A DNA stretch of 55,363 nt from Acidimicrobiales bacterium. GTDB lineage: Bacteria > Actinomycetota > Acidimicrobiia > Acidimicrobiales > GCA-2861595. The stretch is taken from the NCBI GenBank assembly GCA_036262515.1, contig DATAIT010000042.1, positions 1 to 55,363 on the forward strand, written 5' to 3'. This document shows positions 1 to 55,363 of this stretch, in pieces; the stretch's first letter is position 1, and every line of letters starts with the position of its first letter. The notes beneath the pieces are model-generated. The model did no database searches, had not been told where the DNA came from, and saw only the letters and a program-made list of their open reading frames with translations. A program made the translations under genes and the position numbers.

Positions 1-215
1 CCGGGCCGCCACCCCCGCCGCCGCCCGCCGGGCCGCCGCCAGCCCCGACACTCGAGCCCCCGCCTCCGCCAGTCGGGCCGCCACCACCCCTACGACCCGC
101 GGGGCCCCCGCCCCCCGCCGGGCCCCCGCCGCGACCCGCCGAGTCCCCCCCTCCGCCCGCCGGGCGGCCACCACCCCCGCCACCCGCCGGGCCGCCACCG
201 CCCCCTCCACCCGCC
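1..215 (+). repeat. GC-rich low-complexity repeat coding the basic/Pro/Ala tail of FtsI
   Basis: The short block CGCCGGGCCGCCACC and close variants recur from the left edge to about base 215. In the ftsI frame (first full codon at base 2) it reads as repeated ARRAA/T, TTP and APxR units with no stop. It therefore looks like a coding repeat for a disordered, positively charged cytoplasmic tail and not like non-coding sequence. Copy number in such repeats is prone to slippage and misassembly. Confidence 0.7.
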
Positions 216-2140
216 GGGCCGGCCCAACCAGCAGGGGGGCGGCCGGCCCTGGTCCCCGGCGCCCGGCCGCCGGCTCGACGGCGACGCCGAAGGCACGGAC
301 CGCCGGGCAGCCTTCCCACCCGAGGCGCCATCCCGGCCGCCGCCCCGGCTCCCGGGGCCGCCTGGCCGCGACCCGGGCGGCGATGGTCCTGGCGTTCCTG
401 CTCCTGGCCGCTCGGGTCGTCCAGGTGCAGGGCGTCTCGGCCGACCGGTACTCGGCCTTCGGCGAGTCCCAGCGGGTGCATGCCGTCGCCCTGCCCGCCG
501 ACCGCGGCGCCATCTTCGACCGCAACGGGCGCGACCTCGCCCTCACCGTCCGCCAGGCCACCGTGGTGGCCGATCCCCGCCTGGTCGAGGACCCTCTCCG
601 GGCAGCCGGCGCGCTCGCTCCTGTCCTCGGGGTCGAGGCAGGCCTCCTCCAGACCCGGCTGACCCGCGACCTCGGCTTCGTGTACCTCGCCCGCCGGGTC
701 GACGACGACGTGGCCGCCAAGGTGACGGCCCTGGCCCTTCCCGGCGTGAGCCTCATCGAGGAGCCGGAGCGGTTCCTGCCGGCAGGGGACCTGGCCACGC
801 CCCTCCTCGGCAAGGTGGGCACGGACAACAACGGCCTCTCGGGTCTCGAGACCCAGTACGAGGACCGCCTCGCCGGCAAGCCGGGAACCATCGTGGTCGA
901 ACGTGACCCACGGGGCGGTGACATCCCCGGCGGTGTGCGCAAGTTCGATCCCTCCGCCCGCGGCGACGACCTCGTGCTGACGCTCGACCGGTCGCTCCAG
1001 TACGAGACGGAGCGGGCGCTGGCGGCGGAGATCGTCACATCGCACTCCAAGGCGGGCACGGCCATCGTGATGCAGACCCGCAGCGGCGAGGTGCTCGCTC
1101 TGGCCAACCTGCAAGCCGGCACGGACGGCGCGCCGCCCCATCAGGCCGACAAGAACATGGCCGTGACCAACGTCTTCGAGCCGGGCTCGGTGAACAAGGT
1201 GATCACCATCTCGGCCGCCCTCGAGGAGGGCATCATCAAGCCGAACGACGTGCTCGACGTGCCCGGCACGATCAAGGTGGCCGACCACGTCTTCTCCGAG
1301 CACGACCCGCACCCGCTGGCCCGATGGTCGATCACCGACATCATGGCCAACTCGTCGAACGTGGGCTCGATCATGATCGGCCAGCGGGTCGGCAAGGACC
1401 GCATCGACAGCTACCTGCGTGACTACGGCTTCGGTTCGAAGACCGGGCTCGGCTTCCCTGGGGAGTCCCGCGGGATCCTGCTCGATCCGAAGAAATGGTC
1501 CGGGACGTCGATCGGGACGGTCCCCATCGGCCAGGGCCTGTCCGTCACCTCGATGCAGATGCTCGCCGCCTACAACGCGGTCGCCAACGGCGGGACGTGG
1601 GTGGCCCCCAAGCTGGTGCGCGCCACCGTCGACACCGAGGGCCGGCGGCATCCCACGCCGGAGGCTGAGACGCGCAGGGTCGTGTCGGCCCGCACCGCCC
1701 AGCAGGTGACGGCGATGCTCAGCGAGGTCGTCCGCGTCGGCACCGGCACGGCAGCGGCGGTGGACGGGTACACGGTGGCGGGCAAGACGGGGACCGCCCG
1801 CAAGCCGCTGGAGGGCGCGCGCGGCTACCAGGCCGGCGCCTACGTGGCCACGTTCGCCGGCTTCGTGCCGGCCGAGCGACCCGAGTTCACCGTCATCGTG
1901 GTGCTCGACGAGCCCACGCCGATCTACGGAGGCCTCGTGTCGGCGCCGGTGTTCGCGCAGGTCGCGCGCTACGCGCTGCGCCAGTACCAGGTGCCACCCC
2001 CGCCCCTCGACGCCCGGCCCGTCGCCGCCGCCGACGTGCCCAGGTCCAACCCCGTCAGCGCCGGTCAGGCCGCCACCGACGGCGCGGCCATCCCGGTGGT
2101 CACCACTACGCTGCCGTCGTCCAGCCCGCCGACCCCGTAA
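2..2140 (+). CDS. ftsI: Division-specific transpeptidase FtsI/PBP3 (5'-partial)
   Basis: A class B penicillin-binding protein that cross-links septal peptidoglycan on the outer face of the membrane. The three active-site motifs are visible: SxxK (SVNK, about base 1186), SxN (SSN, about 1351) and KTG (about 1783). The N-terminal pedestal domain runs from about 430 to 950. An ATG at 383 opens an apparent 585-aa product, but it would start inside the single membrane helix (LAATRAAMVLAFLLLAAR). The frame is open without ATG, GTG or TTG back to base 2, so the true start lies left of the window and the protein carries at least 127 extra basic Pro/Ala/Arg-rich cytoplasmic residues. The C-terminus is Pro/Thr/Ser-rich and there are no PASTA repeats. 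murE follows after 15 nt. Function is very secure; the exact start is not visible. Confidence 0.95.
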   Translation, partial: RAATPAAARRAAASPDTRAPASASRAATTPTTRGAPAPRRAPAATRRVPPSARRAATTPATRRAATAPSTRRAGPTSRGAAGPGPRRPAAGSTATPKARTAGQPSHPRRHPGRRPGSRGRLAATRAAMVLAFLLLAARVVQVQGVSADRYSAFGESQRVHAVALPADRGAIFDRNGRDLALTVRQATVVADPRLVEDPLRAAGALAPVLGVEAGLLQTRLTRDLGFVYLARRVDDDVAAKVTALALPGVSLIEEPERFLPAGDLATPLLGKVGTDNNGLSGLETQYEDRLAGKPGTIVVERDPRGGDIPGGVRKFDPSARGDDLVLTLDRSLQYETERALAAEIVTSHSKAGTAIVMQTRSGEVLALANLQAGTDGAPPHQADKNMAVTNVFEPGSVNKVITISAALEEGIIKPNDVLDVPGTIKVADHVFSEHDPHPLARWSITDIMANSSNVGSIMIGQRVGKDRIDSYLRDYGFGSKTGLGFPGESRGILLDPKKWSGTSIGTVPIGQGLSVTSMQMLAAYNAVANGGTWVAPKLVRATVDTEGRRHPTPEAETRRVVSARTAQQVTAMLSEVVRVGTGTAAAVDGYTVAGKTGTARKPLEGARGYQAGAYVATFAGFVPAERPEFTVIVVLDEPTPIYGGLVSAPVFAQVARYALRQYQVPPPPLDARPVAAADVPRSNPVSAGQAATDGAAIPVVTTTLPSSSPPTP

Positions 2141-2155
2141 GGCCTGGCGCTCCCG

Positions 2156-3592
2156 ATGCGGCTCGAACGACTCTTGGACGACGTCCACGTGCTGGAGCGG
2201 CGCGGCGACCCCGAACCTGTCGAGGTGACGTCGATCGCCTACGACTCGCGGGCCGTCGCCGCCGGGGCCCTCTTCTGCTGCCTGCCGGGCCGGTCGAGCG
2301 ACGGCCACGACCATGCCTCCGGCGCCGTGGAAGCAGGAGCCGTGGCCCTGCTGTGCGAGCGGTTCCTGCCCGTCGACGTGGCCCAGGTGCGGGTGCCCAG
2401 CGCGCGTGCCGCCATGGCACCGGCGGCGGCCGCGCTGCGCGGGCACCCGTCGCGGTCCCTGGCAGTGGTCGGCGTCACCGGCACCAACGGCAAGACGACG
2501 GTCACCCACATGCTGGCCGCCGTGCTCCGGAGCCACGGATGGACGACCGGGGTCATCGGGACCCTCGACGGGCCCCGCACCACGCCCGAGGCGCCCGAGC
2601 TCCAGGCCGCCCTCGCCCGCCATCTCGACGCCGGCGCCAAGGCGGTCGCCCTCGAGGTGTCGTCCGACGCCCTGGTCCAGCACCGGGTCGACGCCACCTG
2701 GTTCCAGGTCGCCGCCTTCACCAACCTGAGCCCCGAGCACCTCAACACCCATGGCGACATGGAGTCGTACTTCGCGGCCAAGGCGTCCCTGTTCGACGCG
2801 GCCCGGGCCGGCACGGGCGTCGTCAACGCCGACGACCCCTGGGGCCGCCGGCTGCTCGACGTGCCGAGCGGGGTGCCGCTGGTCGCCTATTCCATGGCGG
2901 ACGTCACCGACGTCGAGGTGCGGCCTCGGAGCACCCGCTTCCGCTGGGACGGCCAGCCGGTCGACCTGCGCCTGGGCGGCCGCTTCAACGTCTCGAACGC
3001 CGTCTGCGCCGCCACCGTCGCCCGGTTGCTCGGTGTGCCCGCTCCGACCGTGGCGGCGGGGCTCTCGGATCTGGGGGCGGTCCCCGGGCGCTTCGAACGG
3101 GTGGACGCCGGCCAGCCGTTCACGGTCGTCGTGGACTACGCCCACACGCCGGCGGCCCTCGAGCAGGTGCTCGTGGCGGCGCGCGAGGAGGCCGCGGACG
3201 ACGAGGCGGCGCGCGGTCGGGTGATCGTCGTGTTCGGCTGCGGCGGCGAGCGCGATCGCGGCAAGCGGCCGCTGATGGGCGAGGCCGCAGCCCGCCTGGC
3301 GGACGTGGTCGTGCTCACGTCGGACAACCCGCGGGACGAGGACCCGGCGGCGATCATCGAGGAGGTGCGCGCCGGAGCCGGCGCGTCCCGGTCGCTGGTC
3401 GTCGACCCCGACAGGGAGGCGGCCGTCGCCGCCGCCGTCGCTGCCGCCCGCCCCGGGGACGTCGTCGTCGTGGCCGGCAAGGGCCACGAGACCGGCCAGA
3501 CGGCGGCCGGCCGCACGGAGCCGTTCGACGACCGGGAGGTGGCGCGCACCGCCCTGGCCGCCATCGGCTACGGCCCCGGGTCACCGGGGTGA
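2156..3592 (+). CDS. murE: UDP-MurNAc-L-Ala-D-Glu:meso-DAP ligase MurE
   Basis: Cytoplasmic ATP-dependent ligase that adds the third stem-peptide residue to UDP-MurNAc-L-Ala-D-Glu. The 478-aa product has the three-domain Mur ligase layout: N-terminal UDP-binding domain, central ATPase with P-loop GTNGKTT near residue 108, and C-terminal domain with DNPR near residues 390-393. In this family DNPR marks meso-diaminopimelate specificity, as opposed to lysine, so the wall is predicted to be DAP-type. The ATG start lies 15 nt after ftsI. The stop overlaps the mraY start as GTGA, so the genes are translationally coupled. The usual downstream partner murF is not between murE and mraY. Confidence 0.97.
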   Translation: MRLERLLDDVHVLERRGDPEPVEVTSIAYDSRAVAAGALFCCLPGRSSDGHDHASGAVEAGAVALLCERFLPVDVAQVRVPSARAAMAPAAAALRGHPSRSLAVVGVTGTNGKTTVTHMLAAVLRSHGWTTGVIGTLDGPRTTPEAPELQAALARHLDAGAKAVALEVSSDALVQHRVDATWFQVAAFTNLSPEHLNTHGDMESYFAAKASLFDAARAGTGVVNADDPWGRRLLDVPSGVPLVAYSMADVTDVEVRPRSTRFRWDGQPVDLRLGGRFNVSNAVCAATVARLLGVPAPTVAAGLSDLGAVPGRFERVDAGQPFTVVVDYAHTPAALEQVLVAAREEAADDEAARGRVIVVFGCGGERDRGKRPLMGEAAARLADVVVLTSDNPRDEDPAAIIEEVRAGAGASRSLVVDPDREAAVAAAVAAARPGDVVVVAGKGHETGQTAAGRTEPFDDREVARTALAAIGYGPGSPG

Positions 3593-4623
3593 TCGACCTC
3601 CTGGTGGCGGGCGTGGTGGCACTGGTCCTGTCCCTCGTCGGCACGCCGATCCTCATCGGCTGGCTGCAGGCCAACGGCATCGGCCAGCAGATCCGTGACG
3701 ACGGCCCTGCCGGTCACTTCACCAAGGCCGGCACGCCCACCATGGGCGGGATCACCATCGTGCTCGGGGCCCTGGGCGGCTATCTCTCGGGCCATCTCCG
3801 GGGGGAGAACATCTTCACCAGGGGCGGGATCCTGGTGGCCCTCACGGTGGGCGGCGCCGGTCTCGTCGGTCTGGCCGACGACTGGCTGAAGGTCCGTCGT
3901 CAGCAGAGCCTCGGCCTGAACAAGCGGGCCAAGATCGCCGGTCAGCTGCTCGTGGCCGGTGGCTTCGCCGTGCTCGCCCTGAACTGGGCGAACGTGAAGA
4001 CCGACCTGTCCTTCACCCGCTGGGACTCCGTCGGCATCCACCTCTCGCCGGCGCTGTGGGTGGTGTGGGCGGTGATCCTCATCATCGGGACGTCGAACGC
4101 CGTGAACCTCACCGACGGCCTCGACGGCCTGGCCGCCGGCTCGGCCACCTTCGCCTTCTCCGCCTTCGCCATCATCGGCTTCTGGCAGTTCCGGCACTTC
4201 GACGTGTACCAGGTGCCCCAGGCCCTCGACCTGGCCGTGCTCGCCGTCGCCCTCACCGGCGCGTGCACCGGCTTCCTGTGGTGGAACGCGGCGCCGGCGC
4301 GCATCTTCATGGGGGACACCGGGTCCCTCGCCATCGGCGCCGGTCTGGCCGCGTTCGCCCTGGTGATGAACGTCCACCTCCTGCTCCCGGTCGTCGGCGG
4401 CCTGTACGTGCTGGAGACCCTCTCGGTGATGATCCAGGTGGCGAGCTTCCAGCTGTTCCACCGGCGGGTGTTCCGCATGGCGCCCGTGCACCACCATTTC
4501 GAGCTGGCCGGCTGGCCCGAGATCACCGTGATCGTGCGGTTCTGGATCCTCGCCGGGCTGTGCACGGCGCTCGCCATCGGGCTGTTCTACGCCGACTTCA
4601 TCTCGCTCGGGGTGCTGGATTGA
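3589..4623 (+). CDS. mraY: Phospho-MurNAc-pentapeptide transferase MraY
   Basis: Integral membrane enzyme that transfers phospho-MurNAc-pentapeptide to undecaprenyl phosphate, making lipid I on the cytoplasmic face. The 344-aa product is hydrophobic, with about ten predicted membrane segments. It shows the family signatures DDW near residue 90, NAVNLTDGLDGLA with its catalytic aspartates, FMGDTGSLAIG, and the HHHFELAGWPE loop near the C-terminus. The GTG start at 3589 overlaps the murE TGA by four bases. An in-frame ORF extends far upstream, but it is the murE shadow. The stop overlaps the murD TTG start. Confidence 0.96.
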   Translation: MIDLLVAGVVALVLSLVGTPILIGWLQANGIGQQIRDDGPAGHFTKAGTPTMGGITIVLGALGGYLSGHLRGENIFTRGGILVALTVGGAGLVGLADDWLKVRRQQSLGLNKRAKIAGQLLVAGGFAVLALNWANVKTDLSFTRWDSVGIHLSPALWVVWAVILIIGTSNAVNLTDGLDGLAAGSATFAFSAFAIIGFWQFRHFDVYQVPQALDLAVLAVALTGACTGFLWWNAAPARIFMGDTGSLAIGAGLAAFALVMNVHLLLPVVGGLYVLETLSVMIQVASFQLFHRRVFRMAPVHHHFELAGWPEITVIVRFWILAGLCTALAIGLFYADFISLGVLD

Positions 4624-5945
4624 CCGCAGACGAGACCGCCGCGGTGCACGGGACCGCTGTGGTGGTGGGCTTCGGGGTCACGGGGCGGGCGGCGGTCGAG
4701 CATCTGGTGCGGGCCGGTTGGCGGGTGATCGTGGTCGAGGATTCCGTCACGGAGGCCACGGCCAGGGCCGTGGCCTTCCTCGGCGCCACGCTGGGGACCG
4801 TGGCCGACGTCACGACGGCGGACGTCGTGGTTCCGAGCCCCGGGGTGGGCCCTGACCACCCGGTGTTCGCGGCCGGGCGCGAGGCAGGCGCCGGCGTCAT
4901 GAGCGAGGTCGAGCTGGCATGGCGGGCGGCCCCGGACAAGCGCTACGTGGCCGTCACCGGCACCAACGGCAAGACCACGGTGACCACCCTCGTCGCCGCC
5001 ATGCTCGCCGCCGCCGGGAGGCGGGTGGTGGCGGCCGGCAACATCGGGCTGCCGCTCGTGACGGCGGTGGCCGGCGACGCCGACACCGTCGTTGTGGAGG
5101 TCTCGTCGTTCCAGCTCCAGTACACGGAGCGCTTCCGTCCCGACGTGGCGGTGTGGCTGAACCTGGCCCAGGACCACCTCGACTGGCATCGCTCCATGGA
5201 GGACTACGCGGCGGCCAAGGCCCGCATCTGGGCCAACCAGGGTCCGGACGGCGTCGCCGTGGTCAACGCCGACGACCCCGGCGTGATGGCCGCCGCCGGC
5301 ACGGCACCCGGTCGGGTGGTCACCTTCGGCGCGGCCGCCGGCGCCGACTGGTTCGTCGAGGGCGGCTCCCTCCGCGGACCGGGCGGCCCGGTAATGGCCG
5401 TGGCCGACCTTCCACGTTCGTTCCCGCACGACGTCAGCAACGCCCTGGCGGCCATGGCGGCCGCCACGGCGGCTGGCGCCGACCTCGTGGCCTGCGCGGC
5501 CGGAGCGGCCCGTCTGGAGGGGCTCCCCCATCGCGTGCAGCTGGTGGGCGAGGCTGGGGGGGTGCGGTTCTACGACGACTCCAAGGCGACCACTCCGGCG
5601 TCGGTGGTGGCCGCCCTGCAGGCGTTCGATTCGGTCGTCCTCATCGCCGGCGGCCGCAACAAGGGACTCGACCTGCGACCCCTCGCCGGCGAGGGCCACC
5701 GGCTCCGGGCCGTGGTCGCCATCGGCGAGGCGGCGCACGAGGTCGAGACGGCGCTGGCGGGCGTGGCGCCCGTCACCGTCGCCACGTCGATGGGCGACGC
5801 CGTGCGCCGGGCGGCGGCTGCGGCCGGACCGGGCGACGTGGTGCTGCTCTCGCCGGCGTGCGCGTCCTTCGACTGGTACCGCTCCTACGCCGAGCGGGGC
5901 GACGACTTCACCCGCCACGCCCGGTCCCTGATGGGCGCCACATGA
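4620..5945 (+). CDS. murD: UDP-MurNAc-L-alanine:D-glutamate ligase MurD
   Basis: Cytoplasmic ligase that adds D-Glu to UDP-MurNAc-L-Ala, the second peptide-addition step. About 441 aa. An N-terminal Rossmann-like UDP-binding domain (VVVGFGVTGRAA) is followed by the ATPase P-loop GTNGKTTVTTL near residue 114, the NADDP motif, and a C-terminal domain with DDSKATTP and SPACASFDWY, both typical of MurD. The TTG start at 4620 is chosen because it overlaps the mraY stop (TTGA), like the other junctions in this operon. A GTG at 4644 is a possible alternative. It ends in an ATGA overlap with ftsW. Confidence 0.95.
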   Translation: MTADETAAVHGTAVVVGFGVTGRAAVEHLVRAGWRVIVVEDSVTEATARAVAFLGATLGTVADVTTADVVVPSPGVGPDHPVFAAGREAGAGVMSEVELAWRAAPDKRYVAVTGTNGKTTVTTLVAAMLAAAGRRVVAAGNIGLPLVTAVAGDADTVVVEVSSFQLQYTERFRPDVAVWLNLAQDHLDWHRSMEDYAAAKARIWANQGPDGVAVVNADDPGVMAAAGTAPGRVVTFGAAAGADWFVEGGSLRGPGGPVMAVADLPRSFPHDVSNALAAMAAATAAGADLVACAAGAARLEGLPHRVQLVGEAGGVRFYDDSKATTPASVVAALQAFDSVVLIAGGRNKGLDLRPLAGEGHRLRAVVAIGEAAHEVETALAGVAPVTVATSMGDAVRRAAAAAGPGDVVLLSPACASFDWYRSYAERGDDFTRHARSLMGAT

Positions 5946-7159
5946 CGGCCACCTCACGATCGGCGCGCTCGAAGGGTTCGGGCCGGGCGCCCGGAGCACG
6001 CGCGGCGACGTCGCCCCGCCGAGCGTCGCCGGTGGGCTCGGAGCGCAACGGCCAGGGGGTCCTGGCGGCCGTCGTCGCCCTCCTGTGCCTCATCGGCCTG
6101 GTGATGGTGCTCAGCGCGTCGTCCGTGCAGGCGCTGCGCGAGGACGGGTCGTCGTGGTTCTACTTCCGCCGCCAGGTCCTGTGGGCGGGCCTCGGGACGG
6201 TGGCGCTGGTGGTGGCCGCCCGCCTCGACTACCGGAAGCTGCGCCGGGTCGGCTTGCCGTTGCTGCTGCTGGCCGTCGCCCTCCTGGTCGTGGTGCTCGT
6301 CCCCGGTATGGGCATCGCCGTCGGCGGCTCGACCCGGTGGATCGGCGTGGGCAGCTGGCGGATGCAGCCCTCGGAGCTGGCCAAGCTCGGCCTGCTGTTC
6401 TTCGGGGCAGACCTCCTGGCCCGCCGCGGCGGCCGTCCGGACACGGCCAGGTCCGCCATGCGCGTGATGCTGTTCGGCTTCTGCGTCGTCGCCGGCCTCA
6501 TCATGGCGCAGCCCGACCTCGGCACCACGCTGGTCGTCGGTTGTGTCGTGCTGTGCCTGCTGCACGTGGCCGGCACGCCGCTGCGGTCGGTGGCCACCCT
6601 CCTGCTGTCGGGCGCCGGCCTCGCCTTCCTGCTCGGCATGGCCGAGCCGTACAGGCGGGAACGACTCCTGTCGTTCATGAACCCGTGGGCCGACGCCCAC
6701 AACACCGGCTACCAGGTCGTGCAGTCGTTGGTGGGCATGGGCACCGGTCGCCTCACGGGGGTGGGCGTGGGTGCAAGCCGGGCCAAATGGGGATTCCTGC
6801 CCAACGCCCACACCGACTTCATCTTCAGCATCATCGGAGAGGAACTGGGCATGATCGGCAGCCTGTTCGTCCTTCTCCTGTTCGTGGCGTTCGGCCTGCT
6901 GGGCATACGGGCGGCGCTGCGGGCACCCGATCGTTACGGGATGCTGCTGGCCTCGGGCATCACGGCATGGGTGATGGCCCAGGCGTTCATCAACATCGGC
7001 GCCGTGGTGGGCGTCGTCCCGGTGAGCGGCCTGCCGCTGCCGTTCGTGTCCTTCGGCGGCACGTCGATGGTGGTGCTCATGGGCGCCGTCGGCGTGTTGT
7101 TGAACATCGCCGGCCAGGCGGCGCCGGGCGACGGGCGCAGTCCGTCGCCGGCGCGGTGA
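5942..7159 (+). CDS. ftsW: Septal peptidoglycan glycosyltransferase FtsW
   Basis: SEDS-family polytopic membrane protein that polymerises lipid II at the septum together with FtsI. The 405-aa product starts at an ATG overlapping the murD stop. Residues 1-36 are a Ser/Arg/Ala-rich cytoplasmic tail, followed by about ten membrane helices. SEDS landmarks include GGSTRWI, LQPSELAK-like MQPSELAKL, AQPDLGTT, the large extracellular loop with GxGxGASRAKWGFLPNAHTDFIF, IGEELG, and the terminal GLPLPFVSFGG. Position between murD and murG supports FtsW over RodA. A GTGA junction couples it to murG. Confidence 0.95.
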   Translation: MTATSRSARSKGSGRAPGARAATSPRRASPVGSERNGQGVLAAVVALLCLIGLVMVLSASSVQALREDGSSWFYFRRQVLWAGLGTVALVVAARLDYRKLRRVGLPLLLLAVALLVVVLVPGMGIAVGGSTRWIGVGSWRMQPSELAKLGLLFFGADLLARRGGRPDTARSAMRVMLFGFCVVAGLIMAQPDLGTTLVVGCVVLCLLHVAGTPLRSVATLLLSGAGLAFLLGMAEPYRRERLLSFMNPWADAHNTGYQVVQSLVGMGTGRLTGVGVGASRAKWGFLPNAHTDFIFSIIGEELGMIGSLFVLLLFVAFGLLGIRAALRAPDRYGMLLASGITAWVMAQAFINIGAVVGVVPVSGLPLPFVSFGGTSMVVLMGAVGVLLNIAGQAAPGDGRSPSPAR

Positions 7160-8283
7160 CGCCGAGGCACGACCGGGTGTGGGCGCTCGTGGCCGGTGGG
7201 GGCACGGCCGGGCATGTCCTGCCCGCAGTAGCCGCCGCCGCCGCCCTGGTCGAACGCGGCCACGCAGCGGAGAGCATCAGCTTCGTGGGATCGTCGCGCG
7301 GGCTCGAGGCCAGGCTGGTACCCGAGGCCGGGTTCTCGATCACCCTCCTGCCGGGGCGGGGCATCGCCCGGCGGCTCACCCTGGACAACGCCGGCGCCGT
7401 GGCCGGGCTGCTGTGGGCCATCGGAAGGGCCTTCGTCCTGACGGCGCGGCGCCGCCCCGCCGTCGTGCTGTCCGTCGGCGGGTACGCCAGCGTCCCCTGC
7501 GCGGCAGCCGCCGTCGCCTTGCGGGTCCCGCTCGTGCTGCACGAGCAGAACGCCGTGCCCGGCCTGGCCAACCGGCTGGCCGCCCGCTTCGCCCGGGCCA
7601 GCGGCGTCTCGTTCGCCGGCACGGCCCTTCCCCGGGCCATCGTCACCGGGAACCCCGTGCGGCCGGACGTGCTGGCCGTGGACCGGTCGGCTACGGGACG
7701 GCGTGCGGCGCGAGCGGCACTCGGTCTCCCCGCCGACGCCACTGTGATCGCGGTGTTCGGCGGCTCCCTGGGGGCGCGGCGCATCAACGAGGCGACGTTC
7801 GGTCTGGTGGAGCGGTGGGCGGCCCGGCCCGGCGTCGCCGTACGCCACGCCGTGGGCGCACGCGACTGGGCCGCGGTGGTGGGACGCCTGCCGGCGGTCC
7901 CGCCCGGGGGACTGACGTACGACGCGGTCGAGTACGAGGAGCGGATGCCGACCCTGTACGCGGCGGCCGACGTCGTGGTGGGCCGGGCCGGCGGCACCAC
8001 GGTGGCCGAGCTGGCCGCCGCCGGTGTGCCGTCCGTGCTGGTGCCGCTGCCCGGCGCACCGAACGACCACCAGACGGCCAACGCCAAGGCCCTGGTGGAC
8101 GCCGGTGCGGCCGTGCTGGTCCCCGACGGCGAGCTCACCGCCGAGCGCCTGGCCGGCGAGCTGGACGCCCTGGTCGGCGACCCGGAACGCCTGGCCGCCA
8201 TGGGAGACGCGGGGCGACGCATCGCCCGCCCCGACGCGGCTGAGCGGGTGGCCGAGCTGGTGGAGCGCCATGCCCGGCAGTGA
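7156..8283 (+). CDS. murG: Lipid II synthase MurG
   Basis: Peripheral membrane GT-B glycosyltransferase (GT28) that transfers GlcNAc from UDP-GlcNAc to lipid I. About 375 aa. It shows the N-terminal glycine loop GGGTAGH, SVGGYAS, HEQN, GNPVR, the second glycine loop FGGSLGA, and the UDP-GlcNAc-binding segment RAGGTTVAEL followed by DHQTANA. The GTG at 7156 is chosen because it overlaps the ftsW stop by four bases and gives a normal MurG N-terminus. The 3' end overlaps murC by 14 nt. Confidence 0.96.
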   Translation: MTPRHDRVWALVAGGGTAGHVLPAVAAAAALVERGHAAESISFVGSSRGLEARLVPEAGFSITLLPGRGIARRLTLDNAGAVAGLLWAIGRAFVLTARRRPAVVLSVGGYASVPCAAAAVALRVPLVLHEQNAVPGLANRLAARFARASGVSFAGTALPRAIVTGNPVRPDVLAVDRSATGRRAARAALGLPADATVIAVFGGSLGARRINEATFGLVERWAARPGVAVRHAVGARDWAAVVGRLPAVPPGGLTYDAVEYEERMPTLYAAADVVVGRAGGTTVAELAAAGVPSVLVPLPGAPNDHQTANAKALVDAGAAVLVPDGELTAERLAGELDALVGDPERLAAMGDAGRRIARPDAAERVAELVERHARQ

Positions 8284-9673
8284 CGTCTTCGACCTCTCGC
8301 GGCCCCGGCGCATCCACGTCGTCGGTGCGGGCGGCATGGGGATGAGCGCCATCGCCTCGGTCCTGGCCGCCATGGGCCACCGGGTCTCCGGCAGCGACCT
8401 CAAGTCGTCGCCGTCGCTCGAGCGGCTGCGCACCCTCGGCGTCGAGGTCGCCGTCGGCCATCGCGCCGAGAACCTCGGCGGCGCCGAGGTCGTGACGATC
8501 TCGACGGCGGTGCCGTCCTCGAACCCGGAGGTGGTCGCGGCCGCCGCCGCCGGCGTGCCCGTCCTGCGCCGGGCCGAGATGCTGGCTGCGGTCGCCGCCA
8601 CCCGGCGAAGCGTCGGTGTGGCCGGCACGCATGGCAAGACGACCACCTCGTCGATGCTGGCGCTGGTGCTGGTGGAGGCGGGCCTGCGCCCGTCCTTCCT
8701 CATCGGCGGGCAGGTGAACGACGTGGGCAGCGGCGCCGTGTGGGACGACGGCGAGTGGCTCGTCGTGGAGGCGGACGAGAGCGACGGCACGTTTCTCGAG
8801 CTGCCGCTCGAGGCGGTCGTCGTCACCAGCGTCGAGCCGGACCATCTGGCCCACTACGGCGGCAGCTTCGACGCCGTGGTCTCCGCCTTCGAGCAGTACC
8901 TGCGCCAGGCCCCGGGGCCGAACGTGGTGTGCGCCGACGACGCCGTCGCCCGGCGGCTGGCGGCCGCAACCGGCGCGGTCACCTACGGCACCGACGAGTC
9001 GGCGACCTACCGGATGTCGGACGTGCGCTCCGGGCGCAGCAGCGTCGCGTTCACGGTCGCCCATGCCGACGACGTCCTCGGGCGCGTCGCCCTCCCGGTC
9101 CCAGGTCTCTACAACGCCCGCAACGCGTGCGCCGCCCTGGTGACCGGCGTCCTGCTGGGCGCGCCGTTCACGGCGGCGGTCGCCGCCCTGGCGCGGTACG
9201 GCGGGGTCGCCCGCCGGTTCCAGTTCCGGGGCGAGCGCGGCGGCGTCACCTTCGTGGACGACTATGCCCACCTCCCGGGTGAGGTGGCGGCCGTGCTGGC
9301 GGCCACGCGCGACGGCGGCTGGTCGCGCGTGGTCGCGGTGTTCCAGCCCCACCGGTACTCGCGCACGGCCGAGGTGGCGGGCGGCTTCGCCGGGGCCTTC
9401 GACGACGCCGACGTGGTGGTGATCACCGACGTGTACGACGCAGGCGAGACGCCCCTACCCGGTGTCACGGGGAAGCTCGTCCTCGACGCCGTGCTCGCCG
9501 CCCGGCCCGCGACGCGGGCGGCCTACCTCCCCGGCCGCCAGGAGCTGGCCCCGTACCTTCGCCGGATCCTGCGAGCGGGGGACCTGTGCATCACGCTCGG
9601 AGCGGGGGATGTCACCCAGCTGGCCGACGAGCTGGTGGGCCCGGTCGCGCCGGGCGACCCTGGACCCGGCTGA
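8270..9673 (+). CDS. murC: UDP-MurNAc:L-alanine ligase MurC
   Basis: Cytoplasmic ligase that adds the first L-Ala to UDP-MurNAc. 467 aa. The N-terminal domain carries the dinucleotide-like motif GAGGMGMSAIA, the ATPase domain has GTHGKTTTSSM near residue 119, and EADESDGTFL follows in the central domain. The C-terminal domain has the MurC-type DDYAHLPGEV and FQPHRYSRT. The ATG at 8270 lies inside the 3' end of murG (14-nt overlap) and gives the expected length. The stop overlaps murB as TGATG. Confidence 0.96.
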   Translation: MPGSDVFDLSRPRRIHVVGAGGMGMSAIASVLAAMGHRVSGSDLKSSPSLERLRTLGVEVAVGHRAENLGGAEVVTISTAVPSSNPEVVAAAAAGVPVLRRAEMLAAVAATRRSVGVAGTHGKTTTSSMLALVLVEAGLRPSFLIGGQVNDVGSGAVWDDGEWLVVEADESDGTFLELPLEAVVVTSVEPDHLAHYGGSFDAVVSAFEQYLRQAPGPNVVCADDAVARRLAAATGAVTYGTDESATYRMSDVRSGRSSVAFTVAHADDVLGRVALPVPGLYNARNACAALVTGVLLGAPFTAAVAALARYGGVARRFQFRGERGGVTFVDDYAHLPGEVAAVLAATRDGGWSRVVAVFQPHRYSRTAEVAGGFAGAFDDADVVVITDVYDAGETPLPGVTGKLVLDAVLAARPATRAAYLPGRQELAPYLRRILRAGDLCITLGAGDVTQLADELVGPVAPGDPGPG

Positions 9674-10599
9674 TGGCCGGCGTGGCGGACGCGGCCGCCG
9701 TCCTCGCCGACCGCGGGCGACGGGACGCGCCGCTCGGAGCGCTCACGACCTACCGCGTGGGCGGGACGGCCGCCTTGCTCGTGGAGGCGCGTTCGGTGGA
9801 CGACCTCGTGCTCGCGGCCCGGGCCGTCGAGGCCGGCCAGGTACCCGTGCTCGTGGTGGGCCGGGGCTCCAACCTCCTCGTTGCCGACGGCGGGTTCCCC
9901 GGTCTCGCCGTCGTCGTGGGCGAGGGCCTCGACGGCGTGGAGGTGGACGTAGGGGCAGCCACCGTCACGGCCGGCGGGGGAGCGTTCCTCCCCGTGGTCG
10001 CCCGCCGCACGGCCGCCGCCGGGCTCACGGGGCTGGAGTGGGCGGTCGGCGTCCCGGGCTCCGTCGGCGGAGCGGTGCGGATGAACGCGGGTGGCCACGG
10101 GTCCGACACCAGCGGCACACTGGCCCGGGCGGGCGTGATCGACCTGGCTGGGGGCAGCGACCGGGGCGCAGCGGCCGTCCACGACGTCGCCGCCGAGGAT
10201 CTGGCCCTGGGCTACCGGCGGTCGGCAGTGCGCAGTACGGAGGTCGTGGTGTGGGCCGAGTTCGCGCTGGCGCCCGGCGACCGCGCCGCGGCGGAGGCCG
10301 CCATCTCCGAGATCGTGCGCTGGCGCCGCGAGCACCAACCAGGAGGCCAGAACGCCGGATCGGTCTTCACGAACCCGCCAGGGGACTCGGCCGGCCGGTT
10401 GATCGAGGGGGCCGGTCTGAAAGGCTTCCGCCTGGGGTCCGCCACCGTGTCGCCCAAGCATGCCAACTTCGTGCAGGCCGACGACGGCGGATCGGCCGAC
10501 GACGTCATGGCGCTCATCGAGGAGGTGCGCAGGCGGGTGGAGGACCGGACGGGGGTGTGCCTGGCGACCGAGCTGCGGCTCGTGGGCTTCGCGCCGTGA
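9673..10599 (+). CDS. murB: UDP-N-acetylenolpyruvoylglucosamine reductase MurB
   Basis: FAD-dependent cytoplasmic enzyme that reduces UDP-GlcNAc-enolpyruvate to UDP-MurNAc with NADPH. 308 aa. FAD-binding motifs include TTYRVGG, VVGRGSNLLVADGG and GVPGSVGGAVRMNAGGHG. The active-site serine lies in QNAGSVFTNP and the acidic active-site residue in TELRLVG at the C-terminus. The QNAGSVFTNP arrangement and length fit the shorter type of MurB. TGATG coupling with murC and GTGA coupling with ftsQ place it inside the same transcript. Confidence 0.96.
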   Translation: MAGVADAAAVLADRGRRDAPLGALTTYRVGGTAALLVEARSVDDLVLAARAVEAGQVPVLVVGRGSNLLVADGGFPGLAVVVGEGLDGVEVDVGAATVTAGGGAFLPVVARRTAAAGLTGLEWAVGVPGSVGGAVRMNAGGHGSDTSGTLARAGVIDLAGGSDRGAAAVHDVAAEDLALGYRRSAVRSTEVVVWAEFALAPGDRAAAEAAISEIVRWRREHQPGGQNAGSVFTNPPGDSAGRLIEGAGLKGFRLGSATVSPKHANFVQADDGGSADDVMALIEEVRRRVEDRTGVCLATELRLVGFAP

Positions 10600-11609
10600 C
10601 CGATCGTCGCGGTCCGTCCGTCGACGACGTGCGCCGGTCCATCGCGCGCGTCAGCGCTCGGAAGGTGCACCCGCAGCAGCAGTCGGGTGATCGGGCTTCC
10701 GGATCGGCGGCACCGACCGCAACGGCGAGCCCGGTGGACTCGGCGATCCGGCCGGCGGCTGCAGCGACTCCGCGGCAGTCGCCATCCGCAGCCGGCACGG
10801 CCTCCGGGGGCGCGCCCGCTGGTGGCCCACCCGCAGGCGGGGCCGGCACCGTCGTGATGGACCCCCGGTTCCGACGTCGGCGCATCGACGTCCGTCGCGA
10901 CGAGGGACGTCGCCGCCTGCGCATCCTCCTCGGATGCCTCGGCGTCGTGGCCGCCGCCGGCGGTGCAGCTGGGGCCGGGCGGTCACCGCTGTTCGACGTC
11001 GATCGCACCGACGTCCGGGGCGCCGAGCGCACACCGGCTGACGAGGTCGTCAGGGCGGCCGGGCTGTCGGGGCACCCGGCCATGCTCGACGTGGACAGCG
11101 GCCGCATCGCCCGCAGCGTCGAGGCCCTGCCGTGGGTCCTGGAGGCGACGGCGCACCGCGAGTGGCCCGGCACGGTCCGCGTCGACATCACCGAGCGCCG
11201 CCCGGCGGCCGTGCTCCCCGCCGCCGGGCAGGCGTGGGCCCTTGCCGATCGCACCGGGCGCATCCTCGAGATCGGATCGGAGAAGCCGGCCGGGCTCCCC
11301 GTCATCGGCAACATCCCGCCGCCGACCAAGGCCGGAGCGTCGGTGCCGGCTGCCGCCACCCCGTCGCTGCGGGTGGCGGCCGCCCTGCCCGCCCCGGTGC
11401 GGGAGCGGGTGGCCGACGTGGCCACGCTGGAGACCGGCGAGGTGGAGTTGCAGCTGACGCCGCCCGGCGGCGTCGTCCGCCTCGGTCCGCCTGTCGACCT
11501 CGAGACCAAGCTCAGCGTCCTGGCCACCGTCCTGGCTCGGGCCGATCTCGCTCGGGTGCGCGTGGTCGACGTCCGGGTGCCCCGGGCTCCATCCTTGACC
11601 CGACGTTGA
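10596..11609 (+). CDS. ftsQ: Cell-division protein FtsQ/DivIB
   Basis: Bitopic membrane protein of the divisome. About 337 aa. Residues 1-90 are a disordered Ala/Pro/Gly-rich cytoplasmic part, followed by a basic stretch (RFRRRRIDVRRDEGRRR), one membrane helix near residues 108-128, and then the extracytoplasmic POTRA domain, recognisable in SPLFDVDRTDVRGAER and WPGTVRVDITERRPAA. The C-terminal FtsQ domain follows. The GTG start at 10596 overlaps the murB stop by four bases. Identification rests on the POTRA pattern and the murB-ftsQ-ftsZ order. The 3' end contains the likely -35 element of the ftsZ promoter. Confidence 0.92.
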   Translation: MTDRRGPSVDDVRRSIARVSARKVHPQQQSGDRASGSAAPTATASPVDSAIRPAAAATPRQSPSAAGTASGGAPAGGPPAGGAGTVVMDPRFRRRRIDVRRDEGRRRLRILLGCLGVVAAAGGAAGAGRSPLFDVDRTDVRGAERTPADEVVRAAGLSGHPAMLDVDSGRIARSVEALPWVLEATAHREWPGTVRVDITERRPAAVLPAAGQAWALADRTGRILEIGSEKPAGLPVIGNIPPPTKAGASVPAAATPSLRVAAALPAPVRERVADVATLETGEVELQLTPPGGVVRLGPPVDLETKLSVLATVLARADLARVRVVDVRVPRAPSLTRR

Positions 11610-11676
11610 CCATGTGGCTAAAGTTTCGACCGTCGCATGAGGTTGACATAACTCTCACCCTCCAGTGGAGGTTGAG
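11595..11676 (+). promoter_or_regulatory. ftsZ promoter region with palindromic operator-like site
   Basis: A sigma-70-like promoter is visible with TTGACC at 11595-11600, an 18-bp spacer and TAAAGT at 11619-11624. Downstream, TTGACATAAC at 11643-11652 precedes a 23-bp inverted repeat at 11654-11676: arms CTCACCCTCC and GGAGGTTGAG around AGT, with one mismatch. The palindrome lies about 110 bp before the ftsZ ATG. In Corynebacterium the MerR-type regulator FtsR activates ftsZ from its upstream region. Assigning this palindrome to an FtsR homologue is inference. Confidence 0.55.
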
Positions 11677-11783
11677 GCTGGGACGGCCCGCAGGTGGGCA
11701 ACTCGTCGGCAGGGTGGCGGCGAGCGTTCGGAGCTGGCAAGCACACGCATCGGAGCGGCACGCCGCTTGCGAGGGAGGCTGAC

Positions 11784-12884
11784 ATGGCCGCAACGCAGAA
11801 CTACATCGCCGTCATCAAGGTGGTCGGCATCGGCGGTGGCGGCGTCAACGCCGTCAACCGGATGATCGACGCCGGCCTGAAGGGCGTCGAGTTCATCGCG
11901 ATCAACACGGATGCGCAGGCGCTGCTGATGAGCGACGCCGATGTGAAGCTCGACATCGGCCGGCAGCTCACCCGCGGCCTGGGCGCCGGCAGCGACCCCG
12001 AGGTCGGGCGCCAGGCGGCGGAGGAGCACCGCGACGAGATCGAGGAGGTGCTCAAGGGCTCCGACATGGTGTTCATCACCGCCGGCAAGGGCGGCGGCAC
12101 CGGGACGGGAGGCGCGCCCGTGGTCGCCGAGGTGGCCAAGTCGCTCGGCGCGCTCACCATCGGGGTAGTCACCCGACCGTTCGCCTTCGAGGGCCGGCGT
12201 CGCGCCGTGCAGGCCGACTCCGGGATCCAGACCCTGAAGGAGAAGGTCGACACCCTGATCATCATCCCGAACGACCGGCTGCTCACCGTGTCGAACGACA
12301 AGACGTCGATGGTCAACGCCTTCAAGATGGCCGACGAGGTCCTGCTCCAGGGGGTCCAGGGCATCACCGACCTCATCACCACCCCGGGTCTCATCAACAC
12401 CGACTTCGCCGACGTGAAGATGATCATGAGCAACGCGGGCACGGCGATCATGGGCATCGGCACGGCGTCGGGCGAGGGTCGGGCCGTCAACGCGGCGCGC
12501 GCGGCGATCACCAGCCCGCTTCTCGAGGCGTCGATCGAGGGCGCCCGCGGCATCCTCCTCAACATCGCCGGCGGCAGCGATCTCGGCCTGTTCGAGGTCA
12601 ACGAGGCGGCCGAGATCATCCACGGCGTGGCCCACGCCGACGCCAACATCATCTTCGGCAGCGTGATCGACGACGCCATGGGCGACGAGGTGCGCGTCAC
12701 CGTCATCGCGGCCGGATTCGACCGATGGGAGGACGAGACGCCGAAGGCCCGGCAGCGGGCCGAGGTCGGCTCGCGTTCGGCCCCCCGCGAGCAGGCGCCC
12801 CGCCCGGATCCGTTCGCCATGCCGGCCGACGACGACATCGATCTGGGCGACGACGAGTTCGACGTGCCGTCCTTCCTTCGTTGA
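11784..12884 (+). CDS. ftsZ: Cell-division GTPase FtsZ
   Basis: Tubulin-like GTPase that forms the Z-ring. 366 aa. The N-terminal GTP-binding domain has [16 protein letters not shown] and the tubulin signature [11 protein letters not shown] near residue 102. The T7 loop ([11 protein letters not shown]) supplies the catalytic acid. A short variable linker leads to the conserved C-terminal peptide [10 protein letters not shown], which binds SepF and other partners. A strong Shine-Dalgarno (GAGGGAGG) precedes the ATG at 11784. It has its own promoter inside and after ftsQ and is followed after 7 nt by pgeF. Confidence 0.98.
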
Positions 12885-12891
12885 TCCGTCC

Positions 12892-13581
12892 GTGACGGCG
12901 GGGCCCCGGACGGGCCTTTCGCAACCGATGACGCTGGCCGGAGCAGGGGTCCGTTTCACGGGCCGGGCCGAGGGCGACATGCGGCCCGGAGCGGGCCCCG
13001 GCGGGGCCGCGCTCGCGACGCTGGCCGGGCGCCCGGTGTCGTGGTTGCGGCAGGTGCACGGCGACCGGGTGGTGGTCGTCGAAGATACCCAGCGGGTGGA
13101 GGGCGACGCCGGCGACGCCCTCGTCACGGCGTCCCCCGACACCGTCCTGGCCGTCCTCACCGCCGACTGCGCGCCGGTGGCGCTCGGCAGCCCCGAGGGC
13201 GTGGTGGCTGCCGTGCACGCCGGCTGGGCCGGGCTCCTCGCCGGTGTGGTGGATCGCGCCGTCGACGCCATGGGCAGACTCGGTGCCTCGCGGGTGGAGG
13301 CCGTCGTCGGGCCGTGCATCCATGCCGAGTGCTACGAGTTCGGCCTCGCGGACCTGCAGCGGTTGGCCGCTGCGCTCGGTCCGAGCGTCCGCTCGACGAC
13401 GGCCGGCGGCGCGCCGGCCCTCGACCTGACCGCCGCCGTGGGCGCCGCTCTGCGCCGGGCCGGCGCTTCGCTCGCCGGCTGCTCCACTGCATGCACGGCG
13501 TGCGAGGCGGACCTTCTGTTCTCCCATCGCGCCCGTCGCGACGAAGGGCGACAGGCGATGCTCGTGTGGGCACGGTCGTGA
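12892..13581 (+). CDS. pgeF: PgeF/YfiH-type multicopper-fold protein (peptidoglycan editing factor family)
   Basis: 229 aa of the YfiH/LACC1 (DUF152) family. The three metal-site motifs are present: RQVHGD near residue 58, TADCAPV near residue 91 and AVHAGWAG near residue 108, followed by GPCI. E. coli YfiH (PgeF) is reported to hydrolyse UDP-MurNAc-L-Ser, removing a MurC error product. Other family members act on purine nucleosides. Its location in a mur/fts operon fits the editing role. The GTG start is 7 nt after ftsZ. The stop overlaps yggS as TGATG. Confidence 0.9.
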   Translation: MTAGPRTGLSQPMTLAGAGVRFTGRAEGDMRPGAGPGGAALATLAGRPVSWLRQVHGDRVVVVEDTQRVEGDAGDALVTASPDTVLAVLTADCAPVALGSPEGVVAAVHAGWAGLLAGVVDRAVDAMGRLGASRVEAVVGPCIHAECYEFGLADLQRLAAALGPSVRSTTAGGAPALDLTAAVGAALRRAGASLAGCSTACTACEADLLFSHRARRDEGRQAMLVWARS

Positions 13582-14288
13582 TGGTGCAGCAAGACGGCCG
13601 CCCCGGGGCCGCTGCGTCCGTCGATCCCGACGCCGTGCGAGGCCGCGTCGACGTCGTGCGCCGGCAGGTTGCCGAGGCGTCAGGCGGACGGGCCGTCACC
13701 ATCGTGGCCGTCACGAAGGGCTTCGGCCCCGACGCCGTCGCCGCCGCACGCTCGGCGGGCATCGACGACGTGGGCGAGAGCTATGCCCAGGAGCTGGCGG
13801 CCAAGGCAAGCGCCCTCGAGGTCGGTGCCGGCGTCGCCCTCCGCTGGCACTATCTCGGCGCCATGCAGCGGCGCAAGGTGCGCGACCTCGCTCCATTGGT
13901 GCGCGTGTGGCAGTCGGTCGACCGCGACGCGGCGGGCGAGGAGATCGCGCGCCACGCGCCCGGTGCCACCGTGCTGGTGCAGGTGAACGTCACCGGCGCG
14001 GCCGGCCGCAACGGGTGCAGCTGGGAGGAGGCGCCCGGGCTCGTCGAACGGATGCGCCGGCTTTCGCTCGACGTCGGCGGACTCATGTGCGTGGCCGGGC
14101 GGGACGACCCCCGGACCGAGTTCCGCCGCCTCGCCCGCCTCGGCCGCGACCTCGAAACGGCGGAGTTGTCGATGGGCATGACGGGCGACCTGGTGGCAGC
14201 CGTGCAGGAAGGGTCGACCATCGTGCGCGTCGGCCGGGCCCTGTTCGGCGAGCGCCCCGTCCCCGCCGCCGGCGGGCGGCGACGATAG
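13581..14288 (+). CDS. yggS: YggS-family pyridoxal-phosphate homeostasis protein
   Basis: PLP-binding alanine-racemase-fold protein without known catalytic activity, involved in vitamin B6 homeostasis. 235 aa. The PLP lysine is in VAVTKGF near residue 44. Further family motifs are GESYAQEL (usually GENYxQE), RWHYLGAMQRRK (usually WHFIGxLQxNK), and LSMGMTGDL with GSTIVRVGRALFG at the C-terminus, which binds the phosphate. The Asn of GEN is Ser here. The ATG at 13581 overlaps the pgeF stop. This gene commonly sits between ftsZ and sepF in Gram-positive bacteria. Confidence 0.93.
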   Translation: MVQQDGRPGAAASVDPDAVRGRVDVVRRQVAEASGGRAVTIVAVTKGFGPDAVAAARSAGIDDVGESYAQELAAKASALEVGAGVALRWHYLGAMQRRKVRDLAPLVRVWQSVDRDAAGEEIARHAPGATVLVQVNVTGAAGRNGCSWEEAPGLVERMRRLSLDVGGLMCVAGRDDPRTEFRRLARLGRDLETAELSMGMTGDLVAAVQEGSTIVRVGRALFGERPVPAAGGRRR

Positions 14289-14310
14289 TGTTCCGGCCAA
14301 GGAGGCTCTG

Positions 14311-14853
14311 ATGCCTGGCATGCTGCGGCGGGCGATGGTCTACCTCGGCCTCGTCGATGACGACTATGACGACTACGAGCCCTCGTACGAGGAGCAGCCG
14401 CCGCCGGTCCAGGCGCGCCAGCCGCGCGCTTACAGCCCGGAGCCGTCCTTCGAGCCGGCTCCCACCAGCAGCATCCGCACCCTTCCGCGCGAGTCACCGG
14501 CAAACCACGAGGGGCCGACCACCATGTCTTCCGTCACGCCGCGGCCGTCGGTCGTGCGCGCCGTCCCACAGGCGCAGAACGCCAAGGTCCACGTCATCGC
14601 CCCCGCCCAGTTCCCCGATGCCAAGGAGATCGGCGACCGGCTCCGCGGCAGCCAACCGGTGATCGTGAACCTCCAGGCGGCGGACCGCGAGCTCGAGCGG
14701 CGGATGATCGACTTCTGCAGCGGCGCCGCGTACGTCCTCGGCGGCTCCATGGACAAGGTGGCGGACCACGTGTTCCTCCTCACGCCCACCAACGTAGAGG
14801 TGTCCGCCGAGGAGAAGCGCAGGTTGCAAGAGCGCGGCCTCTACCGCACGTGA
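14311..14853 (+). CDS. sepF: Z-ring membrane anchor SepF
   Basis: Tethers FtsZ to the membrane in bacteria without FtsA. 180 aa. An N-terminal amphipathic segment (MLRRAMVYLGLVDDD) is followed by an acidic, Pro-rich linker to about residue 85. The beta-rich SepF core follows, with KVHVIAPAQFPDAKEIGDRL and FCSGAAYVLGGSMDKVADH. A strong Shine-Dalgarno (AAGGAGG, near 14299) sets the ATG at 14311. A TAGTGT -10-like element at 14286-14291, in the end of yggS, may give a local promoter. Confidence 0.95.
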   Translation: MPGMLRRAMVYLGLVDDDYDDYEPSYEEQPPPVQARQPRAYSPEPSFEPAPTSSIRTLPRESPANHEGPTTMSSVTPRPSVVRAVPQAQNAKVHVIAPAQFPDAKEIGDRLRGSQPVIVNLQAADRELERRMIDFCSGAAYVLGGSMDKVADHVFLLTPTNVEVSAEEKRRLQERGLYRT

Positions 14854-14893
14854 CCGCCGCGTCCCCGAGGGCGACGGCCGCCAGGTTGCCGGC

Positions 14894-15151
14894 ATGAACG
14901 CCATCTGCCTCGTCCTCAACCTCTATCTGATCGCGCTGTTCGGACGGATCATCCTGAGCTGGTTCCCGATCTCTCCGGACTCGCCGATGTCGCAGGTGTT
15001 CTCGTTCCTGTACACGATCACCGAGCCCGTGCTCGGACCGGTTCGCCGCCTCCTCCCGCCCGTCGGTGTCGGCGGCATGGGCCTCGACCTTTCACCGATC
15101 ATCGTCACCCTCGGGCTGCGCCTGCTGCTCTTCCCGGCACTGGGGTGTTGA
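14894..15151 (+). CDS. yggT: YggT-family small membrane protein
   Basis: 85 aa with two hydrophobic segments (about residues 3-20 and 62-82) separated by the YggT signature region ILSWFPISPDSP and EPVLGPVRRLLPP. Members of this family are found next to sepF and divIVA in many Gram-positive bacteria, and a role in envelope or division processes has been proposed but is poorly defined. The gene lies 40 nt after sepF and is likely co-transcribed with it. Confidence 0.9.
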   Translation: MNAICLVLNLYLIALFGRIILSWFPISPDSPMSQVFSFLYTITEPVLGPVRRLLPPVGVGGMGLDLSPIIVTLGLRLLLFPALGC

Positions 15152-15174
15152 TCCCTCTTCCGCCCGCATCCCGG

Positions 15175-15180
15175 TAGCAT
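15175..15180 (+). promoter_or_regulatory. TAGCAT -10-like element before divIVA
   Basis: TAGCAT ends 2 nt before an ATG (15183) and 8 nt before an in-frame GTG (15189). If it is the -10, transcription should begin near 15187-15189. The GTG would then be the start of a leaderless message and the ATG would not be transcribed. No good -35 is visible at normal spacing (a TTGATC lies 21 bp upstream). Confidence 0.4.
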
Positions 15181-15188
15181 CGATGAGC

Positions 15189-15881
15189 GTGGACATCTCA
15201 CCGCAGACCATCAGGCAGGTGGAGTTCCGCGACAAGAAGCTGGGCGGGTACCACCCCGACGACGTCGACGAGTTCCTCGAGCAGGTCGCGTCGGGGCTCG
15301 AGATCCTGCAGGAGCGCCTCCGACTCGCCACCGATAGGGCCGTGCGCGCCGAGTCGGCGGCGGGGGAGAGCCGAGAGGACGACGAGTCGCTGCGCAAGAC
15401 GCTGATCCTCGCCCAGCGCACCGCCGATCTGGCCGTGCAGGAGGGCAGGGAGCAGGCGGCCCGCATCCTGGAATCGGCAGAGATCGACGCGGCGGCGATG
15501 ACGGCGGCGGCCGAGGAGGAGGCGCGCCGGCTCCTCGACGAGGCGAACACGCAGCTGCGCACCGACGTCACGCGTCTCGAAACGACGCGCCGCCAGCTCG
15601 ACGAGGATGTCGACCGGCTGGTGCGCTACGTCGACGAGCAGCGTGCCCGTGTCAAAGCAGTGTTCAGCGACGCCATTGCGAACCTCGATGCTGCGCTGAT
15701 GCTGCCGGAGCGACCGGTGCTGAGCAGCGGCACGGTCCACGACGCGACCTACGCGAGCGAACCCCCACCCGGCGATCAGCGCAGCGCCACATTCGACCGC
15801 GACCTGTTGTCCGACTTCGTCGATCGAAGTCCCGAGGACAACGACTCGCCCGGTTGGGCAGGGTCACAGCACCAACCCTGA
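15189..15881 (+). CDS. divIVA: DivIVA/Wag31 polar growth and division scaffold
   Basis: Coiled-coil scaffold that recognises curved membrane at poles and septa and directs wall growth in actinobacteria. About 230 aa. The N-terminal lipid-binding domain reads DISPQTIRQVEFRDKKLGGY with HPDDVDEFLEQV, followed by long coiled coils from about residue 30 to 165 and a Ser/Pro/Asp-rich tail. The GTG at 15189 is preferred because it gives the family's usual N-terminus and sits 8 nt after a TAGCAT element. An ATG at 15183 would add only MS. It closes the dcw cluster. Confidence 0.93.
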   Translation: MDISPQTIRQVEFRDKKLGGYHPDDVDEFLEQVASGLEILQERLRLATDRAVRAESAAGESREDDESLRKTLILAQRTADLAVQEGREQAARILESAEIDAAAMTAAAEEEARRLLDEANTQLRTDVTRLETTRRQLDEDVDRLVRYVDEQRARVKAVFSDAIANLDAALMLPERPVLSSGTVHDATYASEPPPGDQRSATFDRDLLSDFVDRSPEDNDSPGWAGSQHQP

Positions 15882-15912
15882 CCGGCCCCGCCCCGCACTT
15901 CGTTACGTCGGG

Positions 15913-15931
15913 GGTTTCCCTTGGAGAAACC
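15913..15931 (+). terminator. Possible hairpin after divIVA
   Basis: GGTTTC (15913-15918) and GAAACC (15926-15931) form a 6-bp stem with a 7-nt loop 32 nt after the divIVA stop. There is no T-tract, as is common in high-GC actinobacteria, so it is only a candidate. The rest of the 178-bp gap holds a TAGGAT -10-like element at 16018-16023 for the next gene. Confidence 0.3.
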
Positions 15932-16059
15932 GTTGCGGGCGCTCGCTGTTCCGGATGACGACGCCTCATCGGTTCGGATCGTTCGTCGAACATCGCAAAG
16001 CTTTCCCGAAGGAGCACTAGGATGCCCGGCGTTCCGTTGACGACCCGGATGGTGGCTTC

Positions 16060-17328
16060 GTGTTGCTTCTCGTAACGATCGGTTTGGTGGTGGTCGGAGC
16101 GATCGCGTTGGTGATCGGCTTCGTCAGCAACTCGCTCGGACCGATCTACCTGTCCATCGCCTGCAGCGTGATCGCCGGCATCGTGCTGGTCGTGTTCTCG
16201 CGCATGGCACGCCGGAGCGACAGCTCGTCGGCTGCGCCGGCGACCACGTCACCCGGGTCGTGGTCACCGAGCACGACGTCGGCCCCGCCGCCTCCGCCCG
16301 CACCGGCGCGGACGCCTGCATTCGAGCGCGCACCCGAACCCGCCGCTGCGCCCGCCGCCGCGCCGCCTCCCCCGCCTCCGTCACTTCGTCGTGAGCCGGA
16401 GCCGACCATCACGCTGGACGAGCCCGTCTCGGCGCCGGCCCGGTCGGCCGCCGCGTTCGACGGTGACGACGACTTCCCCATTCCCGGTTACGACTCCATG
16501 CGCTCCAGCCAGATCGTCGCCATGCTCGGCGACCTCGACCTCGACGATCTCGACATGGTCCAAGAGCGCGAGGAGCAGGGCAAGAATCGGGCCACGGTCC
16601 TGCGCCGCGTCGTCGAGCGCATCGACCAGCTCGAAGCCGAGGAGACGGTCGACGCCCCGCTCGTCGAGGAGCCGATGCCGTTGGCGCGGGACGACGACGA
16701 CTTCGCGGCAGCCACCGACGGCGACTTCACCGCCGCCCCCGCAGGGTCTGTGGCCGACGACGACGGATTCCCGATCGCCGACTACGACGAGCTGTCGGCC
16801 GACGAGATCATCGCCGTGCTCGACGACCTCGAGGACGATGAGCTCGACATGGTGGCGGCGCGCGAGGAACGTGGCCGCAACCGCGTCGAGATCCTCGAGT
16901 ACATCGACGACATGTTCGAGGAGGTCGACGACGGAGCGGAGCCGGCTGCGCCCGTGGTGCCGCCCTCTCCGCCACCTCGCACGCCCGCCAAGAAGGCGCC
17001 GGCCAAGAAGGCGACGGCGGTCAAGAAGGCGCCGGTGAAGAAGGTTGCGGCGAAGGTCGTCGCCACGGCACCGAAGAAGGCGCCGGCCAGGCCCGCGGGC
17101 GCCACGAAGGCAGCGCCTCGCAAGGCGGCGGCCAAGACGCCGTCGGCCACCCGGGCCGTGTCGCCCGGCACCAAGGGCGCCGGTCGTAAGGCAGGGGCAC
17201 CCGTAGTCAAGGTGGCGAAGGCGCCGGCGAAGGCGCCGGCGAAGGCGCCGGCGAAGACGGTGGCCACCCGGGCGACGGCCAAGAAGGTCCCGGCCAAGAA
17301 GGTGGCTGCGCCCGCCCGCAAGCGCTGA
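16060..17328 (+). CDS. Membrane protein with two tandem helical repeats and an H1-like Lys/Ala/Pro tail
   Basis: Not recognised as a named protein. 422 aa. Residues 1-50 hold two membrane helices joined by a short loop. A Pro/Ala/Ser linker runs to about residue 140. Two homologous segments of about 57 residues follow, one starting DDDFPIPGYDSM and one DDGFPIADYDEL; each continues with an I..ML/VLxDL motif and a (Q/A)EREEQGKNR / AREERGRNR end. From about residue 305 the tail is rich in KKAPAK and KAPAK units. The GTG at 16060 is the first start after an in-frame TAG at 16018. The gene follows divIVA and converges on ileS. A membrane-to-nucleic-acid or membrane-to-partner tether is conceivable but unproven. 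Confidence 0.8.
   Translation: MLLLVTIGLVVVGAIALVIGFVSNSLGPIYLSIACSVIAGIVLVVFSRMARRSDSSSAAPATTSPGSWSPSTTSAPPPPPAPARTPAFERAPEPAAAPAAAPPPPPPSLRREPEPTITLDEPVSAPARSAAAFDGDDDFPIPGYDSMRSSQIVAMLGDLDLDDLDMVQEREEQGKNRATVLRRVVERIDQLEAEETVDAPLVEEPMPLARDDDDFAAATDGDFTAAPAGSVADDDGFPIADYDELSADEIIAVLDDLEDDELDMVAAREERGRNRVEILEYIDDMFEEVDDGAEPAAPVVPPSPPPRTPAKKAPAKKATAVKKAPVKKVAAKVVATAPKKAPARPAGATKAAPRKAAAKTPSATRAVSPGTKGAGRKAGAPVVKVAKAPAKAPAKAPAKTVATRATAKKVPAKKVAAPARKR
17221..17256 (+). repeat. 12-bp tandem repeat coding APAK units
   Basis: Three exact copies of GCGCCGGCGAAG in tandem, in frame, within the basic tail of the preceding membrane protein. Confidence 0.85.
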
Positions 17329-17345
17329 CCCGAGGGCACGGCGGG

Positions 17346-17373
17346 CGGCGACGCCGTCGCCGGAGTGGTCCGG
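17346..17373. terminator. Bidirectional hairpin between converging genes
   Basis: CGGCGAC (17346-17352) and GTCGCCG (17356-17362) form a perfect 7-bp stem, followed by CCGGA (17360-17364) and TCCGG (17369-17373) around GTGG. They lie in the 89-bp gap between the plus-strand H1-tail gene and the end of ileS and can serve both directions. No T-tract. Confidence 0.4.
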
Positions 17374-17417
17374 ACCGCAGGGCGTGCGTGCGTTCCCGGC
17401 CTCGATGGGCCGGGGCG

Positions 17418-20400
17418 TTACGGCGTGGTGGCGGCGACGGAGATGTGCACGGCCCGCCCGTCGGGCAGCTCGTAGGGTCGGCCGCCGGGTCCGGCCGGGA
17501 GGACCACCGCCGCCAGCCTGGTGGCGAGGGTGGCGTCCGTGACGTAGGCGCCATGCGCCTCCACAGCGGCCGCGACGTCGTCGGGGCCGGCGATGGTCAA
17601 GGCGATGCGGTCGGACACCTGAAGGCCGGCGTCCTTGCGGGCTTCGTTGACCAGCCGTACCACGTCGCGCGCCAGGCCCTCGGCTTCGAGCTCGGGGGTG
17701 ACAGTGACATCGAGCATCACCAGCCCGCCGTCTCCGGGGAGCGCCTTGGCGGTGCGTTCGTCGCGGGGCACGAGCCGCAGCGAGTACTCGTCGGGTTCGA
17801 GCACCCTCCCTGCCACCTCGACCGAGCCGTCGGGACCGCGCTCCCAGTGGCCCTCCCGCACGGCGCGGATGACCTTCTGCACGTCGGCGCCGATCCTCGG
17901 CCCGAGCACGGCCGGCACGACCTGCATGCGCAGCTCCCCGACTGCCTCGACGTCGGTGGTGAGGTGCACCTCCTTCACGTTGAGCTCGTCGGCGATGAGC
18001 GCGCGGTACGGGTCGAGCACGGCGGCGTCGGGTGCGGCGACGGTGAGCGACGGAAGGGGCAGACGCGACCGCAGACCGGCACCCTTGCGCACCGAATGGG
18101 CGGCCGAGCACACCTCCCGGACGCGGTCCATCGCCGCCACCAGCCCGGGGTCGGCGGGAAGGTCGGCGGCGTCGGGCCAGTCCTCCAGATGGACGCTGCG
18201 GCGGCCCGTGAGGCCGCGGAAGATCTCCTCGGTGAGCAGCGGGAGGAACGGTGCGGCGGTACGCGCGAGCACCTCGAGCAGCGTGGCGAGAGTGTCGAAG
18301 GCGTCGGCCTCGCCCGCCCAGAACCGTTGCCGGGAACGGCGGATGTACCAGTTGGTGAGCGCGTCGAGGAACCCCGAGATGGCGCCGCAGACGCCGGCGA
18401 TGTCGTAGGCGTCCATGCGGGCCGTCACGTCGTCCACCAGCTGGCGGGCCTTGGCCAGCGCGTAGCGGTCGAGCTGGCCGCCGGCGTCGGTGCGGAACCT
18501 GGCCTGATGGCCGTCGGCGTTGGCGTACAGCGCGAAGAAGTGCCAGGCGTTCCAGATCGGGTGCATCACCTGGCGCACGGTGTCCTCCACACCGCCGCGG
18601 GTGAAGATGAGGTCCTGGCCCCGGAGGACGGGCGACGACAGCAGGAACCACCGCACCGCGTCGGCGCCGTAGGTGGCGAACATCTCCTCGGGGTCGACGT
18701 AGTTCCGCAGCCGCTTGGACGCCTTGCGGCCGTCGTCGCCGAGGATCACGCCGTGCACCACGCAGGCCCGGAACGGCACGGAGTCGAACAGCGCCGTACC
18801 CAGCACGTGCAGGTTGTAGAACCAGGCCCGGGTCTGGCCGATGTACTCGACGATGAAGTCCGCGGGGAAGTGCGACCGAAACCAGTCGGCGCTGTCGAAC
18901 GGGTAATGGACCTGGGCGTAGGGCATCGACCCGGACTCGAACCAGCAGTCGAGCACCTCCTCGACGCGGCGCATGGTGGCCTTCCCCGACGGGTCGTCGG
19001 GGTTCGGTCGGGAGAGGGCGTCGATGCCGGGCCGGTGCAGATCGGTGGGCCGCACGCCGAAGTCACGCTGGAGCTCGTCGAGGCTCCCGTAGACGTCGAC
19101 ACGGGGGTAGGCGGGGTCGTCGCTCTTCCACACGGGGATGGGTGAGCCCCAGAAGCGGTTCCGGCTGATCGACCAGTCCCGGGCGTTCTCCAGCCACTTC
19201 CCGAAGGCGCCGTCGCGGATGTGCTCGGGGACCCAGGTGATCTCCCTGTTGAGCTCGACGGCGCGCTGCTTGACGGCCGTCACCTCGACGAACCACGAGC
19301 TGATGGCCCGGTAGACGAGCGGTGTGTCGGTGCGCCAGCAGTGCGGGTAGCTGTGCTCGTAGCGCTCGGCCCGGACCACGGCGCCGGCCGCTCGCAGATC
19401 GTCGACGATCCGGGCGTTGGCGTCGAAGACCTGCACGCCCTCGTACGGCGGTACCTCCGACGTGAAGCGGGCGTGGATGTCGACCGGCACCACCACCGGA
19501 ATGCCGTTGGCCTCGCACAGGCGCTGGTCGTCCTCGCCGAAACCCGGAGCGATGTGCACCGTGCCGGTGCCCTCCTCCGTGCTCACGAAGTCGGCGGCCA
19601 GGACCCGGAAGGCACCGGCCGTGCCGGCGAAGAACGGGAACAACGGCGCATAGGTGCGGCCGGCCAGCTCAGCGCCCCGGACGGTGCCGACCGGCGTGGC
19701 GTCCGCCAGCTCGGCTTCGTAGCGGGCGGCGCTGGCGGCGCCGATGATCACGCGCTGACCGCCCGCCTCAGCGAAGACCGCGTAGTCGATCTCGGGGCCG
19801 ACGGCGAGAGCGAGGTTCGACGGCAGCGTCCACGGCGTCGTCGTCCACACGAGGAGGTCCTCGCCCGAGTCGAGACGGAAGCGGACGGTCACCGCCGGGT
19901 CCTTCCGCATGCGGTACGCGTCGTCGAGGCGGGTCTCGAAGTTCGACAGCGGGGTCTCGCACTCCCAGCAGTACGGAAGGACCTTGTAGCCCTCGTAGAT
20001 CAGGCCCTTCTGCCAGAGCTGCTTGAACGCCCACAGCACGCTCTCCATGTAGGTGAGATCGAGCGTCTTGTAGTCGTTGTCGAAGTCGACCCAGCGGGCC
20101 TGGCGGGTGACGTAGGCCTTCCATTCCTCGGTGTAGCGCAGGACGGACGTGCGGCACGCGTCGTTGAAGCGGTCGACGCCGTATTCGTTGATCGCCACGT
20201 GCCCGCTGATGCCCAGCTCCTTCTCGGCCTCCATCTCAGCCGGGAGGCCGTGGCAGTCCCACCCGAACCGACGCTCCACCCGCCGACCGCGCATGGTCTG
20301 GTACCGGGGCACGGCGTCCTTGACGTAGCCCGTGAGCAGGTGCCCGTAGTGGGGGAGCCCGTTGGCGAACGGCGGCCCGTCGTAGAACACGAAGTCGTTG

Positions 20401-20522
20401 TCGCCGGCCGGCCGCTGCTCGATCGACGCCCGGAACGTGTCGTCGGCCGCCCAGAACCCGAGCACCCGCTCCTCGAGCGCGGGCAGGTCCGGCTGGCGGG
20501 GGACGTCCGGATACGGCGGCAT
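17418..20522 (-). CDS. ileS: Isoleucyl-tRNA synthetase, eukaryotic-like type (IleRS2)
   Basis: Charges tRNA-Ile in the cytoplasm. 1034 aa, class I. The HIGH motif appears as HYGH in [16 protein letters not shown] (about residues 50-65) and KMSKS as KASKR in [11 protein letters not shown] (about residue 600). The CP1 editing domain lies between. [32 protein letters not shown] and the overall length match the IleRS2 clade, which also includes mycobacterial IleRS and tends to be less sensitive to mupirocin. The ATG at 20522 lies exactly 6 nt after TAGAGT on the minus strand, so translation is probably leaderless. Convergent with the H1-tail gene; divergent from the DUF167 gene. Confidence 0.96.
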
Positions 20523-20528
20523 CGCCCC

Positions 20529-20534
20529 ACTCTA
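20529..20534 (-). promoter_or_regulatory. -10 element of ileS (leaderless)
   Basis: TAGAGT on the minus strand is separated by exactly six bases from the ileS ATG. This spacing places the transcription start at or next to the A of the start codon. Confidence 0.55.
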
Positions 20535-20611
20535 CGAAGGAGCCGTCCGGGCGGCGCACGCCGTCGCCGCGGCGAATGGCGCCGGCGCCCGATGGCGGCG
20601 ATGCTGGCGCC

Positions 20612-20983
20612 GTGAGCGACGACGTGTTCGACGTGGACGACGACGGCAGCGTGGTGCTGCGGCTGCACGTGCAGCCGGGCGCCGGGCGGACGGCGCTCAC
20701 GGGCCGCCACGGCGACGCCGTAAAGGTCAAGGTGGCCGTGCCACCCGAACGGGGGCAGGCCAACGACGCGTGCGTGCAGCTGGTGGCATTCACCCTCGGG
20801 GTGCCGAAGGGCCAGGTGGAGCTGGTCAGCGGGCCGGCCAGCCGTTCGAAGCGGGTCCGGATCACGGGGGTCGAGCCCGACGAGGTCCGGCGCCTGCTGG
20901 CTGCGGCGGTGGCCGGTCCCGGTGATGCGGGGCGCGAGCCGCGCTCGCCGGGGAATGCGCGGCCCGGCCGGGGCGTTCGCTAG
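20612..20983 (+). CDS. DUF167/YggU-family protein
   Basis: Small cytoplasmic protein of unknown function. About 123 aa from the GTG at 20612. The DUF167 core is clear: LRLHVQPGAGRTALTGRHGD, VKVAVPPERGQAND, and the basic SGPASRSKRVRI segment. An in-frame start at 20576 would add 12 residues before the domain and is less likely. The C-terminal 25 residues are a low-complexity Arg/Gly/Pro tail. In many Gram-positive genomes this family lies near yggT, divIVA and ileS, as here. Confidence 0.88.
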   Translation: MSDDVFDVDDDGSVVLRLHVQPGAGRTALTGRHGDAVKVKVAVPPERGQANDACVQLVAFTLGVPKGQVELVSGPASRSKRVRITGVEPDEVRRLLAAAVAGPGDAGREPRSPGNARPGRGVR

Positions 20984-20997
20984 CTGGCCAACGGCCT

Positions 20998-21025
20998 TTG
21001 CCGCGTGGGGGGCGCATGGTAGCGT
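20998..21025 (+). promoter_or_regulatory. Promoter of the TraR/DksA-type gene
   Basis: TTGCCG (20998-21003), a 16-bp spacer and TAGCGT (21020-21025). Transcription should begin near 21031. That rules out the in-frame TTG at 20998 and ATG at 21016 as starts and favours the TTG at 21055 with GGAG at 21045-21048. Confidence 0.5.
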
Positions 21026-21054
21026 CCCGAGTCCTCTCGACCCCGGAGACCCGG

Positions 21055-21735
21055 TTGCCCAGAGCCACCAAAGCAGTCGACGCGGCCAAGGAGCTGGCCA
21101 AGAAGGTTGTACCTGCAGCGGAGAAGACCAAGGTGAAGGACGACGATGCGACCTCCGAGAAGGCCCCCCGCAAGGCGGCGGCGAAGGCCGGCCACGTGAA
21201 GGCGCCGGCGGCCAAGGCCGCACCAGAGAAGGCGGCGCCGGCCAAGGCCGCTCCGGACAAGACGTCGTCGGCCAAGGCCGCATCCGAGAAGGCAGCCCCG
21301 GCCAAGGCCGCTCCCGAGAAGGCGCCGGCCAAGGCGGCTCCGGCCAAGGGAGGGTCCAAGCCCCCGGCCGACAAGTTCCTCCAGGAGCAGCTGGTCCTCC
21401 TCCAAGAGGAGCGTGCCACCTACGAGGAGCAGGCCGCCGTCCTCAAGGCCCAGGCCGACCAGATGGCGCTGGAGATGGAGCCCGGCGACATCCAGTTCGA
21501 CGACGAGTCCGGTGAGGGCGGCACTGCCAACATCGACCGCGAGCGCGATCTGGCGCTGTCCGCCCAGGCCCGGCTGGCCGTCGACGAGATCGACCACGCC
21601 ATGGCGAAGATCGTCAATGGCACCTACGGCACCTGTGAGGGCTGCGGGCAGCCGATCCTCAAGGCACGGCTGAAGGCGCTGCCGCAGGCCCGGTTGTGCG
21701 TGGCATGCAAGAGCGGAGGCCTGTCCCGGCGTTGA
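21055..21735 (+). CDS. TraR/DksA C4 zinc-finger protein with Lys/Ala/Pro-rich N-terminus
   Basis: About 226 aa. The N-terminal half is an H1-like, low-complexity Lys/Ala/Pro region made of [10 protein letters not shown]-type units. The C-terminal half is a coiled-coil hairpin ([17 protein letters not shown]) followed by a C4 zinc finger, CEGC and CVAC about 20 residues apart, of the DksA/TraR type. DksA-like proteins bind RNA polymerase through the secondary channel, but whether this basic-tailed actinobacterial form does so is not known. The TTG start at 21055 is chosen from the promoter and the GGAG six bases upstream; 21016 (ATG) and 20998 (TTG) are alternatives. The stop overlaps lspA (TTGA). 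Confidence 0.85.
21205..21352 (+). repeat. Imperfect approx. 30-bp repeats coding [11 protein letters not shown] units
   Basis: The unit GCGCCGGCCAAGGCCGCTCC followed by GAGAAG or GACAAG recurs about five times with small changes, in frame, in the N-terminal half of the TraR-type gene. Confidence 0.8.
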
Positions 21736-22232
21736 GCCCGTCCCGCAGGCTCTCGCTCGGAGCAGCGACGGCCGTTGCGGTGGTTGTGCTGGACCAGCTC
21801 ACCAAGAGCTGGGCGCTGCGCGCTCTCGACGATGGACCGCGTCACCTCGTCTGGACGCTGCGCCTCAAGCTGACGTTCAACTCGGGCGCCGCGTTCGGGC
21901 TCGGCCAGGGACTGGCGCCGTTGCTGATCGTCGTCGGGGTCGGGCTCGTGGTCGTCCTGCTCGGCGTGGGCCGCTCGGCGGGCACCACGCTCCCTGCCAT
22001 CGTGTCCGTCGGTCTCGTGCTCGGCGGGGCGGTGGGCAACCTCGCCGATCGGCTGGTCCGGGACCATGGCGGCGCGGTCGTGGACTTCGTCGATCTCCAA
22101 TGGTGGCCGGTGTTCAACGTGGCCGACGCCGCCATCACGTGCGGCGCCGTCCTCCTCGTGCTGACCGCGTCCCTGTCGGACCGGAGCGGCGCGGACGAGG
22201 CGGCGGCCGGCCATGACCGGGCCGGCGCATGA
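21732..22232 (+). CDS. lspA: Lipoprotein signal peptidase LspA
   Basis: Aspartic membrane protease that cleaves the signal peptide of diacylglyceryl-prolipoproteins. About 166 aa, four membrane helices. The catalytic aspartates lie in GNLADR and [16 protein letters not shown] and [10 protein letters not shown] are family signatures. The TTG at 21732 overlaps the previous stop (TTGA) and gives the normal N-terminus; the GTG at 21696 would add 12 residues read from the zinc-finger region. It is coupled by ATGA to the rluA-family gene, the widespread lspA-rluD order. Confidence 0.93.
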
Positions 22233-23140
22233 GGGAGGTCGTGCCCGCCGCCCTCCACGGTGAGCGGGTGGACAAGGCCGTCGCCCTCCTCACCGGGCTG
22301 GCCCGGTCGGAGGTCGCCGCCCTGGTGGCCGCAGGCGCGGTGCGGCTCGGGGGTCGGCCCGTCACGACCCGGAGCACCCGGCTGGCCCAGGGTGACGCCC
22401 TCGAGGTCGACGTCCCGGCGCCGGGCGAGGTCCAGCCGCTGGCGCCGGAGGCGGCGGTCGACGTCGACGTGGTGTACGAGGACCCCGAGGTGCTGGTGGT
22501 CGACAAGGGGGCCGGGGTGGTGGTGCACCCGGGCGCCGGGCAGGCGACGGGCACGCTCGTCGCCGGCCTCCTCGCCCGCTACCCCGAGCTCGGGTCGGTG
22601 GGCGCGCCCGACCGTCCCGGCATCGTGCACCGGCTGGACAAGGGCACCTCTGGCCTGCTCGTCGTGGCGAGGACGAACCAGGCCTACCGCTCGCTCACGG
22701 CCCAGCTGAAGGAGCGGTCCGTCGGTCGCCGGTACACGGCGATGGTGTGGGGCCGGGTCGAGGCGCCCGCTGGCCTCGTCGACGCGCCGGTGGGCCGGGC
22801 CTCCCGGGACCCGACGCGCATGTCCGTGTCGGCACGGGGCCGGGATGCCCGGACGGGCTACGAGGTGGTGGAGCGGTTCTCCGAGCCGGCGGGGGCGACG
22901 CTCGTGTGGTGCCGGCTGGAGACGGGTCGTACCCACCAGATCCGCGTGCATCTGGCCGCCATCGGGCATCCCGTGCTGGGGGACCGGCGCTACGGCGGCG
23001 CCCGGTCGGCGGGCCTGGCCGCCCGGCCGTTCCTTCACGCCGCGTCCCTTGCCTTCGAGCATCCCGTCACCGGTGAGCGACTGGCGTTCGAGTCGGCCCT
23101 TCCGGCCGATCTCCGCGCCGTCCTCGACCGCTTCACCTGA
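22229..23140 (+). CDS. RluA-family 23S rRNA pseudouridine synthase (RluD-like)
   Basis: 303 aa. An N-terminal S4 RNA-binding domain (about residues 1-75) precedes the RluA catalytic domain. The catalytic aspartate is in [13 protein letters not shown] near residue 135; [12 protein letters not shown] and [12 protein letters not shown] are typical further motifs. The position after lspA and the S4 domain point to RluD-like function on 23S rRNA, but the target site cannot be read from sequence. The ATG overlaps the lspA stop by four bases. Confidence 0.93.
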
Positions 23141-23183
23141 GGCGTCCGGCGGCGGAACCCCGGTGAGCCGGTGGGCCGGGCGA

Positions 23184-23633
23184 TCAGGCCAGGGGCTGGA
23201 GCGGCGCGTCGGCGGTGCCTCGGGCCGAGCGCACCATGTCGGCCAGGGTGAACGAGTCGAGGTGGGAGCGCATGTGGCGGCCGACCTCGGCCCACACCGA
23301 CAGCAGGACGCACTGACCCTCGTGGTCGCAGGCGCCGTCCTCGTGGGGCTGGCCGAAGTCGCCGGCGACGATCGGACCGTCGACGGCGCTGACGATCTCG
23401 CCGAGCGTGATCTCGGCTGGGTCGCGCGCCAGCACGTATCCGCCCCCGACCCCGCGCTTGGACCGCACCAGCCCGGCGCCCTTCAAAGCGAGGAGGATCT
23501 GCTCCAGGTAGGGCTGGGGCAGCCCGGTGCGCTCGGCCACGTCCCGCACCGAGGTGGGGAGGTTGCGCTCGGCGTGGAGCGCGAGGGACAGCAGCGCCCG
23601 GCTCGCGTAGTCGCCCCTCGTCGACACCTTCAC
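23184..23633 (-). CDS. Rrf2-family transcriptional regulator
   Basis: 149 aa. An N-terminal winged helix (MKVSTRGDYASRALLSLA, QPYLEQILLALKGAGLV, RGVGGGY) fits Rrf2. Two cysteines, C102 and C108, in ACDHEGQC match the first two of the three IscR iron-sulfur ligands; a third cysteine six residues further is absent. The protein may therefore bind a cluster with a non-Cys ligand, sense thiol state, or bind none. The GTG at 23633 lies exactly six bases after TACCAT on the minus strand, so the message is probably leaderless. No isc/suf genes are adjacent, so the target is unknown. Confidence 0.9.
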   Translation of the reverse strand: MKVSTRGDYASRALLSLALHAERNLPTSVRDVAERTGLPQPYLEQILLALKGAGLVRSKRGVGGGYVLARDPAEITLGEIVSAVDGPIVAGDFGQPHEDGACDHEGQCVLLSVWAEVGRHMRSHLDSFTLADMVRSARGTADAPLQPLA

Positions 23634-23639
23634 GGGTTC

Positions 23640-23645
23640 ATGGTA
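23640..23645 (-). promoter_or_regulatory. -10 element of the Rrf2 gene (leaderless)
   Basis: TACCAT on the minus strand followed by six bases and the GTG start codon. Confidence 0.45.
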
Positions 23646-23746
23646 GGAGAGGTCCGGCTCTAACTCGGCGGACCGTCGCCGGCTGCCTCGGTGCCGGCGG
23701 AGCGCGGCGTGCGGCGCGTCACCCGGGCCGCAGGCGTCGGGCGTCC

Positions 23747-23752
23747 TAGGGT
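23747..23752 (+). promoter_or_regulatory. -10 element of the phosphodiesterase gene (leaderless)
   Basis: TAGGGT is separated by six bases from the GTG at 23759. No Shine-Dalgarno is visible, which fits a leaderless transcript. Confidence 0.5.
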
Positions 23753-23758
23753 CTTGGG

Positions 23759-24886
23759 GTGCGACCGGCCTGCCCTCACCCGGTGCTGCCGGCCTTCGGT
23801 GGCGCCTGCCTCACCTCGATCGTGCCTTCGCTGCTGTCGATGACGCCGGCCGACCGCTCATGGATGCCGCAGCCGGTGCACGACGCCCGGCAGGTGGTGC
23901 TCCTCGTCCTCGACGGGCTGGGGTGGGAGCAGCTGCAGGACCGCGCCGGGGTGGCGCCGGTGCTGAGCTCCATGGAAGGCATGCCCATCACGTCGGTGGC
24001 GCCGACCACTACGGCCGCCGCCCTCACCTCGATCAGCACGGGGCTCAGCCCCGCCCAGCACGGCGTCGTCGGGTACCGGGTTCGGGTGGGAGCGCACGAC
24101 GTGCTCAACGTGCTCCGGTGGCGCACGGCCGCGGGTGACGCCCGCGGCGACGTCGACCCCGTGTCGTTCCAGCCGCATCCGGCCTTCGGCGCGACGTCCC
24201 CGCCCGTGGTCACTCGCGCCGAGTTCGCCTCGACCGGATTCACCACCGCCCATCTGGCCGGCGCCCGGCTCCATGGGTGGCGCCTCGCATCGAGCCTGGT
24301 CGTGGAGGTGCGGGCCCTCCTGCGCGCCGGTGAGCCGTTCGTCTACGCGTACTACGACGGCATGGACAAGGTGGCCCACGACCGCGGCTTCGGCGAGTAC
24401 TACGACGCCGAGCTGGCCGCCGTGGACCGGCTGGTGGGCGACCTGGTGGCCGCCCTCCCGCCCGGGGCCTCGCTGGTGGTCACGTCCGACCACGGCCAGG
24501 TCGAGGTCACCGGTCCCGGGGTGGCCCTGCCACCGGCGCTGGCCGCCGACGTCGACCTGCTGTCGGGGGAGGGCCGCTTCCGATGGCTGCACGCCCGGCC
24601 GGGTACGGCGGACCGGCTGGCCGGAGCCGCCGCCGACACCTTCGGCGACGTGGCGTGGGTCCGTACCCGCGACCAGCTGGTGGACGAGGGGTGGTTCGGC
24701 GGCCGGCCCGCCCCGGACGTGGCCCGCCGGTTGGGCGACGTGGCGCTCATCCCGTTCGAGCCGATCGCATTCCTGGACCCCGCCGACACCGGCGAGACCC
24801 GCCTGGTGTGCCGGCACGGGTCGATGACCTCGGCCGAGGCACTGGTGCCCCTGCTGGTCAAGGCGGCCCCGGGCGGGGAAGGATGA
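23759..24886 (+). CDS. Alkaline-phosphatase-superfamily nucleotide pyrophosphatase/phosphodiesterase
   Basis: 375 aa. Metal-site motifs of the type I phosphodiesterase/nucleotide pyrophosphatase family are present: VVLLVLDGLGWEQL near residue 45 (first Asp), APTTTAAALTSISTGLSP with the nucleophile Thr region near residue 80, YYDGMDKVAHDRGFG (Asp and His), and VTSDHGQVEV (Asp-His). No signal peptide is evident. It is coupled by ATGA to bpa. The natural substrate cannot be told from sequence. The GTG start follows a TAGGGT element at leaderless spacing. Confidence 0.9.
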   Translation: MRPACPHPVLPAFGGACLTSIVPSLLSMTPADRSWMPQPVHDARQVVLLVLDGLGWEQLQDRAGVAPVLSSMEGMPITSVAPTTTAAALTSISTGLSPAQHGVVGYRVRVGAHDVLNVLRWRTAAGDARGDVDPVSFQPHPAFGATSPPVVTRAEFASTGFTTAHLAGARLHGWRLASSLVVEVRALLRAGEPFVYAYYDGMDKVAHDRGFGEYYDAELAAVDRLVGDLVAALPPGASLVVTSDHGQVEVTGPGVALPPALAADVDLLSGEGRFRWLHARPGTADRLAGAAADTFGDVAWVRTRDQLVDEGWFGGRPAPDVARRLGDVALIPFEPIAFLDPADTGETRLVCRHGSMTSAEALVPLLVKAAPGGEG

Positions 24887-25395
24887 CGGCCATGCCGCCG
24901 GACCCGACGTCGCCCGAGGAATCTGTGCCCACCGAGCCCGAGGTGCTCGAGATCGCACCGGACGTCACCGGTAGGGGGCCCGTGGAGACGGTGGAGCACC
25001 CGGCCAAGGTGATGCGGATCGCGTCGATGATCAAGCAGCTGCTCGAGGAGGTCCGCCACGCTCCGCTCGACGAGGCCGGCCGGTCGCGTCTCCGGGAGAT
25101 CTACAAGACGTCGGTCGAGGAGCTGGCCGAGGGGATGTCACCCGACCTGCAGGACGAGCTCGCCCGCGTCACCCTGCCCTTCGCCGAGGCCGAGACGCCA
25201 TCCGAGCCGGAGCTGCGGATCGCACAGGCGCAGCTGGTCGGCTGGCTCGACGGCCTTTTCCACGGCATCCAGGCCACCGTGTTCGCCCAGCAGATGGCTG
25301 CCCGCGCCGAGATCGAGCAGGCCCGGCGCGGCCTCCCGCCGGGCGCCGGCGTCGACGGCCCCATCGCAGGCAACCGTCCGCCGGGCTACCTCTAG
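24883..25395 (+). CDS. bpa: Bacterial proteasome activator Bpa/PafE
   Basis: ATP-independent ring-forming activator that docks on the 20S proteasome and opens its gate. 170 aa. The helical core (VMRIASMIKQLLEEVRHAPL, LREIYKTSVEELAEGMSPDL) and the ending PPGYL match the family; the C-terminal GYL corresponds to the GQYL (HbYX-type) docking motif of the mycobacterial protein. It implies that the genome also carries a proteasome core (prcA/prcB), which is not in this window. The ATG at 24883 overlaps the previous stop; an ATG at 24892 is an alternative. Confidence 0.9.
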   Translation: MTAMPPDPTSPEESVPTEPEVLEIAPDVTGRGPVETVEHPAKVMRIASMIKQLLEEVRHAPLDEAGRSRLREIYKTSVEELAEGMSPDLQDELARVTLPFAEAETPSEPELRIAQAQLVGWLDGLFHGIQATVFAQQMAARAEIEQARRGLPPGAGVDGPIAGNRPPGYL

Positions 25396-25496
25396 CTGCC
25401 GGCCGGGCCGCCCGTCGGCCCGCCGGCGTCCGCGGAAGGGCCTTTCCCGGGGCCGGGCCGGCGCGCTACGGTGACGCAAACGACATCGGTGTAACT

Positions 25497-25520
25497 TTGT
25501 CCACAGCCGGCTGTGGACAG
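25497..25520. promoter_or_regulatory. Two inverted DnaA-box-like sites upstream of dnaE
   Basis: TTGTCCACA (25497-25505) and, on the other strand, CTGTCCACA (25512-25520) face each other. The core is a perfect 22-bp palindrome at 25498-25519 with half-site TGTCCACAGCC. TTGTCCACA is the DnaA-box form reported in high-GC actinobacteria. The pair sits 19 bp before the dnaE GTG and downstream of a TACGGT -10-like element, so bound DnaA could block or tune dnaE transcription. That role is inference. Confidence 0.6.
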
Positions 25521-25538
25521 GCTGAGGAAAGGCGGATC

Positions 25539-28500
25539 GTGGCGAGCTCCTTCTCCCACCTCCACGTGCACACCGAGTTCTCCATGCTCGACGGTGCAGC
25601 CCGGGTGAAGGACGTGATCGCCGCCGCCGCCGCCGACGGGCAGCCGGCCATCGGGATCACCGACCACGGCAACATGTACGGCGTCCTCGACTTCTACCGC
25701 GAGGCCCGCGCCGCCGGCATCACGCCGGTGATCGGCACGGAGGCGTACATGGCGGCGGAGAGCCGCCACGAGCGGCCCGTCCGGCGGGGCCGCATGGACG
25801 ACGGGGGCGGCGAGGACGGTGAGGGCGACAAGCTCTACTACCACCTCACGCTGCTGGCCGAGACGACCGATGGCTACAGGAACCTCCTCAAGCTGTCGAG
25901 CGCCGCCTACCTGGAGGGCTACTACTACAAGCCCCGCCTCGACTGGGAGCTCCTGGACCGCTGGCACCACGGCGTCATCGCCACCACGGGCTGCCTGGGC
26001 GGAGTCGTGCTCCAGGCCCTGCTGCGGGGGGACGTGGCCGGCGCAACGGCGCTGGCCGCCCGCCTCCAGGACATCTTCGGCAGGGACAGCCTGTTCGTGG
26101 AGCTCCAGGACCACGGTCTGGCCAAGCAGCACAAGACCAACCCGCAGCTGATCGACATCGCCCGCACCATCGGGGCGCCCCTCCTCGCCACCAACGACAG
26201 CCACTACACGCACCGGGCCGACGCGGTGGCCCACGATGCCCTCCTGTGCGTGCAGACCGGCGCCACGCTGGCCGACGAGAAGCGCTTCCGCTTCGAAGGC
26301 GACGAGCACTACCTCAAGTCGGCGGCCGAGATGCGGACCCTGTTCGCCGAGGTGCCCGACGCCTGCGACAACACCCTGCGCATCGCCGAGCGGGCCCGGG
26401 TCGAGATCGAGTTCGGCAACCCGAGGCTGCCCCGCTTCCCGCTCCCCGAGGCGTTCGCCGACGACGACGCGTACCTCCGGCACATGGCGTACGCCGGCGC
26501 GCGCGAGCGTTACGGCAACGAGCTGCCCGGAGCCGTCGTGGAGCGGCTGGAGCACGAGCTGCGGATCATCTCCGACATGGGCTTCTCGGCCTACTTCCTC
26601 GTCGTGTGGGATCTCATCCGCCACGCCCGTGAGCGGAGCATCCGGGTGGGACCGGGCCGGGGCTCGGCGGCCGGGTGCTGCGTGGCCTACTGCCTGCGCA
26701 TCGTCGACCTCGACCCCATCCGCTACGACCTGCTGTTCGAGCGCTTCCTCAATCCGGGCCGCAAGCAGATGCCCGACATCGACATGGACTTCGACGAGCG
26801 CTACCGCGGCGAGATGATCCGCTACGCGGCCGAGCGCTACGGGTCCGACCACGTGGCCAACGTCGTCACGTTCTCCACCATCAAGGCACGGGCCGCCGTG
26901 CGCGACGCGGCCCGGGTCCTCGGCTACCCCTACATCGTGGGCGACAAGGTCGCCAAGGCCATGCCGCCGCTGATCATGGGCCGCGACACGCCCCTGGCCG
27001 CCTGCCTCGACGAGGTGCCCGGGCACGCCGACGGCTACAAGATGGCGGCCGACCTGCGCACCATGTACGACACCGATCCCGACGCCCGCAAGGTCATCGA
27101 GGTGGCCCGCGGCCTGGAGGGCCTACGCCGCCAGGACGGCATCCACGCCGCCGCCGTGGTCATCACCGACCGGGCGCTCACCGAGTACCTGCCCATCCAG
27201 CGCAAGCCCGACCCGGGCGGGGACCCGGCCGACGCGCCCATCGTGACCCAGTACGAGATGCACGGCGTCGAGGAGCTGGGCCTGCTGAAGATGGACTTCC
27301 TCGGCCTGCGCAACCTGAGCGTGATCGAGCGCGCCCTCGACATCGTGGAGGCGGCCACCGGCACCCGACCCGACATCGACAACGTGCCCCTCGACGACGA
27401 GCGCACGCTGGAGATGCTGCGCCAGGGGCGCTCCATCGGCGTGTTCCAGCTGGAGGGCGGACCCATGCGCGCCCTCATGCGGTCTCTGGCGCCCACCTCC
27501 TTCGACGACGTGGCTGCCCTCGTCGCCCTGTACCGCCCCGGGCCCATGGCGGCCAACATGCACAACGACTTCGCCGATCGCAAGAACGGTCGCAAGCCGG
27601 TGAAGTGCCTCCACCCCGATCTCGAGGAGATGCTGGCCGACACGCACGGCCTGATGATCTACCAGGAGCAGGTGATGCGGGTCGCCCAGCGCTTCGCCGG
27701 CTACTCGCTGGAAGAGGCCGACAACCTCCGCAAGGCGTGCGGCAAGAAGATCCGCGCCCTCATCGCCCTGGAGCGGGAGAAGTTCGTCGCCGGCTGCGAG
27801 GCCAAGGGCTACGGCCAGGAGCTCGGCACCAAGCTGTTCGACGACATCGAGCCCTTCGCCGACTACGCGTTCAACAAGAGCCACTCGTTCGGCTACGGGC
27901 TCGTCGCGTACCAGACGGCCTGGCTCAAGGCCAACCACCCGGTCGCGTACCTCGCCGCACTGCTCACGTCGGTCAAGGACGACAAGGACAAGACGGCCGT
28001 GTACCTGTCGGAGTGCCGGTCGATGGGCATCAAGGTGCTGGTCCCGGACGTCAACGTGTCGTCGTCCGACTTCTGTGCCCTCGACGACGCCATCCCGTTC
28101 GGGCTGTCGGCCATCCGGAACGTGGGGGAGGGCCTGGTCGAGCGCATCGTGACCGAGCGGGAGTCGAGCGGGCCGTTCACCGACTTCTACGACTTCTGCG
28201 AGCGGGTCGATCCCATCGTGCTCAACAAGCGCTCGGTGGAATCGCTCGTCAAGGCAGGGGCGTTCGACTCGCTCGGCCATCCCCGCAAGGGTCTGTGCCA
28301 TGTCTTCGAGCAGATCATCGACCGCACCCTCGCCCGCCGGCGCGAGCGCGAGCTCGGGGTGATGAGCCTGTTCTCGGGGGACCCGGGCGACGGCGCGGCG
28401 TCGGGCGCAGCCGGGTTCGACGACACACGCGTGCCGGTGCCGGACATCGAGTTCGACAAGTCGCAGAAGCTCGCCTTCGAGAAGGAGATGCTCGGGCTGT

Positions 28501-29069
28501 ACATCAGCGACCACCCGCTGCTCGGCGTGGAGGCGGGCCTGCGCCGCCATGCCGACGCCACCATCGCCGAGGTCCGCGACCTGCGCGACGGCGAGATCCG
28601 CTGCGTGGGCGGCGTCATCACCGGCCTGAACCGCAAGTACACCAAAAAGGGCGACCTGATGGCGACCTTCTTCCTGGAGGACCTCGAGTCGGCCATCGAG
28701 TGCTGGGTGTTCCCCCGCACCATGCTCGATTTCGGCTACAAGCTGGAAGACGACGCCATCGTGTGCGTGAAGGGCCGGGTCGACACGCGGGACGACCTCC
28801 CGAAGCTCACCTGCCTCGACGTGCAGCGCCCCGAGCTGTCGGCCACGGGCACGTCGGAGGTCCGGATCCGCCTGCCCCTCCACTCGCTCTCCGAGACGCG
28901 GGTCGACCAGCTCAAGCGGCTGCTGGTCGACCACCCCGGCACGTCGCCGGTGCTGTTGCTGGTGGGCGACAAGGTGCTCCGCCTCACCGACGACTTCCGT
29001 GTCGACGACGGCAACGGTCTCATGGCCGAGATCCGCGTGCTGCTCGGCCCCAACGCCGTCGTGGGGTGA
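25539..29069 (+). CDS. dnaE: DNA polymerase III alpha subunit DnaE1
   Basis: Replicative polymerase (C-family). 1176 aa. The N-terminal PHP domain begins HLHVHTEFSMLDG and has DHGNMYG. The palm has VGPGRGSAAG and the catalytic aspartates in MPDIDMDFDER near residue 412. Thumb and fingers follow, then a helix-hairpin-helix region near FDSLGHPRKG and an OB-fold domain (IRCVGGVITGLNRKY, residues about 1020-1100). The GTG at 25539 follows the purine-rich GAGGAAAGG and gives the usual VASSFSHLHVHT N-terminus; a TTG at 25497 lies within the DnaA-box palindrome and is rejected. No exonuclease motif is seen. Confidence 0.97.
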   Translation: MASSFSHLHVHTEFSMLDGAARVKDVIAAAAADGQPAIGITDHGNMYGVLDFYREARAAGITPVIGTEAYMAAESRHERPVRRGRMDDGGGEDGEGDKLYYHLTLLAETTDGYRNLLKLSSAAYLEGYYYKPRLDWELLDRWHHGVIATTGCLGGVVLQALLRGDVAGATALAARLQDIFGRDSLFVELQDHGLAKQHKTNPQLIDIARTIGAPLLATNDSHYTHRADAVAHDALLCVQTGATLADEKRFRFEGDEHYLKSAAEMRTLFAEVPDACDNTLRIAERARVEIEFGNPRLPRFPLPEAFADDDAYLRHMAYAGARERYGNELPGAVVERLEHELRIISDMGFSAYFLVVWDLIRHARERSIRVGPGRGSAAGCCVAYCLRIVDLDPIRYDLLFERFLNPGRKQMPDIDMDFDERYRGEMIRYAAERYGSDHVANVVTFSTIKARAAVRDAARVLGYPYIVGDKVAKAMPPLIMGRDTPLAACLDEVPGHADGYKMAADLRTMYDTDPDARKVIEVARGLEGLRRQDGIHAAAVVITDRALTEYLPIQRKPDPGGDPADAPIVTQYEMHGVEELGLLKMDFLGLRNLSVIERALDIVEAATGTRPDIDNVPLDDERTLEMLRQGRSIGVFQLEGGPMRALMRSLAPTSFDDVAALVALYRPGPMAANMHNDFADRKNGRKPVKCLHPDLEEMLADTHGLMIYQEQVMRVAQRFAGYSLEEADNLRKACGKKIRALIALEREKFVAGCEAKGYGQELGTKLFDDIEPFADYAFNKSHSFGYGLVAYQTAWLKANHPVAYLAALLTSVKDDKDKTAVYLSECRSMGIKVLVPDVNVSSSDFCALDDAIPFGLSAIRNVGEGLVERIVTERESSGPFTDFYDFCERVDPIVLNKRSVESLVKAGAFDSLGHPRKGLCHVFEQIIDRTLARRRERELGVMSLFSGDPGDGAASGAAGFDDTRVPVPDIEFDKSQKLAFEKEMLGLYISDHPLLGVEAGLRRHADATIAEVRDLRDGEIRCVGGVITGLNRKYTKKGDLMATFFLEDLESAIECWVFPRTMLDFGYKLEDDAIVCVKGRVDTRDDLPKLTCLDVQRPELSATGTSEVRIRLPLHSLSETRVDQLKRLLVDHPGTSPVLLLVGDKVLRLTDDFRVDDGNGLMAEIRVLLGPNAVVG

Positions 29070-29082
29070 GCACCGGGGCGCC

Positions 29083-29098
29083 CACCGCTTCCACGGTG
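29083..29098 (+). terminator. Small hairpin after dnaE
   Basis: CACCG and CGGTG form a 5-bp stem with a 6-nt loop 14 nt after the dnaE stop. Weak and without a T-tract. Confidence 0.25.
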
Positions 29099-29158
29099 TG
29101 GTGGCCGAAGAACTAGGCTGTGCACCGAAACCGAGCTCTCCCGGGAGATTTGGGCAGC

Positions 29159-29833
29159 ATGGCAACGCAGGTCGAGACGAAGGACTGTACGGCGCTCACC
29201 GACGCCGAGATGGGTGAGATGGCCGACATCTGCGCCGACGGCCCGGCCAACTACGACGTGGGGCTGCTCTCCAAGCAGCGCGAGGAGTGGGTGCTCGTCA
29301 CCCAGGTGCGCGACAACGGGAAGTTGTGCGGATTCTCGTTCTGCACGCTCGAGCGCATCGGCGGCACCCCCTGCCTGCTCATCGGCCTGGCATCGGTGAA
29401 GCGGAGCGCGCGGCGCACCACCGTGCTGAAGGCCCTCATGGCCGACCAGTACCGCCGGGCCCTGCTGGCCTTTCCGGACGAGGACGTGCTGATCGGCACC
29501 AAGTTCCTCTACCCGGCGAGCTTCGAGGCGTTCAAGGGCCTCGACGACGTCGTGCCCCGGCCCGGTCACAAGGCCACGGGCGAGGAGCGGGCGTGGGGAC
29601 GGCGCCTGGCCAAGCGGTTCGGTGCCGAAGGCCGCATCGACGACCGGACCTTCCTAGTCAAGGGGGACGGCAACACGTGCGGCGCGCTCGATCACGAAGC
29701 GCTCAAGGAGGGCTCCGTCGATCCCGCCATCGAGGCCTTCTTCGCCACCGCCGACCGCTCCCGGGGCGACTACCTCATCGCCTTCGGTTGGGCCATGGCC
29801 GAGAACTTGGCCGGGGGGAAGATCGGTCGCTGA
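29159..29833 (+). CDS. Uncharacterised protein, possibly GNAT-like
   Basis: 224 aa, not recognised with certainty. The middle (KLCGFSFCTLERIGGTPCLL, then IGLASVKRSARRTTVLKALM) has a strand-strand-basic-loop-helix order that resembles the acetyl-CoA-binding part of GNAT acetyltransferases, but no clear pyrophosphate-binding motif is present. A TAGGCT -10-like element at 29114-29119 predicts transcription from about 29126. The ATG at 29159 is therefore preferred to the GTG at 29120. It is followed by a converging gene. Confidence 0.75.
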   Translation: MATQVETKDCTALTDAEMGEMADICADGPANYDVGLLSKQREEWVLVTQVRDNGKLCGFSFCTLERIGGTPCLLIGLASVKRSARRTTVLKALMADQYRRALLAFPDEDVLIGTKFLYPASFEAFKGLDDVVPRPGHKATGEERAWGRRLAKRFGAEGRIDDRTFLVKGDGNTCGALDHEALKEGSVDPAIEAFFATADRSRGDYLIAFGWAMAENLAGGKIGR

Positions 29834-29877
29834 GCGGGCGTGCACGGACGCCGTCGGACGCGACCGTGCGGCGACGT

Positions 29878-30462
29878 TCAGAGGAGGGCGGCGACGACCT
29901 TGTAGCAATACCCGTGCCGCGGCGCCGAGAGGGCGACGACGAGCCGGCGGGGGGCGCTCGGGCGGGTGGCCAGGGCCCGAGGGGCGACCGGAAGGGCGTG
30001 CATGGCGTTGCGCCAGCGGAACCGGCACTCGGTGCCCGCCACCACCGGGGCGGGTGAGGGCGCCACGACGGCGATCGACGGGCGGGTGCCGTCGAGGGCC
30101 CAGTAGGGCGTGGCCGGACCGGCGATGCCGAGGAGATGCTCGGTGTCGGGGTGGAGGACGGGGCGCAGCAGCCTGTCGGCCCGCCGCCTCGAGACGTGGC
30201 CGACCGGACGGGGCGGCCCCTCGAGGGTGACCTCCTCCGGGCGCACCGGGTCGACGTCGCTCTGGTCGCCGGCCACCCGGGCGGTGGCCGCCACCAGCGG
30301 CATCAGCCCGGTCGCGGGTTCGTCCCAGCGGGCGGTGACGAGGGCCCCAGTGCCGAGGTCCATGGCCGCGCACCACCGCTGCCCGCCGGCGAGTAGGAGC
30401 AACTGCACCTCGTCGCCGGCCAGGGAAGTTCGGCCAGCGATGGTGACGGCCACGGCCACCAT
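29878..30462 (-). CDS. Uncharacterised protein
   Basis: 194 aa with no recognised domain. It begins with ATG at 30462 and is rich in Ala, Val, Pro and Arg. The C-terminal part (WRNAMHALPVAPRALATRP, then a hydrophobic strand and RHGYCYKVVAALL) suggests a mostly beta soluble protein. There is no signal peptide or membrane helix. It is separated by 99 bp from the thioredoxin-domain gene, which is transcribed toward it on the same strand, so it could be the distal gene of that unit. Opposite frames are shadows. Confidence 0.65.
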   Translation of the reverse strand: MVAVAVTIAGRTSLAGDEVQLLLLAGGQRWCAAMDLGTGALVTARWDEPATGLMPLVAATARVAGDQSDVDPVRPEEVTLEGPPRPVGHVSRRRADRLLRPVLHPDTEHLLGIAGPATPYWALDGTRPSIAVVAPSPAPVVAGTECRFRWRNAMHALPVAPRALATRPSAPRRLVVALSAPRHGYCYKVVAALL

Positions 30463-30561
30463 GGTTGCGCCGCGGGAGCCGGCAGTGGTGGATGGTCGGG
30501 ACGACCGTGGCCGTGACGATGCGGTCGCCGACGGGAGCGGCGCTGGGCGGCCGCCGGGCGG

Positions 30562-32535
30562 CTATCCCGCCAGCTGGTCGAGAAGATCTTCGACGGATGC
30601 AGCTGGCAGCCGGCACGCGAAGTCCCGGCACACGTAGGCGGCTCCGGCCGGCCGGCCCTCCCACAGCGGCGAGTCGTACGGCTCTCCCCATGCCAGCACG
30701 GCATTGGGGAGGTACTGGAGCTGCACGGCGTCGACCAGGTCCGGTCGCTTGCCGGCCACCACGACCTCGGTGATCCCGGTGACGGCCATGTCCACCGCAG
30801 CCAGCAGGTGGGTGAAGGCGCCGGGGTGCTGGGCCATCAGGTCGGCCAACCCGGCCTGGATGCCGGACGCCTGCTCGGCGTAGGCCCGATGGCCGGTGAG
30901 GGCGGACAGCCGCAGCAGCGCGACGGCGGCCACCGCGTTGGCGGACGGGGTGGCGCCGTCGAACAGGTCCTTCTGGCGGACGATGAGCTGCTCGGCGTCG
31001 CGGCCCACGGTGAAGAAGCCCGGACCGTCGGCGTCGGCGAACAGGTCGACGAGGGCGTCGGCCGCAGCCCTGGCGCTTTTGATCCAACGGGCCTCACCGG
31101 TGGCCTCCGCCAGCCGCGTGAAGGCGTCCACCAGCCATGCGTGGTCCACGGCGTAGGCCAGGTGCCTGGCACCGCCGTCGCGCTGCCACGAGCGCAGCCA
31201 CCGCCCGTCGTCGCGCCTGCGCAGCGACGAGAGGAGGAAGTCGCCCGTCTGCACGGCCGCGGCCAGCCAGTCGTCGCGCTCGAGGGCGCCGGCCGCCTCG
31301 GCCAGCGCCGACACGAACATCGCGTTCCACTCGGTGAGCACCTTGTCATCGAGCCCCGGGCGCACCCGCTCCTGGCGCTCGTCGAAGAGGCGGCGGCGGG
31401 CGGCCTCCACCTCGGGCGGGCGCACCAGATCGCCACGGACCGGCCGGTGCAGGATGTTGGCGCCTTCGAAGTTCCCGGCCGGGGTGACGCCGTACCAGGC
31501 CACCGCCTCCGGCCCACCTGCGGAGAGCACGTCGTCGTGGCGCCACACGTAGAATTTGCCCTCCTCGCCCTCGGAGTCGGCGTCCTCGGCCGAGTACAGG
31601 CCGCCCTCCGGCGAGCGCAGGTCCCGCAGCACGTAGCCCACCGTCTCCTCGACCACCTGGCGGTAGCGCGGCGCACCGGTGACCTGGAAGGCGCGCAGGT
31701 AGACGCGGACCAGCCCGGCCTGGTCGTAGAGCATCTTCTCGAAGTGGGGCACCATCCAGAAGGCGTCGACCGAGTATCGGCAGAAGCCCCCGCCCACGTG
31801 GTCGTAGATCCCGCCGGAGGCCATGGCGTCGAGCGTGTTCGTCGCCATGGCGAGGGAGTCGGCGCTGCGGTCGCGCCGCCAACTGCGCAGCACCAGCTCC
31901 ACGTTGGTGGGCGTCGGGAACTTGGGCGCGCGCCCGAACCCGCCCCACTCCGCGTCGTATTCGGAGCGCAGGGCGCCGAGCGCGCCGTCGAGGAGGTCGG
32001 CACCGACGGCACGGGTGCCGCTGGCGAGGGCGCCGGAGCGGGTGGCGATCGACGACGTGAGGTGCCCGGCCTGATCGAGAAGCTGCGCACGGCGCTCGGC
32101 CCAGGCGTCGCCGATGGCGCGCAGGAGGTCGACGAAGCCCGGCCGTCCGCCCCATGCCGTCTTCGGGTAATACGTGCCGCCGAAGAAGGGGCGCCCGTCA
32201 GGAGCGAGGAACACCGTCATGGGCCAGCCGCCCTGCCCGCTCATGGCCTGGACCGCCTCCATGTAGACGGCGTCCACGTCGGGCCGCTCCTCGCGGTCGA
32301 CCTTCACGTTGACGAACAGCTGGTTCATCACCGCCGCCACCGCGGGGTCCTCGAACGACTCGTGGGCCATGACGTGGCACCAGTGACAGGCCGAGTACCC
32401 GACGGAGAGGAGGATCGGCTTGTCCTCCACACGAGCTCGCTCGAACGCCTCCCCGCCCCACGGGTACCAGTCCACGGGATTGTCCTTGTGCTGGCGCAGG
32501 TACGGGCTCGACTCCGACCCCAGGCGGTTGGCCAT
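30562..32535 (-). CDS. YyaL/DUF255-type thioredoxin-domain protein
   Basis: 657 aa. The N-terminal thioredoxin-like DUF255 domain begins [20 protein letters not shown], has a CHWC motif at residues 50-53, and continues with [13 protein letters not shown] and [20 protein letters not shown]. The remaining ~480 residues form the alpha/alpha barrel found in this family (human SPATA20, B. subtilis YyaL), resembling N-acylglucosamine 2-epimerases. Biochemical function is not established. The ATG at 32535 is chosen because the family starts here; the open frame continues upstream without meaning. No signal peptide. Confidence 0.9.
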
Positions 32536-32790
32536 GGGGCAGTCTGCCACTGGTGCGTGAAGAGACCGGACGCCACGTCCCGCCGGTGTCGCACACGGCG
32601 GGATGGCACGGCTTCGCCACCACTGCCCTTCCGCGGCACGGCGGCCGGCTGGGAAATGCCCTCCGCACAAGGTCTCCGGCCAGCGCCGCGACGCTCGGAG
32701 AGACCCACCGGATTCGGTAGGTAGAAACCACCGGATACCGGAGAAGGAAGGTACGCTTTCGCGGGGGTCAGCCTTGAGACGTCGCCGTTC

Positions 32791-33889
32791 GTGTTCGAGG
32801 GCCCGGTGCCACCCGATGCCCTGGCCGGGCGCGAGACCGAGCTGGCCGCCCTGCGGGACCCTGCCGTGCACGGCCGGTTCAGCCTCCTCTTCGGCCCCCG
32901 CCGCTACGGCAAGACCAGTCTGGTGGGCCGCCTGGCCGCCGACGCCGAGCGTGACCGGGAGCTGGCCGTCGTGGTCGCCGACCTGCAGGGCGTCCTCACC
33001 CTCGACGACATCTCCAGGCGCTTGGCCGCCGCCTACCGCGGCCGGGCGCGCTCGGCGGTGGCCGACACCCTGGTGCGAGTCCTGGCCGGGGTGGGCGACG
33101 CCATGTTGCGCACCGCCGGGCGCAGGGCAGGGCTGAGCCTCGGGGACGGGCTGATCCGTCCCGACACCCACCCGCCGGCAGCCGCCCTGGAGGAGCTCCT
33201 CGAGGTGCCCTGGGAAGCGGCAGGGCGCACCGGCGTCCGCATCCTGGTGGTCCTCGACGAGTTCCAGGCCGTCGCCGACGTCCATCGAGCCGACGCCGTC
33301 CTGCGCTCGAAGATCCAGCACCAGCGCGAACGGGTGTCCTACCTGTTCTCCGCTCCGAGCAGGGCGTGCTGTCGGCGCTCTTCTCTGCGCGCGCCGTGCC
33401 GCTGTTCGGCCAGGCCGAGCGCTTCGAGCTCGGGCCGCTGCCCGCCGACGTGGCCGCCGAGTACGTCGCCGGCCGTTTCGAGGAGACCGGTCGCGGAGTG
33501 GGCGGGCCCTGCACCCGCTGGTGGCGCGGCGGCAGGGCCACCCGCAGCGGCTGAACCTGCTGGCCCACCACGTGTGGGGCCTGGTCGGCGACGTCGCGTC
33601 TGCCAGCTCCGACGACTGGCTGGCCGCCCTTCAATCCTGCCTGGCCCACGCCCGACCCGAGTCCGACGCCATCTGGACCACGCTCAACGCCAGCCAGCGA
33701 AAGGTCCTTCGCCTGGTGTCGTGGGGCGAGCCCCTGGCCGGCTCCGCCGCCGGCCGCCTCGGGCTGATCGGGGGGTCGGTGGCGGCGGCGCGCACGGCGC
33801 TGGTGCGCTCCGGGGTGCTCGACGAACATCGCCGTCTGGTGGATCCGCTGCTCGGCATCTGGCTGCGCCGGGCGTATCCCTCCCCCTAG
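32791..33889 (+). pseudogene. AAA-type ATPase gene with two apparent 1-nt frameshifts
   Basis: Three overlapping frames together encode one plausible ~366-aa ATPase. Frame 1 (32791 to about 33352) has the Walker [12 protein letters not shown] near residue 36 and Walker [10 protein letters not shown] near residue 152. The message then continues in a second frame ([20 protein letters not shown]) to about 33505, and in a third ([20 protein letters not shown]) to the stop at 33889, giving a winged-helix-like C-terminus. Each switch equals the loss of one G, at TCC-GCTCC near 33352 and GGCGGGCCC near 33505. Either a sequencing error or a true pseudogene fits. It follows a TACGCT -10-like element and converges on the kinase gene with a 4-nt overlap. 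Confidence 0.8.
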
Positions 33890-36366
33890 CGCTGCCCGCC
33901 CGCTCGGCGAGTGCGCTCGGCGGTGCCGGCGAAGGGCCCGACGGCGAGCACCTGGCGGAGGTAGGCCGAGAGGCGGACCTCCGCAGGGACACCGGTGGCG
34001 TCCTCGTGGCGGTTCAGCCGCCATTCCGCCTCGGCCACGTCCTTGCGGGCGCGCGAGAGGTCACGGTCGAGGTCGACCCGCTGCCGGGCGGCATCGGCCT
34101 CCACCTGCTTCTGGCGGTGGACGACCTTCTCGTGCTCCGACCGCCACCGGTCGCGGATCGCGTCCGCCCGGCGCTTCGCCTCGGCCCGGGCCGACTCCGC
34201 TTCTGCCGCCACCGCGGCCCGTCGCCCGTCGAACTCGGCGCGGATCGACGCGACCCGTTCCGGGGGCAGCGCGTGCGGCACCTTGAGCTGCGCGACGCCG
34301 GACACCTGGCGCCGCCACCGCAGCATGGCCGCCGCCTGGCGCTCGTCGACCGCCGTCACGAGGAGCTTCCTGCCGTCGCGGCACGTCACGACACCGCCGG
34401 GCTTGTCGATGGTCACGTCCGTGAAGTCGGCGGCCGTGCGGACGTCGTCGAGGGCCAGGCGGCGGACGACCATCTCGCTGACGCCGCACGTGGTGGACGC
34501 CACCAGGCTGTGCTGGGTGAGCTGGAGGTCCATCACCGTGGCCTGGAGGTCGACGAGCGCCGCCGCGCGCGCCTCCTTCTCGGCCCGCCCGATGGCCCGC
34601 TCGCGCTCGGACAGCCCGGCCAGGGCCGTCTCGAGGCCGGCATCGACGTCACGCAGCTCCGCGTCCTCCTTCGCCCGAAGGCGCGCTCGTGCATCGGCCG
34701 CCTGGCCGGCGGCGGCGTCCTCCGCCTCGGCGACCTCGGCCCGGCGCCGTGCCAGGCGGTCGACGGCGGCGACCGCGTCGCCGGCTGCCCGGCGGGGCTC
34801 GGCCAGGACCGCACCGACGGCGCGCGCCGACTGTGCCTCGGGCGTGCGGAGGAACAGCTGGCGGATGCGCGCCAGCCCGGCGATCGCCGCTCCCAGGACG
34901 CCGGCGGCCGCCAGCGCGGGAGGCACTCCGACCAGCGCGACGACGATGAGGCACACCGTGGCCAGAGCGGCCATGGCCACTGCGTGCCTGGCCTCGTGGA
35001 GGTCGCCGCCGAACGTCACCGGGACGACGGGCGACGAACCGGCGCCCGCCCGTGCCTCGGCGGCCCGCCCGTCGACCCGGTCGGGGCCGTGGACTCCGGC
35101 CGTCAGGGCGTCGTAGAGGCTGCGCCGCAGGTCGTCATCCGCCCGTGAGGCGGCGCCCCGGACGCGCTCCGGCTCGATCTCGGCGAGGGCCCCGTCGGGA
35201 CCGGGACTCGGGTCGGCACCGGCACGGGTGTCGAGCGCACGTGCGCCGGCACCCGGAAGCGGAGCCGGCCACCGTGGTTCGCCGGGAGACGCGTCGGCAC
35301 GCGTCCACCGGGAGCCGGCAGGGACCGGTGGCCTCCCGGACTTCCCGGGCACCGCAGCCAGCGGGCCATCCCACGGAGGGAGCGCTCCGCCGCTCAGATC
35401 CGACGAGGCGGCCGCTGCCGTTCCCCGGGAGGCGGCCGCCCTCGACAGCACGGCGGGCATTCCGGCATGGAGCGCCGGAGCCAGCGCCAGCGAAAGGGGA
35501 GGTACCTCGTTCGGGTGCATGGCGAGGAACGAGCGGAGGAGTTCCGCCAGCGCGGGGACGCCCGGACCGTCGCTCGTCTCCATGGCGGCCAGGGCGGCTG
35601 ACCGGTCGGGGTCCTGCAGGTCGTGCTGGCGCAGCAGGAAGGCCTCCTCACCGCCGTCGAGGCGGCCCCAGAGCAGGGGATCGGCGGCCAGCGCGGCCAG
35701 CGAGGCGTAGATGACCCAGGAGGAGAACGAGTCCAGGTCGGGCCCGAAGTCGCCGACCTCGCGGCCGGGGTGCTGGTAGTTCCGGTGCCCGCGCTCGGTG
35801 CCCGTCAGGCCGGCGAGGCCCGGCACGAACATGCCGTCGTAGTCCACCAGGCGGAGGTCGCCACCGGGCGCCACCAGGATGTTGCCGTGCTGGAGGTCCC
35901 CGTGGGCCACGCCGTCGGCGCGGAGGCGTTCGGCCAGCGCGGTCACGCGCGTGGCCAGGTAGCCGAGGGCGGCGCCGTCCCAGAGGTGGCGCTCGACATA
36001 GGCCAGCAGCGGCTCGGCCCGCACCCACTCCATCTTCAGCACGGGCCACCATGCGCCGTCGACGCGGATCCCGCACGGCTGCAGGTCGAAGCCGACGCGC
36101 CACGACGACTCGAGGGTGGCCAGGTGGGCCCGCAGGGCGGCGTAGCGCGACCGCTCCTCGTCCAGCGGCCGGACGAAGCAGCGCACCGCCCAGCTGCGCC
36201 CTCCGGCGCCGTCGAGGCGGAACACGACGGCCACGTTCCCGCTGATGGCGCGCGGAAGTCCGAGGGGGCCGAGGACGGGGACCGCCGCCGCCAGTTCGGG
36301 ATCGGCGAAGCACAGGGCCGGGTCCTGCAACGCCTCCATGTACGAGGTGGCGCCGGGAAGCCTCAC
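33886..36366 (-). CDS. Membrane-anchored protein kinase of a TerY-P-like triad
   Basis: About 826 aa. Residues 1-290 are a protein-kinase-like domain with the catalytic loop HGDLQHGN (155-162) and DYD in place of DFG (175-177); the usual glycine loop is weak. A Pro/Ala-rich linker follows. Residues ~463-500 form two membrane helices, then coiled coils (530-610 and 700-790) flank a region (620-695) resembling degenerate helix-hairpin-helix repeats (RRLALDDVRTAADF and ERQAAAMLRWRRQ). The GTG at 36366 overlaps the PP2C stop (GTGA). Kinases with C-terminal helix-hairpin-helix modules next to PP2C and vWA genes are described in TerY-P systems. The substrate is unknown. Confidence 0.8.
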   Translation of the reverse strand: MRLPGATSYMEALQDPALCFADPELAAAVPVLGPLGLPRAISGNVAVVFRLDGAGGRSWAVRCFVRPLDEERSRYAALRAHLATLESSWRVGFDLQPCGIRVDGAWWPVLKMEWVRAEPLLAYVERHLWDGAALGYLATRVTALAERLRADGVAHGDLQHGNILVAPGGDLRLVDYDGMFVPGLAGLTGTERGHRNYQHPGREVGDFGPDLDSFSSWVIYASLAALAADPLLWGRLDGGEEAFLLRQHDLQDPDRSAALAAMETSDGPGVPALAELLRSFLAMHPNEVPPLSLALAPALHAGMPAVLSRAAASRGTAAAASSDLSGGALPPWDGPLAAVPGKSGRPPVPAGSRWTRADASPGEPRWPAPLPGAGARALDTRAGADPSPGPDGALAEIEPERVRGAASRADDDLRRSLYDALTAGVHGPDRVDGRAAEARAGAGSSPVVPVTFGGDLHEARHAVAMAALATVCLIVVALVGVPPALAAAGVLGAAIAGLARIRQLFLRTPEAQSARAVGAVLAEPRRAAGDAVAAVDRLARRRAEVAEAEDAAAGQAADARARLRAKEDAELRDVDAGLETALAGLSERERAIGRAEKEARAAALVDLQATVMDLQLTQHSLVASTTCGVSEMVVRRLALDDVRTAADFTDVTIDKPGGVVTCRDGRKLLVTAVDERQAAAMLRWRRQVSGVAQLKVPHALPPERVASIRAEFDGRRAAVAAEAESARAEAKRRADAIRDRWRSEHEKVVHRQKQVEADAARQRVDLDRDLSRARKDVAEAEWRLNRHEDATGVPAEVRLSAYLRQVLAVGPFAGTAERTRRAGGQR

Positions 36367-37139
36367 CGGGACGGCTCCACCCGCACCAGGGTGAGATCGT
36401 CGTTGCGCAGGAGACGGCTGGCCCGCTGGGCTGTGGCCCACTCCGCGAACGCGGCGGTGTCGTCGCAGGCGATGCGGTTGAGCGTCCTCCAAGGGGCGTT
36501 CCCTGCGGCCGCCTCCGCGAGGAACCAGGCGGCGAGGGCGTCGGTGGCGAGGAAGAGCACGTCACCCGAACGCCAGGTCCCTTCGGCCCGCTCGAGGTGG
36601 GCGACGACCCGGCCGAGGTGGCGGGCCGAAGACGGGACGAGCTTGGGGGCGTTGCAGAAGTCGGCCGCGTCGGCGAGGGGGAAGGCGGTGATCAGCTGCT
36701 CGTCGCGGACCTGGAACAGGCATGAGTCGCCGAGCGATACCGCCGACCAGCGTCCCTCGCCCCCCGGCGGGCGGGTGAGCTCCACGCCGAGGAGGGTGGC
36801 GTGGGCGCCTCGATCGAGACCGGGCTGCTCGAACCACTCGATCGGCCGTTCCTCCGCCTCGCGACCCTGACGGTAGGCGACAAGGGTCCTGTCCCATCCC
36901 GACATCGCAGAGGCCATGACGTCGGCCATGCCGTGGCGGCGCGGCGACCGGCACCACGTGCGCACGAGCGTCTGCGCCCAGAGCCCGCTGAGCATGCTCT
37001 CGCTGGCGCCGTCGGCTACCGCCAGGCGCAGGCGCGGCGTGGTGCGCGGGCCGGTCCGCCGGGGGAAGTACGCGTCCTCGTAGTGCTCGACGGGGCTGCC
37101 GTCACGGGGGAGCCAGAAGGAGGAGACGACGCAGCGCAC
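36363..37139 (-). CDS. PP2C-type protein phosphatase of a TerY-P-like triad
   Basis: About 258 aa. Metal-binding motifs of the PPM/PP2C family are present: AVADGASESMLSGLW (Asp-Gly), SLGDSCLF, FLATDALAAW and the terminal NDDLTLVRV. The domain is on the short side for PP2C and lacks an obvious membrane segment, so it is likely cytoplasmic and acts opposite the adjacent kinase. The start is uncertain: the GTG at 37139 lies 8 nt after the vWA stop, and the reading frame is also open further upstream inside that gene. It is coupled to the kinase by a GTGA overlap. Confidence 0.82.
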   Translation of the reverse strand: MRCVVSSFWLPRDGSPVEHYEDAYFPRRTGPRTTPRLRLAVADGASESMLSGLWAQTLVRTWCRSPRRHGMADVMASAMSGWDRTLVAYRQGREAEERPIEWFEQPGLDRGAHATLLGVELTRPPGGEGRWSAVSLGDSCLFQVRDEQLITAFPLADAADFCNAPKLVPSSARHLGRVVAHLERAEGTWRSGDVLFLATDALAAWFLAEAAAGNAPWRTLNRIACDDTAAFAEWATAQRASRLLRNDDLTLVRVEPSR

Positions 37140-37146
37140 GCAGCAA

Positions 37147-37977
37147 CTAACGCAGTTCCAGCACCTGCGTGCCGACGTCGAGGAACTGCACGATGGCACT
37201 GATGTCGGCGTTGAAGGCGAAGCCCCGCGCACCCTCGTCGAGGAAGAGGTCCTGGCGGGCGGCGGCAGCCCGCATCTGCTCGGGAAGGGGGCTCGACATG
37301 CGGTGCAGGTGACGGGCGTAGTCGTCGGGCAGGCCGCGGTCGGAGGCGGGGAAGACCACCGGCTCGGACCGGCCGCTCGACAGGTGCAGGTTGAACAGCA
37401 GCGCGTGGCCGTCGGCGCTGGTGAGGGCCTGCAGGGCCTGGGCCAGCGGGAGCGGGTCGCCGTCGGTGGACACCCCGTCGGTGATGTTCACCACGACCGG
37501 CGGGAAGCAGCCGGGATGCTCGTCGAGCCAGGCCGTGAGCACCCGGTGCGCTCGCGTCAGGGCGGCGCACATGGGCGTGTCGCCGTAGGCAACGGGGGAG
37601 AACCACGTCGGGAACCGCACCGTGGTGACGGCCGAGTGGCGGCCGTTGCGCCGCGACCGTTCCTCCATGCGGGCCGGACGGGCGGCCACCTCGCTCAGCG
37701 GGACGAGGTCGCGCCCGGCGAGGGCACCGTCGAGTATCGGCCCCACGGCGGCGCCGTAGCCGACGACGCCCACGTGGAAGTAGTCGCGAACGCCGTCTTC
37801 CTTGGCGCACTTGATCGACAGCTCCGACAGCAGGCGGTTCACCGCGTCGGCCACCGCCTCCGCCTTGGTCATGGGCACGTCGCCGCCGCCGATGTTGTCG
37901 CCCATCGACTCGGACTGGTCGATGAGGAACAGGAAGCAGGTCGGATTGGCCCGGCTGATCTCCGCGGAGAAGGGCAT
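37147..37977 (-). CDS. TerY-like von Willebrand factor A domain protein
   Basis: 276 aa, nearly all one vWA domain. The metal-ion-dependent adhesion site is intact: DQSES at residues 20-24 (DxSxS), the TPM threonine near 134, and NITDGVSTDGD with Asp near 167. No signal peptide or membrane helix, so intracellular. It is the first gene of a three-gene minus-strand unit with PP2C and kinase, the composition described for TerY-P triads. No other ter genes (terB, terC, terD) are seen in the window. Confidence 0.85.
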   Translation of the reverse strand: MPFSAEISRANPTCFLFLIDQSESMGDNIGGGDVPMTKAEAVADAVNRLLSELSIKCAKEDGVRDYFHVGVVGYGAAVGPILDGALAGRDLVPLSEVAARPARMEERSRRNGRHSAVTTVRFPTWFSPVAYGDTPMCAALTRAHRVLTAWLDEHPGCFPPVVVNITDGVSTDGDPLPLAQALQALTSADGHALLFNLHLSSGRSEPVVFPASDRGLPDDYARHLHRMSSPLPEQMRAAAARQDLFLDEGARGFAFNADISAIVQFLDVGTQVLELR

Positions 37978-38044
37978 GTCGCCTGTATCGGCCGCCGGTC
38001 AGCCTGCCCTTAGGGGCTGACCCCCGCCGGCACGCCGGCGCCGG

Positions 38045-38341
38045 TCAGCGCTCGACGACCTGCACGACGTCGAGGTTGCGGAACGTGGGCGGGCCGTCGC
38101 AGAGCTCGGCCATCTTGGCGGCCATGGCCGTGGTCTCGGGCAGCTCCGAGTTTCGCATGGCGTCCTCGTAGGAGTCGAACTCCACGATGGTGATGTAGCG
38201 GTTCGGCTGGTCGCGGTCGGTGCAGACGACGGCTCGCCCGGCCGAGCGGACACCCTCGGTGTTCTGGCGATAGTCGTCGATGAGGGCGCTGATCTCGTCA
38301 CTGCGGGTGGTGTTGAACTCGATCATCTGAACGAACGCCAT
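38045..38341 (-). CDS. Small ABM-like (dimeric alpha/beta barrel) protein
   Basis: 98 aa. The pattern MAFVQMIEFNTTRSDEISAL, then NRYITIVEFDSYEDAMRNSE, fits the dimeric alpha/beta-barrel fold of antibiotic-biosynthesis-monooxygenase-like or DUF-type small proteins. Catalytic residues cannot be assigned. The ATG at 38341 has a good Shine-Dalgarno (GGAGG, 5 nt upstream on the minus strand). It is divergent from the L,D-transpeptidase gene. Confidence 0.8.
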   Translation of the reverse strand: MAFVQMIEFNTTRSDEISALIDDYRQNTEGVRSAGRAVVCTDRDQPNRYITIVEFDSYEDAMRNSELPETTAMAAKMAELCDGPPTFRNLDVVQVVER

Positions 38342-38371
38342 GTGATCCTCCGATTGGGCGGTGAGCACCGG

Positions 38372-38377
38372 TAGTCT
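38372..38377 (+). promoter_or_regulatory. -10 element of the L,D-transpeptidase gene
   Basis: TAGTCT lies 8 nt before the ATG at 38386, giving a leader of at most one or two bases. Confidence 0.4.
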
Positions 38378-38385
38378 GCCCCGCC

Positions 38386-39933
38386 ATGTCACCTCGCCGC
38401 CATCGCCCCCCGGCGGGGTCCTCGGCCTTCCGGCGGGCGTTCGCCGCCTCTGCAGCGGTGCTGGCCGGAGCGCTGCCGGCCGTCGTGACGGCGAGCCCGG
38501 CGCTGGCCGAGGGAACCGGCGACGGCTCGGTGCTCGGCTTCGGCGGCGCTCCGTTCCTCGGCGCTCCCGCGGTCGACTCGCTGCGTAGCCCGCTGGTCGG
38601 GGTGGCGGCCACGCCGTCGGGGAACGGCTACTGGCTGGTGGCATCCGACGGCGGCATCTTCAACTACGGCGACGCAACCTTCCTCGGCTCCACCGGCGCA
38701 CTGACGTTGCGCCAACCGATCGTGGGGATGGCCGCCCGCCCGCCGGCCCCGGCGCCGGTCCCCGTCCCGGCCGGCGACACCTCGGTCGCGGTCCCGCCCG
38801 CCGATGCGCCTGCCGCCCCGACCGGCTACTGGCTGGTCGCGGCCGACGGCGGGGTGTTCGCCTTCGGTGCCCCCTTCTTCGGGTCCACCGGCAATCTCAC
38901 GCTGCGCCAGCCCGTGGTGGGCATGGCCACCACGCCCAGCGGCAACGGGTACTGGATGGTTGCCCGCGACGGTGGCGTGTTCTCGTTCGGCGACGCCCCA
39001 TTCCTCGGGTCGATGGGTGGCGGCCCGATCAACCAGCCGGTGGTGGGCATGGCGGCCACGCCCTCCGGGCAGGGCTACTGGCTGGTCGCCGCCGACGGGG
39101 GGCTCTTCGCCTTCGGCGACGCCCAGTTCCTCGGTTCCGCCGTCGGCCAGACCCTGGCCCGACCGGTCACCGCCATGGCCACCACGCCCAGCGGGAACGG
39201 CTATCTCATCGCCGGGGGCGACGGCACGGTCTTCCCCTTCGGCGACGCCACCTCCGCCGGTTCGGGCACGGGCAGCCTCGCACCCGGGACGTCGGTCGCA
39301 GGCCTGGCCGTCCGCCTGGGAGGCGGCTACTGGTTGGTCGCCGGGCGGCCGGTGCTGCAGCTCGGGGCGGTCGGGCCGGGCGTGGAGAACCTGCAGCGCC
39401 GGCTCCTCGCCCTCGGTTTCTGGGGCGTCGTGGACGGCAAGTACGGCACACTCACCACCCAGCAGGTGTACGCCTTCCAGAAGGCGAACGGCCTGCCGCG
39501 CGACGGCGTGCTCGACTCGGCCGAGCTCGGCCTCCTGGAGCGGGCCACGCCGGTCGTTCCCCGGCTGAACCAGGGCCGCCAGGTCGAGGTGGACAAGACC
39601 CGCCAGATCATCATCGTGTCGGTCGACGGAAAGACCGAGTGGGTGTTCAACACGTCCACGGGCAACGGGCGCCCCTACGGCAACGGCGCGGTGGCGGTGA
39701 CGCCCGAGGGGCATTTCACCTTCTCCCGCCAGATCGACGGGCTGCGCATCTCGGAGCTGGGAGAGCTGTTCCGTCCGAAGTACTTCGTCGGCGGCTACGC
39801 CATCCACGGCTCCCCGAGCGTGCCGCCGTTCCCGGCGTCCCACGGGTGCGTCCGGGTCACCAACGCGGCCATCAACTTCATCTGGGGCGCCAACGTCATC
39901 CCGCTCGGGACCCCGGTCTGGGTCTACTCCTGA
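38386..39933 (+). CDS. Secreted L,D-transpeptidase with Gly/aromatic repeats and a peptidoglycan-binding domain
   Basis: 515 aa. A signal peptide (about residues 1-42, ending ASPALAE) is followed by five or six repeats of about 45 residues with the core GYWLVASDGGIFNYGDA and FLGSTG, probably forming a beta-propeller or solenoid. A peptidoglycan-binding domain 1 (VENLQRRLLALGFWGVVDGK, about 330-385) leads to a YkuD catalytic domain with ASHGCVR near residue 488 (catalytic Cys) and the upstream HGSPS histidine. It should make 3-3 cross-links in peptidoglycan outside the membrane. No lipobox is seen. Confidence 0.92.
   Translation: MSPRRHRPPAGSSAFRRAFAASAAVLAGALPAVVTASPALAEGTGDGSVLGFGGAPFLGAPAVDSLRSPLVGVAATPSGNGYWLVASDGGIFNYGDATFLGSTGALTLRQPIVGMAARPPAPAPVPVPAGDTSVAVPPADAPAAPTGYWLVAADGGVFAFGAPFFGSTGNLTLRQPVVGMATTPSGNGYWMVARDGGVFSFGDAPFLGSMGGGPINQPVVGMAATPSGQGYWLVAADGGLFAFGDAQFLGSAVGQTLARPVTAMATTPSGNGYLIAGGDGTVFPFGDATSAGSGTGSLAPGTSVAGLAVRLGGGYWLVAGRPVLQLGAVGPGVENLQRRLLALGFWGVVDGKYGTLTTQQVYAFQKANGLPRDGVLDSAELGLLERATPVVPRLNQGRQVEVDKTRQIIIVSVDGKTEWVFNTSTGNGRPYGNGAVAVTPEGHFTFSRQIDGLRISELGELFRPKYFVGGYAIHGSPSVPPFPASHGCVRVTNAAINFIWGANVIPLGTPVWVYS
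38617..39285 (+). repeat. Tandem GYWLVAxDGG repeats in the L,D-transpeptidase gene
   Basis: Repeats with the pattern GNGYW(L/M)VAxDGGxFxFGDAxFLGS recur about every 40-55 codons; the second copy carries a Pro/Ala insertion before it. Confidence 0.8.
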
Positions 39934-39989
39934 CGTCCGCCGGAGGGCCGCCATTCGCGGCGCGCCGGCTGGCGGGCCCGAAGCGGCGG

Positions 39990-41063
39990 TCACCCGGGCG
40001 AGCCGGGCCGGCCGTCGAGGAGGCGCCCGCGGGCCACCTTGCCTCCCGGTCCGCGGGGGAGGGCGTCGACCAGCACCAGCTCTCTGGGCGCCACGAAGGC
40101 GGGCCTGCGGTCCTTGACCCACGAGCGGAGCGCGGCGAGGGTCGGCGCCGACGCCGGGTCGGCGGGCACCACCACGGCCACCACCCGCTCCCCCCACTCG
40201 GGGTCCGGCCGTCCCGCCACCGCCACGTCGGCCACGCCCGGGTGGGCCCGCAGCACCGTCTCCACGTCGGTCGTCCACACGTTCTCGCCGCCCGTGACGA
40301 TGAGCTCTTCCCGCCGCCCGTGGACGGCGACCCGGCCATCGGCCGTCACCGTGCCCATGTCCCCGGTGGCCAGCCACCCGTCGGGATCCTTGGGGTCGGT
40401 GCCGTCGCGGTAGCAGCGCAGGAGACCGGAGCCGCGCACGAGCAGCTGCCCGGTGCCGTCGACCCGGACGTCCACGCCGTCGAGCGGGACGCCGTCGAAC
40501 ACCACGCCGCCACCGGTCTCGGTCATCCCGTAGGTGTGCACGACGTTCGGCCCCCGGGTCCGCCAGTCGGCGCCCCCGCCCGCCAGCACCACCCGGTACC
40601 GCGACGTGTCCAGCCGGTCGAGCAGCGTCGGCACGAGCGACACCAGGCTGGCGTCCGCCGCCGCGTCGAACGAGGGGCGCACGACGAGGGGCGTGCCCGT
40701 CACGAGGGCCCGCACGACCACCCCGAGCCCGCCGATGTGCGACAGCGGCAGGCAGGCATGCCACCGGTCGGCGGCGGGATCGACGGCCAGACGGGAGGAG
40801 ACGGCCTTGGCGGCTGCGGCCAGGGCGTCGTGGGTCAGCACCACCCCCTTGGGCATGCCGGTGGACCCGCTGGTGGCGACCACGAGGGCGTCGCCGTCGT
40901 CGACGGGCCGGCCGGCGCCCAGGGCGTCCTCCACGGCCGACCGGGCCGGCGGCGGGAGGCGGGGGTCGACGGGGAGGACGGCGTCGCCGCGGTCCCACGT
41001 GGCCAGCAACCCGGCCACGAACCGCTGGCTGCCTTCCGCCTCGATGGCGACCAGCGAGGGCAC
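39990..41063 (-). CDS. menE: o-Succinylbenzoate-CoA ligase MenE
   Basis: AMP-forming acyl-CoA ligase of menaquinone synthesis. About 357 aa. The P-loop-like motif A3 reads [39 protein letters not shown] and the C-terminal GGKVARGR lysine region follow. It is shorter than typical acyl-CoA ligases, as MenE often is in actinobacteria. The GTG at 41063 lies six bases after TACCCT on the minus strand and gives VPSLVAIE. An ATG at 41087 would overlap the menB start codon. The menB and menA neighbours secure the pathway assignment. Confidence 0.88.
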
Positions 41064-41068
41064 GCCGG

Positions 41069-41075
41069 TAGGGTA
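41069..41075. promoter_or_regulatory. Symmetric bidirectional -10 between menE and menB
   Basis: TAGGGT (41069-41074, plus) and TACCCT (41075-41070, minus) overlap by five bases within the palindrome CGGTA-GGG-TACCG. On the minus strand six bases separate it from the menE GTG (41063); on the plus strand the menB ATG lies 11 nt downstream. Confidence 0.55.
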
Positions 41076-41085
41076 CCGAAGCGCC

Positions 41086-41946
41086 ATGAGTGACGATTCC
41101 GACGGCCCCACCGCGATGCCGGCCTGGGCCGCCTCCGGCACCTGGACCGACATCCGCTACGAGACGGCCGAGGGCATGGCCAAGATCACCATCAATCGCC
41201 CCGAGGTCCGCAACGCCTTCCGCCCCCAGACGGTGTTCGAGCTGGGCAAGGCCTTCTCCCTCGCCCAGGACGACCCCGATGTCGGGGTGGTGATCCTCAC
41301 CGGTGAGGGGCCGCTCGCCTTCTGCTCCGGCGGCGACCAGCGGGTACGCGGCACCGACGGCTACATGGGCGACGACGACGTGGCCCAGCGGGGCATCGGG
41401 CGGCTCAACGTGCTCGACCTCCAGGTCCAGATCCGTCGCTGCCCCAAGCCGGTCGTCGCCATGGTGGCCGGCTATGCCATCGGCGGCGGCCACGTCCTCC
41501 ACGTCGTCTGCGACCTCACCATCGCCGCCGACAACGCCCGCTTCGGCCAGACCGGCCCCCGGGTCGGCTCGTTCGACGCCGGCTACGGCTCGAGCCTGCT
41601 GGCCCGCATCGTCGGGCAGAAGAAGGCGCGGGAGATCTGGTTCCTGTGCCGCCAGTACGACGCCCAGGAGGCGCTGGCCATGGGGCTGGTCAACACGGTC
41701 GTCCCCCTCGACCGCCTCGAGGCCGAGACCGTGAAGTGGTGCCGGGAGATGCTGCGGCTGTCCCCCCTCGCCCTCCGGGTGTTGAAGGGGTCGTTCAACG
41801 CGGCCGACGACGGCCTGGCCGGCCTGCAGCAGCTGGCCGGCGACGCCACGCTGCTCTTCTACATGACCGAGGAGGCCCAGGAGGGCCGCAACGCCTACGT
41901 GGAGAAGCGGCCACCGGACTACTCCGCCTTTCCGCGCCGCCCCTGA
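41086..41946 (+). CDS. menB: 1,4-Dihydroxy-2-naphthoyl-CoA synthase MenB
   Basis: Crotonase-fold enzyme that closes the naphthoquinone ring. 286 aa. [44 protein letters not shown] and [10 protein letters not shown] are MenB signatures; the last carries the Asp/Tyr catalytic segment. The C-terminal [14 protein letters not shown] completes the active site of the neighbouring subunit. The ATG at 41086 has only a short leader after the shared -10. The stop overlaps menA (TGATG). Confidence 0.96.
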
Positions 41947-42806
41947 TGGCCTCGCGGTGGGTCGTGGGGGCACGCCCCCGCACGTTGCCCGCCGCCGTCG
42001 TCCCGGTGCTGGTCGGTACGGCGGTGGCCTCGTCGCAGGGCGGCATCATCCTGTGGCGGGCGGTGGCCGCCATGGTCGTGTCGGTCGCCATCCAGGTCGC
42101 CACCAACTACGCCAACGACTACTCCGACGGGGTACGCGGCACCGACGACGTGCGCGTCGGCCCCGTGCGCCTGGTGGCCAGTGGGCTCGCTCCGGCCCGA
42201 GCGGTGAAGCGGGCCGCGTTCGCCGCCTTCGGGGTGGCGGGGGTCGTCGGCCTCGCCCTCACCCTGGCCGTGGGCCCCGAGCTGCTCCTGGTGGGGGCGG
42301 CCAGCATCGCCGCCGGATGGTTCTACACCGGAGGCTCGCGCCCCTACGGCTACGTCGGACTGGGGGAGGTGGCCGTCTTCGTCTTCTTCGGGGTGGTCGC
42401 CACCGTCGGGTCGGCCTACGTCCATCTCGAGCACGTGAGCGGGCTGGCCGTGCTCGCCTCGGTGCCGGTCGGGCTGCTGGCCACGGCCCTGCTCGTGGTG
42501 AACAACCTCCGTGACATCCCCACCGACGCGGCGGCCGGGAAGCGCACGCTGGCCGTCCGCCTCGGCGACCGCAACACCCGGGTGCTCTACGTGGGGTGCG
42601 TGTCCGGGGCGTTCGCCGTGGTCCCGCCCGTCAGCCTGGCCCGGCCCGCCGCCCTGCTCACGTTCATCACGCTCGCGCTGGCCCAGCGTCCCGTGAACGC
42701 CGTGCTGCGGGGGGCCGGTGGTCGTGACCTGGTGGGCGTGCTGATCGCCACCGGGCAGCTCCAGCTCGCTTTCGGCCTGATGCTCGCCCTCGGCGTCGCC
42801 CTGTAG
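41946..42806 (+). CDS. menA: 1,4-Dihydroxy-2-naphthoate polyprenyltransferase MenA
   Basis: UbiA-family membrane enzyme that prenylates DHNA to demethylmenaquinone. 286 aa, about eight membrane helices. The first Asp-rich motif is NYANDYSDGVRGTD and the second is in NNLRDIPTDAAAGKRT. GARPRTLPAAVVPVLVGTA at the N-terminus is typical of MenA. The ATG overlaps the menB stop. A GC-rich inverted repeat follows. Confidence 0.95.
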   Translation: MASRWVVGARPRTLPAAVVPVLVGTAVASSQGGIILWRAVAAMVVSVAIQVATNYANDYSDGVRGTDDVRVGPVRLVASGLAPARAVKRAAFAAFGVAGVVGLALTLAVGPELLLVGAASIAAGWFYTGGSRPYGYVGLGEVAVFVFFGVVATVGSAYVHLEHVSGLAVLASVPVGLLATALLVVNNLRDIPTDAAAGKRTLAVRLGDRNTRVLYVGCVSGAFAVVPPVSLARPAALLTFITLALAQRPVNAVLRGAGGRDLVGVLIATGQLQLAFGLMLALGVAL

Positions 42807-42823
42807 CGCAGCGCCGTCCGGCG

Positions 42824-42844
42824 GCCGGGCCGGTCAGGCCCGGC
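42824..42844. terminator. Bidirectional hairpin between menA and the Tad operon
   Basis: GCCGGGCC (42824-42831) and GGCCCGGC (42837-42844) form a perfect 8-bp stem with a 5-nt loop. It overlaps the last codons of the TadG-like gene on the minus strand. No T-tract. Confidence 0.45.
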
Positions 42845-43325
42845 AGACGTCGGCCGGGTCGCCGCCGGAGGGAGGGTCGTCGTCGCCCTGGACGGCGGTG
42901 GCCACTGCCCGGCCCGTGACCGTACGGCCCCGCGGAGCGCCGGGGATGGCCTTGGCGAAGATGGAGTCGACGTGGCCGGTGATGGTGACGCACACGCGGT
43001 CGCCGTGGACCACGACCGTGCGCACTGCCTCGGTGACGCCCTGCACGTCGCGCTGATCGAAGGCGGCGGTGGCCAGGGCTTCGGCGCGTGCCTGGTCGAG
43101 GACGATGCGGCCGGGGTCACCCCCGCCGTAGAAGGCGTCGTCGGACGCGCCCCCACCGGCGGCGTCGTTGGCGGCCGCCGCTGCCGCCGAGGTGAGCTCG
43201 CGCTGGGCGAGGATGGCGATGGAGGAGTCGACGGCGATGGAGCCGAGCACGAACAGCACGAGCACGGCGGCCGGCACGAGCATGAGGACCGAGCCATCCG
43301 AGGTGCGGCGCACAGGGACGGTCAC
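42834..43325 (-). CDS. TadE/TadG-like pilus-assembly protein (third of three)
   Basis: 163 aa. A single N-terminal membrane helix (SVLMLVPAAVLVLFVLGSIA) follows a short basic cytoplasmic tail; the rest is extracytoplasmic. The pattern is that of TadE/TadG minor pilins: RTSDGSVLMLVPA, then VDSSIAILAQRELTSAAAAA. The GTG at 43325 overlaps the stop of the preceding gene. It is last in the Tad operon. Confidence 0.78.
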   Translation of the reverse strand: MTVPVRRTSDGSVLMLVPAAVLVLFVLGSIAVDSSIAILAQRELTSAAAAAANDAAGGGASDDAFYGGGDPGRIVLDQARAEALATAAFDQRDVQGVTEAVRTVVVHGDRVCVTITGHVDSIFAKAIPGAPRGRTVTGRAVATAVQGDDDPPSGGDPADVCRA

Positions 43326-43786
43326 GGGCAGGCGGCGGCGCCGCCCAGGCCGCTGCGGTAGGGGTCGACGATCTCGGAGTGCCGTGAGGTGACGGTGATG
43401 CCCTTGCCTGCCTGCCCGATGATCGGTATGGCGATGAGGGGGACCTCGTACGCCACCTCGATGGTGACCCGCTCGCAGCGGTGGAACCCCGCGTCGGGCG
43501 ACGTCACCCTCGTGCGCTCCCACCGGCGGCCGTGGGCGATGATGGCCTGCCTGGCCGAGTCGAGAGCGGCGGGTCCGGCGGCTGCCTCCGAGGGCGCTTC
43601 CACGTAGGTGCGGGCCGCCTCCCGGGCGGCCGACGTGGTCGCCAGCTTGGCGTCGATGACACCCCATGCGTTGACCACGATGAGCGTGCCGAACACGAAC
43701 ACCAGGACGCCGAACACCAGACCCTCGATGCCGCCGACCTGGCCCCGCTCGTCGTGGGCCGGCAGGGGAGTGGCGGCCGGGATCAC
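43322..43786 (-). CDS. TadE-like pilus-assembly protein (second of three)
   Basis: 154 aa. After DERGQVGGIEG comes a membrane helix (GLVFGVLVFVFGTLIVVNAW), then an extracytoplasmic domain beginning LATTSAAREAARTYVE, the A-A-R-E-A-A-R helix found in TadE-like minor pilins. GTG start; GTGA overlaps join it to both neighbours. Confidence 0.8.
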   Translation of the reverse strand: MIPAATPLPAHDERGQVGGIEGLVFGVLVFVFGTLIVVNAWGVIDAKLATTSAAREAARTYVEAPSEAAAGPAALDSARQAIIAHGRRWERTRVTSPDAGFHRCERVTIEVAYEVPLIAIPIIGQAGKGITVTSRHSEIVDPYRSGLGGAAACP

Positions 43787-44172
43787 CGCACCCGCTCCGT
43801 GCGCACGGTGACCGTGCGGACGATGTCACCCAGACCGGCGGGACCGGTGAGGGCGGGGGGCAGGAACGTGGGACGGGGAACCCGCGCCTGGAGGCGCACG
43901 ACGTCGTCGGTGGTGCCGGCCCAGTCGAAGCTCACCCGCTCGCCGTACCCGCCGAGCTGCGCCTTTGCGTTGGCCTCGGCGTCGAGCTGGGCGGCCGGGC
44001 CGCCGTCGGACCCGGCAACCGCCTTCGCTGCGTCGTAGGTGGCGGCGTTGACGACGGACGTGGCGTACAGGCCCACCAGCACCTGCACCGCGAACAGGAG
44101 CAGGGCCAGGAACACGCCGGCGCCGAGGATGGTGCTGAGGGCGCCCGAGCCATCCTGGCCACGCCGCGGCAC
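43783..44172 (-). CDS. TadE-like pilus-assembly protein (first of three)
   Basis: 129 aa. A membrane helix (about residues 12-35) is followed by SVVNAATYDAAKAVAG, the typical post-helix segment of TadE-like proteins. GTG start. It lies 6 nt after the small pilin-like gene and overlaps the next gene by 4 nt. Confidence 0.78.
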   Translation of the reverse strand: MPRRGQDGSGALSTILGAGVFLALLLFAVQVLVGLYATSVVNAATYDAAKAVAGSDGGPAAQLDAEANAKAQLGGYGERVSFDWAGTTDDVVRLQARVPRPTFLPPALTGPAGLGDIVRTVTVRTERVR

Positions 44173-44178
44173 GGGCCC

Positions 44179-44397
44179 CTACTTGATCTCGTTGAGCTGG
44201 TCGTTCACCTTCGTGTTCGAGTTGGTCAGCGTCCCCTTGAACAGCTGCCACATCAGGACGCCGAGGAAGGCCATGACGAGCACGGCGATGGCTGCCGAGA
44301 TCACGCCTTCGCCCCTCTCGTTCGTGACGACGCGGTCGTGCAGGGCGACGCGCGCCGTGCGCTGCCACACGAAGGCGAACAGGGCGAGATCGCTCAT
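44179..44397 (-). CDS. Small single-helix protein, candidate Flp-type pilin
   Basis: 72 aa. A 27-residue N-terminal part ends in ERGEG and is followed by a hydrophobic helix (VISAAIAVLVMAFLGVLMWQ). The G-E arrangement just before the helix resembles a class III (type IV-like) prepilin cleavage site, but the classic Flp glutamate-tyrosine pair is not evident. A strong Shine-Dalgarno (AAGGAGG, 4 nt before the ATG) suggests high expression, as expected for a major pilin. The pilin role is inference. Confidence 0.7.
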   Translation of the reverse strand: MSDLALFAFVWQRTARVALHDRVVTNERGEGVISAAIAVLVMAFLGVLMWQLFKGTLTNSNTKVNDQLNEIK

Positions 44398-44412
44398 CGT
44401 TCCTCCTTGGGG

Positions 44413-45318
44413 TCAGGAACCGGAGAAGAGGCGCAGAGCCTCGATGAAAGGGATGGAAAGGAAGATCACCCCGGGAATGAGTGTCGCAACCGTAACCGGG
44501 ATCCACACCTGCTGCCCCCGCCGTTCCATCGTCTCGACCAGCTGGCGCTGGACGTCGCGCCGGATGCCCCGGGCCTCGTCGGAGATCAGCCGCCCGAGGT
44601 CGCTCGCCTCGCGATTGAGCGCGAGAACGGGCACGAGGCGGTCGAGGGATTCGACGCGCGCCACCGAGGCCCACTCCCGCAGCGCCTGGATTTCGCTCAG
44701 GCCGTGGCGGATCCTCGTGGTGACCCGCCGCAGATCACGGGCACATGCGCCGTCGCCCCGGGTGGCCAACCGGTTCAGGGCCGACCCCAGCGAGAAGCCG
44801 GCCGACAGGAGCATCGCCAGCTGCTCGCTCACCACCGGGAGCTCGAGGAAGATCCGCTCGCGCCAACGATCAGACGCCCTGGCCAGCTGCTGTTCGAGCA
44901 CGAGGAAGGCGAGGACGGGCGCGCCGAGCAGAAGCAGGAGAACGACCCCTGGGGAGGGTTGCAGCGCCACGCCGATCAGCACGGCGATGCTCACGGCGGC
45001 CACGCTCCATCCCAGCTGTCGGATGCGGAAGGCGGTGACGTCGAGCGGTGCGTGCACCCGCTCGAGGCGCACGGACAGCTCCTCGCTGACGCCGAACAGG
45101 CGGGCCAGCCGCTCGCCGACCCGGCGCGAGACCGGCCCGGCGATCTCGCGAAACGATTCCACCGACAACACGCCGCTGCGCTCGGGACCGGCCATGCCGC
45201 CTGGGCTGTACGGGCGCAGCCGTTGGACGAGCGCCGGTCGTGAGAACCACCGGAGCTGCGCCAGCAGCAGCGTCATCCCGGCCCACAGGACCAGGCCGGA
45301 CAGCACGAAGAGCCTCAC
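44413..45318 (-). CDS. tadC: Tad pilus inner-membrane platform protein TadC
   Basis: 301 aa type II secretion F-domain protein. Membrane helices lie near residues 3-20, 100-150 and at the C-terminus (VTVATLIPGVIFLSIPFIEA). The cytoplasmic F domain has LPVVSEQLAMLLSAGFSLGSALNRL, typical of GspF/TadC. It lies 45 nt after tadB. GTG start. Confidence 0.88.
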   Translation of the reverse strand: MRLFVLSGLVLWAGMTLLLAQLRWFSRPALVQRLRPYSPGGMAGPERSGVLSVESFREIAGPVSRRVGERLARLFGVSEELSVRLERVHAPLDVTAFRIRQLGWSVAAVSIAVLIGVALQPSPGVVLLLLLGAPVLAFLVLEQQLARASDRWRERIFLELPVVSEQLAMLLSAGFSLGSALNRLATRGDGACARDLRRVTTRIRHGLSEIQALREWASVARVESLDRLVPVLALNREASDLGRLISDEARGIRRDVQRQLVETMERRGQQVWIPVTVATLIPGVIFLSIPFIEALRLFSGS

Positions 45319-45363
45319 GGCCGCCGTCCCACAGCCCCGGGTCGCATGAGGGCGCGACAGCGC

Positions 45364-46242
45364 TCAGCCATGGAAGACCCTTCGTTCCTCGGGGAGGCGC
45401 ATGAGCCGCCCGGCCCACAGCCAGCACCCCGCCACCACAAACAGCCCGCCCGCCACGGCGACCTGGCCTCCCATCGTCTGGTACGCCTCCCGGCCGGTGC
45501 CGATCGAGAGGCCGGCGAGGGTCATCCCGAGGGGCACGATGAGCACGAAGCGACGGGCGAAGCGCACGCCGGCCTGGCGAGCTTGCGCGTCCTTCCGGCC
45601 CTGCAGGTCCTGGATGCGGTCCTCGACCAGTGCGGCCAGGCGGCGGTCGAGATCCGAGCCGCCCACCTCATAGGCCACGAGCAGCGTCTCCAGGGTCGCA
45701 TCGGCTGTGACGTCGGACAGCCGTTCCTTGAGCACCGACACCGTCCTCGGGAAGTCGGTCGAGAGCAGCCACTCCCGTTCGGCGGCGTCGAAGGCGGGGC
45801 GCAACTCGGCCGGCGCGTGGCGGCCCACTTCGAACAGGCCCTGCGGTATCGACCGCCCGAGCGACCCGGTCTGGAGGCGCAGCTCCTCGATCAGCCGCGG
45901 CCACGCCTCCCTGGCCTCGCTCCGGCGCCTGTCGCGCCGAGACCGGTAGGAAGCCAGCGGGAACGTGGCGGCGAACAGGCCGGCGACGAGGGCCGGAAGG
46001 GCACCGGCGAAGAGGCCGTACGCCATGGCCGCACCGACGACGAAGAGCACCGCCATCACGCCGGCGAACTCCTTGGGCTCGACCCCCTCCAGTCCGGCCT
46101 GGGCGAGCCATTCGGTCGAGCGGCGACGCGTCGACGGGCGTTGGCCCCGCGGCCCGACGCCCACCCCGGTCCACCCGAGCGCGATTGACGTGTACACCAG
46201 GAACACGCCGTAGGCGGCGAGGAGCGCCAGGACGAGGGTCAC
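45364..46242 (-). CDS. tadB: Tad pilus inner-membrane platform protein TadB
   Basis: 292 aa type II secretion F-domain protein. There is an N-terminal helix, a paired helix near residues 60-95, the cytoplasmic F domain (WPRLIEELRLQTGSLGRSIP), and C-terminal helices. The GTG at 46242 overlaps the tadA stop by four bases. It pairs with TadC to form the platform driven by TadA. Confidence 0.88.
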   Translation of the reverse strand: MTLVLALLAAYGVFLVYTSIALGWTGVGVGPRGQRPSTRRRSTEWLAQAGLEGVEPKEFAGVMAVLFVVGAAMAYGLFAGALPALVAGLFAATFPLASYRSRRDRRRSEAREAWPRLIEELRLQTGSLGRSIPQGLFEVGRHAPAELRPAFDAAEREWLLSTDFPRTVSVLKERLSDVTADATLETLLVAYEVGGSDLDRRLAALVEDRIQDLQGRKDAQARQAGVRFARRFVLIVPLGMTLAGLSIGTGREAYQTMGGQVAVAGGLFVVAGCWLWAGRLMRLPEERRVFHG

Positions 46243-47627
46243 CGGCGCACCTCTCTCCGGCGCCGGATGACGCCGTCCCGACCGTCGGCGCCGGCCCGCC
46301 CGTCGGAGCGTGGGTCGGGACGGATGACGGCCACCGGAGGCGCCGATCGGTCCAGCAGGTCGCGCACGTCGTAGCCGGCCATCTCCAGGGCCCGGGCGGC
46401 CCGGCTCGGCACGTTGCCGGTCCAGGTGAGTGGAGCGCCCGGGCGCTCCCGGCGGAACAGCTCCGTGACCGTGAACGCAGTGGAGTCGCGCCCGGTCTGC
46501 AGATCCTCGACGGCGAGGACCTCCGACACCCGGACCTCGTCGCCGACGCGGGTGCAGTGGACGACGATGTCGATGGCCTCGCTCACCAGCGAGTTCAAGG
46601 CGGCGAGGGAGAGCTCACTGGACGTGTCGGCCAGCTGGCAGATGAAGCGAAGGCGGGTGAGGGCCTGGCGGGCCGACCCGGCGTGAATGGTCGTGAAGCC
46701 CTTCACGCCCGACGAGAGGGTGAGCAGCAACGGCAGGGCCTCTTTGTCTCGCACTTCTCCGACAATGGCCACGTCCGGGGCCATCCGAAGGAAGCCGGCG
46801 ACGAGGCGGCGCAAGTCGATCTCCTTGCGGTCCTGCCGGGGCGGCCTGGTCTGCATGCTCGCCACGTTGGGCAGCGGGATGTCGGCCTCGAAGACCTCCT
46901 CGGCGACCACCACCCGCAACGACGGGTCGAGCTCGGCGGCCAGGCAGGACAACAGCGTGGTCTTGCCTGCGCCGGGGGCACCCGCCACCACGATCGACAG
47001 GCGGGCCCGCACGCACGCTCGCAGGAACGCGGCGACCTCGTCGTCCAGCATGTCCCGCTCGACAAGCTCGCCCAGGCTCCTGAACGCGACTCCGGTAAAC
47101 TTGCGGATGTTGACCAGCACGTGGCCGTCCCGCCCGACGTCGCCGTGGACGATGTGGATGCGGGCGCCGGTGTCGAGCTGGGCGTCCTGGAGGCCCTCAG
47201 CCGGGTCGAGCTTGCGGTGCGACCCCGAGGCGTCGTCGAGGATCTTGGTGAGCGTGCGCACCACATGCTCGTCGTCGTGGAAGACCTCGTCGTGGTAGCC
47301 GCTCGGCCCGGCGTGGCGCTTTACAAAGATCGCGTCCGGCCCGTTCACCATGATTTCCCACACGTCGTCGTCTGCGAGGAGGGGCTCCAGCGGCCCGTAG
47401 CCGGCCACGTTGCGGAAGGCCCGCTCGGCCACCAACTCGCGGTCGGCGATGTCGAAGCTGCGCAGGCCCCGCTTGAAGTCGTCGGACCAGCGGGCGACCT
47501 CCTCGTCGACCAGGGCCCGCAGCCGGCGCGAGGAGTCGGGGGAGCCCATGTCGAGGGACACCTCCTTGGCCCGTTCCTGCACGGTGCGCTCGATCGCTTG
47601 GAGGGGCGAGACCGTGCTCACGCCCAC
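46239..47627 (-). CDS. tadA: Tad/CpaF pilus-assembly ATPase TadA
   Basis: Secretion ATPase of the GspE/VirB11 superfamily that powers Flp pilus assembly. 462 aa. The N-terminal domain includes VAGYGPLEPLLADDDVWEIMVNGP. The ATPase core has Walker A GAPGAGKTTLL, the acidic EEVFEADI, Walker B VAIVGEVRDKEAL, and the His box FTTIHAGSARQALTRL. The GTG at 47627 is used. A promoter is visible 67-95 bp upstream. TadZ, CpaB/RcpC and a prepilin peptidase are not in the window. Confidence 0.94.
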   Translation of the reverse strand: MGVSTVSPLQAIERTVQERAKEVSLDMGSPDSSRRLRALVDEEVARWSDDFKRGLRSFDIADRELVAERAFRNVAGYGPLEPLLADDDVWEIMVNGPDAIFVKRHAGPSGYHDEVFHDDEHVVRTLTKILDDASGSHRKLDPAEGLQDAQLDTGARIHIVHGDVGRDGHVLVNIRKFTGVAFRSLGELVERDMLDDEVAAFLRACVRARLSIVVAGAPGAGKTTLLSCLAAELDPSLRVVVAEEVFEADIPLPNVASMQTRPPRQDRKEIDLRRLVAGFLRMAPDVAIVGEVRDKEALPLLLTLSSGVKGFTTIHAGSARQALTRLRFICQLADTSSELSLAALNSLVSEAIDIVVHCTRVGDEVRVSEVLAVEDLQTGRDSTAFTVTELFRRERPGAPLTWTGNVPSRAARALEMAGYDVRDLLDRSAPPVAVIRPDPRSDGRAGADGRDGVIRRRREVRR

Positions 47628-47693
47628 CGCTTGTCTCGGAGGTCTTCCATTCGTGCTCCCGTCGCACGGCGATTCGCCAGTTGTGACCCCACC

Positions 47694-47722
47694 GTCCTAG
47701 TCGCGGGCTACGTCGCCGTCAA
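47694..47722 (-). promoter_or_regulatory. Promoter of the Tad pilus operon
   Basis: On the minus strand TTGACG (47722-47717), a 17-bp spacer and TAGGAC (47699-47694). It predicts a leader of about 60 nt before the tadA GTG. Confidence 0.5.
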
Positions 47723-48095
47723 CAGGTACTCCTGATGTTTTTCATCCCACGACGCCGCGGGACAGCCGAGCGGCTGCCGTGCTCGAGGACGAGCGACTCG
47801 ACTCGACCGGTGTCTTCGAGCGTCTTGGTCAGGCACGCACGGCTCATCTCCGAGGAGGAGTTCATCGCCCTCATCGAGGCTGCGCCGCCGCCAACGCCGG
47901 ACGACTCCTCGATCGGGGACTGGTGTGCCACCACCCCAAGGCGACGGGTGTCCGCACGGTTCCGGCCTCGCGCTCGAGGGGTCAGAATGCGAGAGGACTG
48001 ACGGGGGCGGTACACAACTTGTTCGGGATGTCTGCATGATCGTCGCAGCTGGGATGGCGGTCGGCATCAGCGCTGTGCCGGCCTGAGACGCCGCC
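47723..48095. other. Gap with no supported gene; weak BRCT-like fragment
   Basis: Small overlapping frames exist on both strands but none is convincing. One plus-strand frame contains ARLISEEEFIALIEAA (about 47847-47885), which resembles the end of a BRCT domain, and stops at 47999. No start signal or upstream BRCT sequence is seen. It could be a gene remnant or chance. Confidence 0.4.
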
Positions 48096-50537
48096 ATGGC
48101 CTTTGTCGCAGCCTGGTCTCGCATGGCTCTTCGTCAGCGCGGGCGGGGCCTGATCGGGATCGCCATGCTCCTTGGGCTCGTCGGCGGCCTGTCACTTCTC
48201 AGTGTGGGTGGTGCCCGTCGCACGATGTCGGCCTACCCGAGGTTCCTGCGCTCCGCGAATCCCTCGACGATGGCGGTCGACACCGGACCCGTGCAGGATC
48301 CGGATTCTGCTGCCCTGCTCGATCGAGTGGCCCGCTTCCCGCAGGTGGAGCAGATCCACGCCTACGTCTCGTTCAACGCGGCCTTTCTGGTGGACGACCG
48401 TCCCGACCTTGCTCGGCCGTTCGAGGCACTCGGCAGCCTCGATGGGCGATTCTTCGACCAGGACCGCTTCACCCCGATCAGCGGGCGGCTACCGAATCGA
48501 TCTCGACCGGCTGAGATAGCGATCAACAGGGAGATCGCTCGTCGATACCGCCTGAATGTCGGGGATCGCCTCGACATCGGCGTCTTCAGCGATGAACAGA
48601 CGCAGGACCCGGACTTCTTCGAGCGTCCGTCGCCACCGCAGCTACGTGTTTCCGCCACCGTCGTGGGGGTCGGTCTCTTCGTCGAGGAGGTGGTGCAGGA
48701 CGACACCGACCGGTCTCCGCTCATCCTGTTCACGCCTGCCTTGGTCGACAAGGTCGAGGCATGGCATACCTACGCCTGGCAGGGACTGGTACTTCGGCGC
48801 GGTGACGCAGACGTTCCTGCGGTGAAGGCCGCCCTCGTATCGTTGACTGGGCAGGAGTTCCCACAAATCTTCCGGGTGACCTCACTCGATACGTTCCATG
48901 CGCAGCAGGCGGTCCGGCCAGTGTCGATCGCGCTGGCTGTCTTCGGCACCATCGCGGGCATCGCTGCCCTGCTGCTGGTGGGCCAGGCCGTCGGACGGCA
49001 CCTGCAAGCCGAGCGCGAGCCCCGAGCCGTTGCCCGGGCGCTGGGAGTCACGCCAGTGTCCGGCGCGCTGGCATCGGGTATCGGGCCTGCCTTGGCGGTG
49101 ATCGCCGGCGGGGCGCTGGCCGTCGCCGTGGCCATCGCCGCCTCGCCCACCATGCCCATCGGAACAGTGCGTCAGGTTGAGGTGCAACGCGGCATCGACC
49201 TCGACTGGACCGTCCTGGGCTTCGGTGGCGCGGTCTTCGTCGTCTCGCTGCTCGCAGTTATCGCCGTCCTCGCATGGAGCGAGGCGCCGAGCCGGGTGAT
49301 GCGCCGCTCATCGCGGCAGGGCTGGGGACGGCCCAGCCTCAGCGCCAGGGCCGGCCGGAACCTCCCGACGCCGGTGATGATCGGGCTCCGACTCGCCTTC
49401 GAACGCGGTGGGCGCGGCGACGCCGTCCCGGTGCGGTCGATCATCGTCGGAACGGTCGGCGCTGTTGCCGCGTTGGTGGCGGCGGTGACCTTCGGCACCA
49501 GCCTCACAAATCTGGCCGGTCAACCTCGCCTGTTCGGTTGGAACTGGGATGTCGCCCTCGTGGCCCAGCAGGGATACGGGAACACCAGGCCTGGGCCGAC
49601 GAGCAGGATCCTCGGCAATGATCCGGATATCGAGGCGTGGTCCGGCGCCTTCTTCGGTGCTGATCAAATCGATGGGCACAACGTGCCGTTGCTCGGCATG
49701 GACACCGACGCCAAAGTCGATCCTCCGATGCGTGAAGGGCGGTCGATCACGCGCGACGACGAGATCGTCCTCGGCACCGCCACCTTGGCCCGGCTCCACA
49801 AGCGGGTCGGCGACTCGGTGACATCTGGCGGCGGAAGGTCGCTTCGGATCGTCGGATCGGCGACCTTGCCAGCAATCGGGGTGGTGCACGGCGACCACAC
49901 GTCACTCGGCATCGGCGGGGTGGTCGCACCCGACCAGGTGCCTGGCTACGACCGGAACATCACGGGCACGGGGGAGTACGGGCCCAATGTCCTCTTCGTT
50001 CGGTTCCACCCCCGCGCCGACATCGCAGCCGTGATGAGCCGCCTCCGTGGGGCGGCCGACGAGATGGGCGCGTTCCCGGGCGCCCTCCTCGTAACGCCTG
50101 TGCAGCGACCAGCCGAGATCGTGAATGCCGACGACATCGGCCGGTCGCCGACCGTGCTCGGCCTGGCCGTCGCCGTATCCGCTATGGCGGCTCTCGTGCT
50201 GGCGTTGACGGCCGCCGTGCGTCGCCGGCGGCGTGACCTCGCGCTCTTGAAGGCCCTCGGCTTCACACGGCGTCAACTGGGCCTCACCGTTGCATGCCAG
50301 GCATCCGCAACGGTGCTGGTCGGACTGGCCGTCGGGATCCCAGTCGGCGTGGCGCTTGGTCGAGTGCTCTGGACGTTGTTCGCGCACCAACTCAATGTGG
50401 TGGCCGCGCCCGCGCTTCCACTTGCCTCGATCGGCTATGTGGTGGCGATCACGTTGCTCCTCGCCAATCTGCTCTCTGCTCTCCCCGCCCGCGCCGCCCG
50501 GAATTTGTCGGCGGCGCTCGTCCTTTCGACCGAGTAG
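48096..50537 (+). CDS. FtsX-like ABC transporter permease
   Basis: 813 aa. One membrane helix near residues 20-40 is followed by a large MacB-PCD-like periplasmic domain (about 45-270), three or more helices, a second large extracellular region (about 480-680), and the C-terminal FtsX helices (VLGLAVAVSAMAALVLALTA, LALLKALGFTRRQLGLTVAC). The LKALGFTRRQ loop after the helix is the usual contact with the ATPase. No ATP-binding partner gene is adjacent, which is unusual. Base composition is visibly lower in GC than the Tad region. The transported substrate is unknown. Confidence 0.88.
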   Translation: MAFVAAWSRMALRQRGRGLIGIAMLLGLVGGLSLLSVGGARRTMSAYPRFLRSANPSTMAVDTGPVQDPDSAALLDRVARFPQVEQIHAYVSFNAAFLVDDRPDLARPFEALGSLDGRFFDQDRFTPISGRLPNRSRPAEIAINREIARRYRLNVGDRLDIGVFSDEQTQDPDFFERPSPPQLRVSATVVGVGLFVEEVVQDDTDRSPLILFTPALVDKVEAWHTYAWQGLVLRRGDADVPAVKAALVSLTGQEFPQIFRVTSLDTFHAQQAVRPVSIALAVFGTIAGIAALLLVGQAVGRHLQAEREPRAVARALGVTPVSGALASGIGPALAVIAGGALAVAVAIAASPTMPIGTVRQVEVQRGIDLDWTVLGFGGAVFVVSLLAVIAVLAWSEAPSRVMRRSSRQGWGRPSLSARAGRNLPTPVMIGLRLAFERGGRGDAVPVRSIIVGTVGAVAALVAAVTFGTSLTNLAGQPRLFGWNWDVALVAQQGYGNTRPGPTSRILGNDPDIEAWSGAFFGADQIDGHNVPLLGMDTDAKVDPPMREGRSITRDDEIVLGTATLARLHKRVGDSVTSGGGRSLRIVGSATLPAIGVVHGDHTSLGIGGVVAPDQVPGYDRNITGTGEYGPNVLFVRFHPRADIAAVMSRLRGAADEMGAFPGALLVTPVQRPAEIVNADDIGRSPTVLGLAVAVSAMAALVLALTAAVRRRRRDLALLKALGFTRRQLGLTVACQASATVLVGLAVGIPVGVALGRVLWTLFAHQLNVVAAPALPLASIGYVVAITLLLANLLSALPARAARNLSAALVLSTE

Positions 50538-50715
50538 GCCCGCCGGAGCGCGTTTGCACTGGTCAGCGGCCTGCAGCGTAGGTAACAATCTCGGGGGAGC
50601 GCCTCGTTACCCCCTTTACCCACCCACGCCTCGGCTCGAAAGGCTGACGCCCGGGATCCCCGGACGGAACGGCCGGTACTGTCGCGGACGGATCAGACTC
50701 AGGAGGCGGCATTGC

Positions 50716-50721
50716 TATGGT
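50716..50721 (+). promoter_or_regulatory. -10-like element before the 145-aa gene
   Basis: TATGGT, 52 bp before the ATG at 50773. The gap from 50538 also contains TACTGT, another possible -10. No clear -35 is visible. Confidence 0.3.
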
Positions 50722-50772
50722 GCAACCCGCCGTATTCACTTGTTCTGCAACGTGCCGACTGAGAAGGACGAG

Positions 50773-51210
50773 ATGGCCAAGAAGCCAGCCGCTACAAAGG
50801 GTACGAGCCGCCGGAGTGCCATGAGCAGTGAGCACAAGGCCGCCCTTGCCGAGGGCCGGGAGCAGGGCCGGGCAGTGCGTCGCTACCTGGAAGCGCTCGA
50901 GCAACACCGCCCAAAGCGGGGTCGCAAGCGGACGAGCGACTCCGTGGAGCGCCGCCTTGGTGCCGTCGAGGAGGCTCTGGTCGAGGCCGGCGCCCTGGAG
51001 CGCCTGCACCTCATGCAAGAGCGGCTGGATCTCCAGGCGGAGCTGACTGCCATGGACGGTGAGGGCGTGGACATCGCCGGGCTAGAGGAGGCCTTCGTGA
51101 GATCGGCGAGTGCCTATGGCGCCAGGCGCGGTATCTCCTACGCCGCCTGGCGAGCTGCGGGTGTGCCGGCAGCAGTGCTCCGCCAGGCTGGCGTCGCCCG
51201 CAGTCAGTAG
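50773..51210 (+). CDS. Small conserved actinobacterial protein of unknown function
   Basis: 145 aa. A basic N-terminus (MAKKPAATKGTSRRSAMSSE) is followed by HKAALAEGREQGRAVRRYLE, a Pro/Lys/Arg segment (RPKRGRKRT), a helical middle that is predicted coiled coil, and a C-terminal helix pair ending YAAWRAAGVPAAVLRQAGV. The last motif resembles a small DNA-binding helix-turn-helix end. I have a general memory of similar actinobacterial proteins without assigned function, so function stays open. The ATG at 50773 has AAGGA eight bases upstream. It stands alone between the permease gene and a 540-bp gap. Confidence 0.8.
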   Translation: MAKKPAATKGTSRRSAMSSEHKAALAEGREQGRAVRRYLEALEQHRPKRGRKRTSDSVERRLGAVEEALVEAGALERLHLMQERLDLQAELTAMDGEGVDIAGLEEAFVRSASAYGARRGISYAAWRAAGVPAAVLRQAGVARSQ

Positions 51211-51751
51211 TCGGGCTCGAAGGTCCCAGTGCAGCCGGCACGTCGGCGAGCAGTAGATGACCGGCACCGCTGCGCTCGCCGCTGGTGGACCGCGGACGAT
51301 GGAGGGACCCGCGCACACGCAGAGTTCCCTCACCCCGAGGCGTCACGGCGACCGTACAGCCGTCATTCCGGGCGCTCGAGTTGTGCCGAAGTCGAGCGGT
51401 CCACGCTGGTGTAGTGGAAGCTGGAGCAGTCGCGGACGCTCCAGCCCGGGAGGTGGTCCGTGGTCGGAGCGGACGGTCTTGCCCGATCATCCCAAGCAGT
51501 AGGTGTGGATCAACGTCACGAGCGCGCACAGCGGCTCGAGCTTCGCCTCCCGGTCAAGAGGACGCCGGATCGTTGGGAGCGGCTGCGCCTGATGCGTGGT
51601 CGCGGGCAGACCGCCGAGCATCGACGCTGGCGGGGCACTCTTGTCGCGGCATCGTGCTCCGGCTCGTCATGTTGAGAGCATGCTCCCGGCGTTTGCGACG
51701 CCAGCAGGGCAGAACGGGCAGAATTAGGACAATCCGTGGAGGGGAGGCATC
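51211..51751. other. 541-bp gap without a supported gene
   Basis: Several short frames on both strands have no recognisable domain, start signal or codon pattern. One minus-strand frame (51333 to 51082) holds CVCAG and YCSPTCR, faintly like a zinc ribbon, but it overlaps the 145-aa gene. The end of the gap contains TTAGGAC (51724-51730) and the double GGAGG (51738-51747) that serve the next operon. Confidence 0.5.
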
Positions 51752-52054
51752 TTGGATAACGCCGTGGACGTAGGTCTGGGGGAAGCCATTTCGAAAGTCC
51801 GGCTGGAGCTGGAGCAAGCCATCCGCGATGGAGAGGGAGCTCTTGTCGCGTTTCGCGCGGGACCCGTCGAGATGGAGTTTCAGGTGGCCTTCTCGCGAGC
51901 TGGCTCCGGCGACGGTGGCGTTCGTCTCGGCGTCGTGTCCATCGGAGCGAAGGCAGAGCTGTCGCGGTCCGCCACCCACCGATTGAAGGTAACGCTGACA
52001 CCTGTGAGTCGCTCTGGCGAAGACCAGCTGATTGGCGATGTCGGGGATCGCTGA
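51752..52054 (+). CDS. Trypsin-co-occurring domain 2 (trypco2)-like protein
   Basis: 100 aa. LGEAISKVRLELEQAIRDGE and FRAGPVEMEFQVAF, followed by VVSIGAKAELSR and HRLKVTLTPV, match my recollection of the trypco2 domain, an effector-associated domain (EAD class) coupled to trypsin-like proteases in NTP-dependent conflict systems. A TTG at 51752 is the start, preceded by two Shine-Dalgarno-like GGAGG copies at 51738 and 51743. It overlaps the protease-NTPase gene by 17 nt, so the two form an operon. It probably acts as an adaptor that recruits or restrains the protease; this is inferred from the family. Confidence 0.75.
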   Translation: MDNAVDVGLGEAISKVRLELEQAIRDGEGALVAFRAGPVEMEFQVAFSRAGSGDGGVRLGVVSIGAKAELSRSATHRLKVTLTPVSRSGEDQLIGDVGDR

Positions 52055-54956
52055 TACCCGCCTCAGCGGGGACGGCTTCGACGAACGTGCGGTCGTCCGG
52101 ACCCGAGTGTCAACGTCCGGCGGGGCACCCTACCGCTTCGGGTCGGGCTATTTGATCGCCCCTGGACTTATCCTCACAGCGCGCCACGTGCTGGCGGCGC
52201 CGGGTGAGAGCGATTCGGCGGAGCCGGGAAGACATTGTGAGGCGTGTCGCCCACTGGCCGAGACGGGCGCGGTGCAGTGGAGCACGGCTGAAGTCGTATG
52301 GGCTTCCGATGCATGCGATGTCGCCGTGGTGCGCGCCACGGACATGACGGACGGGGTGGCTGCGGTTTCCTGGGGCCGGCTGGAGGGCCCCGGTCCCCTG
52401 CGGTGGGTTGCGGCCGGTTATCCCATAGCCTCCGCCGACGAGCGCGGCCGGCACAGCGAGGGCCTCTTTGGCAGAACCTCACCCATTACGGAGGCCACGG
52501 CAGGGCGCTTGGGGCTGACGGTCGAGTCCAGGGCGCCCCGAGAGACTGCGCAGGGCTCGGGTTGGGCCGGGCTCTCGGGAGCAGCCGTGTTCAGCGGCCA
52601 CTGGCTTGTGGGCGTCGTGGTCTCCGATCCAGAGAACTTCAACGGCAGCCTCAGGGCCGTCCGAGTGGAGGCCTTCAACTCCAACCGGGGACTGGTGGCG
52701 GCCCTGGGCGGACCAGTCGAGGTCGAGCCCGTTCGTTCCGACAATGGCGAGATGATCTCGGGCCCGTCCGAGGGCGGCTGCCCAGCGGTCCGCACCGTGT
52801 CCACGCCGTATGGGACGGTGGCGGAGGAGGCCGTTGTACCTACGCCGCCATTTCGTGAGGTCCCTTCCAGGGTCGCCCGCATTCGCAAGGTTCGACGCTT
52901 CCTCGACCGGACTGACCTGCTCACCCAAATCCGCGAGGCGCTCGCTGAGCGCCGAAACGTCGAGCTGTACGGGACGGCGGGAAGCGGCAGGACGGCGCTC
53001 ATCAGCCGGCTGGCCCACGGCGAGCCCTTCGGGTGGGAGCGGCATGGCGTTGTCTTCTGCTCGGGGGCGGGACGGAGCACGGAAGAACTGCTCACCGCGA
53101 TCTTCGACATGTGCTTCGACTGCGAGGGGTCGTTCCGGCCCACGCCGTCCCAAGTCCGCCACGCCCTAGCCGACCGGTGCGCGATCGTGCTGATCGACGA
53201 CTGCGAGCTCGACGTCTCGGGATGCAACGCGGCGTTCAATGCGATGAGGGACTCGACGTTCGTCCTGACGACGGACTCTCGCCGCACCTGGGGCGATGAA
53301 CTGGCGGTGGAGGTCGACGGGCTTCCCCTCTCCGATGCGGTGGCCCTCTTGAGAAGCGACGGCATTGTCAGCGAGGAGGATCTCTCCGCCGCCGAGAGCC
53401 TGTGCCAGACGCTTGAGCGACGACCGCTGGCGATCAAACAGGCGGCTGCGACCCTCCGCGAACCAGGGATGTCGCTGCACGCTCTCGCCGCGGACATCAC
53501 CGCCGGAAGCCGCCTCGGAGGACCAGAGCGTGAGGTCCTTGCAATCCTCTTGGCCTTTCCGCAGACGGCCATCAGCACTGCAGACGTCCTGGCGGTCAGC
53601 AGCCTGGGGGACCCGATCCTTTCTCTCAGACGCCTCACCGATCGCAGACTTGTCGCCGGTGAGAGCGGATGGTGGCAGTCGCTCGCCGGAGCCGAAGGCC
53701 TTGTTTCCGGGCCCGATATCGCCAGCGCGCGCGTTGACTTGGTCCGCCACTGGGCCGTGGGCGGTTCCACACCGAGATCAGATTCAAGGAACGGGAAGCG
53801 AAACCTCGCAGCGGGCCTCGCTGCCTTTTGGTGGGCCGTCGGCGATGCTCGGCCCCAGGTTGTTCCGCTCGCCCGGCGACTCGAGGATGACCTCGTCCTC
53901 GAGGGACGGTGGAAGGCGTGGGACGAGGTCTTGACCGCGGCCGAGGCCTCAGCCGCTGAGCTCGGGGACATGGCGGCCCGAGCATGGGTGCTGCACCAAC
54001 GGGGTACCCGACTCCTCGGCCTCGGCCAGCCGGGAGCCGAGCAATTGCTTTCAGCGGCGCTGTCGCTAAGGAAGGAGCTTGGGCATCCCTCTGCCTCGGC
54101 TTCCGCTCAGAACATCCGTGTGGCGGCGTCGGTCCTTGGCGTCGCTGTGTCCGTAGCCGGCGTCGCCAACGCCCTGAACCAACTTGGAGTGATCGGACGC
54201 CTAATTCGTTCAGCCCGCCGTGCCCTGACGAGGGTCGCCGCTCTGAGCACGCCGTCGAAAGCGGCGGCCGTCGTCGTGGCTACCACAGCCACCATCGGGG
54301 CCGGATTTACAGTGGCGAACATCCGGGGCGACGACATCCCGGGAAGCTTTGGGAGGCGCACCTGGACCGTGGTTCTTCCGACCAACGGCGACGGATGGCA
54401 GACTCCTTTTGCCGTTCGCGGTGGGACGCGGGTGAGTGCGGCGCTTGAGGGCGACTTCACGAGCAGGGTAGACCTAATTATTCGCGACGGCGCCGGCAAG
54501 ACCCTTGCCGCCGGCAATGATGTCTTCTTCTCCAACCCCTGGACCGATGTCGCCACGCTCGAAAAGAGCGGGTCCTACACGCTGGAGGTGGCGTCCACTG
54601 GCGGAGGAAGCGGAACGGCAACTCTGTACGAGGTCAAGGACGTTAAGGGGACGATTAAGCTGGGCGAAACTCGGTCGTTTGTGATAGATGCGCCCGGAGA
54701 GAATGCCTACTTCACGTTCTCCGCCCCTTCCGGGACACGGGTCGATGCGACTCTCACCGGAGACTTTGGCCTCCTCACCAGTATCGCCATCACCGATTCC
54801 AGTGGGAAGGCACTAAAACTAACAACGAACAACATCGGCCAAGGCGGGCACCTAAGGGAGGTTTACCTGAAGAACGGGGGACAGCACACGGTTGTAGTCA
54901 ACCCGTACCTTTCGGAGATCGGTGGCGGAACCGTGATCCTTGAGTTCAGCAAGTAG
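52038..54956 (+). CDS. Trypsin-like protease fused to STAND NTPase, TPR-like, TM and beta-sandwich domains
   Basis: 972 aa. Residues 25-225 are a trypsin-fold protease with a complete triad: H50 in LTARHVLA, D94 in ACDVAVVR, S180 in GLSGAAVF. Residues ~285-580 form a STAND/AP-ATPase-like NTPase with Walker A GTAGSGRT (312-319, Arg in place of the usual Lys), Walker B VLIDD (384-388), FVLTTDSRR (sensor) and RRPLAIKQAA (GLPLA-like). Residues 590-685 look like TPR helices. Hydrophobic helices lie at ~696-716 and 741-760. Two beta-rich PPC-like domains (771-865, 870-972) follow, presumably outside the cell. The ATG at 52038 is preferred to the TTG at 52032. Genes of this plan are described in biological conflict systems. 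Target and trigger are unknown. Confidence 0.85.
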   Translation: MSGIADTRLSGDGFDERAVVRTRVSTSGGAPYRFGSGYLIAPGLILTARHVLAAPGESDSAEPGRHCEACRPLAETGAVQWSTAEVVWASDACDVAVVRATDMTDGVAAVSWGRLEGPGPLRWVAAGYPIASADERGRHSEGLFGRTSPITEATAGRLGLTVESRAPRETAQGSGWAGLSGAAVFSGHWLVGVVVSDPENFNGSLRAVRVEAFNSNRGLVAALGGPVEVEPVRSDNGEMISGPSEGGCPAVRTVSTPYGTVAEEAVVPTPPFREVPSRVARIRKVRRFLDRTDLLTQIREALAERRNVELYGTAGSGRTALISRLAHGEPFGWERHGVVFCSGAGRSTEELLTAIFDMCFDCEGSFRPTPSQVRHALADRCAIVLIDDCELDVSGCNAAFNAMRDSTFVLTTDSRRTWGDELAVEVDGLPLSDAVALLRSDGIVSEEDLSAAESLCQTLERRPLAIKQAAATLREPGMSLHALAADITAGSRLGGPEREVLAILLAFPQTAISTADVLAVSSLGDPILSLRRLTDRRLVAGESGWWQSLAGAEGLVSGPDIASARVDLVRHWAVGGSTPRSDSRNGKRNLAAGLAAFWWAVGDARPQVVPLARRLEDDLVLEGRWKAWDEVLTAAEASAAELGDMAARAWVLHQRGTRLLGLGQPGAEQLLSAALSLRKELGHPSASASAQNIRVAASVLGVAVSVAGVANALNQLGVIGRLIRSARRALTRVAALSTPSKAAAVVVATTATIGAGFTVANIRGDDIPGSFGRRTWTVVLPTNGDGWQTPFAVRGGTRVSAALEGDFTSRVDLIIRDGAGKTLAAGNDVFFSNPWTDVATLEKSGSYTLEVASTGGGSGTATLYEVKDVKGTIKLGETRSFVIDAPGENAYFTFSAPSGTRVDATLTGDFGLLTSIAITDSSGKALKLTTNNIGQGGHLREVYLKNGGQHTVVVNPYLSEIGGGTVILEFSK

Positions 54957-54993
54957 CCGCCGAGGTTTGATCCGGGACCGGTCAAAGCGACCC

Positions 54994-55012
54994 GGCGCAC
55001 GAGAGGTGCGCC
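54994..55012 (+). terminator. Hairpin after the protease-NTPase gene
   Basis: GGCGCAC (54994-55000) and GTGCGCC (55006-55012) form a perfect 7-bp stem with loop GAGAG, 38 nt after the stop. No T-tract. The rest of the 213-bp gap to 55169 shows no gene. Confidence 0.4.
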
Positions 55013-55169
55013 TGACCGCCGGTCGGCGATTCCGTGAGTAGTACAGGGTTCTGGGCCGGGGCGCTCAGCAGCGTCGCGACTACCGCAGCCGAAAGTGCCG
55101 GCAGCCGCCCCGGTATCCGGCGGGGTGCGGGCGTTACCACCACTCGAGAACGCCCGCTCGCCGTGATCG

Positions 55170-55363
55170 TCAGCGGGAGGCGCCGGCCAGGAAGGTGGCG
55201 ACGACGTAGGTGGCGTGGCGGTCGAGCGACCCGCGGCCACAGTCGTAGCGCATGGTGGTGCGGGGGTCGGCATGGGAGGCCGCCTCCTGCACGTCACGCA
55301 GCGGCACGCCGGCATCGAAACTGGTGCACACCGATATTCCAACCATGCTGAATGCCCTCCCTT
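55170..55363 (-). CDS. Tyrosine recombinase/integrase C-terminus (runs off the right edge)
   Basis: The last ~50 codons before the TGA at 55170-55172 read FDAGVPLRDVQEAASHADP, TTMRYD and RGSLDRHATYVVATFLAGASR. This matches the C-terminal end of phage-type integrases: the His/x/Asp after the helix and the catalytic Tyr in RYD are present. Upstream, the frame continues as GRAFSMVGISVCTS, which fits the expected LRxxF-TTS segment poorly. The gene may be damaged, or its 5' part, outside the window, may differ. It is transcribed toward the protease-NTPase operon. Confidence 0.75.
   Translation of the reverse strand, partial: GRAFSMVGISVCTSFDAGVPLRDVQEAASHADPRTTMRYDCGRGSLDRHATYVVATFLAGASR

Follow-up and report, generated by a model that had tools for sequence, protein, structure and literature searches.

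The window, which is the whole 55,363-nucleotide stretch analyzed here, comes from a high-GC actinobacterium of the order Acidimicrobiales and carries on its minus strand a triad of genes, arranged head to tail, for a vWA protein, a PP2C phosphatase, and a predicted membrane-anchored protein kinase (Table 1). The three open reading frames form a tight operon, as the preliminary description of this DNA had stated: 7 nt separate the vWA stop codon from the likely GTG start codon of the PP2C gene (position 37139), and the PP2C and kinase genes overlap by 4 nt (GTGA). Scans for promoters and terminators found nothing. On the plus strand, positions 32791 to 33889 of the window hold an AAA-type ATPase frame with weak matches to Pfam AAA_22/AAA_16, which is seemingly frame-shifted near 33380-33430 and is missing at the same site in a congener.

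Table 1. Genes of the triad and predicted parts of the kinase in the window
Feature	Coordinates	Strand	Evidence
vWA protein (TerY-like), 276 aa, intact MIDAS	37147..37977	-	PADLOC TerY 5e-92, full length; homologue alignment
PP2C phosphatase, about 258 aa, GTG start	36363..37139	-	PADLOC PP2C 1e-26; invariant metal-binding Asp
Predicted membrane-anchored Ser/Thr-type protein kinase, 826 aa, GTG start	33886..36366	-	PADLOC STK_OB 4e-67
Kinase domain, residues 1-298, with HGDLQHGN 155-162, DYDG 175-178, and Arg62 at the beta-3 Lys position	35473..36366	-	AlphaFold2 model; PDB fold matches; conservation
Low-confidence, fast-evolving linker, residues 299-445	35032..35472	-	pLDDT mostly <50; dN 0.87 versus congener
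Predicted transmembrane hairpin, residues 456-507, Arg-rich after TM2	34846..35001	-	Hydropathy 2.8; model helices
Outgoing long helix, residues 509-618	34513..34842	-	AlphaFold2 model, pLDDT mostly >90
Degenerate HhH tip with inserted beta strands, residues 619-701	34264..34512	-	hhalign to YegI HhH family; HHH_5 in Mycobacterium gordonae homologue; model pLDDT 95.6
Returning long helix, residues 702-791	33994..34263	-	AlphaFold2 model

The preliminary description had noted a resemblance to TerY-P and proposed a profile search; in that search all three proteins matched PADLOC TerY-P profiles. The TerY profile covers the vWA protein from 1 to 276 of 277, the PP2C profile detects the phosphatase, and STK_OB matches the kinase at residues 4-265 only, that is, within the kinase domain. 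The MIDAS of the vWA protein was correctly described as intact, since residues D20, S22, S24, T134, and D167 are all present and are invariant in 25 vWA proteins, including E. coli YegL. Likewise, the acidic residues D22, D43-G44, D138, D200, and D247/D248 of the phosphatase are invariant in 20 homologues. In comparison with the congener, dN/dS values of 0.064/0.476 for the vWA protein, 0.080/0.569 for the PP2C phosphatase, and 0.113/0.655 for the kinase domain were obtained. As the triad is retained in the congener with ratios well under 1, the three genes are more than a chance arrangement, and the structured parts of the triad are under purifying selection.

The length of the kinase, its HGDLQHGN motif, and its two transmembrane helices, all reported earlier, were confirmed from the sequence, the hydropathy profile, and an AlphaFold2 model, in which residues 1-298 resemble protein kinases in the PDB (Z about 16-17). 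As for the catalytic residues, H155, G156, D157, L158, and N162, together with the D175-Y-D-G stretch, are invariant in 21 homologues. Nevertheless, the preliminary description had missed that the beta-3 lysine is replaced by arginine (Arg62), as it is in 16 of 21 relatives, the other 5 having lysine. Since, in addition, the Pfam Pkinase model barely detects the protein (E=0.17), catalysis is not assured. The substitution, a nonconserved alpha-C glutamate among the relatives, and the weak Pfam match would fit a pseudokinase, with the triad working as a phosphorylation reader or scaffold. We consider this improbable: the catalytic HGDLxxxN loop and D175 are invariant, a PP2C phosphatase with intact metal-binding residues is kept alongside, and the same arginine occurs in OB-tailed relatives, whose tail type is that of the TerY-P modules reported to be antiphage. 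Moreover, E. coli YegI is described as autophosphorylating although it lacks conserved kinase motifs, and PphC as dephosphorylating YegI, in passages of PMC13232886 that cite Rajagopalan et al. 2018 and 2020.

Beyond the kinase domain, the two predicted transmembrane helices span about residues 456-478 and 483-507 by hydropathy and in the AlphaFold2 model, and the whole region from this hairpin to the end of the returning helix (456-791) was modeled with good confidence, unlike residues 299-445. The Arg-rich stretch that follows the second helix suggests that the arm, and with it the kinase, is cytoplasmic. At the end of the arm, the tip region aligned to the YegI HhH family with 98.7% probability and a score of 91 in an hhalign profile alignment, whereas 20 column-shuffled controls reached a best score of 18 and at most 2.5%; a repeat with A6 against YegI alone gave 95.3%. 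In the M. gordonae orthologue, the same region scores 30.0 with Pfam HHH_5 against a cut-off of 27, and the window kinase has no direct Pfam HhH match at its tip. Judged from these profile comparisons, the tip is homologous to the HhH of YegI. The preliminary description had pointed to a degenerate HhH-like region and proposed structure prediction of residues 620-695. The homology bears out the first point, although the window's own copy is degenerate. The prediction yielded a confident model, a short helix pair with inserted strands, and this model has no significant fold match in the PDB. Foldseek and VIA also matched the tip to PH/FERM-like folds, but these matches (Z under 5) did not reach significance and were set aside. 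A hidden OB fold in the tail was likewise not detected by the OB HMM, which finds such a domain in seven relatives, and the window kinase has no CxxC pairs of a zinc ribbon. The HhH hairpin motifs have been lost in the clade of the window, yet the region remains under purifying selection (dN 0.257 and dS 0.563 versus the congener), which says that the tip is still used for something. Since the tip is degenerate and its model lacks a clear PDB match, nucleic-acid binding may have been lost in this lineage.

The antiphage TerY-P triad, described by Gao et al. in 2020, is said to consist of the vWA protein TerY, a PP2C phosphatase, and a kinase with a C-terminal OB fold (STK-OB), and Anantharaman et al. 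in 2012 reportedly described a TerY-P kinase with a C-terminal zinc ribbon. The triad of the window has the gene set and order of the former, with a vWA protein that is alike end to end and a matching PP2C and kinase domain; however, a transmembrane hairpin, long helices, and an HhH stand where STK-OB has its OB fold, and in its order the triad has no clear defense island around it. With TerY-P of the ter and CoCoNuT type it has in common the vWA/PP2C/kinase logic and, through its relatives, an association with restriction-type genes, but those kinases carry a zinc ribbon. In E. coli, yegI lies beside a PP2C gene (pphC, also yegK) and a vWA gene (yegL), and the same gene order is found in relatives, including plasmid-borne ones with COG4248 kinases. 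YegI, which is known to be a kinase of the inner membrane, shows the layout of the window kinase, namely, kinase, transmembrane hairpin, coil, HhH, and coil. The membrane anchor, which the preliminary description had called odd, has therefore a precedent in a protein encoded beside PP2C and vWA genes. In contrast to this common tail, the kinase domain of YegI is only remotely similar (BLAST E=0.04; 95.4% in a profile comparison), its catalytic loop reads VVGDVNQNS, and it does not match STK_OB. Since the TerY-P profiles match the triad of the window while YegI, PphC, and YegL do not reach them, the catalytic parts of the triad are, at the level of sequence, TerY-P-like and not YegI-like. The triad is thus a hybrid: neither TerY-P proper, lacking an OB fold or zinc ribbon, nor YegI proper, given the different kinase domain. 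The Hanks-type membrane kinases PknA and PknB have one transmembrane helix and extracytoplasmic regions; they share the kinase fold, whereas the hairpin of the window kinase is predicted to put its tail back in the cytoplasm. A PknA/PknB-like layout, with one transmembrane helix and a C-terminal domain predicted outside, occurs in TerY-P-like triads of another actinobacterial family (L019 and L020, in G120 and G269).

A kinase-based search found the full triad in 7 of 59 genomes of the order, the window's genome counted, with identities within these seven of 66-89% for the vWA proteins and 56-83% for the kinase domains; within the HhH-tailed family, coil and tip parts share 13-68% identity. 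In the genome collection as a whole, 29 vWA loci were found in Actinomycetota, Chloroflexota, Planctomycetota, Rokubacteria, Bacteroidota, and others. The three genes largely stay together, as a check of neighborhood conservation proposed earlier could have put in doubt: 19 of the 22 loci with enough downstream sequence to be assessed keep the vWA-PP2C-kinase order on one strand, the exceptions being L039, L044, and L050. The first of these (5951-8840) encodes two kinase-like repeats, is divergent from the vWA gene, and has no PP2C gene detected nearby. By HMM, 10 kinases have an HhH tail and 7 an OB tail, and the remainder have tandem kinase repeats, short tails, or a transmembrane segment with an outer domain. 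In the tree, HhH tails lie inside one 12-row group (97/94), which includes one tandem-kinase and one HATPase-fused row, and OB tails form one group (88/86). Because each tail type falls in one group, tail exchange was rare but real. Almost all HhH tails belong to a single clade. Apart from G042, every HhH-tailed relative has the transmembrane hairpin. The HATPase-fused kinase (L029 of G041, 6985-8832) has a triad kinase arm that is cut and followed by HATPase_c (Pfam 1.2e-15) about 36 bp from the contig end, and it is either a real fusion or an assembly chimera. A Gemmataceae triad (L037, 1968-5444) encodes an 1158-aa kinase with a transmembrane segment and a long C-terminal region of repeated FCFLSGVGGGF-like segments.

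As for the surroundings in the window, the triad is flanked by a YyaL-like gene on one side and by an L,D-transpeptidase gene and then men genes on the other, with dnaE and the dcw cluster upstream. A defense island was looked for in the window by reading and Pfam and was rejected, the neighbors being dcw, ileS, dnaE, YyaL-like, L,D-transpeptidase, men, and Tad-type genes; no McrBC or CoCoNuT genes were seen there, and ten neighbors scanned in the order gave generic PADLOC matches only (HEC-09-like, WYL, and HTH). The same chromosomal site is occupied in five lineages of the order, with synteny of the triad and the L,D-transpeptidase gene in G000, G001, G002, G012, and G018; in four of these, men genes are also in view. 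The triad might be a housekeeping switch for membrane or envelope stress, whose arm would sense the state of the membrane or a partner protein and whose degenerate HhH would be a protein-binding tip; the adjoining L,D-transpeptidase and menaquinone genes hint that it is linked to the envelope or to respiration. The loss of the hairpin motifs from a tip still under purifying selection is consistent with such a switch. Nevertheless, the tail shows homology to genuine HhH, and the flanking housekeeping genes also lie together in the triad-less genomes G004, G017, and G008, where the site is empty, so that the synteny says little about function; we regard this explanation as possible but rather unlikely. 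A mobile origin in this order was rejected in view of the shared site in the five lineages and the empty site in those three genomes. Carriage on plasmids or phages was also discarded, as relatives of the triad were found on two cyanobacterial plasmids only and in no phage records or viral contigs. The triad in this order appears to be a fixed chromosomal locus, vertically kept, rather than a defense-island gene.

The neighborhoods of some relatives differ in content; they are a small number of loci, and we attach no statistic to them. In M. gordonae (L036), a DruE-like helicase gene (1e-184) lies upstream of an HhH-tailed triad and a GmrSD-type gene downstream; with a UvrD-type gene they occupy one 60% GC stretch (58-16496), which is likely a defense cluster. 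Another actinobacterium (L034) has DrmC- and DruE-like genes beside an HhH-tailed triad, and a type IIG/DrmM-like methylase gene lies near L032, whose kinase runs past the contig end. An OB-tailed triad (L042) sits inside a BREX-like locus with BrxC, PglX, and PglW-like genes and an extra kinase gene upstream. In P. aeruginosa, TerY-P gives protection against phage (PMC10889362), and anti-phage activity of TerY-P is also mentioned in a portion of PMC11090510 that cites Gao 2020. The triad might therefore be a stand-alone anti-phage system like TerY-P, in which the kinase would be activated by an entering phage or by its DNA at the membrane and, by phosphorylating a target, would block the infection. 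Besides that protection, the match of all three components to PADLOC TerY-P families and the company that same-tailed relatives keep with DruE-, GmrSD-, and DrmC-like genes speak for it. However, five lineages of the order have inherited the triad vertically at a single housekeeping locus where no clear defense genes adjoin it, the window kinase lacks the OB domain that the tested systems have, and no relative was found in phage records or viral contigs, so we find an anti-phage system doubtful here. The TerY name and the association of TerY-P with tellurite resistance in the literature (PMC11090510) would also allow a tellurite-resistance module, in line with the tellurium connection drawn in the preliminary description. 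That connection was not supported, as TerD is absent from the whole genome (a 129-contig assembly) and, as already noticed then, the window contains no ter genes; we judge such a module very improbable. TerY-P has further been proposed to be a phosphorylation switch that senses metal and is tied to restriction systems (PMC11090510; PMC4978471).

Overall, we consider it probable that this TerY-P-like triad with a YegI-type tail is a reversible kinase/phosphatase switch with a membrane-tethered sensor arm of nucleic-acid type and a vWA adaptor. The transmembrane hairpin would tether the kinase to the inner face of the membrane, although the relative G042 lacks that hairpin, which counts against the tether, and both kinase and arm would face the cytoplasm. 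The long two-helix arm would end in the HhH tip, a module of nucleic-acid-binding type. By analogy with PphC and YegI in E. coli, the PP2C phosphatase may reset both the kinase and what it phosphorylates, and the vWA protein with its MIDAS, from what is known of its family, could be a metal-dependent scaffold or adaptor. An HhH-derived module at the tail position that holds an OB fold or zinc ribbon in other TerY-P kinases suggests that nucleic acid may be the signal, which is less certain in the lineage of the window given its degenerate hairpins. The role may lie in stress or defense, against which the housekeeping neighborhood in the window counts.

More tentatively, and with considerable doubt on our part, TerY-P and YegI triads may be one superfamily whose kinases swap tails of nucleic-acid type (OB, zinc ribbon, or HhH), and the inner-membrane arm described here could detect incoming DNA, in a form domesticated to a fixed locus in one actinobacterial order. 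Two systems treated separately in the literature examined, anti-phage TerY-P and E. coli YegI/PphC/YegL, would then become joined. If their logic is indeed shared, the signal of YegI, which would be nucleic acid at the membrane, and the activation of TerY-P could be tested alike. It is suggested, too, that triads exchange the sensor tail rather than the catalytic core.
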